DNA of 41,475 bases from a virus, in the IMG/VR virus record IMGVR_UViG_3300047586_000013, positions 1-41,475 of that record; one strand, 5' to 3'. Positions 1 through 41,475 of this stretch are shown piece after piece. The notes under the pieces are model-generated. The model was not told the DNA's origin. It did not search any database and saw nothing but the letters and a program-made list of their open reading frames with translations. A program made the position numbers and the translations under genes. Numbering within the stretch: position 1 is the stretch's first letter; each line of letters starts with the position of its first letter.

Positions 1-121
1 ACGTGTAGTCGTTCGGAAAGCCGCACCACGGGCATAATATTCGCGCTTTACCTTCCGTGTCGATCCGAAACGTCGTATTCTTGCGAAACAGCGGTTTACC
101 ACAGTTCGAACACTCCGGCAC
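1..121 (-). CDS. Mini zinc-ribbon protein, truncated copy
   Basis: This is the N-terminal 40 codons of the 50-aa zinc-ribbon gene whose complete copy is at 41058-41210. The reading frame runs off the window start. It begins at GTG 119-121, with an AGGAGG Shine-Dalgarno that overlaps the stop of the glycosidase-like gene upstream. It is cut only because the contig is a linearised circle, so it is not a separate gene. Confidence 0.75.
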   Translation of the reverse strand, partial: MPECSNCGKPLFRKNTTFRIDTEGKARILCPWCGFPNDYT

Positions 122-259
122 ACCGAATACCTCCTATTGTATCTTATCGGCTATCTTTAACCACGGCGCTGTTAACGTACGGTGATACAGCGCGTTATTC
201 GTCCCCATCACATAGATATCGTTACCACTTACCGCCGGCGAAGTACCTGCCAAGATTAC
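1..259. repeat. Terminal redundancy, copy 1
   Basis: Bases 1-259 are identical to 41090-41348, and bases 1-127 are identical to 41349-41475. The segment holds the 5' part of a zinc-ribbon gene and the 3' end of the glycosidase-like gene. An overlap of exactly 127 bases between the contig ends is what a k=127 assembly of a circular or permuted molecule leaves. The longer 259-base unit then appears as a tandem duplication. Confidence 0.95.
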
Positions 260-1210
260 ACCGCCTAACGACGCCCATTTACCGCCTGATACTGGCCGGT
301 AATATAACGCGCCATTACTCCCACGGACGAATACGTTTGTACCACTTACCGCTGGCGCACTCGTACATACACCGCCTAAGGATTGCCATTTACCGGCGAC
401 GCTGCGCCAGCACGCTTTATCTGAACCTATTACGAAGATACAACCGTCGGCGGCTACTACCGGCGAGGATGCGAAGGTTATCGACGTCGGTGGTGGTGTA
501 GGTGTCGGTCCCACCCCGTTCGGTGGATATGATTTCTGTAGATTTGATACTACGCTGTCGAAACCGAGCGATTCATATTCCGACTGCGATGAGTTCGTAC
601 CACCCCATACCTCGAAATAATTAACAACGTGGCCGGCGGATACTAACGAATCCATTATCGACTTATAACTCGGCGTGGTCCCGCTCTGTGAGTTTGATAG
701 TATCTGGTTATCCCCACCGGAATTAGCCCACGCACCGGCTAGTATGCCGTTCGGCTTTCCGGACCCTGCGCCCTGTAAAATATAATTAACTTCCGACGGA
801 TAATACGCTTCCCATAAATTTTGTATCGTCCCGGGGTCGGTGTATATATCTTTCCATAACCCACACTGGTCGCAGTTATAATTCACATATCCTAAACCCT
901 GGTTTTTTATAACCGTTGGATCGCCACTACGCCCCCCTTCCGAGCATACTATCGGCCACCCGGCCGCCTTCAATGATGCGAGATACGACGTGGAGATGGG
1001 ACTTGTTATCTGTCCGCCCGCCCAGATAGCCATTTCGATGTCGATGCGCGGCTTTAAGTTAAGCGATTTAATATAATCGCATTCGGTTTTATGCGCACCT
1101 GTGTCACTGATTACCAGGTCGATAGTGTTAACGTGCCAGTTTGTTTTAAACCACGGTGCCTGGGTATATGTGGACGGTGTTAGTGATACGCCATAATCGA
1201 TACTTGTCAT
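134..1210 (-). CDS. Glycosidase-like secreted/virion protein with PLL-type propeller tail
   Basis: The protein has 358 aa. Residues 1 to about 230 look like a TIM-barrel (glycosidase-type) fold: the start motif is IDYGVS, with acidic positions on putative strand ends (RIDIEMAIW, YFEVWGG). A PTPTPPPT linker follows. The last ~115 residues contain three repeats of the form PAVSG-x-V-x-V-x-G-x-ALYxR-x-SLGG, typical of PLL/DUF346-like sugar-binding propellers. The peptidase at 34810-36039 has the same linker-plus-propeller layout, so both probably act on, or anchor to, the host envelope. I see no obvious signal peptide. The gene directly follows the RHH gene (stop next to start). The enzymatic family is not certain; a non-catalytic adhesin is the alternative. 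Confidence 0.6.
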   Translation of the reverse strand: MTSIDYGVSLTPSTYTQAPWFKTNWHVNTIDLVISDTGAHKTECDYIKSLNLKPRIDIEMAIWAGGQITSPISTSYLASLKAAGWPIVCSEGGRSGDPTVIKNQGLGYVNYNCDQCGLWKDIYTDPGTIQNLWEAYYPSEVNYILQGAGSGKPNGILAGAWANSGGDNQILSNSQSGTTPSYKSIMDSLVSAGHVVNYFEVWGGTNSSQSEYESLGFDSVVSNLQKSYPPNGVGPTPTPPPTSITFASSPVVAADGCIFVIGSDKACWRSVAGKWQSLGGVCTSAPAVSGTNVFVRGSNGALYYRPVSGGKWASLGGVILAGTSPAVSGNDIYVMGTNNALYHRTLTAPWLKIADKIQ

Positions 1211-1411
1211 TTATTGTTTACCTCGTAAAAATTCTTTAACTATCTGCTCGGCGAGAACCGACGGCGGAACGCCTGCGTGCTCCGCGCAACATAAAAAGAT
1301 ATCAACCTCGGGCGGATATAACCAAAACTGCATACGTCTCGCGCCCTGGTCGCGCATCTGCTTATCGTAATTCAGATACCCGCGTCGGCTTGATACTTGC
1401 GCTCGCCCCAT
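1211..1411 (-). CDS. Ribbon-helix-helix-like small regulator (putative)
   Basis: The protein has 66 aa. After a basic N-terminus the pattern ARRMQFWLYPPEVDIFL is followed by two helices (AEHAGVPPSVLAEQIVKEFL), which resembles a CopG/Arc-type ribbon-helix-helix. It would be a DNA-binding regulator if this is right. The ATG at 1409-1411 has AAGGT upstream. A TATA-like box lies about 28-35 nt upstream, just behind the terminator of the previous operon, so this gene and the downstream glycosidase-like gene are probably one transcript. The family assignment rests on pattern only. Confidence 0.6.
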   Translation of the reverse strand: MGRAQVSSRRGYLNYDKQMRDQGARRMQFWLYPPEVDIFLCCAEHAGVPPSVLAEQIVKEFLRGKQ

Positions 1412-1430
1412 ACTCTACCTTATATGTATG

Positions 1431-1450
1431 TGATTAATGATATATAAATA
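1431..1450 (-). promoter_or_regulatory. TATA-like promoter of 1411 operon
   Basis: The minus strand reads ATATTTATATATC about 28-35 nt before the ATG at 1411. It stands alone, with no -35-like element, and lies directly behind a terminator. The spacing implies a very short leader. This is an archaeal-type arrangement. Confidence 0.5.
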
Positions 1451-1451
1451 T

Positions 1452-1483
1452 AAAAAAGGTAGGACGGTTATTTCTTACCGTCC
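1452..1483 (-). terminator. Hairpin terminator after 1468 gene
   Basis: A seven-base-pair stem GGACGGT/ACCGTCC (1462-1468 and 1477-1483) with an 8-nt loop is followed on the minus strand by a six-T run at 1457-1452. The stem includes the stop codon of the 64-aa gene. Confidence 0.6.
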
Positions 1484-1662
1484 CTCTTTGCGATGCGCTC
1501 TTTCGCGGTTTCCGTAATCCGGATATACTTAACCCCGTTGTTCTCCACGGAGAACGTGAGATACCCCGCGTCGAACAGTGGGGCTATATCGCCGGGTTTC
1601 GGTTTGTAGTACTCCGTTGAGCCCGAGCCGTTACCGCCATCGGGAAAGAACCGGCTGCTCAT
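1468..1662 (-). CDS. Small winged-helix-like protein (putative)
   Basis: The protein has 64 aa. The C-terminal two thirds (PGDIAPLFDAGYLTF...VKYIRITETAKERI) has the helix-turn then wing then helix pattern of short winged-helix proteins, where a hydrophobic beta hairpin precedes a final TexAkeri-like helix. Its ATG overlaps the stop of the OB-fold-like gene by 4 nt, so the two are translationally coupled. It is the last gene of the early operon before a terminator. A regulatory role is inferred; no catalytic motif is visible. Confidence 0.55.
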   Translation of the reverse strand: MSSRFFPDGGNGSGSTEYYKPKPGDIAPLFDAGYLTFSVENNGVKYIRITETAKERIAKRDGKK

Positions 1663-2108
1663 GCTACTTTCGCCTGTTTCGCTTTCGCTGGTCGCGCTTT
1701 TTCGACATTCACGTAGGTATATCCATCGCGTTCATTATGCCCGATGAGTATATCGTATCGTTTACCTACTAATTCATCGAGGTTAACGCCGAAACGTTCA
1801 TCGACCGACTTGCCTAACATGCCGGCAATTAACTTTTTGAAATTCGACCGCGGCCCCCATACTCTGTTTACTGTACGGCGAACGCGAGCGCCATCGCTTT
1901 CGAACCATAATACCACCTTATCCCGCGTCTCGCCTTCTTTCGCAAACGGACCGGTCATCGGCACGTCCTTTATTACCTCATAATTAACGAACTGCGCGGA
2001 GTGCCACCCTTCATCGATCATATCGACTTCGGATGGCGCGTCGTTCTCGGTCATTATAACCGATTCGTGGACTATGTTTCTCGCTTCTTCGTATTCACCG
2101 TCTACCAT
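1659..2108 (-). CDS. DUF669-like / ssDNA-binding candidate
   Basis: The protein has 149 aa. Its layout resembles phage DUF669-type replication/recombination proteins: an N-terminal acidic stretch, a middle beta-rich part (KVVLWFESDGARVRRTVN), then NFKKLIAGMLG and NLDELVGKRYDILIGH, which pairs a 'LaaLlG' helix with a 'dLvGk' strand. The C-terminal tail PAKAKQAKVA is basic. Such proteins usually sit beside nucleases and act on single-stranded DNA. Here the next genes upstream are small membrane proteins and a methyltransferase. An internal ATG near residue 19 is an alternative start. No other replication protein was found in the window, so this may be the main DNA-metabolism factor the virus supplies itself. 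Confidence 0.55.
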   Translation of the reverse strand: MVDGEYEEARNIVHESVIMTENDAPSEVDMIDEGWHSAQFVNYEVIKDVPMTGPFAKEGETRDKVVLWFESDGARVRRTVNRVWGPRSNFKKLIAGMLGKSVDERFGVNLDELVGKRYDILIGHNERDGYTYVNVEKARPAKAKQAKVA

Positions 2109-2242
2109 TTTCTAACACACCTATTATATTCTTTTTTTCCGTACTTTATTCTATTATTCAATTCGTCCAATCCGAATACGATTACGATTAGGATCATAAT
2201 CGCAGCGGCTACCCACGGCATGAGTAAGACGTTTATTATCAT
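2102..2242 (-). CDS. Small single-pass membrane protein
   Basis: The protein has 46 aa and starts MIINVLLMPW. One strong hydrophobic segment (residues about 2-24) is followed by a charged tail rich in Asn, Lys and Arg. I chose this ATG because GAGGTG lies 7 nt upstream, overlapping the end of the preceding membrane protein. A longer in-frame start at 2269 is possible. The stop overlaps the ATG of the OB-fold-like gene. The role is unknown; it could be a membrane-targeted early protein. Confidence 0.55.
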   Translation of the reverse strand: MIINVLLMPWVAAAIMILIVIVFGLDELNNRIKYGKKEYNRCVRKW

Positions 2243-2244
2243 CC

Positions 2245-2400
2245 TTACGCACCTCGCTTTATCGCCCATCCTTCGACACCAGCACATACCAGGTAGATTG
2301 CCGTTAAGATAACCATCGCGGCTATTAGTGCAATCGGACCCCAAAATAGCCCGAAGGCTAACAAGCCGGCGGTTATAAACGCGGCTAGTAGATAAGTCAT
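2245..2400 (-). CDS. Small two-pass membrane protein
   Basis: The protein has 51 aa: MTYLLAAFITAGLLAFG, a GP break, then a second segment IALIAAMVILTAIYLV and a short basic tail. GAGGT stands 9 nt before the ATG. It is a clean two-helix hairpin, the size and shape of a small holin or pore-former, but it sits in the early region far from the peptidase. The role is not assigned. Confidence 0.6.
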   Translation of the reverse strand: MTYLLAAFITAGLLAFGLFWGPIALIAAMVILTAIYLVCAGVEGWAIKRGA

Positions 2401-2410
2401 TGTATATACC

Positions 2411-2563
2411 TCACTTTTCATCGCACTGGCAATCGCACGTTTCGCCGTAACACCCGTGCGCGATTGCTAATTCCTGTAGGACCTGTATCAAACGCAAACG
2501 GAAATACCCGTCGTCTTTTAGGCGGATATATTCGTTGAGTTCATCATCCGTCAATTTAGCCAT
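2411..2563 (-). CDS. Hypothetical 50-aa protein with Cys-rich tail
   Basis: The protein has 50 aa. A charged helix (KLTDDELNEYIRLKDDGYF) is followed by RLRLIQVLQELAIAHG and a tail with four cysteines (GCYGETCDCQC). GAGGT lies about 7 nt before the second of two close ATG codons, which sets the start. The gene is packed between the Zn-type protein upstream and the two-pass membrane protein downstream. The cysteine tail suggests metal binding. The function is unknown. Confidence 0.6.
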   Translation of the reverse strand: MAKLTDDELNEYIRLKDDGYFRLRLIQVLQELAIAHGCYGETCDCQCDEK

Positions 2564-2568
2564 ATCAT

Positions 2569-2775
2569 TTACCTCAATAGTTGATTCGCCTTAACGATCC
2601 CTAGTACTGCCTCGTATTTATCGCAGATTTGCCAATACATCTTTTTACAATCTACGTATAGTTTCTCCGCGAGGGCGAGATCGTGTTTGAGTTCGTCGTT
2701 TTCTTCGGCTATATTGCACGATTGGCACGGATGTACACAATCGACACAATATTCCATATCGCCCCTGCCTACCAT
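2569..2775 (-). CDS. Cys-rich coiled-coil small protein
   Basis: The protein has 68 aa. The N-terminus carries CVDC and, five residues on, CQSC (a CxxC pair suited to a zinc site). It is followed by a heptad-like helix EENDELKHDLALAEKLY and two further cysteines. GGAGGT lies 8 nt before the ATG. A second ATG at residue 7 is also possible. The start codon overlaps the stop of the upstream Cys-rich frame (TAATG). It resembles a zinc knuckle fused to a dimerising helix. The function is unknown. Confidence 0.6.
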   Translation of the reverse strand: MVGRGDMEYCVDCVHPCQSCNIAEENDELKHDLALAEKLYVDCKKMYWQICDKYEAVLGIVKANQLLR

Positions 2776-2867
2776 TATCCTTTACCTCCGGCGTTACATT
2801 GCGAGCAATCGCGCAATCCCCATATATCGCAGTTCTCGCATTCGTCGTCCTTCTTTGTTTGCGAGTA
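2775..2867 (-). other. Open Cys-rich frame without start (CxxC-x9-CxxC)
   Basis: This frame is open for about 30 codons and encodes DDECENCDIWGLRDCSQC followed by NAGGKG, a convincing zinc-ribbon signature. It has no ATG, GTG or TTG after the upstream stop at 2868-2870. It overlaps the 40-aa gene at 2794-2916 in another frame. A +1 shift after the AAC AAA codons of that gene would join the two into one coherent zinc protein. It may be a real frameshift product, an indel in the assembly, or a decayed gene. Confidence 0.35.
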
Positions 2868-2916
2868 TCAAGTCGTCAAGAGTCCAATCATCACCGGGCT
2901 GCCATGAATCTACCAC
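2794..2916 (-). CDS. Hypothetical 40-aa protein
   Basis: The protein has 40 aa and begins with GTG. GGTGAGG lies about 9 nt upstream. The first half (DSWQPGDDWTLDDLILANK) is acidic with tryptophans, while the second half is basic and looks less protein-like. This fits the idea that the natural product changes frame into the overlapping Cys-rich frame. Its start lies 2 nt after the stop of the preceding gene. Confidence 0.4.
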   Translation of the reverse strand: MVDSWQPGDDWTLDDLILANKEGRRMRELRYMGIARLLAM

Positions 2917-2917
2917 G

Positions 2918-3064
2918 TTAAGAAGCCTCACCAGCGGTAAACGGACTCCAAGAAGGACAATCTTCTGATTCTGATAATTCTGATTCGCGACCTAAGAAAC
3001 AGCGATACATGCTTTCGCCTTCGTGGTTATACCTTAGATGAGAACAGGTTGCACAGATTTTCAA
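2918..3064 (-). CDS. Mini Cys-rich (zinc-binding) protein
   Basis: The protein has 48 aa and starts with TTG that overlaps the stop of the methyltransferase (TTGA). The pattern is CATCSHL, later RCF, then EDCPSWSPF. The CxxC-...-C-...-C layout, with a closing C-P-x-W, resembles short Zn-binding proteins encoded by many phages. A G-rich stretch in the end of the methyltransferase gene can serve as Shine-Dalgarno. The function is unknown. Confidence 0.6.
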   Translation of the reverse strand: MKICATCSHLRYNHEGESMYRCFLGRESELSESEDCPSWSPFTAGEAS

Positions 3065-3804
3065 TTTAGAAATCCCCCTATCCATTCAGTATATGCTGGT
3101 GGAATTGCCTGCGTTAAGTCGTATTTGTTTTTCGTGAGCGTTGGGTGTTTGTTCATCCAATCAATCTGCATAGCATCGCACCAATCGGAATATCTTGCAG
3201 AACCGTCACCTCCATGACCGGCAACAGTACAATATCTTGCCTTTACTCGGTCGTAATATTGTTTTCTGAGCCGTCTGCGTGTTTCATTATCGCCACCTGC
3301 CGAATATGAACCTATAGGGTTGCCATTTATTACCGCAACGACATCACCATTTTTAATCGTTCCTTTATGTTGGCACCCACACGGAGGATATATCCATACA
3401 TCGGTTCCATTCTCGAAAAGCCGATGGCGTATCACACGGAGATTAAACATCGTTCCGCATAATCGAAGCGGTTTGATAAGTTTCGCACCGACTACGTTCT
3501 CGATGATATATGGCTTTCTTGTTTCGATTAAAAGGTTTCTAGTTTTGCCTAACAGATCGGGATACACCTTACCCTTATTGCGAATACCTTTAGTGGCGAA
3601 TGAATACGCCTGGCACGGCGGGCTCGCGTGTATAACGTCGAATTCGTTGATAAACGATTCTTCGAGTTCAAAAACATCCGACTGAATAAACTCAAAGGGA
3701 TAATTCGGTTGTTCTTTAATGTCTACACCTACTACGTCAAACCCTGCGCGGTGGTAGCCCATTGCCGCGCCGCCCGCACCACAGTAGAGGTCCAACAGTT
3801 TCAT
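3061..3804 (-). CDS. DNA (cytosine-5) methyltransferase
   Basis: The protein has 247 aa, complete but short for the family. Motif I is DLYCGAGGAAMGYHRAGF (SAM binding, residues 5-22). Motif IV is SPPCQAYS with catalytic Cys64. Motif VI is ENV, motif VIII RHRLFE, and motif X is the IPPAYTEWIG region at the end. It would methylate C5 of cytosine, probably protecting viral DNA from host restriction. No partner endonuclease of a restriction pair is next to it, so it looks like an orphan phage methyltransferase. The variable target-recognition region contains a CGC motif and many basic residues. It is translationally coupled to the mini-gene after it. Confidence 0.93.
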   Translation of the reverse strand: MKLLDLYCGAGGAAMGYHRAGFDVVGVDIKEQPNYPFEFIQSDVFELEESFINEFDVIHASPPCQAYSFATKGIRNKGKVYPDLLGKTRNLLIETRKPYIIENVVGAKLIKPLRLCGTMFNLRVIRHRLFENGTDVWIYPPCGCQHKGTIKNGDVVAVINGNPIGSYSAGGDNETRRRLRKQYYDRVKARYCTVAGHGGDGSARYSDWCDAMQIDWMNKHPTLTKNKYDLTQAIPPAYTEWIGGFLN

Positions 3805-3874
3805 CTTTCTTTCTGTTCTTCACACCGACGTAATCTAATCCAAAAACTAAGTTCGTTGCGCTGACTATCATTTT

Positions 3875-4003
3875 CTATGACAATACCGCCTTAAACAACA
3901 GGACGTTTACAACCAGGAATATACAGATTATTTGCGCGAGGCCGATACCGATTAGTAACTGGGTTATCTCGGATTTAACGTTTAGCTTAGCGTTGCGGCT
4001 CAT
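3875..4003 (-). CDS. Small membrane protein
   Basis: The protein has 42 aa: a basic N-terminus (MSRNAKLNVKS) then a hydrophobic segment from about residue 15 to 41 (LLIGIGLAQIICIFLVVNVLLF). The ATG overlaps the TGA of the preceding gene by 4 nt. The orientation is probably N-in. The role is unknown. The ~70 bases after it, up to the methyltransferase start, hold only a short open frame without a canonical start. Confidence 0.6.
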   Translation of the reverse strand: MSRNAKLNVKSEITQLLIGIGLAQIICIFLVVNVLLFKAVLS

Positions 4004-4158
4004 GCTGAGCGCTTCCTGCGCTGTATCTCGCGCTGTATCTCTAGTTTAAGTGTACGCTCGTCGTAGTATCCATAAGATAGGACGCCGAACACATCTTCGA
4101 GTTCTCGATCCGATAAGGCGGATAGCCTACCGGACCGGGTTTTTAGTTGTTGATTCAT
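4000..4158 (-). CDS. Hypothetical 52-aa helical protein
   Basis: The protein has 52 aa, highly charged: MNQQLKTRSGRLSALSDREL, then a helix KLEIQREIQRRKRSA. GGTG stands 10-14 nt before the ATG and a TATA-like box lies about 50 nt upstream, so it is the first gene of the methyltransferase operon. It could be a small DNA-binding regulator. There is no recognised domain. Confidence 0.6.
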   Translation of the reverse strand: MNQQLKTRSGRLSALSDRELEDVFGVLSYGYYDERTLKLEIQREIQRRKRSA

Positions 4159-4202
4159 CTATACACACCTTCACCGGATTTCTCCGACGCAATATACTAT
4201 GT

Positions 4203-4220
4203 CTTTATAATATATAGGTT
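4203..4220 (-). promoter_or_regulatory. TATA-like promoter of methyltransferase operon
   Basis: The minus strand reads AACCTATATATTATAAAG, an archaeal-type TATA region about 45-60 nt before the ATG at 4158. A GGTG ribosome site lies between. The preceding gene ends at 4253. The gap 4159-4252 holds no gene. Confidence 0.5.
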
Positions 4221-4252
4221 TTCCTATGTCTTACTTTTTCATAGTCCACGCC

Positions 4253-4564
4253 TCACTTTTTATCTACTAGTGTTAAATGTTCCGGTTTGATACACCCATA
4301 CACGCCGCACGTATTCTTAACATACTTACCTTCCGGGATGCCGTCGCCGTTATGTATCAAATACATCATACGGCGCGCGGATACTAACTTACCATCCGGG
4401 CGGCGAAGTTCCTTACGTGTGACGTAGAACTGCCCGTCGCCGTGATGCATACCCTGATATAACCAATGCCGGAGCGGCGGTCCGGTTTCTATTATGTGCG
4501 ACATAATCCTGTTTAGAATATTACCCCGGTCGCCGCGAGGTACCACCTCTTCAAACGTTACCAT
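4253..4564 (-). CDS. HNH-like zinc-binding endonuclease
   Basis: The protein has 103 aa. The C-terminus CGVYGCIKPEHLTLVD matches the closing signature of phage HNH_3-type endonucleases (C-x4-C-x-N/K-P-x-HL). The upstream YLIHNGDGIPEGKYVKN region contains the expected histidine. It would nick or cut DNA, either as a selfish homing enzyme or in genome processing. It stands alone between two promoter-like regions. The AT-rich gap upstream (4565-4817) has no convincing gene. Confidence 0.75.
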   Translation of the reverse strand: MVTFEEVVPRGDRGNILNRIMSHIIETGPPLRHWLYQGMHHGDGQFYVTRKELRRPDGKLVSARRMMYLIHNGDGIPEGKYVKNTCGVYGCIKPEHLTLVDKK

Positions 4565-4638
4565 GAATATTAGAACGCTGCGAGGCTACATATAGTTTTC
4601 CTATTCCTAGCCAATCGCGAATTACCCGCCAATAGAAA

Positions 4639-4652
4639 TATAAAAAAAAGTT
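4639..4652 (-). promoter_or_regulatory. T-run / TATA element before HNH-like gene
   Basis: The minus strand carries eight T followed by ATATTTC. It could terminate the 5245-4818 transcript (oligo-T terminator) or act as the TATA box of the HNH-like gene 75 nt downstream. The sequence alone cannot decide. Confidence 0.35.
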
Positions 4653-4710
4653 ATTTTATTATGTTGTAGAGGTATGTTTTATTAGTATTTAGTTTCATGC
4701 TCGGATTCGG

Positions 4711-4726
4711 TGTACAGATATGTACA
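4711..4726. promoter_or_regulatory. Operator-like palindrome 1
   Basis: TGTACA-GATA-TGTACA is a perfect inverted repeat with a 4-nt spacer in non-coding DNA. A degenerate second copy lies 74 bp away at 4785-4800. It looks like a dimeric repressor site. Confidence 0.5.
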
Positions 4727-4784
4727 TTGCTCATTTTTGAAAGCTTCTGCCCGCGGTAGAGGTGGAATAGGAAAAATAGTAGAG

Positions 4785-4800
4785 TGTATAGATATGTACG
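4785..4800. promoter_or_regulatory. Operator-like palindrome 2 (degenerate)
   Basis: TGTATA-GATA-TGTACG shares 14 of 16 positions with the palindrome at 4711-4726, including the spacer. Matching flanks (GTGTA before, T after) support a true direct repeat. Confidence 0.45.
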
Positions 4801-4817
4801 TTAGAGAGTTGTTTTGT

Positions 4818-4958
4818 TCACTTTTCTTCTTTACACATACACGGTGGATACATACAACGTTTTTCGACTCTCGTCATATTCGTTAATAAGTCGCCAGATT
4901 TTATTCGTATCTCCATATCCTGCCAATAACCGCACTTTTCGCATTTATCGTTAGTCAT
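4818..4958 (-). CDS. Mini Cys-rich zinc protein
   Basis: The protein has 46 aa: CEKCGYW near the N-terminus and CMYPPCMC near the C-terminus give a four- to five-cysteine zinc-binding layout around a short basic helix. The initiation region TGAGGTGAAAAATGAC is identical to that of the next gene upstream (5131), which suggests a duplicated translation unit. It is the last gene of a three-gene leftward operon that starts at 5245. Confidence 0.65.
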   Translation of the reverse strand: MTNDKCEKCGYWQDMEIRIKSGDLLTNMTRVEKRCMYPPCMCKEEK

Positions 4959-4966
4959 TTTTCACC

Positions 4967-5131
4967 TCATTTTTCTTCTTCATACATACAGTAGATAGTT
5001 TTGTAATCAGCTGTAAAGTTTAAAAACCAACACCCACCCTCTAATTCGTTCTCGCATTTTTCATACGTCCAATTGCCTTCTTTAAGGTACGGGCAAAACG
5101 TAGGAATATTCTCTTTAACTTCTGTTGTCAT
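4967..5131 (-). CDS. Small Cys-containing acidic protein
   Basis: The protein has 54 aa with cysteines in FCPYL, KCENE, GGCWF and YCMYEEE. The spacing is looser than a zinc ribbon but could bind a metal. The Shine-Dalgarno GAGGTGA is strong and identical in context to that of the following gene. It follows the 33-aa membrane peptide gene by 12 nt. The function is unknown. Confidence 0.6.
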   Translation of the reverse strand: MTTEVKENIPTFCPYLKEGNWTYEKCENELEGGCWFLNFTADYKTIYCMYEEEK

Positions 5132-5143
5132 TTTTCACCTCAC

Positions 5144-5245
5144 TTAAACCACGATCATAATTCCCGTCGCGGCTATAAAAATATAAATCGCGGCGTAGAT
5201 ACTCAGTACTACAACAGCTATCTTCATAAAACGCGGTATAGTCAT
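5144..5245 (-). CDS. 33-aa membrane peptide
   Basis: The product is MTIPRFMKI followed by a continuous hydrophobic helix of about 24 residues (AVVVLSIYAAIYIFIAATG...). GAGGTG lies 7 nt before the ATG, and a TATA-like box lies about 40 nt upstream, so it opens the leftward operon. Tiny membrane peptides of early viral operons can act in superinfection exclusion, but nothing here proves that. Confidence 0.55.
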   Translation of the reverse strand: MTIPRFMKIAVVVLSIYAAIYIFIAATGIMIVV

Positions 5246-5280
5246 AACACAACACCTCGCTATCTCTATATGTATCTAAG

Positions 5281-5296
5281 AGATATAAAAGTATAG
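5281..5296 (-). promoter_or_regulatory. Leftward TATA-like promoter
   Basis: The minus strand reads CTATACTTTTATATCT about 36-51 nt before the ATG at 5245, leaving a leader with the GAGGTG site. It is the leftward half of the divergent control region 5246-5439. Confidence 0.5.
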
Positions 5297-5381
5297 CCTA
5301 AAGGCCGGGGCGACGTTGTGAGGTGTGTATTTTTCGTACTGAAAATTAGCGCCCCTGCCGCTCCATATTCTAGTGTGTAAG

Positions 5382-5411
5382 GTTATAAAGTTTCCGTTGC
5401 GGAACTTATAA
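5382..5411. promoter_or_regulatory. Palindromic divergent promoter/operator
   Basis: The core AAGTTTCCGTTGCGGAACTT (5388-5407) is a near-perfect inverted repeat flanked on both sides by TTATAA. On the plus strand the TTATAA boxes lie about 30-55 nt before the start of the only rightward gene. The arrangement could bind a dimeric regulator over the TATA boxes. Confidence 0.5.
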
Positions 5412-5439
5412 GCGGTATTAGCGTGCATATACGACTAAC

Positions 5440-5775
5440 GTGCAGCTAATGACCGACGACCTAATTATTATTAACGACGCGGACCGCATCGCTTTCACGC
5501 GTTGCTGCGGTAAATTACGCTTAATTGACAGAGAGATATCGCATATCGCCCACGTCGAGATAAAGACCCATAAGCACGAACCCGATATCCTCTACGAAAC
5601 CCACGACTCGCACCAGTTCGCGGCGATATACCATATCTTGGATGCTATCCAGGACGCGGACCGGTTCGCCCGTTCGATAAATGATAAATGTCTACGTGCT
5701 GAATTGTTGGAAGATGTTATGATCCGCCGGTTATCGTGGTATGACCTCTTCGGCGTTCTCCGTGGAGACAGCTAA
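5440..5775 (+). CDS. Only rightward gene; unknown 108-111 aa protein
   Basis: The frame opens with GTG at 5440 and an ATG at 5449 (MTDDLIIINDADRIAFTRCC). There is no Shine-Dalgarno, and the nearby TATA-like boxes allow a leaderless or short-leader transcript. The protein is acidic and mostly helical, with several histidines (HIAHVEIKTHKHEPDILYETHDSHQF) and a final amphipathic helix. It has no recognised domain. As the sole gene facing right, behind a palindromic divergent promoter, it is a candidate early regulator or anti-defence protein. It converges on the PD-(D/E)XK gene at 5873. Confidence 0.6.
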   Translation: MQLMTDDLIIINDADRIAFTRCCGKLRLIDREISHIAHVEIKTHKHEPDILYETHDSHQFAAIYHILDAIQDADRFARSINDKCLRAELLEDVMIRRLSWYDLFGVLRGDS

Positions 5776-5821
5776 CGGCTGAAATAGCCCCGTATACTTA
5801 CCGCGGATTGCCCCTTTTGGA

Positions 5822-5851
5822 CAAAACAAGAGCGTGTAGCGCACGGTTTTG
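5822..5851. other. Nested hairpin between convergent genes
   Basis: CAAAAC (5822-5827) pairs with GTTTTG (5846-5851), and inside it CGTG pairs with CACG. Together with GGCT/AGCC just after the rightward gene (around 5777-5790), it could end transcription from the right-facing gene. No T run follows on the plus strand. Confidence 0.35.
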
Positions 5852-5865
5852 GAACCCCACATAAT

Positions 5866-5908
5866 ACACCCACTAGTATACCATTACGGGGGCCGCATGA
5901 GTGGGTGT
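5866..5908. terminator. Nine-bp inverted repeat at end of nuclease gene
   Basis: ACACCCACT (5866-5874) and AGTGGGTGT (5900-5908) are perfectly complementary with a 25-nt loop. The structure covers the last codons and stop of the leftward nuclease gene and faces the convergent rightward gene. A terminator or 3'-end protecting role is inferred. Confidence 0.4.
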
Positions 5909-6460
5909 AAAGCGACCCCACTGGCGTATATCATATAGAGAAAAGATTTTTCGTAGTTGCGGCGGTAGCTTTTTGGGTATTGCTACAAATAATTGTGCGT
6001 CAGGATATGACATACTATAAAATAATAATTGACCCAGTGCCGACATTAAACTATGGTTATCAAAACCCATCTTAGCTTCTACAATCGCCGGCGGATCGCC
6101 AGGTATAAAAATATCTATAATTCCGGTTTCACACGGTTTTTCAGTTTCGTAAATTATGTCCCGCCGTTTCAGGTTATAACATAAACGTTTTATAAATTGT
6201 TTCTCGGATTCTGTTTTAATATCGCCACTCCATCTCGCTTCGTTTATCAACGCTTCTATAAGTTCGGAGTCGCGACTCAATAACAAATTAAACGTATGTT
6301 TACTATGGCGTTTCCGCGCGGATTCCCCGTTGAGATATTTAGGAATCTCATAAGAATAACAATTATTACAAACCCAATTATTTGTATCCATTACTTTAAA
6401 TGTATATCCGCAGCTCGGACACTCTTTTGGTTCTAAACAATTAGTAAACGCCGTAGTCAC
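5873..6460 (-). CDS. Zinc-ribbon PD-(D/E)XK nuclease
   Basis: The protein has 195 aa. An N-terminal zinc ribbon (C14-x2-C17, C31-x2-C34) precedes a helical linker. The C-terminal half has the PD-(D/E)XK core: IIDIF with Asp116, IVEAKMG with Glu128 and Lys130, and QLLFY (Q144, Y148), the QxxxY-like motif of RecB/Cas4-type nucleases. It would cut or process DNA, with the zinc ribbon possibly guiding substrate. It is a single-gene unit with its own TATA-like box 24-30 nt before GTG 6460 and almost no leader. It does not belong to a packaging or replication operon, so an accessory role (host takeover or exclusion of other elements) is plausible but unproven. Confidence 0.75.
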   Translation of the reverse strand: MTTAFTNCLEPKECPSCGYTFKVMDTNNWVCNNCYSYEIPKYLNGESARKRHSKHTFNLLLSRDSELIEALINEARWSGDIKTESEKQFIKRLCYNLKRRDIIYETEKPCETGIIDIFIPGDPPAIVEAKMGFDNHSLMSALGQLLFYSMSYPDAQLFVAIPKKLPPQLRKIFSLYDIRQWGRFTPTHAAPVMVY

Positions 6461-6482
6461 ATATACATATACGAAGATAATT

Positions 6483-6493
6483 CCATATAAACC
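6483..6493 (-). promoter_or_regulatory. TATA-like promoter of nuclease gene
   Basis: The minus strand reads GGTTTATATGG, centred about 27 nt before GTG 6460. This predicts a leaderless transcript. It lies right behind a terminator. Confidence 0.5.
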
Positions 6494-6515
6494 AATATAG
6501 CGCGCGGAGTGAAAG

Positions 6516-6545
6516 TAAAAAAAGAGAGGGATTAAAAATATCCCT
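6516..6545 (-). terminator. Terminator of tail/lysis transcript
   Basis: AGGGAT (6527-6532) pairs with ATCCCT (6540-6545) over a 7-nt A/T loop. The minus strand then has CTCTTTTTTTAC with seven T. It ends the long leftward structural transcript. Confidence 0.65.
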
Positions 6546-6745
6546 TAAGGTTGTGTCTCAACGGTAGTAAGTAGCGTTGCGAGTGCGGTAAATACGAACG
6601 CCACGAAACCGACTATCGACGTTTGTAGTGCAGTAAGGACAAAAAACTGTCCGATGCCGTTTGCTACGATTACCAGAAAACCAATGAGTAGAATCGCCAA
6701 CGCAATAGGCGGCATTTGCAAACTTCTATCTAATTTAACTGTCAT
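6545..6745 (-). CDS. Two-TM membrane protein (holin candidate)
   Basis: The protein has 66 aa. Two hydrophobic segments (about residues 12-32 and 35-61), separated by a short NGIGQ turn, give a holin-like hairpin. AGGAGGTGAAAC immediately precedes the ATG, the strongest ribosome site noted in the window. It is the last gene of the structural transcript, after a coiled-coil membrane protein. A holin role fits position and shape, but archaeal virus holins are poorly defined. Confidence 0.6.
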   Translation of the reverse strand: MTVKLDRSLQMPPIALAILLIGFLVIVANGIGQFFVLTALQTSIVGFVAFVFTALATLLTTVETQP

Positions 6746-6755
6746 GTTTCACCTC

Positions 6756-7145
6756 CTATCTTAAATGTACAAATTGAGTTAATATAATCAGAATAAACGA
6801 CGTTAACACCGTCGACAGGATAGCGATAAACCATCTAGAATTTCCTGATTGTATCTCCGCTATCTTATTGCTAAGTGTCCCATTGATCTCGCTTATCTTA
6901 CCGTTAATAATGTCTATAAGCTTCGCCTGCGCGGTTATATACGCCTCGTGCGACCTATCTAATCGTTCGATACTCTCTTTTATAGTTTTTATCTGTTCTT
7001 CGCGGAGCGTTTGCCCTCGCGCTAATTCATTACCGAGTTTATCGATATCGTCGAAACATCGTTCTAGATGCTCTACGCGGTACCGAAGGCTATTATTATT
7101 CGGCTGTTGTCCGTCTTTTTGGTTTGATGTATGTGGGTTATCCAT
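6756..7145 (-). CDS. Coiled-coil, tail-anchored membrane protein
   Basis: The protein has 129 aa. It has a polar N-terminus and a long coiled coil (about residues 20-105: RVEHLERCFDDIDKLGNEL and repeated I/L heptads). A single C-terminal membrane helix follows (WFIAILSTVLTSFILIILTQF). The layout is like XhlA/hemolysin-type holin accessories. Its ATG overlaps the end of the thioredoxin-like gene. A lysis or membrane-scaffold role is inferred. Confidence 0.6.
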   Translation of the reverse strand: MDNPHTSNQKDGQQPNNNSLRYRVEHLERCFDDIDKLGNELARGQTLREEQIKTIKESIERLDRSHEAYITAQAKLIDIINGKISEINGTLSNKIAEIQSGNSRWFIAILSTVLTSFILIILTQFVHLR

Positions 7146-7563
7146 TTAAGCTCCCCAGTATTGTCGCTTCACTCTGTACGGTATCAAACCGTTTAACTTC
7201 TTTCCCGTTTTTAAGGATAATCGTCGTCGGCGTCGTCTTTATATCCCACTGTTTGATAAGCGCCGTACCGGTAGAATTAGTCGTTAAGTTTATTACTGTC
7301 ACCATATGCGTCTTAGCTATATCTTGTATCGCCGGATTCTGCGCCGCGCAGTATTCGCACCCGTCCTGATTAAAGTAGATAATGCTCATCGTCGGCTTAA
7401 CGGTCGCGTTAACCGTCCTATTCACTATTATAATCGGACACGGCTTTTCTTGTTTACTATTCGCTAGATTATTAATGGTAATCGTCTGTATAGCAACCGA
7501 GAGCCCCCATAACCCGATAATAATAACGAGCGCGATTGCGAGAATCTTTTTTAACATCACCAT
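7138..7563 (-). CDS. Membrane-anchored thioredoxin-like protein
   Basis: The protein has 141 aa. Residues 5-27 form an N-terminal signal anchor, followed by a linker. The thioredoxin fold begins at about residue 58 (MSIIYFNQDGCEYC), with the active site C69-E-Y-C72. The loop DIKTTPTTIIL carries the expected cis-Pro, and KNGKEVKRFD closes the fold. It probably works outside the membrane as a disulfide oxidoreductase. It is encoded between a receptor-binding protein and membrane proteins of the putative lysis group. The same GCEYC active site and a similar TP loop occur in the tape measure protein (11147-16018), so the two may be partners or paralogues. The start could also be the third codon (ATG). 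Confidence 0.8.
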   Translation of the reverse strand: MVMLKKILAIALVIIIGLWGLSVAIQTITINNLANSKQEKPCPIIIVNRTVNATVKPTMSIIYFNQDGCEYCAAQNPAIQDIAKTHMVTVINLTTNSTGTALIKQWDIKTTPTTIILKNGKEVKRFDTVQSEATILGSLNG

Positions 7564-7597
7564 ATATGGATATGTAGTTTATCGTACTAATTCCTTC

Positions 7598-8851
7598 CTA
7601 GTACCTCGTAAGGTTCCGGTAATCATATGGAATAAATAACAACCGGGCGCCTATAGTTGCGGCGCTCGTATTCGCGAGGGTCGTAATCAACTGCGAACAG
7701 AATATTCCCGCGTAAGCACCGGAGCCATAATTCCCACCCGACGTCATGTAGCTATTATTTGTCGTAAACGTGGCCGTCGTGTAATAGTCGCACATATACG
7801 TTGATGAACTACCGCCCGACACGGTATACGGGAATAACTGCGCGGCTTCCGCAAACGTGCCAGGCATTCGCGTTATCCTCTTTATATACCCACTCGAAAG
7901 AGGCGCGGATATGTCCGCCTTTAGGTATCCAGTTCCTGCGTCGCTGTCAAACACATTACCGAGACTAAACCATAGGTTCCCACTTGTCGGGGCCGCATAG
8001 ATCCCGTCGATAAGTGTAGACGTATTACCCCATAGGTTCTCTATGCCACGATACGATACCGCGTAATCGGCGGTCGCGGGGATAACTACTTTCCCGCTGC
8101 CGTTACCCAGGTCGGAACACCCGGACGGCCCATCGAGGCTCGTATACCCCGTCTTCTGTTTAGCGGTCGATACGATGCCGGCACCGATATTCGACTGCGA
8201 ATCGAGGTTAGCGTACTCGACCATATATAACAACTGGATGGCGCTTAACGCCGTCCATTCTAATAACATCCACCCATAACCAGCAGCCGGCACCGCATCA
8301 ATACCAGACGCCACGCGGAACGCGGTAAGCGTGGTCGACGTCGTTGGCGTTATGTTCGGTTGCGACCATAAGAACGTACTCGCTACGTTTCCTTCGAACG
8401 CGCCGATATAGATATGATCCACGACGGAACCGTACCGGTTAAACGCGGGGTGTAACCTATACCCCTTTCGCGGATATGGGGATATATAATAGTCAGTCGT
8501 TGTAGCGCTTGAGTCTGGGCTGGTTATCTTTACCCAGAACTTAGGTACTTCCACCATTACTAACGGCACCGCCGCCGCGGAAAGCGCCATACGCGTACCG
8601 CCATCATCTAAATCGTCTATATCACTCCATATCGTGCCGACAGGCGTAAGGTATACGCGCCGCATGCCACCCCAGGGTGTATACGAAGAAAAATCTGATG
8701 TATGCGGCGTAACGCCGGTATTAACTGTCATACCAACAGCGTCACCGAGGCGCGTTAACGTCGGTGACGGCGCCGAGACATCGATGCGGACCCCGAATTC
8801 TAGCGGCGGCCGTACTGTGTCTAAGTTATTTGTGCGAGATGCGGTTATCAT
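7598..8851 (-). CDS. C-type-lectin-like receptor-binding tail protein 1
   Basis: The protein has 417 aa. The middle has LHPAFNRYGSVVDHIYIGAF and SYRGIENLWGNT, both typical of phage tail proteins whose C-terminus folds as a C-type lectin. The last part (GGNYGSGAYAGIF...ARLLFIP) has the closing pattern of such domains. The protein at 28426-29673 is a paralogue with the same order of motifs. It follows the Dit-like gene, the usual place for adsorption proteins. Related domains are targets of diversity-generating retroelements, but no reverse transcriptase is in this window. It would bind a host surface ligand at the tail tip. Confidence 0.75.
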   Translation of the reverse strand: MITASRTNNLDTVRPPLEFGVRIDVSAPSPTLTRLGDAVGMTVNTGVTPHTSDFSSYTPWGGMRRVYLTPVGTIWSDIDDLDDGGTRMALSAAAVPLVMVEVPKFWVKITSPDSSATTTDYYISPYPRKGYRLHPAFNRYGSVVDHIYIGAFEGNVASTFLWSQPNITPTTSTTLTAFRVASGIDAVPAAGYGWMLLEWTALSAIQLLYMVEYANLDSQSNIGAGIVSTAKQKTGYTSLDGPSGCSDLGNGSGKVVIPATADYAVSYRGIENLWGNTSTLIDGIYAAPTSGNLWFSLGNVFDSDAGTGYLKADISAPLSSGYIKRITRMPGTFAEAAQLFPYTVSGGSSSTYMCDYYTTATFTTNNSYMTSGGNYGSGAYAGIFCSQLITTLANTSAATIGARLLFIPYDYRNLTRY

Positions 8852-8853
8852 TG

Positions 8854-9678
8854 TTATACCCCGTTATACCGGTCTACCCATCGACATTTCACGTAAGACG
8901 TTGCATCCACGGCCCCGTCCACCTCGACATTTATAACATTTATACCTGGTACGAGAGGGAATAACGTCGAATTAGTGTCGAGATCCTGGAATACTCTATA
9001 TGCAGCTTCAACTATTGCCGACTGTTGCCCCAGTCGCGTATCTACTTGGAATACGTCGTTTGAAATACCCATCGCATACGTAAATTTAAAGTATTTCTGC
9101 GTATTAAAGTTCGTGACAGTTATTGCCGTTGAAGGTCCGTTAAACTCCCATATAGGATATGTGTCAACGTCGCCGGAATTATACACCGAATGATAACCAG
9201 CCAGCGCGTACGGACTCCACATTAGTTCGTTTTCGAGCGCATTATACCACGACGGTTCGTGCGCGTGAAATACCGCCACGAACTTACGAAACGTACTGTT
9301 TCCGGTGTCGGTGTTTTCGGGTAACGTCATACCCTCTTCATAATGACAATTTAAATAAAGTGTTTTCGAATCCGTGGTTACTACCTTTAGTTTACCCATA
9401 CCGTGTGTCGGATCAAAGGCGTCAGTAAGCATGCGCAGATTAGTAATAAAATCGGATGCGCTTGTACCGTAAACGACTATCGGTATGGTAACGTCGCGCG
9501 GTTCCGTTAATTGTAAGGTCAATTGGTCCCCAGGTGCGTTGTAATACTTATTAACTGCCATATCATATGGGGGCATCCACCGACCGTCTAGACCCTGTAA
9601 TACGCTATATTTTATGCCGTCGGTAAGGTCGAGCGAACCCCCATCCGAATCTATCCAGTATATTTTTTCAACTGTCAT
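8854..9678 (-). CDS. Distal tail (Dit-like) protein
   Basis: The protein has 274 aa. N-terminal LTDGIKYSVLQGLDGRWMPP and the later APGDQLTLQLTEPRDVTIPI match the start of siphovirus distal tail proteins. The segment FRKFVAVFHAHEPSWY fits the mid-domain in which these proteins form the hub ring. It sits immediately after the Gp37-like gene and before the lectin-like protein. It would connect the tail tube to the adsorption apparatus. Confidence 0.72.
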   Translation of the reverse strand: MTVEKIYWIDSDGGSLDLTDGIKYSVLQGLDGRWMPPYDMAVNKYYNAPGDQLTLQLTEPRDVTIPIVVYGTSASDFITNLRMLTDAFDPTHGMGKLKVVTTDSKTLYLNCHYEEGMTLPENTDTGNSTFRKFVAVFHAHEPSWYNALENELMWSPYALAGYHSVYNSGDVDTYPIWEFNGPSTAITVTNFNTQKYFKFTYAMGISNDVFQVDTRLGQQSAIVEAAYRVFQDLDTNSTLFPLVPGINVINVEVDGAVDATSYVKCRWVDRYNGV

Positions 9679-9680
9679 AT

Positions 9681-11153
9681 CTATCCGCCTCCGGTAGTAG
9701 TCCCGCTAGTATCTTTACTGCCCATCAACTGACGTACGACGCGTTCTAGCGCCTTTACGTGCGCATCCATGTTATGCCATCCTTTGTTTGCACTAGCTAT
9801 CTCACTCACCGTAGCGGTAACGACTTCCCCGGCAGAATCGACGGATATGTCTACCTGACGCACTAAATTATCGATATATGTCTCTTCACCTACACCGCGC
9901 GTCGGTAGCCGCACCCGTACGTAATCCCCGATCCAGAAATTATAATCGCCGGTTTCTGGTGTTAATATATACTGATTAGGCAGTTCTAATACCGTGGCCG
10001 TGACGTTTTTATTAAATAGAAGCGGCGTTACCTGCGCCTTTCCGACCGCGTCCATCTGTGTAAGTATTGCCGCCCGCGTCTGTCCGAGTTCGCCGGACGC
10101 GTCGCACATACCCTCGATAAGTCCGTACGTATTTTGCGATATGTCGGCATTAGGTGTATCGACACGCCGGAACATACGATACTCCCCTTCGCCCCACCCG
10201 CCGACGATCATTAAATTAGTACCGGGGCGTATTTCTTCGTAATCCAGGTTACTAACATTTCCTAATCGTTCGGAAAATATAACCTTCGTTTCCTTGCGCG
10301 GTGCCTGGCGAATGTTAAAATTTAGGTATACCCCACCGGAAACGGGTTGTTGTTCTATCCAGAATCGCACCTCTTGATAGGGGTATAACCGTATCGTGTT
10401 ATCGTCGTCGCCGGATATGAGCCACTTACACCCGTCCAATACTGATATAAATTTCTGCGTATACGTAACCGTATTGCCAACGTTGTTCGAAACCACGTCG
10501 AGCTGCGGCATATAACGGTAAGTATACGGATCGTTGAAAGTATCGTTAACGAGCCGGCCCATAACGGATCCCTGTGTACTGGTTATCTTATCCCACTGGT
10601 CGCCGGTGCCTGAATTATGCCCACCGATAAATAAGTGCGTCCAGGGCCCCCACGTCCCGGTTCCGTTTCCGGTATTCCAATCGAGTCCCGTTAACTGGTC
10701 CTTCGGCTGGTAATACCCGAAGTGCGTACACGACCACGCGCCACCATAACAATCCGGGTATATCAACTTATCTTGTAATAATATTTCATCGCTACTAAAC
10801 GTCACCTCGACCGTATCACTCACGCCCGATACCCTGGTGCGTTTGACTCCTGAGATAACACCGTTAAACATCGGTACCGTATCGTTATTGCGCCATATTA
10901 TAACACCCGTACCCTGAGGATTAAAGTTGCCATAGTTGTTCGTTAACCATGACGTCTCGGTACCCGGGTCTTGATCATCATCGTACCACGTATTAATAAA
11001 GTCGAGGGTATCCATCGTCATAACGACCGTTGAGATATCGCAGTATTTAAGCGACATCTGTAAGGTGACCCAGTTAAACACCGGCTCCCGTGGTGAAAAG
11101 TCGTAGTTACGCGCCCATATACGATAGGCATTTATTTGTTTAGCGCCTACCAT
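9681..11153 (-). CDS. Tail hub protein, Gp37-like
   Basis: The protein has 490 aa. The beta-rich N-terminus (MSLKYCDISTVVMTMD, GVIIWRNNDTVPMFNGVISG) resembles the siphovirus Gp37/Tal-type hub domain. The C-terminal part contains YVRVRLPTRGVGEETYI and a short helix (AHVKALERVVRQLMG), common in these proteins. It overlaps the end of the tape measure by 7 nt and precedes the Dit-like gene, as expected for a tail-tip hub. No peptidase motif is visible, so it is structural here. Confidence 0.72.
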   Translation of the reverse strand: MVGAKQINAYRIWARNYDFSPREPVFNWVTLQMSLKYCDISTVVMTMDTLDFINTWYDDDQDPGTETSWLTNNYGNFNPQGTGVIIWRNNDTVPMFNGVISGVKRTRVSGVSDTVEVTFSSDEILLQDKLIYPDCYGGAWSCTHFGYYQPKDQLTGLDWNTGNGTGTWGPWTHLFIGGHNSGTGDQWDKITSTQGSVMGRLVNDTFNDPYTYRYMPQLDVVSNNVGNTVTYTQKFISVLDGCKWLISGDDDNTIRLYPYQEVRFWIEQQPVSGGVYLNFNIRQAPRKETKVIFSERLGNVSNLDYEEIRPGTNLMIVGGWGEGEYRMFRRVDTPNADISQNTYGLIEGMCDASGELGQTRAAILTQMDAVGKAQVTPLLFNKNVTATVLELPNQYILTPETGDYNFWIGDYVRVRLPTRGVGEETYIDNLVRQVDISVDSAGEVVTATVSEIASANKGWHNMDAHVKALERVVRQLMGSKDTSGTTTGGG

Positions 11154-14100
11154 GGCGGCGCCCCACCACCATACTCTAATAACGACTGCATTTTAAGCTT
11201 TTTCATTATGGTTTTAACAATCTCATCGCTTTTAATCCCGGAGACGTTGATATTATACACTACATGCCGGCCCTTCGATGATGCTGTACTGTTCACCTGT
11301 TGCGATTGCGTTACAGATTGTATCGCCGAGGATACTGCGTCGTTAATCATAGGCTGTAGTTTCGTCAATGGTAGGAGTGCTTCGGCACCCGCTTCGCCGA
11401 ATATACGCATCGTCGCCTTAGTGGCGATACCGCCTTCTTGTCCGAGTAACCCCTTCGCGGCGTTAATCCCGGCTTGTCCTTCCGCCTGTGGATTAGTAGA
11501 CGCCGGTAGTTGCGCCCCGTAACCGCTTGAATCTAACCAGCTTCCGAAGTTACCAGTAGCACCGGATAGATCAGAACCCATACTGCCAACGTATCCGGCT
11601 TGATCGGCGTTTAACCCTGCTCCGGTTTGTGCGCTCCATACCTGCGCAGCTAACGTCGCTTCCTGGGACTGTAGGTTTTTAAACTCCGCGGTTTGCGCTA
11701 TCAGTCCCGCGTTAACCGTCGCGTCCGCACTTTCTATTAACTTATTATTTTGATTTAATATATTGCCGAACTGGTCGAGGTGTAACCCCATAGAAGTTAA
11801 GTAATTATTACCTAAAACTGTGAGGGCGTCCTGTGCTTTAAATTGCGTATTTAGTTTACCAGCATAGGCTACCTGCGATACTGCTTCTTTATACACGCCC
11901 GCGAGTCCGGTATTCCCGGCTTTATAGTCCGATTGCATCGCACCTATTTCTTTATTAATATTATCCGCCGACGTTTTCATACCGACGAGTTGATCGGTTT
12001 TACCCCAATCTACCGGCGTGGACTCACCGCGAGCCATCTCGTTTCCACCGTGCGCGGACATTGTACCTATCGCTCCGGCTTTCGTGGCCGTGCCGCCTGT
12101 AGCCCAATCTATTAAACCGACGATGGGATCTACAATCATGGATAATGGACTATTCCCGGGTTTCCCTATACCCTGGGTCATACCTTCCCACATCTGCGTA
12201 TCCTGCGCCTTTTGACCCCCTAAACCTAATACTTGTGCGATTGTTTTTCCATATACGTCGGCCCCGAGTCCGAGCGGCCCCACGACGGACTGACTGCCTA
12301 CGTTTTGATACCCTTCCGGCCCGTACGACGCCGGCCTTTGCGCGCTCGTCGCTTCCGCCGCCCCGGTTCCTAATTGTCCAGAATCCGTACCCGTTATGTA
12401 CCCTCGACTTGGATTAAGTATAGAACCTAAGACAGTAGAAGCTACAAAGTGCGTCGGATCGATGGCGTTTACGAACCCCTGCGCTATACTTGTAGGGGAT
12501 ATATTATCTAAAAGGTTAGTGGCCGCACCTACAGTTTGAGTAAGTGCCGGGAGGCCCGGAAATAGTGCGTTTTCGAAAGCCGGTCCCGCGGTCGGGAAAG
12601 TCTCTACGTTTATGTTTCCAGCGCCCGGCGATTTGGATGGTGCGGCGTTTAAAAGATTCTCTATAGGTTCCGTAATGGCTTTATATATCGGGTTAGACGT
12701 TATCGGCGTTTCGATGCCTAACATCCCGGTGGGGGTTCCCGTAGAGTCCCGAGCACCAGCACCCGTCCAGTTAGGACTTCCCAAGATTAATTGCGCCAGA
12801 GGCCCCATAGACGGCGATAATACCTGTGCGATAGTATTAAGGGGGGTGGTTATAGCAGCATATGGGCCGTTAGGATCGAGTAATCCGCCGGGGGTGGGTA
12901 CCTGCGAGGTTCCGGCCCCGCGCGCGTTCATCTCCGGCTGCGTTAAGCCTAATGCGTTCGTTAACCAATCGACGCCCCCACTCACTACGGAAGGTGCACT
13001 CATTATCGAAGTACCGAGCGTATTTCCTATAGTACCCCAATCGACATTTCCTATAGCGGAACCGACTGCGGTACCAATCTCCATAGGTGCGGCTATTAAC
13101 GCCGTGTTGCCGCTCTTACCGCTCGCTGGCGAGGTAGGATTAAGGAAACTATCTATCCCGCTTTTTATAGCACCCATAACGTCGGAACCGACGCCACCGA
13201 GAACCGATAAGCCGCCGCCTAATGTCGTCGTCGTGTCCGCCGCGTTGTTCGGCCCCGCCGCGAGTATCGCCGCCCTACTTGCGTCGGTTTCGCATATCCA
13301 GCACTTACCAGTATACCATGACGGTTGCGCCGGATATGATTTAATCGTCGCGTTGCCCGTGACGTTTGCCGCGGTGGCGTTAGCTAAAGTTGTATTACCC
13401 GGTCCAAAGTCCGGCGGTATTGTCGCCTGCGCCTTATATCCTGCCTGAACCGACTTGATCGCGGATACCATATCTCCTACTCCGCTAGTGTCGGCGAGGT
13501 ATTGACCGCTTGGCAGTATAACCCCTGGAGTCGATGTTAACCCAAATTTCTTAGCGTCCGCCGCGCCCGCTGCGCTGGTATTAATATCTAACGTTGTATA
13601 TGGGATACCTGCGGCCGTTAACTGTTGCTCTATCTGATCGCAGTATTCGCAGCCAGCTTGTCGAAGTACGGTCACCGCTGGCATAACTAAACTACCGTTA
13701 GCATTCACTGGTGAGGTAGAGTTACCCGTTACCGCCGTCGAGTTCCCGCCTCCCGGTTGTGTAACGCCCCATCCGGCTTCGGTTGCGTTTCCACCTGTCG
13801 ATGCTCCCGTGGGGCCGCTCGCAGTCATTGGCGTTGAATACATAGAACCGACGCCTATTAATGCCGCTTGAGTAACACCGAGAGACGCGGGTACTGAGGT
13901 TGTCGATAACGGTGTCGTCGATAGCTGGTAACCGATTAAGGCTTGCGTGGCATCCGTCGCCTGCGTCTGAGCGGCGGTATTATCATTCACTGCCGCCGTA
14001 TTATTATTAGACGCCGCTGCTGGACAACTACCACCGGAACACGCACTCGCGCCACTACCTGCGCCGGCGCTTCCGCTTGCGCCACTCGATGAACCGCACC

Positions 14101-16018
14101 CGCACGCCTTAGCCGCTTCCGTCGAGGTAGCCGTGGCCGCCGTACTCACTGCCGTATCTGCTATCGGTGTCGTATGCGTCGCTAATGTCGTATTCGTTAT
14201 ATCGCGTTGATCGTTCGCGGTTATTAAAGTTGAATACTGGTCGGTAGATATGCCGTACTGTTGTAAAGAGATGTTAACACTATCTTGTATCTGTGAATTA
14301 AGGCTGTCGAGTTGATCGTTCATTAACTTAAGATAGTTAGGGCCCCCACTGAGGCCGCTTAACGGTATCACGGCTTCCGGTCCCGCATCGGCGAGTACGG
14401 CCAACATCTCATTAGTAACGATACCGCCGTGCTGCATATACTTTAGTTTCGAGGTATCGAGGTTCGGGGAACCGAGGCCGGTACTAACCGGTTGTCCGGT
14501 AGACGGAACGATAGACGTGCCGCTCGGGACTACTGCGGCTGCGGCGTCCGCCTTTGTCTGCTTTACCGATGCGGCTGCCTGATCGGAGGTATATTTAAGG
14601 TATAAGAATGCGGCGGCTAATATGGCGAGTTCTCCCGCGAGTGCGACCATAGAACCTTCGGCTATAACCGCCGCGTCGCCCGCGGCCCCAATACCGCCCG
14701 CGGCAGTATCGCCGGCTGCGCCTTCGGTTACTAACGCGCCGCTCGCGGTTGCAGATTCCCCGGCTAATGTCGTATCTGCGCCGCCAGTTATTCCTAGTGC
14801 TGTGGTTAACGTGGTAAGACCGCCGAGAACGGTAGTTATCGCCCCACTCATAACTGTCCAGGCTGTAGTGAGTATTGGTATTCCCGCGGCTAGTATTCCC
14901 ACTGCGATACCGACATCCTGAACCGGCTTTGGCAATTTACTAAACCACGTTACCGCGTCGCTAACGATTTTAATAACTGGGGTCATCGCGTCTAAGAAGT
15001 TAGATAATATTGTTATAAGGGTGGTACCAAGCGGTGCGAATGCGAGTTCGGCTTTATTCTTAAACTCGTCAAGTTTTTGCCCGAACGTTTTAGTTGCGTC
15101 CGCGGTGGAATTTATCTTACCGGGTGAGTTCGCCATATCATTCATTAACCCGGCCCATTTATCCCGCGTTTCCTGGCTTGCGTTAGCAAACTTCTCTACT
15201 TGGGTACCAAACTCCTTTATATCTGACGCGGTTACTTTATACGACGGGTCTTTAAGCCGCTCCATAAAGTTATTCCATTCAGTAGCCGCATCTTTACCAT
15301 TCTTGGCCGCGTTAATAGTTTCGGTATTAATCATAGCTACCGCTTGGCGAGCAGGTATCCCGGCGATAGTCATTTCACCCATCATAAGCGCCGTTTGTTC
15401 GAATGATAGCCCCGCGTCTTTCGCAGGTCCGGCGGCTTTAGCAAGTAGCGTCGCTAGGTCGGTAACACTGACGCCGGTATCTGTAAACAATGTATATAAT
15501 TCGTCGGCTTTACCCGACATTTGGTCGGCAGTAACCCCCCACGCGATAAACGACGACGTGAGACTATCGATATCCGACTTAACATCCGTGCCGGTTATAC
15601 GGGACAAGTTAAGCATCTGCGTTGTAAAACTTGTAGCAAACGCGTCGGCATTACCCTTAATCTGCGTTAACCGGTCGTTAACCTCACCTATCGCGGTTGC
15701 TACCTGGCTAAAGCTTTCGGGTACGTTAGCCGCCACGGTATCAAACCGTTGTTTTAACTCATCGAGTTTCGTACCCGTTGCGCCGGTTACATTCTGTATC
15801 TGCGAATAAGCCGACTGAACGTCTAACCCGGACTTTATCGCCGCAGCCCCAATAGCTACTATAGGAACGGTAACGGTGGCGAGTCCAATATTACTAAGAT
15901 TACCGAGCGATGATTGTAACCCCGAAACCTCGCCCTTCGCCGTCGCGACGGCTGCCGTAAGGCCGGACGGGTCGCCGGTAATCTTAACCATTAATTCCGT
16001 TAACGTTGTCGCTACCAT
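11147..16018 (-). CDS. Tape measure protein with internal glutaredoxin-like domain
   Basis: The protein has 1623 aa. Residues 1 to about 330 are the phage minor-tail/tape-measure core (ITGDPSGLTAAVATAKGEV; GLSFEQTALMMGEMTIAG). A hydrophobic stretch lies near 375-420. The motif GGIVTNEM...DAGPEAVIPL, normally near a tape measure C-terminus, appears at about 530-555. A variant, GGIATKAT...EAGAEALLPL, appears near 1526-1553. Between them are a Cys-rich Gly/Ser stretch (CGCG...CSGGSC, about 638-665), a glutaredoxin-like domain (about 782-858) with C790-E-Y-C793 and a STPGVILPSG loop, and a CWIC site at about 906. It sets tail length and is ejected into the host. The redox insert is unusual. Confidence 0.9.
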   Translation of the reverse strand: MVATTLTELMVKITGDPSGLTAAVATAKGEVSGLQSSLGNLSNIGLATVTVPIVAIGAAAIKSGLDVQSAYSQIQNVTGATGTKLDELKQRFDTVAANVPESFSQVATAIGEVNDRLTQIKGNADAFATSFTTQMLNLSRITGTDVKSDIDSLTSSFIAWGVTADQMSGKADELYTLFTDTGVSVTDLATLLAKAAGPAKDAGLSFEQTALMMGEMTIAGIPARQAVAMINTETINAAKNGKDAATEWNNFMERLKDPSYKVTASDIKEFGTQVEKFANASQETRDKWAGLMNDMANSPGKINSTADATKTFGQKLDEFKNKAELAFAPLGTTLITILSNFLDAMTPVIKIVSDAVTWFSKLPKPVQDVGIAVGILAAGIPILTTAWTVMSGAITTVLGGLTTLTTALGITGGADTTLAGESATASGALVTEGAAGDTAAGGIGAAGDAAVIAEGSMVALAGELAILAAAFLYLKYTSDQAAASVKQTKADAAAAVVPSGTSIVPSTGQPVSTGLGSPNLDTSKLKYMQHGGIVTNEMLAVLADAGPEAVIPLSGLSGGPNYLKLMNDQLDSLNSQIQDSVNISLQQYGISTDQYSTLITANDQRDITNTTLATHTTPIADTAVSTAATATSTEAAKACGCGSSSGASGSAGAGSGASACSGGSCPAAASNNNTAAVNDNTAAQTQATDATQALIGYQLSTTPLSTTSVPASLGVTQAALIGVGSMYSTPMTASGPTGASTGGNATEAGWGVTQPGGGNSTAVTGNSTSPVNANGSLVMPAVTVLRQAGCEYCDQIEQQLTAAGIPYTTLDINTSAAGAADAKKFGLTSTPGVILPSGQYLADTSGVGDMVSAIKSVQAGYKAQATIPPDFGPGNTTLANATAANVTGNATIKSYPAQPSWYTGKCWICETDASRAAILAAGPNNAADTTTTLGGGLSVLGGVGSDVMGAIKSGIDSFLNPTSPASGKSGNTALIAAPMEIGTAVGSAIGNVDWGTIGNTLGTSIMSAPSVVSGGVDWLTNALGLTQPEMNARGAGTSQVPTPGGLLDPNGPYAAITTPLNTIAQVLSPSMGPLAQLILGSPNWTGAGARDSTGTPTGMLGIETPITSNPIYKAITEPIENLLNAAPSKSPGAGNINVETFPTAGPAFENALFPGLPALTQTVGAATNLLDNISPTSIAQGFVNAIDPTHFVASTVLGSILNPSRGYITGTDSGQLGTGAAEATSAQRPASYGPEGYQNVGSQSVVGPLGLGADVYGKTIAQVLGLGGQKAQDTQMWEGMTQGIGKPGNSPLSMIVDPIVGLIDWATGGTATKAGAIGTMSAHGGNEMARGESTPVDWGKTDQLVGMKTSADNINKEIGAMQSDYKAGNTGLAGVYKEAVSQVAYAGKLNTQFKAQDALTVLGNNYLTSMGLHLDQFGNILNQNNKLIESADATVNAGLIAQTAEFKNLQSQEATLAAQVWSAQTGAGLNADQAGYVGSMGSDLSGATGNFGSWLDSSGYGAQLPASTNPQAEGQAGINAAKGLLGQEGGIATKATMRIFGEAGAEALLPLTKLQPMINDAVSSAIQSVTQSQQVNSTASSKGRHVVYNINVSGIKSDEIVKTIMKKLKMQSLLEYGGGAPPW

Positions 16019-16021
16019 TTA

Positions 16022-16249
16022 TTACACCCAATCATCATCCATACCGGGCGGCATCGGCGGGGCGTTCCCACGTTGCGCCGCTTCCCGTTCTTCCGAATCC
16101 CGTTTCATATCTTCCGCTTCGAGCTTCAGGTACATCATCCATTCTGTCAGCTCATACGAATCAATCCGTTGTAGCATCTCCCGTACGGGCATATGGAAGA
16201 TATTGCGCGCCAGCGAAAAACAAAAGCGCCGGAACGTATCTGCTTCTAG
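16022..16249 (-). CDS. Tail assembly chaperone GT extension (-1 frameshift)
   Basis: This open frame of 75 codons has no start of its own. It is entered from the chaperone gene by a -1 shift at 16249-16255. Its product contains MPVREMLQRIDSYELTEWMM, very like the T part of phage G/GT chaperones, then a charged tail ending GMDDDWV. It stops 4 nt before the ATG of the tape measure. The fusion would have about 204 aa and recruit tube subunits to the tape measure. Confidence 0.85.
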   Translation of the reverse strand, partial: LEADTFRRFCFSLARNIFHMPVREMLQRIDSYELTEWMMYLKLEAEDMKRDSEEREAAQRGNAPPMPPGMDDDWV

Positions 16250-16635
16250 TTTTTTTCCGCCTCGTCCTCGCTTCCAACGGTCATGCCGGATAGTTCATTT
16301 ATAACACCGGCTAACTTATCGAGCGGTGCCGCATTATGGTTAAGGAGTAGTTCCCTATCAAGTTCTTTAAACAACTTCTTACCCGTAGTCGGATCATATG
16401 CGCCGAGGATAACGGTATCTGCCGCGGTTTGCTTGGAGGTCATCTTACCGTCTACTCTAAACGTGCTCAACTTAGACAAAGCCGCGCGCTCTAGTCCAGT
16501 AAGATTTCGGCATTCTACGGTACCCCATCCCCATTCGCTAACGTCTACTAATTCGCTGCGTACATCGTTCGCGTTTAATATTCGGTCGCGTAGACTCATA
16601 TTGGAATCTACTTTCGTCGCTTCTTTTTCTACCAC
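16246..16635 (-). CDS. Tail assembly chaperone (G-like)
   Basis: The protein has 129 aa. It lies between the tube-like proteins and the tape measure, where G-like chaperones always lie. WGWGTVECRNLTGLERAAL is a typical early segment. The last codons GAA AAA AAC TAG contain the slippery heptamer A AAA AAC. Most ribosomes stop here, giving the short chaperone; a fraction should shift to give the GT fusion. A second ATG at residue 13 (MSLRDRIL) is an alternative start. Confidence 0.82.
   Translation of the reverse strand: MVEKEATKVDSNMSLRDRILNANDVRSELVDVSEWGWGTVECRNLTGLERAALSKLSTFRVDGKMTSKQTAADTVILGAYDPTTGKKLFKELDRELLLNHNAAPLDKLAGVINELSGMTVGSEDEAEKN
16249..16255 (-). promoter_or_regulatory. Programmed -1 frameshift slippery site
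   Basis: A AAA AAC lies in frame directly before the TAG stop. Slipping back one base continues with CTA GAA GCA into a 75-codon frame. This is the canonical X XXY YYZ form. Confidence 0.85.
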
Positions 16636-16647
16636 GTTTTATACACC

Positions 16648-16667
16648 ATCATCTAATCGTAGATGAT
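16648..16667. other. Hairpin between tube-like and chaperone genes
   Basis: ATCATCTA-ATCG-TAGATGAT is a perfect 8-bp stem with a 4-nt loop. It overlaps the stop of the 224-aa gene; a second overlapping palindrome (CTAATC/GATTAG) uses the same bases. Without a T run it may be an RNA-processing or attenuation element. Confidence 0.45.
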
Positions 16668-17341
16668 TAGGATTGAGAAATACATCGCCCATCCGCGTCA
16701 ATATCGCCGCGGAACGCTATTGTTTCGTCGGTAAGCCCTTCGATAACCTGTTTAAGCGCCACGCTGTCGACTTTTACCCACATAAACATCGACCAATTAG
16801 CGGAGATATACAACTCTAGAGCGAATTGCACGTCGCCCGTAAGTTCGGTTAGGAAGAACTCGGTTATAGGCGCCGTAAACGCTACCTCATCGGGCGCGAA
16901 GAACGTGCCGATAGTACCGCTCAACTGGTTAATAACGCGCTGGTTTGACTGATACGGGGGCGCTAGATTAAACGCGGTCGTATCAACAACTTTCGGCTTT
17001 ATACTCATACTAAAATCGTGTGCGTAGAGTAACGCCGTCATTGACCGTGCCTTACCACTCATCGTAAACGGTTCCTTCGTAGCGTTCGACGTCGACATTG
17101 TTAACGTTCCCGTAAGTCGGTTCGACGTGAACGTACCGAGATATCCGGATATCGGCGTTATCGCATACGTCGGATCGAGGACGTAGTTATGCGTCGCCTT
17201 AGAATAGCACCCATCGGTAAGTTGATACACTAGGTGCGTCGCCGGGTCGAGGTTCGTCATCGCGGCATTGGTAAGTGTCGTCGTCGCCGTATCTCCGACG
17301 TATAGAACTGCGTGGTGCCCTTCGGTGACTGTTGCAGTCAT
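16667..17341 (-). CDS. Tail structural protein (tube-like)
   Basis: The protein has 224 aa, beta-rich. The C-terminal half (TGDVQFALELYISANWSMFMWVKVDSVALKQVIEGLTDETI) has the late-strand pattern of tail tube subunits, and position just before the chaperones supports a tail role. The N-terminal half (LVYQLTDGCYSKATHNYVLD) is unfamiliar. It could be a minor tube or tail-sheathing protein. Confidence 0.5.
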   Translation of the reverse strand: MTATVTEGHHAVLYVGDTATTTLTNAAMTNLDPATHLVYQLTDGCYSKATHNYVLDPTYAITPISGYLGTFTSNRLTGTLTMSTSNATKEPFTMSGKARSMTALLYAHDFSMSIKPKVVDTTAFNLAPPYQSNQRVINQLSGTIGTFFAPDEVAFTAPITEFFLTELTGDVQFALELYISANWSMFMWVKVDSVALKQVIEGLTDETIAFRGDIDADGRCISQS

Positions 17342-17357
17342 TGTTTTACCACGCCGA

Positions 17358-17777
17358 TTATGTTATGGTTACGGTACCGTTGCCGCTAAAGCTGTAAGTT
17401 ACGGTTAGGAGTCCTTCCGGAGTGGCCGCGACGAGGATACTATCGACGACGACTTTCGCCACCACGTAGTACGTAGGCGTTGCGCCGAAGTAAATTTTAA
17501 GATATAGGTCGCTTGGAGTTGTATACGCCGTCCATATATCCGCCTGTCCCGCGTCATCGCGTGCCAGGAAGCCCTTAGCCGTAGCCTTTAGGTCTTTAAT
17601 TGCCTGCTTCTGCGCCACATATGTAGGCGCGGAGGCGGCGAATGCGGTTACATCAACGTTTTTACCGCTGAACGTAACGTCGACCGAGTTCATAAAGCTA
17701 ACGACGTCTGCGGGAGATGCCGTAGCGCCTGCCTTTAGTTGAATCGTCGGCCCAGTCTGAATGCCAGTATCTGCCAT
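17358..17777 (-). CDS. Tail tube-like protein A
   Basis: The protein has 139 aa. The order is a short N-terminal strand, VDVTAFAAS, DLKATAKGFLARDDAGQADIW, then YYVVAKVVVDSILVAATPEG and a closing strand. This matches the neighbour at 17807-18226 at the same positions (VVVTDFTIKTAPKDA). The pair looks like a duplication of a siphovirus tube subunit. Which one forms the main tube cannot be told from sequence. Confidence 0.65.
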   Translation of the reverse strand: MADTGIQTGPTIQLKAGATASPADVVSFMNSVDVTFSGKNVDVTAFAASAPTYVAQKQAIKDLKATAKGFLARDDAGQADIWTAYTTPSDLYLKIYFGATPTYYVVAKVVVDSILVAATPEGLLTVTYSFSGNGTVTIT

Positions 17778-17806
17778 ATTTTTATTTCACCTTTTTTGTA
17801 TTCTAT

Positions 17807-18226
17807 CTACGAACCGCGACTTACGGTCCCCGTGCTATTCGCGGTTATACTAAACGTAATCGCATCCTTTGGGGCCGTCTTAATAGTAAAGTCGGTCACG
17901 ACGACTTGCGATTTAACATAATACGTGGTATAGCCATACGAGAGTTTAAAGCATAATGCCGCCCCGTTGACCACGTTATCCATAACGAGTTTCTGTCCGG
18001 TGGTATCCCCGTAATAATCGAAGAAGCCGCCCGCTGTAAAGTTAGCGTCCATTATCGCCTGATCTTTACGTATGTAGGTATCGCCGAACATCGTAGTATC
18101 TATATAGTTCGCCGTTTCGGTGACGCCTACCGTGTTTAACAACTGGACGGCGTTTGTATACGCCCCGCCAATCGTGGTATCCACGTTAAGCGACGTTAGC
18201 GCCGTGCTTGATATCGCTGCTGTCAT
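17807..18226 (-). CDS. Tail tube-like protein B
   Basis: The protein has 139 aa. Its core GFFDYYGDTTGQKLVMDN-VVNG and VVVTDFTI is shared with the C-terminal half of the protein at 26396-27172, and its layout with tube-like protein A. The N-terminus (GGAYTNAVQLLNTVGVTETANYIDTTMFGD) fits tube subunits of siphoviruses. It follows the tail terminator gene, the standard place for the major tail protein, so this is the best candidate for the main tube protein. Confidence 0.7.
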   Translation of the reverse strand: MTAAISSTALTSLNVDTTIGGAYTNAVQLLNTVGVTETANYIDTTMFGDTYIRKDQAIMDANFTAGGFFDYYGDTTGQKLVMDNVVNGAALCFKLSYGYTTYYVKSQVVVTDFTIKTAPKDAITFSITANSTGTVSRGS

Positions 18227-18242
18227 ATTTTTTATCCCATTC

Positions 18243-18650
18243 CTATTGATTTACATATGTCTCGAATTTCATAACGCCGTGCCAGTGTATGCCGTCGACG
18301 TCGCGCATATCGGTCGACATCGTATTATGTGTCCAGATGTGCGAGTATCCGGACACGGTAAGCGCCGCCCTGTCGAGTACGTCGTTTATATGCGATTGTA
18401 TCTCTTTGGTTTCTTTTGATCCTCGATACGTCGACCATATATCAAACGTGAACGTTACGCGCTGCGCCATCTTATGAAACATATCCCAGGGTACCTCGGT
18501 CGGCGTCCGGATAACGATGTATGGAAACGTGGGGTTTTCCGGCACGAAATCGTATACACGGTCGTCTATGTGTGCCGATAAACTACCATCGTCAACTAAC
18601 GCCGTTACCATAGCTAACTGAATCGGTAGTAATGATGATCCGCGCGTCAT
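18243..18650 (-). CDS. Tail terminator-like protein (DUF3168-type)
   Basis: The protein has 135 aa. IDDRVYDFVPENPTFPYIVI and the following FTFDIWSTYRGSKETKEI are characteristic of the DUF3168 tail completion/terminator family. It overlaps the HK97 gp10-like gene by 4 nt and precedes the tube genes, as in most siphoviruses. It would cap the tail tube for joining to the head. Confidence 0.8.
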   Translation of the reverse strand: MTRGSSLLPIQLAMVTALVDDGSLSAHIDDRVYDFVPENPTFPYIVIRTPTEVPWDMFHKMAQRVTFTFDIWSTYRGSKETKEIQSHINDVLDRAALTVSGYSHIWTHNTMSTDMRDVDGIHWHGVMKFETYVNQ

Positions 18651-18997
18651 GGTGTTGCCAATTTATCCCTTATACGATCGAGTGCCGCGTCCCGCGATTG
18701 CTCAAAGCCTGGTGACATGTAGGGTTGCGCGTCCATCTTATACGTCCCGAATTCGACATACGCGGCGTAATCGGTATGCGGTGCGACATCTACCTCGCGC
18801 TCGCTTACCGCTTCGGCGAGTATCGAAGAGCGGAGCCGGCCAGTATCTACCGGACAGAATTCCTTACACGCCGTTTCGATTAGTTTGCCGCCTTCTAAAA
18901 GCGCGTTCTGTAGTTTCCCGTCCTCGGCCATCGCGGCGATAATGGCTATCTTTAAATCGAAGTCGGCTCGTAGGAATTCGGAACTTATAAAGCTCAT
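18647..18997 (-). CDS. HK97 gp10-like head-tail joining protein
   Basis: The protein has 116 aa. CPVDTGRLRSSI followed by VAPHTDYAAYVEFGTYKMDAQPYMSPGF is the full HK97-gp10 family signature. It acts at the head-tail junction. It overlaps both neighbours by 4 nt. Confidence 0.88.
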   Translation of the reverse strand: MSFISSEFLRADFDLKIAIIAAMAEDGKLQNALLEGGKLIETACKEFCPVDTGRLRSSILAEAVSEREVDVAPHTDYAAYVEFGTYKMDAQPYMSPGFEQSRDAALDRIRDKLATP

Positions 18998-19365
18998 GTG
19001 TCGGCCCCGATCTCCTTACAGTATATCCACATAAAGACGTTTTTCGATTGCACGTTCTCGACCTGTAAAACATCGTAAACGTGTTCTTCGTGCTTTATAA
19101 TGCATTTAGGTGTTATCGTGATATCTTTGCGCCACCACGTAGTTATCGCATACAGCCCTTTAGTTCCTAACCCGCCGGCGATTATTACCTCGCCTTGTAG
19201 GAACGACCGCGTTCCGGTTACCTTTTCGACTGCGCCCCACGCGGAACCGATCATCGTTTCCGTCGTGGTTACGCCGCCGTAAGTATCCACCGTTTCGGTT
19301 ACCTCATAGAAATCGATACGGTCGCGGAACGTGTTAAAGGGCGTGGGTCCGCCTAACTTGGTCAT
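18994..19365 (-). CDS. Head closure / head-tail adaptor protein
   Basis: The protein has 123 aa. The N-terminal FRDRIDFYEVTETVDTYGGV and later GSAWGAVEKVTGTR match the phage head-tail joining (closure) family, a small beta-barrel that seals the portal vertex. Order and overlaps with the connector and the gp10-like gene support this. Confidence 0.8.
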   Translation of the reverse strand: MTKLGGPTPFNTFRDRIDFYEVTETVDTYGGVTTTETMIGSAWGAVEKVTGTRSFLQGEVIIAGGLGTKGLYAITTWWRKDITITPKCIIKHEEHVYDVLQVENVQSKNVFMWIYCKEIGADT

Positions 19366-19366
19366 A

Positions 19367-19930
19367 TCAGAACCATAACACGCGATACGGTTGTAATCGT
19401 TCGACTACCTTCTGCGGCACTTCGGTTATTTCCCCGCTGTTGAACCACCACGCCGCCGTTTCAGTTATAGCGAGTTTAATATCCGTTGGTACATCTTCGG
19501 CGTCGCCATACCCCGATATATACTCGAATATCATCGCATTATTCTGCCGCCGCGGTACATTCCATATCCTGCCGATCTTTAGGAATACGCGCCCTGGTTC
19601 ACTATATACGTCGGTTACGTATGTCGTGGGGTCCTGTTCGTGCGCGGTTCCGGCCCAATCGTAGGTATAGATAGACGTAATCGACTCGAGTGGCGGCCGC
19701 GGTAGTTTAATTACCTCGTCCGACATAATCTCGGAATCCTCGATCATATAATTCCACGTTGTATCGACAAACGAACGGCGCGTCCATTTCTCCGCCGCCT
19801 GGCGTGCTGCTACTGCATAGTCGTCGAGTACTACATCGTATTCGTCGGAGTCCATCCTGAGGTATGTACGAACATCAGAACCGGCGACCGGTTCTTCTAC
19901 CGGTCCGGTTAATAGTTTTAACATCCCCAT
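19367..19930 (-). CDS. Head-tail connector protein (gp6-like)
   Basis: The protein has 187 aa. VRTYLRMDSDEYDVVLDDYA then AARQAAEKWTRRSF is the classic start of the Phage_connect_1/gp6-like connector, and the PRPPLESITSIYTYD and AAWWFNSGE regions are also typical. It would form the ring under the portal. GGAT-type spacing and a short gap separate it from the upstream structural gene. Confidence 0.87.
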   Translation of the reverse strand: MGMLKLLTGPVEEPVAGSDVRTYLRMDSDEYDVVLDDYAVAARQAAEKWTRRSFVDTTWNYMIEDSEIMSDEVIKLPRPPLESITSIYTYDWAGTAHEQDPTTYVTDVYSEPGRVFLKIGRIWNVPRRQNNAMIFEYISGYGDAEDVPTDIKLAITETAAWWFNSGEITEVPQKVVERLQPYRVLWF

Positions 19931-19938
19931 AGTATAGC

Positions 19939-20412
19939 CTACGGATGTGGTATAGATATTCTACAAACGCCACCGAGCACGCTAAACTGATACGTAAATG
20001 TGCCGCCACCGCCTGTCGTTTCAGCGCCCATATCATGCCAGCATAATAGCGGCGAAGTCGATGCCGTTGCCGTATCCTTTAGTACTTCCATATACCGGAA
20101 CGGCCCCGCGCTAAAACCTGTCCACGCCACATCGTCGGCGTCGAACCTTAGGTATCGCGTGGTATCGGTTACCAGTGCCGCGGTAGGCGTCGCGAGTGCT
20201 TTAGTAAGCACCGCGTAGCCGCCACCGGCTGCGAGTTCCGCCGCTGATACGTCGCTATAGTGTGCGTGTGTGTACGTCGGCGCCGTATCTGATAGTATTA
20301 CCTTTACGTTGCCGGCGGTAACGTCCGTTACCCAATCGATATTTGTTAGCGCGACATAGGCTTGCGTCATATGAAGCAAACCATTTTCGTACCAATATCC
20401 TGATGTTGCCAT
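19939..20412 (-). CDS. Structural protein, unknown (capsid accessory?)
   Basis: The protein has 157 aa, rich in Thr, Ala and aromatic residues and predicted beta. It contains GNVKVILSDTAPTYTHAHYS followed by SDVSAAEL, a pattern seen in phage virion proteins with small jelly-roll or Ig-like folds. It lies between capsid and connector genes. It may be a decoration protein; no defining motif is visible. Confidence 0.5.
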   Translation of the reverse strand: MATSGYWYENGLLHMTQAYVALTNIDWVTDVTAGNVKVILSDTAPTYTHAHYSDVSAAELAAGGGYAVLTKALATPTAALVTDTTRYLRFDADDVAWTGFSAGPFRYMEVLKDTATASTSPLLCWHDMGAETTGGGGTFTYQFSVLGGVCRISIPHP

Positions 20413-20419
20413 TTATTAA

Positions 20420-20773
20420 TTACCTCTGAAATATAAATTTTAATGTTGAAGAAGCCGTTTGATTTACCGGTAGCGCGTTCGTGCCGCTTCGTATTGTAAC
20501 GTAGCGGAACGGCGATAGTAACGGGCCGGCGACGTTTAATACCTGCGTTTCTCCGGCTACTACTGCGCTGTTAACCTCGGTTCCGACTTCGTTGTATAAG
20601 TTTACATATGCGCCATCGATAGCCGTGGAAACCTGGTAGGTAATATGTGCGGCTACCCAATCCGCGGGTACGATAACGCCGATATCTTTAGCGCCGCCGC
20701 CGAAGTCCTGTGGTGCGGATAAACCGGTCGCCCCCGTTGGTATCTGTACGCTTACTTCCCATCGAAACGTCAT
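20420..20773 (-). CDS. Capsid-region beta protein, paralogue A
   Basis: The protein has 117 aa and starts MTFRWEVSVQIPTG. GGTGA lies just before this ATG and overlaps the stop of paralogue B. Segments IGVIVPADW, TYQVS, AYVNLYNEVG and FRYVTIRSGT align with the neighbour at 20778-21140, as does the FIFQR/FVFQR end. The pair results from duplication. They are possible capsid decoration subunits. Confidence 0.6.
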   Translation of the reverse strand: MTFRWEVSVQIPTGATGLSAPQDFGGGAKDIGVIVPADWVAAHITYQVSTAIDGAYVNLYNEVGTEVNSAVVAGETQVLNVAGPLLSPFRYVTIRSGTNALPVNQTASSTLKFIFQR

Positions 20774-20777
20774 CTTA

Positions 20778-21140
20778 TCACCGTTGGAATACAAACGTAA
20801 CTACGCGGTCTGCGCCCTGCGCTTGCGGTGCGCCGGTTAGCCCGCTCCTAACTTTTACCCATCGCCAGGGTGCGAGGTATGGCTGCGCCGTGTTAAGTGA
20901 ATATGCTTTACCCTGTGTCGGTGTTGAACTTGGCGCCACTTCCGCACCCGCTTCTGTATACAGGTCGGCGAACGTCCCGCCGTCGGTATCGCATACCTGG
21001 AAAGATAACGTCGCGGCCGTCCACGTTGCGGGCATTATAATACCCATACGTGAAGCGCCGCCGCTAAACTCGTATGCTGCCGATAACGATGCGCCACTCG
21101 CAATCGTAACCGGAACTGTCCATTTATATGGCGTGTATAT
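20778..21140 (-). CDS. Capsid-region beta protein, paralogue B, noncanonical start
   Basis: Homology with paralogue A begins before the first ATG of this frame (21047), at YKWTVPVTIASGASLSAAYE. No ATG, GTG or TTG is available there. The frame offers ATA at 21140, directly behind AGGAGGG, or ACG at 21134, 7 nt behind AGGAGG. The coordinates here use ATA. About 118-120 aa. The function is as for paralogue A. Start by a near-cognate codon, or an assembly error, should be considered. Confidence 0.55.
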   Translation of the reverse strand: MYTPYKWTVPVTIASGASLSAAYEFSGGASRMGIIMPATWTAATLSFQVCDTDGGTFADLYTEAGAEVAPSSTPTQGKAYSLNTAQPYLAPWRWVKVRSGLTGAPQAQGADRVVTFVFQR

Positions 21141-21174
21141 CCCTCCTATAGTTAAATAAAAGGAAAGAAGGCTA

Positions 21175-21663
21175 TTACGCCTTCACGGGTTCGCGGTCGA
21201 GTGCGTATTTTATGACGATACACGACATAATTTCGGTCTTAGTTCCGACGGTCGACTGTAACCGGACCCAACGTTTAGGGCCAATATACGTAAACGAGTA
21301 AACATTATCCTCGTCGTCGCTAGTCGTCATCGTAAGAACGCCCGTAGCCGCGGGAATCTTAGCCTGTGCGGTTAGTTCGGTCGCGGCCCCTGGCGTTGCG
21401 CCGTGCGCCCTAACGATTACGTCCGCTGCCGCGCAGATAGCGCCGGCATCTGTAACCGACGTATCGCTGTCGTACAACTGGAATACATAATCGGGGGATG
21501 CATCTGCGTTGTTAAAGTTCAGTAGGAACACAACACCCTCACATCCCTGCGTGTCCACGCTTGTCGTAGTAAACGCGGTATTAAATGCTGCCGTGTTCAC
21601 GCACGACGTAGGCCGCACCTTATTCTCTATCTGTAGTTTATGAATTAAGTCTTTCATTACCAT
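21175..21663 (-). CDS. Structural protein, unknown
   Basis: The protein has 162 aa. After MKDLIHKLQ the sequence is beta-rich with YVFQLYDSDTSVTDAG and SFTYIGPKRWVRLQSTV, which ends in a repeat of the pattern W-V-R/K-L/V also seen in the paralogue pair downstream. It may be a distant member of the same decoration family. The GCEGVVFLLNFNNADASPDY segment is typical of phage capsid accessory proteins. Confidence 0.55.
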   Translation of the reverse strand: MVMKDLIHKLQIENKVRPTSCVNTAAFNTAFTTTSVDTQGCEGVVFLLNFNNADASPDYVFQLYDSDTSVTDAGAICAAADVIVRAHGATPGAATELTAQAKIPAATGVLTMTTSDDEDNVYSFTYIGPKRWVRLQSTVGTKTEIMSCIVIKYALDREPVKA

Positions 21664-21667
21664 AATA

Positions 21668-21820
21668 TTATTTCTCCGTTTTTTGTGATTCGAAAGACGA
21701 AAGCAGCCGGTTTAATTCCTGTATCGCACCGTCATACATACCTATCGTTTGCGCGACTATACGCTCACGTTCGCATCTTAGGTCGCTGATACGGGTTTCG
21801 AGGTCTGCTTTCGTTATCAT
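21668..21820 (-). CDS. Short coiled-coil protein
   Basis: The protein has 50 aa, almost entirely one helix: MITKADLETRISDLRCERER then a second half DGAIQELNRLLSSFESQKTEK. The start follows the stop of the fibre-like gene by 2 nt. It could be a chaperone or scaffold for the neighbouring capsid-attached proteins. Confidence 0.5.
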   Translation of the reverse strand: MITKADLETRISDLRCERERIVAQTIGMYDGAIQELNRLLSSFESQKTEK

Positions 21821-21822
21821 AT

Positions 21823-22206
21823 CTATGCGTCCGCCCATATGGGTATACGATATACAGTACTGCCGACATAGATACGTAGCGCCGCCTGGTTTGAAGCCAG
21901 CACGGGGGCGCCGGTAGTCCATAGGGTACCGACGGTTGGATGTGAGTCCAATGAACCCGCGCCACTAAGTTTAAGGGCGGGGTTCGTCGCACCACCGTTA
22001 AGGGTCGTAAGACCGGTAACGCCGAGCGTTCCCTTAATTGCGGTGTTCCCGGAAGCGTCCACAGTCATACCGTCGGTAGCGACGGCGAGCGTTGCGGGTG
22101 CCGCGCACCCGATGGTGCCGCTCAACGTGCCACTAAGTACGAGCGTACCGCCGCTGGCAATAGTTAGCGTGTCCTTGCTCAGATACACTTTTCTTGTAGC
22201 TGTCAT
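21823..22206 (-). CDS. Fibre-like capsid accessory protein
   Basis: The protein has 127 aa. The sequence has short repeating strands, SGTLSGTIGCAAPATLAV then DASGNTAIKGTLGVTGLTTL, of the kind found in trimeric triple-beta fibre shafts. It ends with a compact domain (PTVGTLWTTGAPVLASNQAA). It lies directly after the capsid gene, so a head fibre or decoration role is likely. Confidence 0.5.
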   Translation of the reverse strand: MTATRKVYLSKDTLTIASGGTLVLSGTLSGTIGCAAPATLAVATDGMTVDASGNTAIKGTLGVTGLTTLNGGATNPALKLSGAGSLDSHPTVGTLWTTGAPVLASNQAALRIYVGSTVYRIPIWADA

Positions 22207-22232
22207 TTTTGTTTACCCCAAAGACTACTAAC

Positions 22233-23453
22233 TTACGCGTGGATTCTAAGGCACGTAAACGCGAGATCGTCGACTACAAGCCCGCCGACGCCCATACGCT
22301 CAACGTAAAGTGCTACTTGTCCCTTCGTGGTGATCTCATCCCGAATACTGATCATACCGGGGATATCCACGATCTGATATGCTTGTCTCATATCACCGTA
22401 GATAACGGGTACGTCCTCGACTGTATATGTAGCCGGAAGCGTTCCGGGTGCGGTCATCGAATTCATATACAAAATAGGTTTACCGAACAGCGTGTCGAGG
22501 CCGCTGTTATTAACGTTCTCGTCCACGATGTAACGCCCTATACCGTCGGTCATTCTACGTAGAACTGATTTCGTTTGCCGGTGCATCATCCAACATGCGT
22601 TAGCCTGATATCTATCCTGCAACATATCCTGCATACTAATAAGGCAATCCATATCGGGAATCGTAGTCGCACTCCCGGAGTTAGTACTGCGGTCACTACC
22701 TTGTAGGAGTGCCGTAGGTGTAGCGCCAACAAGCGCCTTAGCGCGAACGTCGATACCTTCTGGTTGTCCGACGCCGGTACCGGCGATAAATGCGACACCC
22801 TCGAGGTATGCGAAGTATTCCGCTACTTTCCGCTGGTGCCACGCTTCGACATCGAATGACGACATACGTGCCATCTTCTGTGTAAGAACCGGCATCGCGT
22901 ACATCGGGTGGGCCGGAATCGACACCATACCGAGCGTCATGTTAGCCGTAGCCGCTCGCGTCCCTCGTTCGCTTGTCCATCCTGCGAGTGTACCTTCTAC
23001 CTCGCGAACCATCTCCAGCGTGTCGCCGACACTGAGAGTTTCAACGGCTGCGGCTGCGCGGAACGGATCGAGGATAAGGAGCGCCTCGATAATCTTAGCG
23101 CTGCGCGTGGGCGGCATCCAGTAACCACCGGTCGTAAGGTTATCGGATGATAGAGTCTTATATTTCTCCGGGTCCGCGTCCTTAATCTGGTTAACGTATG
23201 TTTCTTGATCGAAGTTCTTACCCTGTATAAACCACTTGTAATATGCCTTTGCCCAATCGTTCTCGACGTCCTTAACCTCGGGCGCGAGTCCGCCTTCGGG
23301 CGTATTCATCTTAGTTTCGACAGCGGCAATCCGCTCATCGATTGTTCTAAAGTTGTCCGCGAAAGACTCGTATTTGGTATCAATCGTTTTAATACCCTTT
23401 TCCAAATCCTCGAGGTAGTTTTCTATACTTTTAGTCTGCTGTTCTTCTGCCAT
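22233..23453 (-). CDS. Major capsid protein, HK97 fold
   Basis: The protein has 406 aa. An N-terminal coiled-coil delta domain (about residues 1-60) is followed by a linker rich in Gly/Pro. The HK97 body begins near LTTGGYWMPP. Later segments TLEMVREVEGTLAGW and FGKPILYMNSM, and the end VEDVPVIYGDMRQAYQI, are typical of Phage_capsid family proteins. The delta domain is normally removed by the protease encoded just upstream. The gene order protease-capsid is standard. Confidence 0.93.
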   Translation of the reverse strand: MAEEQQTKSIENYLEDLEKGIKTIDTKYESFADNFRTIDERIAAVETKMNTPEGGLAPEVKDVENDWAKAYYKWFIQGKNFDQETYVNQIKDADPEKYKTLSSDNLTTGGYWMPPTRSAKIIEALLILDPFRAAAAVETLSVGDTLEMVREVEGTLAGWTSERGTRAATANMTLGMVSIPAHPMYAMPVLTQKMARMSSFDVEAWHQRKVAEYFAYLEGVAFIAGTGVGQPEGIDVRAKALVGATPTALLQGSDRSTNSGSATTIPDMDCLISMQDMLQDRYQANACWMMHRQTKSVLRRMTDGIGRYIVDENVNNSGLDTLFGKPILYMNSMTAPGTLPATYTVEDVPVIYGDMRQAYQIVDIPGMISIRDEITTKGQVALYVERMGVGGLVVDDLAFTCLRIHA

Positions 23454-23456
23454 AAT

Positions 23457-24503
23457 TCAGATTATCCCCTTTAACTGATCATTAAGTTTCGATAATTGTT
23501 TTATCAATAGTTCGTTGTCCGCTTTCGCCGGCTTCTTAGGCGTCGGCTGTTGCGCCGCGGCTTCGTCGGCCGGTTGTAGTTTCTGTAGAACGCCACCGAT
23601 AAGGTTATGAGCCTCGGCGATATGCCCGTGTGCGGTCGTAAGGTCGTTAGCGTTGGCGCTTGATAATACGCGTCCCGCTTTTATCTCGTCGGGTTCGGTA
23701 TCCTTACCGCCTTTCGCCTCTTCGTCGGCGCGATCCGATATCTCCCCTACGGTATCAAACGAACACTTCATCTCGTCGGGTTCGTCGGATTTACCACCCC
23801 ACTGTAACGGCGATGCCGCCTGACTATCTCCGCCGCCCTTCTTTTGGAGTGCGGCTTCGATCATCGCGTGGAATCGGTTCATATCTGCGCGTGTAAACCC
23901 GTTAAGTATGTTACCCTGCGCCGCCCATTCGTGGAGGCGTCGGTGGTATGCTGATAAATCCGCCACCGATTTCGAGTCGACTTCCGCTTTTAACTTCGCC
24001 CATTCGCTCGCGTTTACGGCTTTCGATCCTTCTACTTCTATACTTTTTACTTCATCCACTGTAGCCGCCTCGTTTGAGGGAAACGACACCGTCGATATCT
24101 CCCATAAATCCAATTCGTTTAAGTCTTTAACGCCGTCGTCTGCGTTGACTGCGTTTTTACCTTTTATTTCGTTATAACCGATACTCGCCGCGTCTACGTC
24201 GCCAGCTAGTAACGACTCATATGCATTACGTCCCCAATCGGTTTTAAGGTTCAATTTCGCGCGGTATCGTAGACCGCGTTCATCTTCGGTTATTTTGGTT
24301 ATCTTACCAATCGGTTTATCAAATTTATGTTGCCATAAGAACTTAATGCGCCGTGGATTTTTTATTGCACGGTCGAACGCGCCACGTTTAGTGCGTTCGT
24401 TCTGGTGGTCGATAACGTCGTAAACCGATGCATAACCTTCTACGAAACCCTTCTCGTCCGGTGTCTCGATAGGAACGGATGCGTCTTTATATCTTAATTC
24501 GAT
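23457..24503 (-). CDS. HK97-family prohead protease, ATC start
   Basis: The frame encodes the complete protease: EGYASVYDVIDHQNERTKRG, FLWQHKFDKPIG with His59, and the DAASIGY loop with Ser107 (numbered from the ATC). It has a long C-terminal extension (348 aa in total). No ATG, GTG or TTG exists in frame before residue 84, yet conserved protease sequence reaches to the ATC at 24501-24503. An excellent Shine-Dalgarno GGATGTGAT stands 3 nt before that ATC and overlaps the end of the HNH gene. Translation may begin at AUC, or the HNH insertion may have removed the original start. It cleaves the capsid delta domain during head maturation. Confidence 0.85.
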   Translation of the reverse strand: MELRYKDASVPIETPDEKGFVEGYASVYDVIDHQNERTKRGAFDRAIKNPRRIKFLWQHKFDKPIGKITKITEDERGLRYRAKLNLKTDWGRNAYESLLAGDVDAASIGYNEIKGKNAVNADDGVKDLNELDLWEISTVSFPSNEAATVDEVKSIEVEGSKAVNASEWAKLKAEVDSKSVADLSAYHRRLHEWAAQGNILNGFTRADMNRFHAMIEAALQKKGGGDSQAASPLQWGGKSDEPDEMKCSFDTVGEISDRADEEAKGGKDTEPDEIKAGRVLSSANANDLTTAHGHIAEAHNLIGGVLQKLQPADEAAAQQPTPKKPAKADNELLIKQLSKLNDQLKGII

Positions 24504-24507
24504 GTGA

Positions 24508-24948
24508 TCACATCCTTAAAGCTAAAAATTCGGTGTCCGTTTTATTATTCTTCGATTGATTGCATCTCGGACACGCTAATGCAATATTCGATATATCGTT
24601 CGACCCACCGCGAGAAACGGGTATTTTATGGTCGATGTGATATTCTGTTAAAAATTTATCACAATAATAACAATGATAATTTTGCAATATGAATAATCCG
24701 TTTAGTTCTTCACGTGAATATGTACCCCCGTTGGACTCTTTCGCCCGTCGGTTATGTTTATACGCTAATTCACGATCTGGGTTATCGTGCCGCCATTCAC
24801 TGCGATATGTTGGATTATTTTCACGCCACCGTTTGCATGTAACGCGGCGCTGTTCGGGGTGGGATTTATTCCATTGTATCGAACGCGCTATTATTTCGTC
24901 GCGATGCGCTAAGTAATACTCTTTAAAATAGGTATCAGCGTGCTGCAC
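24508..24948 (-). CDS. HNH endonuclease (homing-type)
   Basis: The protein has 146 aa. It starts at GTG after an AT-rich stretch. The C-terminal domain has the full HNH signature: CYYC, EYHIDHKIPVSRGGSNDISN and ACPRCNQSK. The basic N-terminal half (NKSHPEQRRVTCKRWREN) is typical of mobile HNH genes. It is AT-richer than its neighbours and lies inside the head module, ending in the start region of the prohead protease. It is probably a free-standing homing endonuclease. Confidence 0.9.
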   Translation of the reverse strand: MQHADTYFKEYYLAHRDEIIARSIQWNKSHPEQRRVTCKRWRENNPTYRSEWRHDNPDRELAYKHNRRAKESNGGTYSREELNGLFILQNYHCYYCDKFLTEYHIDHKIPVSRGGSNDISNIALACPRCNQSKNNKTDTEFLALRM

Positions 24949-25018
24949 TACTCAAATATCCTTTTATAAAGGTAAAAAGGTTCCGTTTATGTATACGTTT
25001 TTTTAGTTATTAATAAAG
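24949..25018. promoter_or_regulatory. AT-rich control region before HNH gene
   Basis: No gene is visible. The minus strand has seven T, then CCTTTTTACC and TTTATAAAAGG, which could be a weak hairpin and a TATA-like box close to the HNH start. It may mark the edge of the inserted HNH element. Confidence 0.35.
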
Positions 25019-25171
25019 TTATTTTAGATTATTCCACGCAGCTAACTCGTTATTCGTTATCTTATCTATCTCCGGGAGTTCTACCTTAGTCTGACACCAC
25101 GGGCATAGTATGTAATGCGTGCGGCGGTTTGTAGTAATCGGTTTGTTACAGTGTGTGCAACGGATAAACAA
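25019..25171 (-). CDS. Mini zinc-ribbon protein
   Basis: The protein has 50 aa. CTHC and, 15 residues later, CPWC give a two-knuckle zinc ribbon. The tail (KITNNELAAWNNLK) is helical. The start is TTG with GAGGTGAT 8 nt upstream, inside the end of the resolvase-like gene. It shares the LCPWC knuckle with the mini ribbon at 41058-41210. The function is unknown; nucleic-acid binding is likely. Confidence 0.65.
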   Translation of the reverse strand: MFIRCTHCNKPITTNRRTHYILCPWCQTKVELPEIDKITNNELAAWNNLK

Positions 25172-25640
25172 GCGATTGAATCACCTCAGTCATATCATAT
25201 AACTTATTCACTTTCACCGCGCACGGATACGCCTTAATCTCGTCGGCCGTAAATCCTTTCTCGCTCGCGCGGAACCGACGTAATACAGATTCCCACGGGA
25301 TTAAATAGCAGCGATTACCGCGGCGCCCATAGTTCCGGAGTTCGACGGCTAAGAATCCGCGCCGCCGCGTCTTATGTAAAAACCAATCAATAGTTTCCAC
25401 CTGGTGCGTTTGATTTAATCCATCTTCTACGGTATGGAAATTAGAGTTAAAATAAAGATGATTCCCGCCGATTGATTTACACTCGACGGCATAGAAACCT
25501 AGCGCGCCATCGATGATAATGTCGCAATATTGCTTTCTATACCGGGATTGTATGCGACGTTCAACGAACGCGTCGATATCGTTTGTCGCGAAGTAGTTTC
25601 TTATCGAACGAACGAGTAGCGATTCAAAGTTATTTCTCAT
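25146..25640 (-). CDS. Holliday-junction-resolvase-like PD-(D/E)XK nuclease
   Basis: The protein has 164 aa. KQYCDIIIDGALGFYAVECK holds the PD-(D/E)XK core (Asp40, Glu53, Lys55). The later RRGFLAVELRNYGRRGNRCY and IPWESVLRRF parts resemble RecU/Hjc-like resolvases. It would resolve branched DNA before packaging. Its position in the head module, between MuF and the protease, is unusual. It overlaps MuF by 11 nt. Confidence 0.7.
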   Translation of the reverse strand: MRNNFESLLVRSIRNYFATNDIDAFVERRIQSRYRKQYCDIIIDGALGFYAVECKSIGGNHLYFNSNFHTVEDGLNQTHQVETIDWFLHKTRRRGFLAVELRNYGRRGNRCYLIPWESVLRRFRASEKGFTADEIKAYPCAVKVNKLYDMTEVIQSLVYPLHTL

Positions 25641-26403
25641 TATCTCCTACCTCTGGGACTGCATATCCTATCGTACATCGACAATTCTCTGCCTCACCTG
25701 GCATCGTCGTACCGTCGGCGCAATCAAACTCAGCGTCATACGCGACCGTTTCCCCATCCATATCTTCGTGCTCCGGACGCACCCTATCGTCTCCGGCAGT
25801 AATCCAGCACAAATCTAACGTTGAATCCGCATCACGCGCCTGCGCGAGTGACGCCTGGTTAAACGCGTCGACTGTCTCACTGCGGGCAATAAGTGTCGAA
25901 CGATAACCGGCGAATCCGTCGTATACATCTGCTATTCGTTTACTCAGCGCGGGTATAGATTCTTCGTTAGCGATACCTTCCTTTAACGCCGCCTTAACCG
26001 CTTTCTTCGTGGTATCTGATATCTCCGTTATCTTTTCGGCACCCGTTTCGTCTATATAGTCCTGGACGTATTGAAGCCACGCCGGGTTAGTCGCCTTGAG
26101 ATACATTTCCCATATCGCTTTCGGTTTTACTTGATACTTCTTACCTTCCTGTGCGGCCCCCCACATATCTTCGCTAAACTTCCACCCGTCGGAACCTACC
26201 ATTACCCATAACTTTGTAAACGCGGTTTCCCATGCCGACCTATCTATCTTACCAACGTTCGGGACCGCGGCTATCATCGCTTGTTTCTCCGTGGAGAACA
26301 CGCGCCGTATTATCCGTTCCGCGGCAGCGAAATGACTATCCCGCCGTTTCTCGATCACGCGGCGGTATCGCGCGCGTTGCGCGGGTTTGCGTAGATTATA
26401 CAA
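25630..26403 (-). CDS. MuF-like minor head protein
   Basis: The protein has 257 aa from TTG 26401-26403, which has GGGGAG 7 nt upstream; an ATG at 26430 is in frame but has no ribosome site. The C-terminal part ARSETVDAFNQASLAQARDA, then LCWITAGDDRVRPEHEDMDG, then ENCRCTIGY is the phage Mu F/SPP1 gp7 head morphogenesis signature. It works with the portal in head assembly and DNA delivery. It is separated from the portal gene by the 6-kb adhesion module, which is atypical. Confidence 0.85.
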   Translation of the reverse strand: MYNLRKPAQRARYRRVIEKRRDSHFAAAERIIRRVFSTEKQAMIAAVPNVGKIDRSAWETAFTKLWVMVGSDGWKFSEDMWGAAQEGKKYQVKPKAIWEMYLKATNPAWLQYVQDYIDETGAEKITEISDTTKKAVKAALKEGIANEESIPALSKRIADVYDGFAGYRSTLIARSETVDAFNQASLAQARDADSTLDLCWITAGDDRVRPEHEDMDGETVAYDAEFDCADGTTMPGEAENCRCTIGYAVPEVGDNEK

Positions 26404-27172
26404 ATAGAATCTCCCCGGTAGATACCGCATCGAAACTAAAGAGTACCGCGCCCTCCACGCTCGTCGTAATCGTAAAGTCGGTAACGACCATACCTGCGGT
26501 TATATAACACAGGGTACTTGAGAACCCCCCAGGTACCGTTAACGCTACCTGGCCGGCGAGCGGTGAGCCGTTAACTGCATTATCTAATATTAGTTTTTGT
26601 CCCGTGGTATCATTATAATAATCAAAGAAGCCGGAAACCGTAAACGTCATCCATCCTAAACTCTGTTTACGGGAGGTATACCCAGGTAATTTCTCGAAAT
26701 CGAACCCACCTTCTGTTGGTAAATATTTACATATCGGGTTCCCGTTAGTATACGCATTAAACGGTGTTACGTCGACGGTTTGCATATGCATCTCAAAGTT
26801 AAGATTATTTATAATTTTGACTGAATCCCGGAACATACCATCGACTGCGGTATCGACACAGAACGGCCCCGCGTACTGAGTGTACGGCGTTAGTACCGCC
26901 ATTACCACGCCGGCCGTTTGCGTGTGTGTTACCGTAATAAACGTGGGCGCGCCATACGGGCCTACTATATATTCCCCGCCGGCGGGTAGTGGGACGGCGT
27001 TACAGGCCCCATCGCCGTAATAGAATACTATCATATCACTTACCACCGCGCCGTTGTAGATATGAACAAATGAACTAGCATCGAGTTGAATATAATCCAT
27101 ACTACTTACCGGCGAATACGTCGGCATCTCGCCGGAGTCATAACTGATATCCTGCGGCAGTATAGTCGTCAT
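26396..27172 (-). CDS. Adhesion-module protein with tail-tube-like C-terminal domain
   Basis: The protein has 258 aa. Residues 1 to about 115 form a beta-rich domain (FVHIYNGAVVSDMIVFYYGD, EYIVGPYGAP). From about residue 125 the protein carries SGFFDYYNDTTGQKLILDN and MVVTDFTI, matching tail tube-like protein B (17807-18226) almost word for word. The tube-like domain in an adhesin-type gene suggests a side subunit of the tail or a tail decoration. It overlaps both neighbours. Confidence 0.65.
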   Translation of the reverse strand: MTTILPQDISYDSGEMPTYSPVSSMDYIQLDASSFVHIYNGAVVSDMIVFYYGDGACNAVPLPAGGEYIVGPYGAPTFITVTHTQTAGVVMAVLTPYTQYAGPFCVDTAVDGMFRDSVKIINNLNFEMHMQTVDVTPFNAYTNGNPICKYLPTEGGFDFEKLPGYTSRKQSLGWMTFTVSGFFDYYNDTTGQKLILDNAVNGSPLAGQVALTVPGGFSSTLCYITAGMVVTDFTITTSVEGAVLFSFDAVSTGEILFV

Positions 27173-28419
27173 GCTGAATCGTCCTCTATTATTGAAATAT
27201 ACAGGTTCGTGTTATCATACGTGATCGTTGGTAGTTTCCCAAAAGAGCGCACGGGAAACGGCCCGAGGGGTATACCGTGATCCGGCGGTATCGCCATCGT
27301 GTACGGATAATTGTTTACCAGTATAGTATGCACACTACACGCGCCGATACTCTTTATAAGGATAATTTCGTTGCCGGTGTTGGTGAAGGTGTCAACAAGC
27401 GGTGAAAGTGGGGGGTATGTGCAATCGGATGCACCCAGATAATATGGATTTATCCCACTTTGACTCATATTTTGGGTTCGCTTAAACGCTGGCGTCTGAT
27501 GTGTAAGAAGGTTTAGGGATTCGTGCCACTCAATCGCTTCATCTATAGTCTCATTGCAGTCATAATACTGTATGACGGTAAAATCTAATTTACGCCCATA
27601 AATGCTTTGCATCTCGGCATTGATTGCGCCGAGCCACGTTGTACAAAGTTCTTTCGACGTATTAGCGAATTGCACCCCAGTATAGTGACTTGTTTGTCCT
27701 GGGATAAGCACATCATACGGAACAGGTGGCCCGGTGTATGGTGTACTCCAGCCCGTATTACTACCCCAGTATAATTCATAGTCAAAGCTCCACAATCTGA
27801 GTGTTTGGTCCCATACGCCAACTTTAAGATTGTGATTTGCTGCGTATAAAGTAGGTATAACCGCAACCGCAGCGGCGGCCATGCGAACGTCAAACACTTC
27901 AAATACTACTTCGTCGGCGGTCGCTGCCATATCTGAGATATGGGCAGTTAAATCGGGGGACCCACAGGCGGCGCCGGTAGCATAATAATCCAAAGTCATT
28001 ATCTTTGACGTTAGCCCGCGAAGCCACTGCCAACCAGTATACCGCGGGGTTTCTCCAAAGTATCCAACGATTCGAGAGTCCGCATCTATGATATCATATG
28101 CCTCTCCATACGCCGCTTCAAACTGTCCGACTGTCCACCCTACGTGGTCAGAGCCCCCATAATTTTCACCGAAAATGTCTGTCTGTGATGAGAATAGAAC
28201 GCCAATCCCGTGTTCTTCCGCACGATTAAGGTAAACCCCCAAGGCGTCATACGGCGCGGTCGTCGTGCAATACCCGGTCGGAAATAACATTACGGTGTCA
28301 TATCCATACTCGTTCATAGCGTCGAACGTCTGCTCTGATAATCCTAAGAACCAATACCGACCTGGAAAGTAACTTATGTCTGTTAAACTGTGGACTCGTC
28401 TTGATGGATACTGCATCAT
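27169..28419 (-). CDS. TIM-barrel-like tail/adhesion protein
   Basis: The protein has 416 aa. The N-terminal 300 residues have the repeat of strand-helix units of a glycosidase-like barrel (GYDTVMLFPTGYC; AEEHGIGVLFSSQTD; ADSRIVGYFGETPRY; LDFTVIQYYDCNETIDEAI). The C-terminal ~100 residues are a beta domain (NEIILIKSIGACSVHTILVN) similar in style to the start of the protein at 26396-27172. It may degrade or bind a surface sugar. Catalytic acids are not certain, although GYFGE and FTVIQYYD could supply them. Confidence 0.55.
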   Translation of the reverse strand: MMQYPSRRVHSLTDISYFPGRYWFLGLSEQTFDAMNEYGYDTVMLFPTGYCTTTAPYDALGVYLNRAEEHGIGVLFSSQTDIFGENYGGSDHVGWTVGQFEAAYGEAYDIIDADSRIVGYFGETPRYTGWQWLRGLTSKIMTLDYYATGAACGSPDLTAHISDMAATADEVVFEVFDVRMAAAAVAVIPTLYAANHNLKVGVWDQTLRLWSFDYELYWGSNTGWSTPYTGPPVPYDVLIPGQTSHYTGVQFANTSKELCTTWLGAINAEMQSIYGRKLDFTVIQYYDCNETIDEAIEWHESLNLLTHQTPAFKRTQNMSQSGINPYYLGASDCTYPPLSPLVDTFTNTGNEIILIKSIGACSVHTILVNNYPYTMAIPPDHGIPLGPFPVRSFGKLPTITYDNTNLYISIIEDDSA

Positions 28420-28425
28420 TTTATT

Positions 28426-29673
28426 TTACCCGATATACATTACGCGACTCCCATTGCCGTAACTCCCCGCTCCTGAACATGGGTACTGATACAGCTCCCA
28501 CGGGCCAGCAAACCCCCCTTCACTCCACATACCACCATGCACCAACGTCCCGTTCGTCGTCGGTGAGTACTGATTCCACTCATCGGGGATGTACGTCGTC
28601 AACGACCACTCACACGTTCCGGGGAAGAATGTATAATCATACGTGGCCGATGTTGTAAGTAATGTGTCTATTTCTCCCTGTGTGTTTGGAAGTGAGATTC
28701 CGGTATCAATATAGGTGGCCCCGTCGAATCCCGTTGACGTGTTTCCCGCAATACATGAGGTAAAATTATGGTCGGCAATAAAAACCTCCATGTTTGTAGC
28801 TTTAAGGTTTAATCCATCCAGTACTGACGTGACGTTGCCGCTGAAGTTTTCAATCCCCCGATAACTCATTGCGTTCGTCGCTGTCGCCGTGTCGAGCGCG
28901 TTGAGGCCGTCCGCGGTGCTCGTCGTAAATCCCACTTGGCCGCTTGCGTTGCCGAGACTCGTTGTGTGTCCGGTTAAACACGGTAGTACGCGATGCGTTT
29001 CACCGTTTAGGTTTGTAATCCCTGCGCTGAGGCGTGTTTGAAGGTCAAACCCGCCATATTCAAGCAAAAGCAATAGCTGAACCGCTGAAACACAAAGGTA
29101 GTCATTTTCTTCCCACTCGTTTTGTACGGCCCCCGCTCGCATTTCTGCGGCAGTTCTATAATATGCAAGGCTTTGCGCCATTACTGGCGATACTCCGGCC
29201 TTTGATTCGAGCATAGTCGTAGTGGAGTTATAAAAGCCCTCATACGCGCCTAGGTAAATTTGGTTCTTTGTAACTCCGTTCCTAATAAACGCCGGATGCA
29301 CTTTCCACGCGCCAACGCCTGACGGAAGCGAATCAGCACCAGTCGAAGAGATATACCAGCAGTACGTCCCTGCGGAATACACCATAGCATACCAGAACTT
29401 CTTTAGCTTGACCATCACCTGACCCATGTTTGCTACGTCGGTGTCGGTGTAGCAGCGGTCGCCGTCGTGACCCTGCGGACTGCTATCATTGACTCCGCGT
29501 GTCGCTGTCTGTGCGCCGTTGTCCCACAGGTTACACCTTTTCATTGACATCCACGGGTCTATCGCGTTGCATGCCGCTACTCTGGTTGCTGGTGTTAAAC
29601 TTCCTATCGAGTCCGCTGCTGGGCACGAATACGTGTCAGTCGATTGAACCCATTGTAAACCTACTACTGTCAT
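28426..29673 (-). CDS. C-type-lectin-like receptor-binding tail protein 2
   Basis: The protein has 415 aa and is a paralogue of the protein at 7598-8851: WKVHPAFIRNG...IYLGAYEGF, SYRGIENFSGNVTSVLDGL, and a C-terminal HGGMWSEGGFAGPW...GSRVMYIG in the same order. Compared with the other copy it is cysteine-richer. It is placed in a second adhesion site upstream of the head genes. Two lectin-like proteins may widen host range. Confidence 0.72.
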   Translation of the reverse strand: MTVVGLQWVQSTDTYSCPAADSIGSLTPATRVAACNAIDPWMSMKRCNLWDNGAQTATRGVNDSSPQGHDGDRCYTDTDVANMGQVMVKLKKFWYAMVYSAGTYCWYISSTGADSLPSGVGAWKVHPAFIRNGVTKNQIYLGAYEGFYNSTTTMLESKAGVSPVMAQSLAYYRTAAEMRAGAVQNEWEENDYLCVSAVQLLLLLEYGGFDLQTRLSAGITNLNGETHRVLPCLTGHTTSLGNASGQVGFTTSTADGLNALDTATATNAMSYRGIENFSGNVTSVLDGLNLKATNMEVFIADHNFTSCIAGNTSTGFDGATYIDTGISLPNTQGEIDTLLTTSATYDYTFFPGTCEWSLTTYIPDEWNQYSPTTNGTLVHGGMWSEGGFAGPWELYQYPCSGAGSYGNGSRVMYIG

Positions 29674-29677
29674 TTTA

Positions 29678-32554
29678 TTAAAATCTCCTATTATTCGTAA
29701 GAACGCGCGGCGTAGGATTCGATATCGGCCGCCCGCGTTTATCCCATTGCCGTTGCATACCCTTAATCCTGTTAATTATATCCAAATTAGTTTCGGGACC
29801 GTAGATAAGGATACCACCGTCTATCGACGCCCCTGCGTTTATCACTGATCCTGGCGTTATGGTTCCGATTCCACCACCTACGGCGTCGCATACTGCGGCT
29901 ATTATAGGATTCGCTTCGATAAGGATATCTATTATGGCGCCGATGTCGCCGCCGGTAACGCCAGCGGTCGCGTTGATAATAGCACCGAATGTAAGGAAGT
30001 TTAGAGCGCCGCCAACGATTGCCGCATCGGCAGTAACAACCGCGCCGGATATAACTATAGAGGGTACACCTTTAATTACCTCGGCGGTAATTGATATCAC
30101 GGCGCCTAATACCGTCGTACTATAAACGCCTTCAGCGAGTGCGGCATCACAGTCGATAAGCGCGCCCGGTATGATGATATTCTTAACTACCGTTCCGCCA
30201 AGTATCGCGGAAGTCGCATCAATATTCGGCCCGACTATCGTAGTATCTGAACCGAACGCACCACCAACAACGGCAGAAGCGGCATCAACTTTCGCACCCG
30301 GTATGATAATATTATATGTACCGCCTACAACCGCCGTTGGTCCGGCGTTAATAACCGACCCCACGAGTTGGATATCGCCGCTTATTGCGCCACTAAGAAC
30401 CGCTGCGACTGCGCTAATCGTCGGCCCTACGATAACAAGATTAGAGATAACCATACCGCCAAAGATAGCAGATGCTGCGTCTATCTTTGGCCCCTGTATT
30501 GTAGTATCATAAACAACCGTACCGCCGACTATCCCCACGTTGGCGGTTATCATGGCACCGCTGATTGTTATTCCCTTAAGGATAACGCCGCCGATTAAGT
30601 CGCTCGCGGCGTTAATAACGGCCCCTACTTTAACGACATTATAGACAATAGAACCGCCGACTATCTCGGCCCCCGCGTTTATGATAGCGCCCGAGATAGT
30701 AACGTCCCCAGCTGCCGCGCTGATAACACCGCCGACTATCTCGACCGCGGATTCGATGATAGCACCAGGAACGACGATATATTCAGTACCGCCGATTACC
30801 TCAACGGTGGCGAGAACTATAGCGCCGGCTTTCGTTATACCGACTAATGACGTGCCGCCGACTATTCCAGTATCTCCCGCGCTGATTACAGCGCCGCTTA
30901 CTACTTCGGAACCCGCACCACCGACTATCGCGGACGCGGCAGTGATATTAGCGCCGGAAATAATAATATTAATAATACCCGCGCCGCCTACGACTGCTGT
31001 ATCACCAGCGTTGATCGTCGGTCCTGTTTTAACCGTATCATAAACGACAGTACCGCCAACGACTGCCGTAGGGCCGGCACTAATGACGGCTCCGGCTACC
31101 GCTCCAGATTGATTATCAATAGTACCTCCAACAACCGCGGCATCACCGGCGCTAATCGTCGGTCCCGCGATTATTATGGAGTTATATCGCCACGCCTCGG
31201 TAGCTTGTGCGAGCGCGACGTCGCCCGGGGTTAAAAGGGTGTTATGATAACGATAAAGGTATAGTTTCTGGTTAAGACGATACCCCGCGTCGGAGCGGTT
31301 CCCTATATGCGCGTCGTATGTTGCATCGGCCTGCCACCCTGTCGGTCTAGTACTAGAACCGTCGTTCGTCATTGACTGCGCGGTAGAGTTATTGATATAA
31401 ACAAGCGGGATACTTGGCGCGGTTATCGCGTAACCAATCATATTCCACGCAATGATGACGTGGTAATACCCCGCCGCGGGGAAACTGTTTGATGGCGTAT
31501 TCCATATACTAGTCCTGGAAGAAGTCGAACCGGTGCGACTGACATAGAGTCGGTGGTTCGTTGTATCTACATAAATATCAAAATATCCAGTAGTGCCGCT
31601 CTTATCCCATAACCTCGCGGAGGCGTTCGTATCCGCGTTGTAATAGAAGATAAACTCCCATGTTGCTATCGTGGGGTTATCGATAACTGTCCCATGCGGA
31701 GTTAATAGCGTGGCCGCGTTGGCGCTATAATTCCAGTAGTCCGCCCCACTTGGCGCTACTACCTGCCGGTTTGAATCGGCGGTTCCGTTGTAGGTAGCCG
31801 CACCGATGCCGTCGTTCGTCTGCGTCGTCGATGCTTCGCTAAAGTCGTATTTAACTTGACAGTTAGCTTCATAGATTCGGGCGATATCGGCGTTGTAATT
31901 GTCGGTCAGATACGCGCTGGAGAGGATGGCATTATGCCAGCGGAAAAGTGTGAGGGTGATATACGTGGCGCTATCATACGCATTACAGTTTCCAATAGTA
32001 AGGTTATATGACGAGTCATCTATCCACGACACCGTCGTGCCTTCAAAGGTGACGCTCTGCGCGACGTTGTTTATTATTATGACTGGAGTATTACTGTACC
32101 CAGTCATGTCCCACGTTATCTGAATGTCATACCAAGTCCCCGCAACTGGAGTAAATGCACACCACCCGTATGGCCCATTTGATCCTACGGCCGTGTCACG
32201 TTCAATATATAGCTTGGAACTGTAGTAGTAACACTCAATGCCCTGAAAACTGTCATTCGCACCCCCGTCATCCTTCGAAAAGAATACGGGGGTCGTATTT
32301 GCCCCCGCAGCATCCCATCTAAAAAGGATTTCCCATGTCGCAACCGTTTGATTATTTATCGCGGGGCCGTGAGGCACGCTAACATAATCTCCAACAGCGG
32401 TTGACTTATTAGCAGTAACGCCCGATTTAAGGGTAACATTTTTAGCCGCGGTGCCGGTGGCGTTGTACCCTGCGCCGGCTAGGCCATCGTTCGCGGCCGC
32501 ACCAGATGTCCATACGTCGTATTTAAGCTGGCAGTTCGCTTCGTGTACGGTCAT
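29678..32554 (-). CDS. LamG-type fibre with ~21 short repeats
   Basis: The protein has 958 aa. Two concanavalin/LamG-like domains follow each other (about residues 1-225 and 228-455), starting with NCQLKYD and NCQVKYD. From about 465 to 920 there are about 21 units of 19-25 residues with the consensus GA-x-I-x-A-x-A-x-IVGG. The end is basic (MQRQWDKRGRPISNPTPRV). The repeats suggest a thin beta-solenoid or collagen-like shaft, with the LamG domains as binding heads. It is encoded directly after the portal, so head-attached or tail-attached is undecided. Confidence 0.7.
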   Translation of the reverse strand: MTVHEANCQLKYDVWTSGAAANDGLAGAGYNATGTAAKNVTLKSGVTANKSTAVGDYVSVPHGPAINNQTVATWEILFRWDAAGANTTPVFFSKDDGGANDSFQGIECYYYSSKLYIERDTAVGSNGPYGWCAFTPVAGTWYDIQITWDMTGYSNTPVIIINNVAQSVTFEGTTVSWIDDSSYNLTIGNCNAYDSATYITLTLFRWHNAILSSAYLTDNYNADIARIYEANCQVKYDFSEASTTQTNDGIGAATYNGTADSNRQVVAPSGADYWNYSANAATLLTPHGTVIDNPTIATWEFIFYYNADTNASARLWDKSGTTGYFDIYVDTTNHRLYVSRTGSTSSRTSIWNTPSNSFPAAGYYHVIIAWNMIGYAITAPSIPLVYINNSTAQSMTNDGSSTRPTGWQADATYDAHIGNRSDAGYRLNQKLYLYRYHNTLLTPGDVALAQATEAWRYNSIIIAGPTISAGDAAVVGGTIDNQSGAVAGAVISAGPTAVVGGTVVYDTVKTGPTINAGDTAVVGGAGIINIIISGANITAASAIVGGAGSEVVSGAVISAGDTGIVGGTSLVGITKAGAIVLATVEVIGGTEYIVVPGAIIESAVEIVGGVISAAAGDVTISGAIINAGAEIVGGSIVYNVVKVGAVINAASDLIGGVILKGITISGAMITANVGIVGGTVVYDTTIQGPKIDAASAIFGGMVISNLVIVGPTISAVAAVLSGAISGDIQLVGSVINAGPTAVVGGTYNIIIPGAKVDAASAVVGGAFGSDTTIVGPNIDATSAILGGTVVKNIIIPGALIDCDAALAEGVYSTTVLGAVISITAEVIKGVPSIVISGAVVTADAAIVGGALNFLTFGAIINATAGVTGGDIGAIIDILIEANPIIAAVCDAVGGGIGTITPGSVINAGASIDGGILIYGPETNLDIINRIKGMQRQWDKRGRPISNPTPRVLTNNRRF
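29800..31190 (-). repeat. Coding tandem repeats (GA-x-I...IVGG units)
   Basis: About 21 imperfect units of 57-75 bases encode the repeat region of the 958-aa protein. DNA copies have diverged (mostly third positions), but the GA and VGG codons recur regularly. This is an old, selected array rather than a recent expansion. Copy number may vary between strains. Confidence 0.7.
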
Positions 32555-33922
32555 TTACGACCCGGCGTATTTCCGTCGTATCTCGCTTATTAACCGCGTT
32601 AACTGTTGTTCCGGCGGTAATACCGCGGCGGGTGCGGCTGCCGGCTCGGGTGCTGGCGGTTCCGGTTGCTCACCTACCGGCGTCGACAGTATGTTCGAAG
32701 GTTCTAACCATATGTCGCAATCGTCGCGGTTCTCTAATCCTAGTAAATCCCGCGCCTCGTTGACGTCGACGATACGATTAATCGCGAGTTGTAGAACCCA
32801 TTGCGCTTTAGAGGTTATATCTTCCTGTAGGGCGCTTACGTTCTCTTTATCAAACGTTAACTCTAAGTCGTCGCCGTATAATGGTACGAGCCATCCATTG
32901 AATGCATCCTTAATCTTATCCAGTAAGGGGAATACGGTTTCGGTAAATAGTTGTCGCTTTGCGTGGTCGAGGTTCTCGTATGTCGCACCCTCGGGGTGGA
33001 GTAAAACATAGGGAACACCGAACGCGACCGATACCTCGACAGCCGATATATCCATTATCTGCGACCAGTCCATATCTTTCGCGGTTTCGGATAACGGCGC
33101 TATCTGATTAGCCTCGACTACCGCCATCTTACCAGCGTTAGACGGTCCGACATACTGTTCGTCGATAACGTTCTTTACCTGCTCAATCTGGTTCTCGCTA
33201 AACGGCTGATCGCCAGTAAGGAATACGTGCGATAAACCCACGGTGTTCTGTAACTTGGCGAAATTCCACTGCCGACTGATATTGTTTAAGTCAATACTAC
33301 GCGCTGCCGCCTCCGCTGGCGCTACACCGTCTAACTCGTTAACGGGGTCAACGAACATTATATGCAGCACTTCGTCGGCGTTAAATTTCTGCGGTGGTTT
33401 CTGCGGATCGGGTTTATACTCATAACGAGCTATCGTCCGGTTAGGTCCGGGGATGATATCTACCAAATCGGGCCGTAGGATACTAAGTTCGTTATTCGGT
33501 TTCGCACGGTATACGAAACAATTACCGGCTAGTTCTAGGTGAAGTATAATAGTTTCTAGGAAATCGTGCTGCGATTGCTTAGACGACGACGGGTTCGGAT
33601 TCTTCCATCGTTCTTCGAGCGGCGAGTTATCGACATCTTCCTGGTCGCCACTAGCGACGTTACGCATAACGTCCCACTCTATCTCGCTAGAGGTATCCAC
33701 TATCTTACGCACCGCGCGGTATATCCACGGGTTGCCGCCGTATCCCTCGGATGCATAATCAACGAATTGTTTACAGATACGGAGCGGTTGCCCCTCTACT
33801 ATCGTTATCGCTTGCGCGGACGGCCACCCTCCCGAGTTAACCTCACGCGCTATTAACGTGGATAACGCGTCCTTCACGCGGTCGCGCATCCGTCGTTTCT
33901 TTGTAATTGTATATCTTGGCAT
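32555..33922 (-). CDS. Portal protein
   Basis: The protein has 455 aa. FVDYASEGYGGNPWIYRAVR at the start, then PNPSSSKQSQHDFLETI, ELAGNCFVYRAK, and the later PFSENQIEQVKN and VSVAFGVPYVLLHPEGATYE are typical of HK97-type (Phage_portal) proteins. The C-terminal Pro/Ala-rich tail is common. It forms the dodecameric gate for DNA packaging. The basic N-terminus (MPRYTITKKRRMRDRV) is consistent. It stops directly before the start of the LamG fibre gene. Confidence 0.92.
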   Translation of the reverse strand: MPRYTITKKRRMRDRVKDALSTLIAREVNSGGWPSAQAITIVEGQPLRICKQFVDYASEGYGGNPWIYRAVRKIVDTSSEIEWDVMRNVASGDQEDVDNSPLEERWKNPNPSSSKQSQHDFLETIILHLELAGNCFVYRAKPNNELSILRPDLVDIIPGPNRTIARYEYKPDPQKPPQKFNADEVLHIMFVDPVNELDGVAPAEAAARSIDLNNISRQWNFAKLQNTVGLSHVFLTGDQPFSENQIEQVKNVIDEQYVGPSNAGKMAVVEANQIAPLSETAKDMDWSQIMDISAVEVSVAFGVPYVLLHPEGATYENLDHAKRQLFTETVFPLLDKIKDAFNGWLVPLYGDDLELTFDKENVSALQEDITSKAQWVLQLAINRIVDVNEARDLLGLENRDDCDIWLEPSNILSTPVGEQPEPPAPEPAAAPAAVLPPEQQLTRLISEIRRKYAGS

Positions 33923-33929
33923 GTTATAA

Positions 33930-34031
33930 TCACTTGATAAAATAATAAGTGTGCCAGTACCAGATAGCGCACACTAGGTAAAAACCCACGACTAGCGCAG
34001 CGGCTACTATCGTTTCCTGGCGAAACGTCAC
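33930..34031 (-). CDS. 33-aa membrane peptide
   Basis: The GTG start follows AAGGGT. The product has one hydrophobic helix (TIVAAALVVGFYLVCAIWY) and a short polar end. A TATATATATA stretch lies 10-20 nt before the start, so a promoter here is possible. The role is unknown. The gene fills the gap between portal and the 136-aa gene. Confidence 0.45.
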   Translation of the reverse strand: MTFRQETIVAAALVVGFYLVCAIWYWHTYYFIK

Positions 34032-34054
34032 ACCCTTATATATATATCCTAAGT

Positions 34055-34465
34055 TTAAGGTTTTTTCGTTTTACTGCCTACCGCGTCAACTTTCGCGCCT
34101 TTTATGGTGATATCTTTTCCTTCATCGACGACTTCGATAACGATATCTTCGTGCTTCATATGCATTATATCCCCGACACTTTCGCGCGTGACTTGTCCAT
34201 CCATATCGTTCTCCACGGAGACATTATTACCTGCCACCTTACCATTACGTTCATAGGTAACTACTTGTCCTTTCTTAACGGTAACGATACACGGCGGTAG
34301 GTTTCCCTGACATACCATATACTTACCATCGGGAACTTCCCAGTATAGGTGTTCGGCGTCGGCCCACGAATGCTCGTAATACTCCGTTCTATCAATCTCT
34401 TTCCCGTCTTTCCGCATCTCGAAGATACTAATAGGCGGGCGATTAACTCTTACTCTTAATTTCAT
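34055..34465 (-). CDS. Hypothetical 136-aa beta-rich protein
   Basis: MKLRVRVNRPPISIFEMRKD then KYMVCQGNLPPCIVTVKKGQ give a small PEGA-like beta domain (prediction by eye). The C-terminal half is acidic then basic (GKDITIKGAKVDAVGSKTKK). It overlaps the winged-helix gene by 23 nt. There is no recognised family; it could be virion-associated. Confidence 0.5.
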   Translation of the reverse strand: MKLRVRVNRPPISIFEMRKDGKEIDRTEYYEHSWADAEHLYWEVPDGKYMVCQGNLPPCIVTVKKGQVVTYERNGKVAGNNVSVENDMDGQVTRESVGDIMHMKHEDIVIEVVDEGKDITIKGAKVDAVGSKTKKP

Positions 34466-34643
34466 ATTTTGCTTTTCTCCTATCTGTCGGATTCATAACC
34501 GCGACAACTCGCCGCGCCTTCCGCATATTCATTACTACCTGGCACACACTTGATCGGCTGCGGTTGCCGGTTGCGTTCATTAGTTCATCAAGTGATAACG
34601 CCCCGTTACTGAGCGCCGCTTCGATATCTTCCGCTAACGTCAT
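34443..34643 (-). CDS. Small helix-turn-helix protein
   Basis: The protein has 66 aa. The sequence LSLDELMNATGNRSRSSVCQ then VVMNMRKARRVVAVMN is a clear winged-helix DNA-binding unit, with turn residues TGN and a recognition helix RSSVCQVVMNMRKA. Its start overlaps the previous stop (ATGA). It likely regulates a late or lysis promoter. Confidence 0.7.
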   Translation of the reverse strand: MTLAEDIEAALSNGALSLDELMNATGNRSRSSVCQVVMNMRKARRVVAVMNPTDRRKAKYEIKSKS

Positions 34644-34810
34644 CGTATGATTATGTGTCCTTCAATAGCCAGCGATATAAAGAACCCTAACGCCATCATA
34701 AACGCCGACCATATGACAAACGTTAACGCCGCGCGTTTCGATGCGGGTTCATCGGCGGTATCTTCCAACGGCACGATAACGCGCTCCATAGGATGATCCC
34801 ATTTCTCCAT
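34640..34810 (-). CDS. Small single-pass membrane protein next to peptidase
   Basis: The protein has 56 aa. A charged N-terminus (MEKWDHPMERVIVPLEDTAD) is followed by one long hydrophobic helix (ALTFVIWSAFMMALGFFISL). Its ATG shares one base with the stop of the peptidase gene. It could help release or anchor the peptidase. One helix is less than the usual holin. Confidence 0.6.
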   Translation of the reverse strand: MEKWDHPMERVIVPLEDTADEPASKRAALTFVIWSAFMMALGFFISLAIEGHIIIR

Positions 34811-36039
34811 TATGTGATATCCCCGCCGAGTGACTTCCACGCTCCGCCTATTGGTTTGCTGTATATATCACCCGTGGTACCCTGGACATATGCAGTAGTA
34901 CCTACCGCGTCGGGGGCGCCGGCGACGCCACCCCCCATATTATCCCACGCGCTCCATACACCTTTAGTATACCGCTTATGATACAACGCGCCCGTAGTCC
35001 CGTGCGCGAATACGTCGAGCGTGCCTGGTGCTATTGATGTTATCGCCGGGGAGTAGTTTGTTACCCCGCCGAGGGATACCCACACCCCCCACGTTGCACC
35101 ATCATAATGTCGCCACCATACCGCGCTATCTGATCCCTTAACAACCATGTCCATATTTGCCCCGGATGCACATACCGACGGTGCGCTGGCTACCTTTACC
35201 TTCGTTGGCGTTGGTGGTACGGGCGTCGGTGTAGGAGTCGGCGATATCTGACTCTCGTTAGCAATCGTCCACGAATCGCTAACTAATCCCTGGGTTACGT
35301 AAGCTGTAGGCATCCACCCCATACCACCGCTAAACTTACCGAACGGTGCACCCCACCCTTGACCCCACGAATTAAGCGTCATTAAGTACCCTGGTTTATA
35401 CCCGAAGAACATATTACAATGTCCGCCGAGTTCGTCGCCCGAGGGCATATCGATTATTCCATCGCGGCCCACGCTCTCATACTGGTCGTATACGGGGAAC
35501 CCGTAGGCGACTGGAAGGCCGGTTACCGCTAAACACGTTTGAATATTAAGAAGTGTTTGCGCCGCGCCGCTGGTACTATCCAACAAATAATAATTAGTAC
35601 TCTCAGCCTTAACCGCGTCACTAACTGCCTTAGCCGGTGGCGTGTTATCAAACTGCGATATGTTATACGCCCAATCCGTTTCGGGTGCGACCCCATTCTT
35701 AACCGTCGCTTGTATGCCATCCCTTATATTACACCCATTATCGCCAGGGAAGTCGCCGCCGATAATCCGCGCATCACGATAGACGAGCAACCTACAGCCG
35801 AGTGTTGATGCGCCCGCAAGTTTAATCTGACACGCCTCGAATACCGACGTTGTACCGTGTGCGACACACGCGCCGAGTTGCCCCTGATCCTTAACCGTCG
35901 AAACCAGGTTTGATAAGTCGACTGACGTAGGAAGCGTCATCGGCTCAACGCGCACATGGCGCTCATATCGATAATCTCTATGATCTGGAAGTTGTCGCTT
36001 CCACCCTAACCCATGTCCTTTATCTGTAACTAATTTCAT
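34810..36039 (-). CDS. Papain-like (C1) cysteine peptidase with propeller tail
   Basis: The protein has 409 aa from the ATG at 36037-36039, with CAGGAG 12 nt upstream; the longer frame to 36099 lacks homology. LGWKRQLPDHRDYRY is the usual start of this peptidase group. The active site is DQGQLGACVAH (Gln52, Cys58), with GGHCNMFFGY (His) and LNSWGQGWG (Asn). A PTPTPTPVPPTP linker then leads to about 110 residues of PLL/DUF346-type repeats (DMVVKGSDSAVWWR; LDVFAHGTTGALYHKR; AYVQGTTGDIY). It lacks a clear signal peptide. It probably cuts an envelope protein during entry or lysis, with the propeller binding a sugar. It is the best endolysin-type candidate here. Confidence 0.88.
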   Translation of the reverse strand: MKLVTDKGHGLGWKRQLPDHRDYRYERHVRVEPMTLPTSVDLSNLVSTVKDQGQLGACVAHGTTSVFEACQIKLAGASTLGCRLLVYRDARIIGGDFPGDNGCNIRDGIQATVKNGVAPETDWAYNISQFDNTPPAKAVSDAVKAESTNYYLLDSTSGAAQTLLNIQTCLAVTGLPVAYGFPVYDQYESVGRDGIIDMPSGDELGGHCNMFFGYKPGYLMTLNSWGQGWGAPFGKFSGGMGWMPTAYVTQGLVSDSWTIANESQISPTPTPTPVPPTPTKVKVASAPSVCASGANMDMVVKGSDSAVWWRHYDGATWGVWVSLGGVTNYSPAITSIAPGTLDVFAHGTTGALYHKRYTKGVWSAWDNMGGGVAGAPDAVGTTAYVQGTTGDIYSKPIGGAWKSLGGDIT

Positions 36040-36041
36040 TT

Positions 36042-36212
36042 TTAAAAAAACTCCTGTATCCATTCGTTTAACGACTGTTCGCCTTCTTTCGACAACCACT
36101 CCGTTAGTATATGGAATATAATGCCGTCGTCCGTTTCGTCTTTAAACCACGGGCGACGCGTCCGCGCCTCGTTTATTACTTTTACCGTGGTATCTGATAT
36201 TGTTATATCCAT
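36042..36212 (-). CDS. Hypothetical 56-aa protein
   Basis: MDITISDTTVKVINEARTRR, then a helix-rich acidic part (HILTEWLSKEGEQSLNEWIQ) and a final FF. The ATG overlaps the TAA of the coiled-coil gene. It could be a small DNA- or protein-binding adaptor. The function is unknown. Confidence 0.55.
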   Translation of the reverse strand: MDITISDTTVKVINEARTRRPWFKDETDDGIIFHILTEWLSKEGEQSLNEWIQEFF

Positions 36213-36349
36213 TATTTATAACTCATATCCTGCGGCGTGTAGTTTATAGAGTGCCTACGTTGCTCGCCTATGATGCGTTCTAATCGTGCTATCCGCGCTT
36301 CTAATTCTGCTACGTTACGTTCTAACTCTTCTTTTTTCGTAATCCCCAC
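36212..36349 (-). CDS. Short coiled-coil protein
   Basis: The protein has 45 aa from GTG. It is almost all one heptad helix: KKEELERNVAELEARIARLE then RIIGEQRRHS. A GGAG stands 1 nt before the GTG, so the exact start is uncertain. It overlaps the Cys-rich gene by 35 nt. It likely dimerises with a neighbour. Confidence 0.5.
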   Translation of the reverse strand: MGITKKEELERNVAELEARIARLERIIGEQRRHSINYTPQDMSYK

Positions 36350-36440
36350 ACTCCGTATAATTAAATAGTATCTCGTCTATGCGGCACCATACGAGGCCGC
36401 CCCCGCGACCATACCACCTACATATCTCACATTTCCGCAT
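36315..36440 (-). CDS. Mini Cys-rich zinc protein
   Basis: The protein has 41 aa: CEICRWYGRGGGLVWC and later TECGDYEKRR give four cysteines with a CxxC first knuckle. It is the same general form as the 48-aa protein at 2918-3064. Its ATG shares one base with the stop of the zinc ribbon upstream. Confidence 0.65.
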   Translation of the reverse strand: MRKCEICRWYGRGGGLVWCRIDEILFNYTECGDYEKRRVRT

Positions 36441-36586
36441 TAGATTCGCACCGTATGACATACCGCGCAACGGAACGTACCTTTCTCTACCGGTTGTACT
36501 CGCCGACAATACGGACAAAACTTCTGGTCAAATATCTTCGTCGTTCGTCCGTGATCGTCTTGCGGCCCGTTATATTTGACTGTCAC
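36440..36586 (-). CDS. Mini zinc-ribbon protein
   Basis: The protein has 48 aa from GTG, which overlaps the stop of the exonuclease by 3 nt; GGAGG lies 8 nt upstream. CPYC and CAVC are 15 residues apart on either side of a basic turn (RRVQPVEKGTFR). This is a classical two-knuckle zinc ribbon. It may bind nucleic acid together with the exonuclease. Confidence 0.7.
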   Translation of the reverse strand: MTVKYNGPQDDHGRTTKIFDQKFCPYCRRVQPVEKGTFRCAVCHTVRI

Positions 36587-37326
36587 TTATTATTCCTCCA
36601 CCGATAACATGCACGCACCGCGAGAAACGCATTAAATTCGCGCTCTATCTCAAACTCTTTCGTCTTTTTATTATAGCGGTGTATATGCTTCGTTTCTTTA
36701 AACGTGTACTTATCACGATCAACATGCATGATGTAACACATATCCGGCCACTTATTCGCGTCGTCGCCGTGCCGCTCCATATATGCGCCAGCGTATGCGG
36801 CGAGTTGAAGTGTTGAAGTATCGTATACCCCCGCACCCGTTTTGAAATCTATAAGCGCGATCTGCTGCTCGCCGTCGTACTCTTGCGACGCGATTAGGTC
36901 GACCGTACCGCCGTACTGGTGTATATGGGAACATAAGCGCTCTTCTACCTTTATCGGTTCAAGTTTATTATCTGCTATCCACTTATCGCAGTTCTCGTAA
37001 AGCGTGGCGTATTCATCGCAGAACGCCTTATCGTCTTTCGTGGGGTCTAGTTTCGCCTGTAGGGCATCGTGGATCGCCGTACCTGTGTCGCCCCGGGACC
37101 GCATGATAATATCCGGATACCCTTCCGCCGCGTCCGCCAGTAATTCGATATCGATAGGCCGCCCTTTCTCGAGTAGCGTATAATAATCGTTGCATAGTTT
37201 CTGTTTTCGTGTCGTTTGCCCCCATTTCTTTAGACCGTATCCTTTATCTAAAATGCTGAGGATGCCCGTAACCCGAGGGTAATGATGCCCGTCGCAGTCG
37301 TATGAGGCGGCGTCATAACCACTCAT
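36583..37326 (-). CDS. RecB/Cas4-like PD-(D/E)XK exonuclease
   Basis: The protein has 247 aa from ATG 37324-37326, with GAGGGG about 9 nt upstream. His86 (GTAIHDAL), Asp143 (GGTVDLIA), Asp160 and Lys162 (LIDFKTG) and Q174-xxx-Y178 are the PDDEXK_1 motifs. It probably works in recombination-based replication or end processing near the packaging genes. The longer frame start at 37380 runs through another small gene and is not used. Confidence 0.85.
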   Translation of the reverse strand: MSGYDAASYDCDGHHYPRVTGILSILDKGYGLKKWGQTTRKQKLCNDYYTLLEKGRPIDIELLADAAEGYPDIIMRSRGDTGTAIHDALQAKLDPTKDDKAFCDEYATLYENCDKWIADNKLEPIKVEERLCSHIHQYGGTVDLIASQEYDGEQQIALIDFKTGAGVYDTSTLQLAAYAGAYMERHGDDANKWPDMCYIMHVDRDKYTFKETKHIHRYNKKTKEFEIEREFNAFLAVRACYRWRNNK

Positions 37327-37421
37327 GGTATAACGCCCCTCACGACTGGCGGTCTCCCTGTCACGGATCCCCCACGCCACTTATCCATATTGGATAAGAA
37401 TGATAGATTATATGTGGTCAT
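37323..37421 (-). CDS. 32-aa hypothetical peptide
   Basis: ATG with GAGGT 6 nt upstream, ending in ATGA overlap with the exonuclease start. Hydrophobic then basic (MTTYNLSFLSNMDKWRGG). It contains a perfect 7-bp hairpin CTTATCC/GGATAAG at 37380-37398, so this stretch may be regulatory rather than, or as well as, coding. Confidence 0.4.
   Translation of the reverse strand: MTTYNLSFLSNMDKWRGGSVTGRPPVVRGVIP
37380..37398. other. Perfect inverted repeat in 32-aa ORF
   Basis: CTTATCC-ATATT-GGATAAG, a 7-bp stem with a 5-nt loop, lies between the HNH and the exonuclease. It may mark an insertion border or regulate exonuclease translation. Confidence 0.45.
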
Positions 37422-38300
37422 TTAAAACCTCGCTTGGATAATCGGTATTTCCACTAAACCATCGTCTAGCTTTCTAGAGTTAAAAAAATCGTTTATTTTT
37501 AATATTTGGTGTTTTGTAATATTACTTTTAACTTTATTATGGTGCCAACAACACGCCACCACGTTACCAGGTATATATCCTAAAGAATTATCTACGCGGT
37601 CGAAACCTAACCTTATATCTGAATGTGAATTATCTTTATTGAAACATTCATCTTTTTTATTATAATAATAGCATATTGCATCTTTTAATATGTTATACGC
37701 TTGTCTGTCTGTAAGCGTCCATTTTAACCCGTTATACTCTGCTCTTTTGCTTGATTCGCGTATTTTGCATACATACGGCGCGCACTCAGGACAATATATC
37801 TTCGCTCCGTTATTCGCATAAAAACCCATACCACATAAACGGCATATTTTCCTACCGTAACGATACGAACCCCCACAGGTCCGTTGTGGATGTCCTTTTA
37901 GGTTACTCGCGTTTGATATTATTATTCCTTTACAGCCGGGTCGATTACAGTTACATATACATTTCCAACATGCATTCCCTTGACGGCTTATACCTGCGAA
38001 TTCGATTACTGTTAATGTGCCGAATTTTTGACCTACCAAATCTTCGAAATTACCAGCGCGATCTTTTAAGGGGGTCCCTCGTACCACGCGTTGCTTTTCG
38101 ATTGTTCGAATATGTAAACAATTATCACAATATGTTTTCGGCACCTTATAATATGAAATTATTTCATTATTACACGTCGCACATTTGGATATTAGCGGTT
38201 CTAATCGTTCTCCGTGTAAACATTTCGCCCGCCCCTTTAAACGTTGTATTCTCCGAGCCGCTAATTTTTCTTCTTTAGTAAAATATTTTTTAGCTACCAT
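37422..38300 (-). CDS. HNH homing endonuclease beside terminase
   Basis: The protein has 292 aa. Two or three Cys-rich knuckles (CATC...CDNC; CICNCNRPGC; CRLC...CPEC) precede an HNH-type end: LGFDRVDNSLGYIPGNVVAC then HHNKVKSNIT. The sequence is AT-rich (Lys, Asn and Ile) compared with its neighbours. AGGTGGAT stands 8 nt before its ATG, inside the last codons of the large terminase. It is a free-standing mobile endonuclease next to a highly conserved gene, a usual target. Confidence 0.88.
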   Translation of the reverse strand: MVAKKYFTKEEKLAARRIQRLKGRAKCLHGERLEPLISKCATCNNEIISYYKVPKTYCDNCLHIRTIEKQRVVRGTPLKDRAGNFEDLVGQKFGTLTVIEFAGISRQGNACWKCICNCNRPGCKGIIISNASNLKGHPQRTCGGSYRYGRKICRLCGMGFYANNGAKIYCPECAPYVCKIRESSKRAEYNGLKWTLTDRQAYNILKDAICYYYNKKDECFNKDNSHSDIRLGFDRVDNSLGYIPGNVVACCWHHNKVKSNITKHQILKINDFFNSRKLDDGLVEIPIIQARF

Positions 38301-39599
38301 TTAGGATATCCACCTAACCCTATCCCGCGGCCCTCGCTGTTGTAACACCGCTATCGCCCCGGCTATAGCGTCGAGTTGATCGTCGTGCCCATCGGGGTAC
38401 GTTTCGGCTTCGTCGAAAAACGAAGAGATATAATTCCCTTCGACGAGTTTGATATTTCCGGCTTCGGCGTGCGAACTAACGATTGATATGCGCGTATCCT
38501 TCGGGCCTGTCGGACGGTACGCCTTAAATACATGAGAGGGCAACACGAATCGGCGGAAATAATCAATCTGTTGAACGCCGCTCGCCCCTGGTTCCTGCTC
38601 CATGACGACCGGTATATGTTGGCCGTCCAATGATGCCGTTTGTTTGACCAAGCGCTCCGTATCCTGCGGTGTCGCGCGCGTTCTACGGACGTCGAATATA
38701 TAATAAGTCCCATCTTTTAACCCCACTTTAGCGCCGGCAGTATAATCCGGGTCTGGATTTGAGGGCGTCTCCGGCGTCGCTGCCATATCCCAGTATCTAA
38801 CTTTCCACGCATCCGACGGCCCTTCCTTTATTATTTCAAACCATTCGCGTTTAAAGAACCCGCCACCGTACACCGCATCCCAATCGCCTAAAAGTAATTG
38901 CCTACGCGTTATCGGATCGAGATTACTCAATGTATCGCTATATTCTTTATATGACAGATGTGGGTTATCCCCTAACCGTGCTCTAATGAATCGTCGATTA
39001 TGCTGTGCGCCTTCTAATATAAACCGCTGCTTAACCCATTGGTGGCCTTTACTACCTGGGTTTGAACTAGCCCAAATTCTAAGAGGTACATCATCCTCGA
39101 CCGGCTTACGGTTCCTCGACATTAACCAGGTATACTGTTTTTCTTCGAACTGTGTAAGTTCGTCAACGCCGATAAAATGATAATTTGCTCCTTGGTACTG
39201 ATCACGATCTGCGTCATTGCGAAAGTACCCGAATTTTAATTGCGCGCCACTAGGAAACGTTACCATATTATCTATATGATCCCAGTGTATTTTCATGCCG
39301 TCCGTCCATTCGTGCATTAAATCCATTAGCGCCCCTGGCTGCGCCAGCATACCATACGTCTTTCGAACAAGTAATGCATTATACGTCGGTTTCTCTACAT
39401 ACTGCAATGCGGCCATAAGTAACGCCACCGATTTACCGCCGCCGGCTGCGCCCCCATACAGGATCTCGCGCTCCTTACTCTTTAGAAGGACTGCCTGTTT
39501 CGGTGTCGGAGTTATCGGTATGTATGGATTCTTCAATATCGTCGCGTAGTATAATGCCTCGCTTCTTTCGTTCGGCGAAATACTCATCGATTCTTGCAT
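38301..39599 (-). CDS. terL: Large terminase subunit
   Basis: The protein has 432 aa. Walker A is GGAAGGGKS (49-57) and Walker B FIGVDELTQF (Asp146, Glu147). SRNRKPVEDDVPLRIWASSN is the coupling region. The RNase-H-like nuclease part has YWDMAATPETPSNPDPDYTA and, near the end, DGHDDQLDA. It drives DNA packaging and cuts genome units. Its start overlaps the small terminase by 125 nt; ATG 39597-39599 has a ribosome-like AAGGACGTGAT upstream. No intein is visible. Confidence 0.95.
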   Translation of the reverse strand: MQESMSISPNERSEALYYATILKNPYIPITPTPKQAVLLKSKEREILYGGAAGGGKSVALLMAALQYVEKPTYNALLVRKTYGMLAQPGALMDLMHEWTDGMKIHWDHIDNMVTFPSGAQLKFGYFRNDADRDQYQGANYHFIGVDELTQFEEKQYTWLMSRNRKPVEDDVPLRIWASSNPGSKGHQWVKQRFILEGAQHNRRFIRARLGDNPHLSYKEYSDTLSNLDPITRRQLLLGDWDAVYGGGFFKREWFEIIKEGPSDAWKVRYWDMAATPETPSNPDPDYTAGAKVGLKDGTYYIFDVRRTRATPQDTERLVKQTASLDGQHIPVVMEQEPGASGVQQIDYFRRFVLPSHVFKAYRPTGPKDTRISIVSSHAEAGNIKLVEGNYISSFFDEAETYPDGHDDQLDAIAGAIAVLQQRGPRDRVRWIS

Positions 39600-39957
39600 T
39601 AATCACGTCCTTATCTTCGGTAACTTCCTGCTTTATCTCCGCTTTATCGGCCACGTTCCAATGTGGAAACCTGCGGCGTAAATATTCCTTAATCGCTTCC
39701 GGTGATTTATCCTGATGTGTTACCCACCGACCAACGGCGTTTATCTCCGCGTCCGCATCCGCTTCCTCTAGTGCGGTGAAAAATAAGAAATATTTACCTT
39801 TACCTTCTACCATACCGCGCTTTATCCAGTTGTCTACTGTATCCGGATGCACGCGCGCGGCCCGTGCGGCAGTACTAATAAAATTACCTTTGCGGACCAA
39901 ATCGATGATTAATGCGGCACGTTCGTCGTTAAACTTCGTTTTACGTCCCGCTACCAT
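39475..39957 (-). CDS. terS: Small terminase subunit
   Basis: The protein has 160 aa. The N-terminal helix-turn-helix (NFISTAARAARVHPDTVDNW) binds packaging-site DNA. The middle helices (FLFFTALEEADADAEINAVG; SPEAIKEYLRRRFPHWN) are typical of phage small terminases. The C-terminal tail is acidic. The start overlaps the gene before by one base (TAATG). Confidence 0.9.
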   Translation of the reverse strand: MVAGRKTKFNDERAALIIDLVRKGNFISTAARAARVHPDTVDNWIKRGMVEGKGKYFLFFTALEEADADAEINAVGRWVTHQDKSPEAIKEYLRRRFPHWNVADKAEIKQEVTEDKDVINARIDEYFAERKKRGIILRDDIEESIHTDNSDTETGSPSKE

Positions 39958-40115
39958 TAATTATCACCCTCAACTATCTTCGGCAACCCCTGGATAAACA
40001 ACTTAATCCACGCGATATCCTGCGATATCTCGCCGATAATGATATCCTGTTCGTTGATACGGTTCGTGAGTGTAACGAGTAAATGCCCGACTGCGGCACG
40101 TTCGTCGTTATTCAT
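39957..40115 (-). CDS. Hypothetical 52-aa helical protein
   Basis: The protein has 52 aa. MNNDERAAVGHLLVTLTNRI then NEQDIIIGEISQDIAWIKLF are two amphipathic helices likely to pair. The start overlaps the end of the 79-aa gene, and the stop shares a base with the small terminase start, so it is coupled with packaging. It could be a terminase accessory. Confidence 0.6.
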   Translation of the reverse strand: MNNDERAAVGHLLVTLTNRINEQDIIIGEISQDIAWIKLFIQGLPKIVEGDN

Positions 40116-40347
40116 CGGCGCTAAATAACCCCTCATTCTTATCGTCTATAGCGTGCGGCCACGTTCTCGCGATAACGATTCTATTAATCGTGCCATCCTC
40201 ATTCTTGATTATATACCCAATGCGCCCAGGATAAAGAATATCAAGTTTATCAAAGTCCTCGTCGTCCGGATACACGACGCGGAATAGTTCTAACGCGTGC
40301 CACCGTTTCGGCTGTTGCGTTAAACTATCTATCTCTGAGTTTATCAT
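40108..40347 (-). CDS. Hypothetical 79-aa protein
   Basis: The protein has 79 aa. RWHALELFRVVYPDDEDFDK then PGRIGYIIKNEDGTINRIVI are a mixed alpha/beta pattern. GGTG is present before the ATG. It overlaps both neighbours. No family is recognised. Confidence 0.6.
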   Translation of the reverse strand: MINSEIDSLTQQPKRWHALELFRVVYPDDEDFDKLDILYPGRIGYIIKNEDGTINRIVIARTWPHAIDDKNEGLFSADE

Positions 40348-40534
40348 TATACACCGTAACGCAGTAATGCAACCGGTCCGGATTTATCTTACCTAACATT
40401 CTAACTTTTGAGCACGGGTCCGCACTCCACGATTTAATAACATCTGCCTTAGCGTACGTGATATCAATAAACTCGACGCTGCCGGTAGCGCAACCGTCGC
40501 ACATTTTAGGTTTTAAATTTCGTTCGTCGTCCAT
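40325..40534 (-). CDS. Hypothetical CxxC protein, 69 aa
   Basis: CDGCATGSVEFIDITYAKAD near the start, then DPCSKVRMLG and HYCVTVYNDK give four cysteines in total. It may hold one zinc or be disulfide-bonded. It overlaps the mini zinc ribbon by 29 nt and the 79-aa gene by 23 nt. Confidence 0.6.
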   Translation of the reverse strand: MDDERNLKPKMCDGCATGSVEFIDITYAKADVIKSWSADPCSKVRMLGKINPDRLHYCVTVYNDKLRDR

Positions 40535-40667
40535 TCTCTCGCCTCTTTAAACAATCGTCACACCGCTGTCGCATATTTGGGTTTCCAGCGGTGCGTATCG
40601 TTTGCCGCCCGTTACGATGCTGGATGATATACTCCCACGGTTTGCCACAATCGAGACATACGCGCAT
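40506..40667 (-). CDS. Mini zinc-ribbon protein (paralogue 2)
   Basis: The protein has 53 aa: CLDCGKPWEYIIQ at the start and CDDCLKRRE toward the end, with a basic tail. It shares the layout CxxCGK-x-I-x-R-x-I-x-G-x-P-x-CDxC with the gene directly upstream (40669-40866), so the two arose by tandem duplication. The ATG lies 1 nt after that gene's stop. It is below 60 codons and easily missed. Confidence 0.7.
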   Translation of the reverse strand: MRVCLDCGKPWEYIIQHRNGRQTIRTAGNPNMRQRCDDCLKRRENGRRTKFKT

Positions 40668-40668
40668 C

Positions 40669-40866
40669 TCAGATTTTCGCATATTTCTCCACTCGGCAAT
40701 TATCGCACGTTTCGCGGGGGCGCCCTGTTACCTTTATCATCGTGCGACTATCATACCACGCACGTATTACGTCGAATTCCTTGCCGCACTTCGAGCATAT
40801 CATCGTTTCATATATCGGCGGTCGGTTCGACTGACGTGCGGATATACCCCCGCGTTTCGTTCTCAC
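40669..40866 (-). CDS. Mini zinc-ribbon protein (paralogue 1)
   Basis: The protein has 65 aa from GTG 40864-40866, with GAGGGCGTGG upstream. A basic, disordered start is followed by CSKCGKEFDVIRAWY and, 26 residues later, CDNCRVEKY. The GRP-x-R-x-TCDNC stretch matches paralogue 2. A longer frame to 40908 is open but overlaps the upstream gene. Nucleic-acid or protein binding is likely. Confidence 0.68.
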   Translation of the reverse strand: MRTKRGGISARQSNRPPIYETMICSKCGKEFDVIRAWYDSRTMIKVTGRPRETCDNCRVEKYAKI

Positions 40867-40867
40867 G

Positions 40868-41056
40868 CTACCACGCCCTCGATAAGAAATGGTGGCACGT
40901 CGTACCATTCGGTGATACTAATATCTCGTTATTATCGCCAAGTAATGCGCCTGGGGGCATATAGTCATGATCGGGAAATAAGCACTCGCGAAGTACGTCC
41001 TGGTCACCGATTATTAGTCGCGTATGATCCACCCTGGCGCAGAGTTCGCACCTAAT
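40868..41056 (-). CDS. Small Cys/His-rich protein, start uncertain
   Basis: The frame encodes RCELCARVDHTRLIIGDQ, then REC, HDYMPPGALLGDNNEI and TCHHF. The CELC knuckle and later Cys/His could hold a zinc. The frame has no ATG before it; ATT at 41054-41056 (used here) keeps CELC, while GTG at 41030-41032 would lose it. It may be another near-cognate start or a joined frame. Translation upstream into the next gene is in the wrong frame. Confidence 0.45.
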   Translation of the reverse strand: MRCELCARVDHTRLIIGDQDVLRECLFPDHDYMPPGALLGDNNEILVSPNGTTCHHFLSRAW

Positions 41057-41057
41057 A

Positions 41058-41210
41058 CTATTGTATATCCATCGCTTCGGAGGGTCGGAACGTGTAGTCG
41101 TTCGGAAAGCCGCACCACGGGCATAATATTCGCGCTTTACCTTCCGTGTCGATCCGAAACGTCGTATTCTTGCGAAACAGCGGTTTACCACAGTTCGAAC
41201 ACTCCGGCAC
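41058..41210 (-). CDS. Mini zinc-ribbon protein (complete copy)
   Basis: The protein has 50 aa from GTG 41208-41210. AGGAGGT lies about 6 nt upstream and overlaps the end of the glycosidase-like gene. CSNC and, 23 residues later, CPWCGF bracket beta strands (KPLFRKN-TTFRIDTEGKAR). This is a compact two-knuckle ribbon. It is the first of a run of small zinc genes. Its 5' part repeats at 1-121. Confidence 0.75.
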   Translation of the reverse strand: MPECSNCGKPLFRKNTTFRIDTEGKARILCPWCGFPNDYTFRPSEAMDIQ

Positions 41211-41348
41211 ACCGAATACCTCCTATTGTATCTTATCGGCTATCTTTAACCACGGCGCTGTTAACGTACGGTGATACAGCGCGTTATTCGTCCCCATCAC
41301 ATAGATATCGTTACCACTTACCGCCGGCGAAGTACCTGCCAAGATTAC
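41090..41348. repeat. Terminal redundancy, copy 2
   Basis: This copy is identical to 1-259. It contains the 5' part of the zinc ribbon and a duplicated last 42 codons of the glycosidase-like gene (41223-41348). At 41349 the sequence jumps back to the same start as position 1, with only a two-base AC overlap at the joint. Confidence 0.95.
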
Positions 41349-41475
41349 ACGTGTAGTCGTTCGGAAAGCCGCACCACGGGCATAATATTCGCGCTTTACC
41401 TTCCGTGTCGATCCGAAACGTCGTATTCTTGCGAAACAGCGGTTTACCACAGTTCGAACACTCCGGCACACCGAA
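41349..41475. repeat. Terminal redundancy, copy 3 (127 bases)
   Basis: This copy is identical to bases 1-127. Exactly 127 bases of overlap is a typical assembler k-mer. It creates a false chimeric frame between the zinc ribbon and the glycosidase tail. Confidence 0.95.

Follow-up and report, generated by a model that had tools for sequence, protein, structure and literature searches.

A redoxin-like domain among paired cysteines recurs in the tape measure proteins of two divergent viruses

The window, by which we mean the whole 41,475-nucleotide stretch that was analysed (IMG/VR record IMGVR_UViG_3300047586_000013), encodes a tail tape measure protein (TMP) in which residues 779 to 865, or thereabouts, form a glutaredoxin-like thioredoxin fold according to profile matches and a structural model (13424–13684, (-)). 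The layout is real, and the arrangement of this domain and the paired cysteines around it is conserved in two divergent viruses, the second being IMGVR_UViG_3300046703_000009 (hereafter G001, with loci labelled L005 and L002). TMPs with an enzyme-type domain are a known kind of protein, to which these two belong; we found no described case of a redoxin-bearing TMP in the open-licence literature. The role that we favour, tentatively, is that the domain exchanges disulfides at the cell envelope during entry.

The TMP is identified both by profile matches and by its position upstream of the Dit and tail-tip genes. The 1623-aa open reading frame (11147–16018, (-)) matched PF10145 and TIGR01760, both over cut-off, together with nine PHROG tape measure families, and its PhageMin_Tail core spans residues 105–302 (15113–15706, (-); PF10145, 46.1 bits against a cut-off of 33.2). 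Downstream of it, profile matches pick out a Gp37-like gene (9681–11153) and a Dit-like gene (8854–9678). The cysteine and redoxin region is bracketed by two copies of a GxAGxEAxxPL motif, near residues 543 and 1541. Located by script, the first copy (QHGGIV..DAGPEAVIPL, residues 529–555; 14354–14434, (-)) forms the upstream border of the region and the second (GGIATKATMRIFGEAGAEALLPL, residues 1523–1554; 11357–11452, (-)) the downstream border. Between them the protein is rich in glycine, serine, alanine, threonine and asparagine, in agreement with an earlier note on this DNA, which had described Gly/Ser/Asn-rich linkers on its flanks with further cysteine sites. N-glycosylation sequons are only marginally enriched in this TMP (P 0.08), and for that reason we do not count them as strong evidence on the host.

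Profile searches place the domain close to the glutaredoxins. PF00462 scored over its cut-off of 22.9 bits on the window DNA (25.4 bits) and on the isolated domain (25.2 bits), with a match covering residues 782–833, and reached only 19.5 bits against the same cut-off when the whole 1623-aa TMP was scored. The domain also matched TIGR02196 (E 1.7e-7) and PHROG_22, ‘thioredoxin domain’ (E 6e-7). NCBIfam cut-offs were not reached for TIGR02194 (17.3 bits of the required 85.75), TIGR02200 (30.2 of 89.5) or TIGR02196 (31.6 of 88.55), and assignment by sequence to a named NrdH, mycoredoxin or YruB family was rejected on that account.

We modelled residues 767–873 with AlphaFold2 from a single sequence. 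The predicted structure is a beta-alpha-beta-alpha-beta-beta-alpha thioredoxin fold with a moderate pLDDT of 66.6 overall and 69–81 across most of the core. Foldseek ranked poplar glutaredoxin C1 (2e7p), Mrx1 (2lqo) and human glutaredoxin 2 (2fls) at the top, its best matches being mostly glutaredoxins, and the best match in VIA-align was dithiol cGrx1 (7c10; Z 10.3, rmsd 1.6 Å over 75 residues), followed by BC3987 and NrdH. In sequence and model, the active-site-like C790-E-Y-C793 (13640–13651, (-)) stands where alpha1 begins. T830-P831, within an STP loop (13526–13534, (-)) that puts Pro831 at the putative cis-Pro position, stands ahead of beta3; both placements are as in active redoxins. 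A PF00462 score over cut-off, a thioredoxin fold, and a CxxC and a loop proline in their expected positions thus place the domain in the glutaredoxin superfamily. A lone chance CxxC was rejected as an explanation, since fold, profile and recurrence concur.

The earlier note had placed a glutaredoxin-like domain at 13430–13690 from the motifs CEYC, LDIN and STPG, with CGC, C660/C665 and CWIC nearby. All of these motifs are present, STPG with Pro831, and the span fits ours; PF00462, TIGR02196, PHROG_22, the AlphaFold2 model, Foldseek and VIA bear the claim out, the model returning a thioredoxin fold and VIA a glutaredoxin as its best match. Glutaredoxin-like small redoxins (PF00462; the YruB-type TIGR02196, Mrx1, NrdH and cGrx1) have in common with the window domain this fold, a CxxC at the start of alpha1 and a proline before beta3, in about 80 residues. 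Unlike them, the window domain is embedded in a 1623-aa TMP instead of standing free, and it reads CEYC, not CPYC. Classical glutaredoxins bind glutathione and depend on it for reduction, and methanogens are not known to use glutathione.

G001 came from a portal-based scan (portal 67% identical in the best segment) and was the sole relative that the portal- and Dit-based scans yielded. Its TMP, a 1673-aa frame, is about 37% identical to that of the window over the N-terminal 420 residues, and a PF00462 match sits inside this long frame. Along the protein follow QHGGIV...AEAGPEAVFPL, a Cys-Gly-rich linker (CSC, then CANGQC twice), a redoxin domain with CPHC at the site of CEYC and GAP at that of STP, and CLPGQPC. 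The G001 domain was predicted, again from a single sequence and with moderate confidence (pLDDT 76.6), to be a compact beta-alpha-beta-beta-beta-alpha fold without alpha2. A Methanosarcina mazei thioredoxin was its best Foldseek match, but no match attained an E value of 0.001, and VIA returned thioredoxin-type folds with Z up to 7.6, so that the assignment to the redoxin fold is softer for this modelled domain than for that of the window. The two domains align only weakly with each other (P 0.0075); we regard them as corresponding because position, flanking cysteine linker, motifs and fold agree. MAFFT misaligned the middle of the two full-length proteins, and local alignments were used in its place.

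All eight cysteines of the window TMP (residues 639, 641, 660, 665, 790, 793, 906 and 909) fall within a span of 271 residues and in four pairs, at most six residues apart within a pair, and no equal to this clustering and pairing arose in 20,000 random placements. They make up a Cys-Gly-rich linker, CGC ... CSGGSC (residues 639–665, with CGC at 639–641 and C660/C665; 14024–14104, (-)), the CEYC, and a last pair, CWIC (residues 906–909; 13292–13303, (-)), at a place comparable to that of CLPGQPC in G001. The linker aligns with CSC...CANGQC of G001, the region scoring higher than 1000 of 1000 shuffles. In the G001 TMP, 10 of the 11 cysteines lie in the same region, in five close pairs (0 equals in 20,000 random placements).

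Such pairs might, together with the redoxin-like domain, bind zinc, an iron–sulfur cluster or copper in a structural role at the tail tip, the thioredoxin fold being a mere scaffold. CxC, Cx4C and CxxC pairs are capable of ligating metal, some glutaredoxins bind Fe-S, and the top Foldseek match, 2e7p, is the holo form of such a glutaredoxin. We nevertheless think metal binding improbable: as in redox-active members, the domain keeps a CxxC at the N terminus of alpha1 and a proline in the cis-Pro position, and the cysteine spacing is not kept as a fixed metal site would be.

Two TMP scans added three further relatives, L094, L096 and L097. The first ends at the contig edge within its TMP and the end of the second is duplicated, leaving neither informative on the domain; in L096 the contig end (4807–5391) is a second copy of about 500 bases from its own TMP gene, which is probably an assembly artefact and makes that TMP end untrustworthy. 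L097 (IMGVR_UViG_3300025864_000146, 1157–4678) encodes a 1173-aa TMP whose N terminus is 41% identical to that of the window. A redoxin domain was not found in it, so the redoxin has been gained or lost within this TMP group. Adjoining its GEAGPEA motif is the tight cysteine cluster CGPGYYFVQCSTCPPGVGSC (CGPGYYFVQCSTCPPGVGSCQ), so that the linker with its cysteines may predate the redoxin. The earlier note had asked whether homologues conserve CEYC and the TP loop. The answer is mixed: a CxxC and a proline at the start of beta3 recur in G001, with AP for TP, whereas L097 is without the domain.

Sequence similarity alone turned up no near relative of the domain among viral contigs, and a TMP scan of genome contigs gave one remote bacterial match. 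Among 47 terminase-related records tested besides G001 (45 of the 80 from the terminase scan, plus psiM2 and MetMV), none had a PF00462 or PF00085 match, an absence that is weak, as many records are fragments. Fifty records with the neighbouring tail gene, again many of them fragments, held redoxin-like frames of at most 91 aa and no long one; in all, about 97 related records beyond G001 showed no redoxin within a long frame. In annotated phages, relatives of the domain were, among the matches listed, mostly free-standing glutaredoxin genes, and none was annotated as a tape measure. Another reading is that a redoxin of host or viral origin became joined to a TMP linker that tolerates changes in length, and has no selected function there. 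The middle regions of TMPs tolerate insertions, L097 is without the domain, and the G001 copy has lost alpha2; against this, the CxxC and the proline persist in a domain that is otherwise so diverged as to be nearly unrecognisable by sequence, and both the full cysteine layout and a paired membrane redoxin recur. We therefore give a neutral insert little credence.

That second redoxin, on which the earlier note was silent, is a membrane-anchored thioredoxin-like protein of 141 aa encoded in the window (7138–7563, (-); PF00085, E 4.9e-7, over cut-off). It has CEYC at 7348–7359 and, after two lysines, an N-terminal hydrophobic anchor at about 7489–7551. Its G001 orthologue is 35% identical, with CPYC at the CEYC site, and occupies a matching position, after a phrog_5302-type tail gene and before a C-terminally anchored protein; in both genomes it comes after the tail genes. 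The window TMP domain is related to both membrane redoxins, the one in the window (BLASTP E 2e-6) and the one in G001 (z 11.9 relative to shuffled sequences). The G001 membrane redoxin carries 8 N-X-S/T sequons where 1.8 were expected, a sequence feature in keeping with an exposed archaeal protein. Both membrane redoxins match Pfam TraF over cut-off and TrbB weakly, a likeness to F-type conjugation, in which an envelope-side redoxin is encoded alongside the transfer apparatus; TrbB and TraF differ in being bacterial and in lying outside the ejected protein, and the viral proteins do not reach the NCBIfam cut-offs.

The next gene after the membrane redoxin encodes a coiled-coil-like protein of 129 aa with a C-terminal hydrophobic anchor (6756–7145, (-); counterpart L005:16832–17320). 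No significant Pfam family was found for it, and we infer it to be holin-accessory-like. Elsewhere, the late gene block has a phrog_5302 tail protein at either end (7598–8851, (-), and 28426–29673, (-)), the two being paralogous, and G001 apparently has two as well. A 958-aa protein (29678–32554, (-)) contains repeated ‘GPTINAGDTAVVGG’-like units, and its G001 counterpart (L002:11308–13737, (+)) a more regular repeat array, ‘GPKITALDYSVVGG’. Between its portal and capsid genes, G001 also encodes a Cys-rich protein resembling a YkgJ-type cysteine cluster (CESCPGYCC...; L002:10318–10842, (+)) that was not seen in the window.

A further possibility is that the TMP brings its domain into the cytoplasm as an effector or cofactor, which might, for instance, supply ribonucleotide reductase with reductant or modulate redox enzymes of the host, in the manner of phage NrdH/NrdC or of thioredoxin for T7 polymerase. 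Phage glutaredoxins in the annotated collection are indeed, among the matches listed, mostly NrdH/NrdC genes. Yet the few copies that a virion brings could not keep dNTP synthesis going. The second redoxin has a membrane anchor, and its domain is predicted to lie outside and not in the cytoplasm. The window proteins that were scanned include no ribonucleotide reductase; we consider delivery of this kind very unlikely.

The main rival to disulfide exchange at the envelope is that the redoxin and the cysteine pairs act on the TMP itself. Disulfides within or between TMP copies would lock the folded extension in the tail or its tip, and the domain would form, reshuffle or open them at assembly or on meeting the redox environment of the host. 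Flexible Gly-rich arms with cysteine pairs flank the domain in both viruses, and a redoxin is also made by the infected cell. The cysteine cluster that L097 retains without a redoxin would fit a cysteine linker that is the older, primary feature, and the CPHC of the G001 TMP domain resembles an oxidant active site, being the active-site sequence of DsbA. On the other hand, the host is probably an anaerobe, in whose reducing cytoplasm disulfides would form poorly at the assembly stage, and a lock needs less than an enzyme domain. We regard this explanation as rather unlikely, if more deserving of attention than the other alternatives.

An archaeal host is probable because the window terminase is closest to those of the archaeal viruses psiM2 and psiM100 (47%, E 9e-116; next Gordonia phages, 39%). 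Portal and capsid searches gave no archaeal signal, psiM2 and psiM100 not being among the best matches, and MCM helicase, tried as an archaeal marker, was absent from 42 of 42 records and rejected as uninformative. These two archaeal Caudoviricetes (Leisingerviridae), whose terminase is the nearest among annotated phages, have a siphovirus-type gene order in common with the window; their TMPs differ in having one cysteine and no CxxC, and their lysin is a pseudomurein endoisopeptidase. No pseudomurein endoisopeptidase was seen in the proteins scanned, and no peptidoglycan hydrolase among the main window proteins scanned. The window does encode a papain-family (C1) protease with DUF346-type C-terminal repeats (34810–36099, (-); PF00112 over cut-off), which its sequence makes a candidate enzyme against a protein envelope; G001 has a C1 protease too (L002:5574–6470). 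Taken together, the psiM2-like terminase and this protease point to a likely archaeal, protein-walled host. A putative surface enzyme (134–1210, (-)) has DUF346-like C-terminal repeats in common with the protease, perhaps a common envelope-binding module; the DUF346 match itself is weak, below cut-off and present only in the protease. Methanospirillum or Methanothrix as host is suggested only by the literature on disulfide-linked sheaths, our searches having yielded no sequence evidence for either.

In proposing how exchange at the envelope might proceed, we infer that the domain is redox-active, that it leaves the virion with the TMP and that it has targets in the envelope, and we likewise infer the direction of exchange, the electron store and the host. 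The window TMP would carry a thiol-disulfide oxidoreductase domain on a long, flexible, cysteine-paired extension between the two TMP-motif copies. As the TMP leaves the tail tube at infection, the domain would be placed in the cell envelope and exchange disulfides there, with disulfide-linked S-layer or sheath proteins of an archaeon as the likeliest targets. A virion cannot renew its reductant, and the few electrons required would therefore probably be stored or passed on by the other cysteine pairs on the flexible arms. The membrane-anchored thioredoxin, made in the infected cell, may do a related job at the outer face of the membrane late in infection, either aiding the folding of tail proteins or opening the envelope for release.

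We are led to envelope exchange because TMPs fill the tube, are ejected or lost, and can bear envelope-acting enzymes. In T5 (PMC11313276) and in the archaeal virus HFTV1 (PMC12494034), release of the DNA goes along with ejection or loss of the TMP. The C-terminal end of TMPs is located at the tail tip (PMC5099701, PMC11313276), and TMPs with envelope-acting enzyme domains are known (PMC3556154). Fold and motif, the recurrence of the layout and of its clustered cysteines, the paired membrane redoxin, the G001 sequons, the terminase, the protease and the lack of a peptidoglycan hydrolase among the main proteins scanned speak for this reading as well. Those of mycobacteriophage TM4, with a peptidoglycan hydrolase motif, and phiCbK, with a CHAP endopeptidase, likewise hold a catalytic-type domain that is thought to act on the envelope after ejection (PMC3556154), but these domains cut peptidoglycan, whereas that of the window is a redoxin. 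In Methanospirillum and Methanosaeta, disulfides hold the sheath hoops together, and splitting them takes strong reductant (PMC6242892). It counts against exchange at the envelope that a disulfide-rich envelope is established for some methanogens only, and that the layout occurs in two viruses only, one with a domain lacking alpha2, while L097 has the cysteine cluster without the redoxin; the single-sequence fold models, of moderate confidence, count against it too. The earlier note had suggested reduction of S-layer disulfides or action on entry, the S-layer being conjecture. An archaeal, protein-walled host is in keeping with both the psiM2-like terminase and the papain-family protease, but ‘reduces’ is not established, and we do not favour reduction over oxidation or isomerisation, because the dipeptide varies (CEYC, CPHC) and CPHC is the sequence of the oxidant DsbA; the CPYC of the G001 membrane redoxin is that of a glutaredoxin.

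A more specific version, which we judge unlikely, is a virion-borne, self-charged disulfide reductase: the TMP redoxin and its stored dithiol pairs would open a disulfide-linked archaeal envelope on entry, and the membrane redoxin and the cysteine protease would do likewise on exit. If true, it would be the redox counterpart of the lysin pair in phages of peptidoglycan-walled bacteria. The small size of the TMP domain makes expression and assay feasible and the idea directly testable. For the passage of tailed archaeal viruses through S-layers and sheaths, the HFTV1 structure paper (PMC12494034) proposed mechanical penetration, deacetylation of glycans or, possibly, degradation. A redox domain on an ejected TMP, paired with a redoxin in the membrane, would make thiol-disulfide exchange a further means by which viruses breach the envelope.
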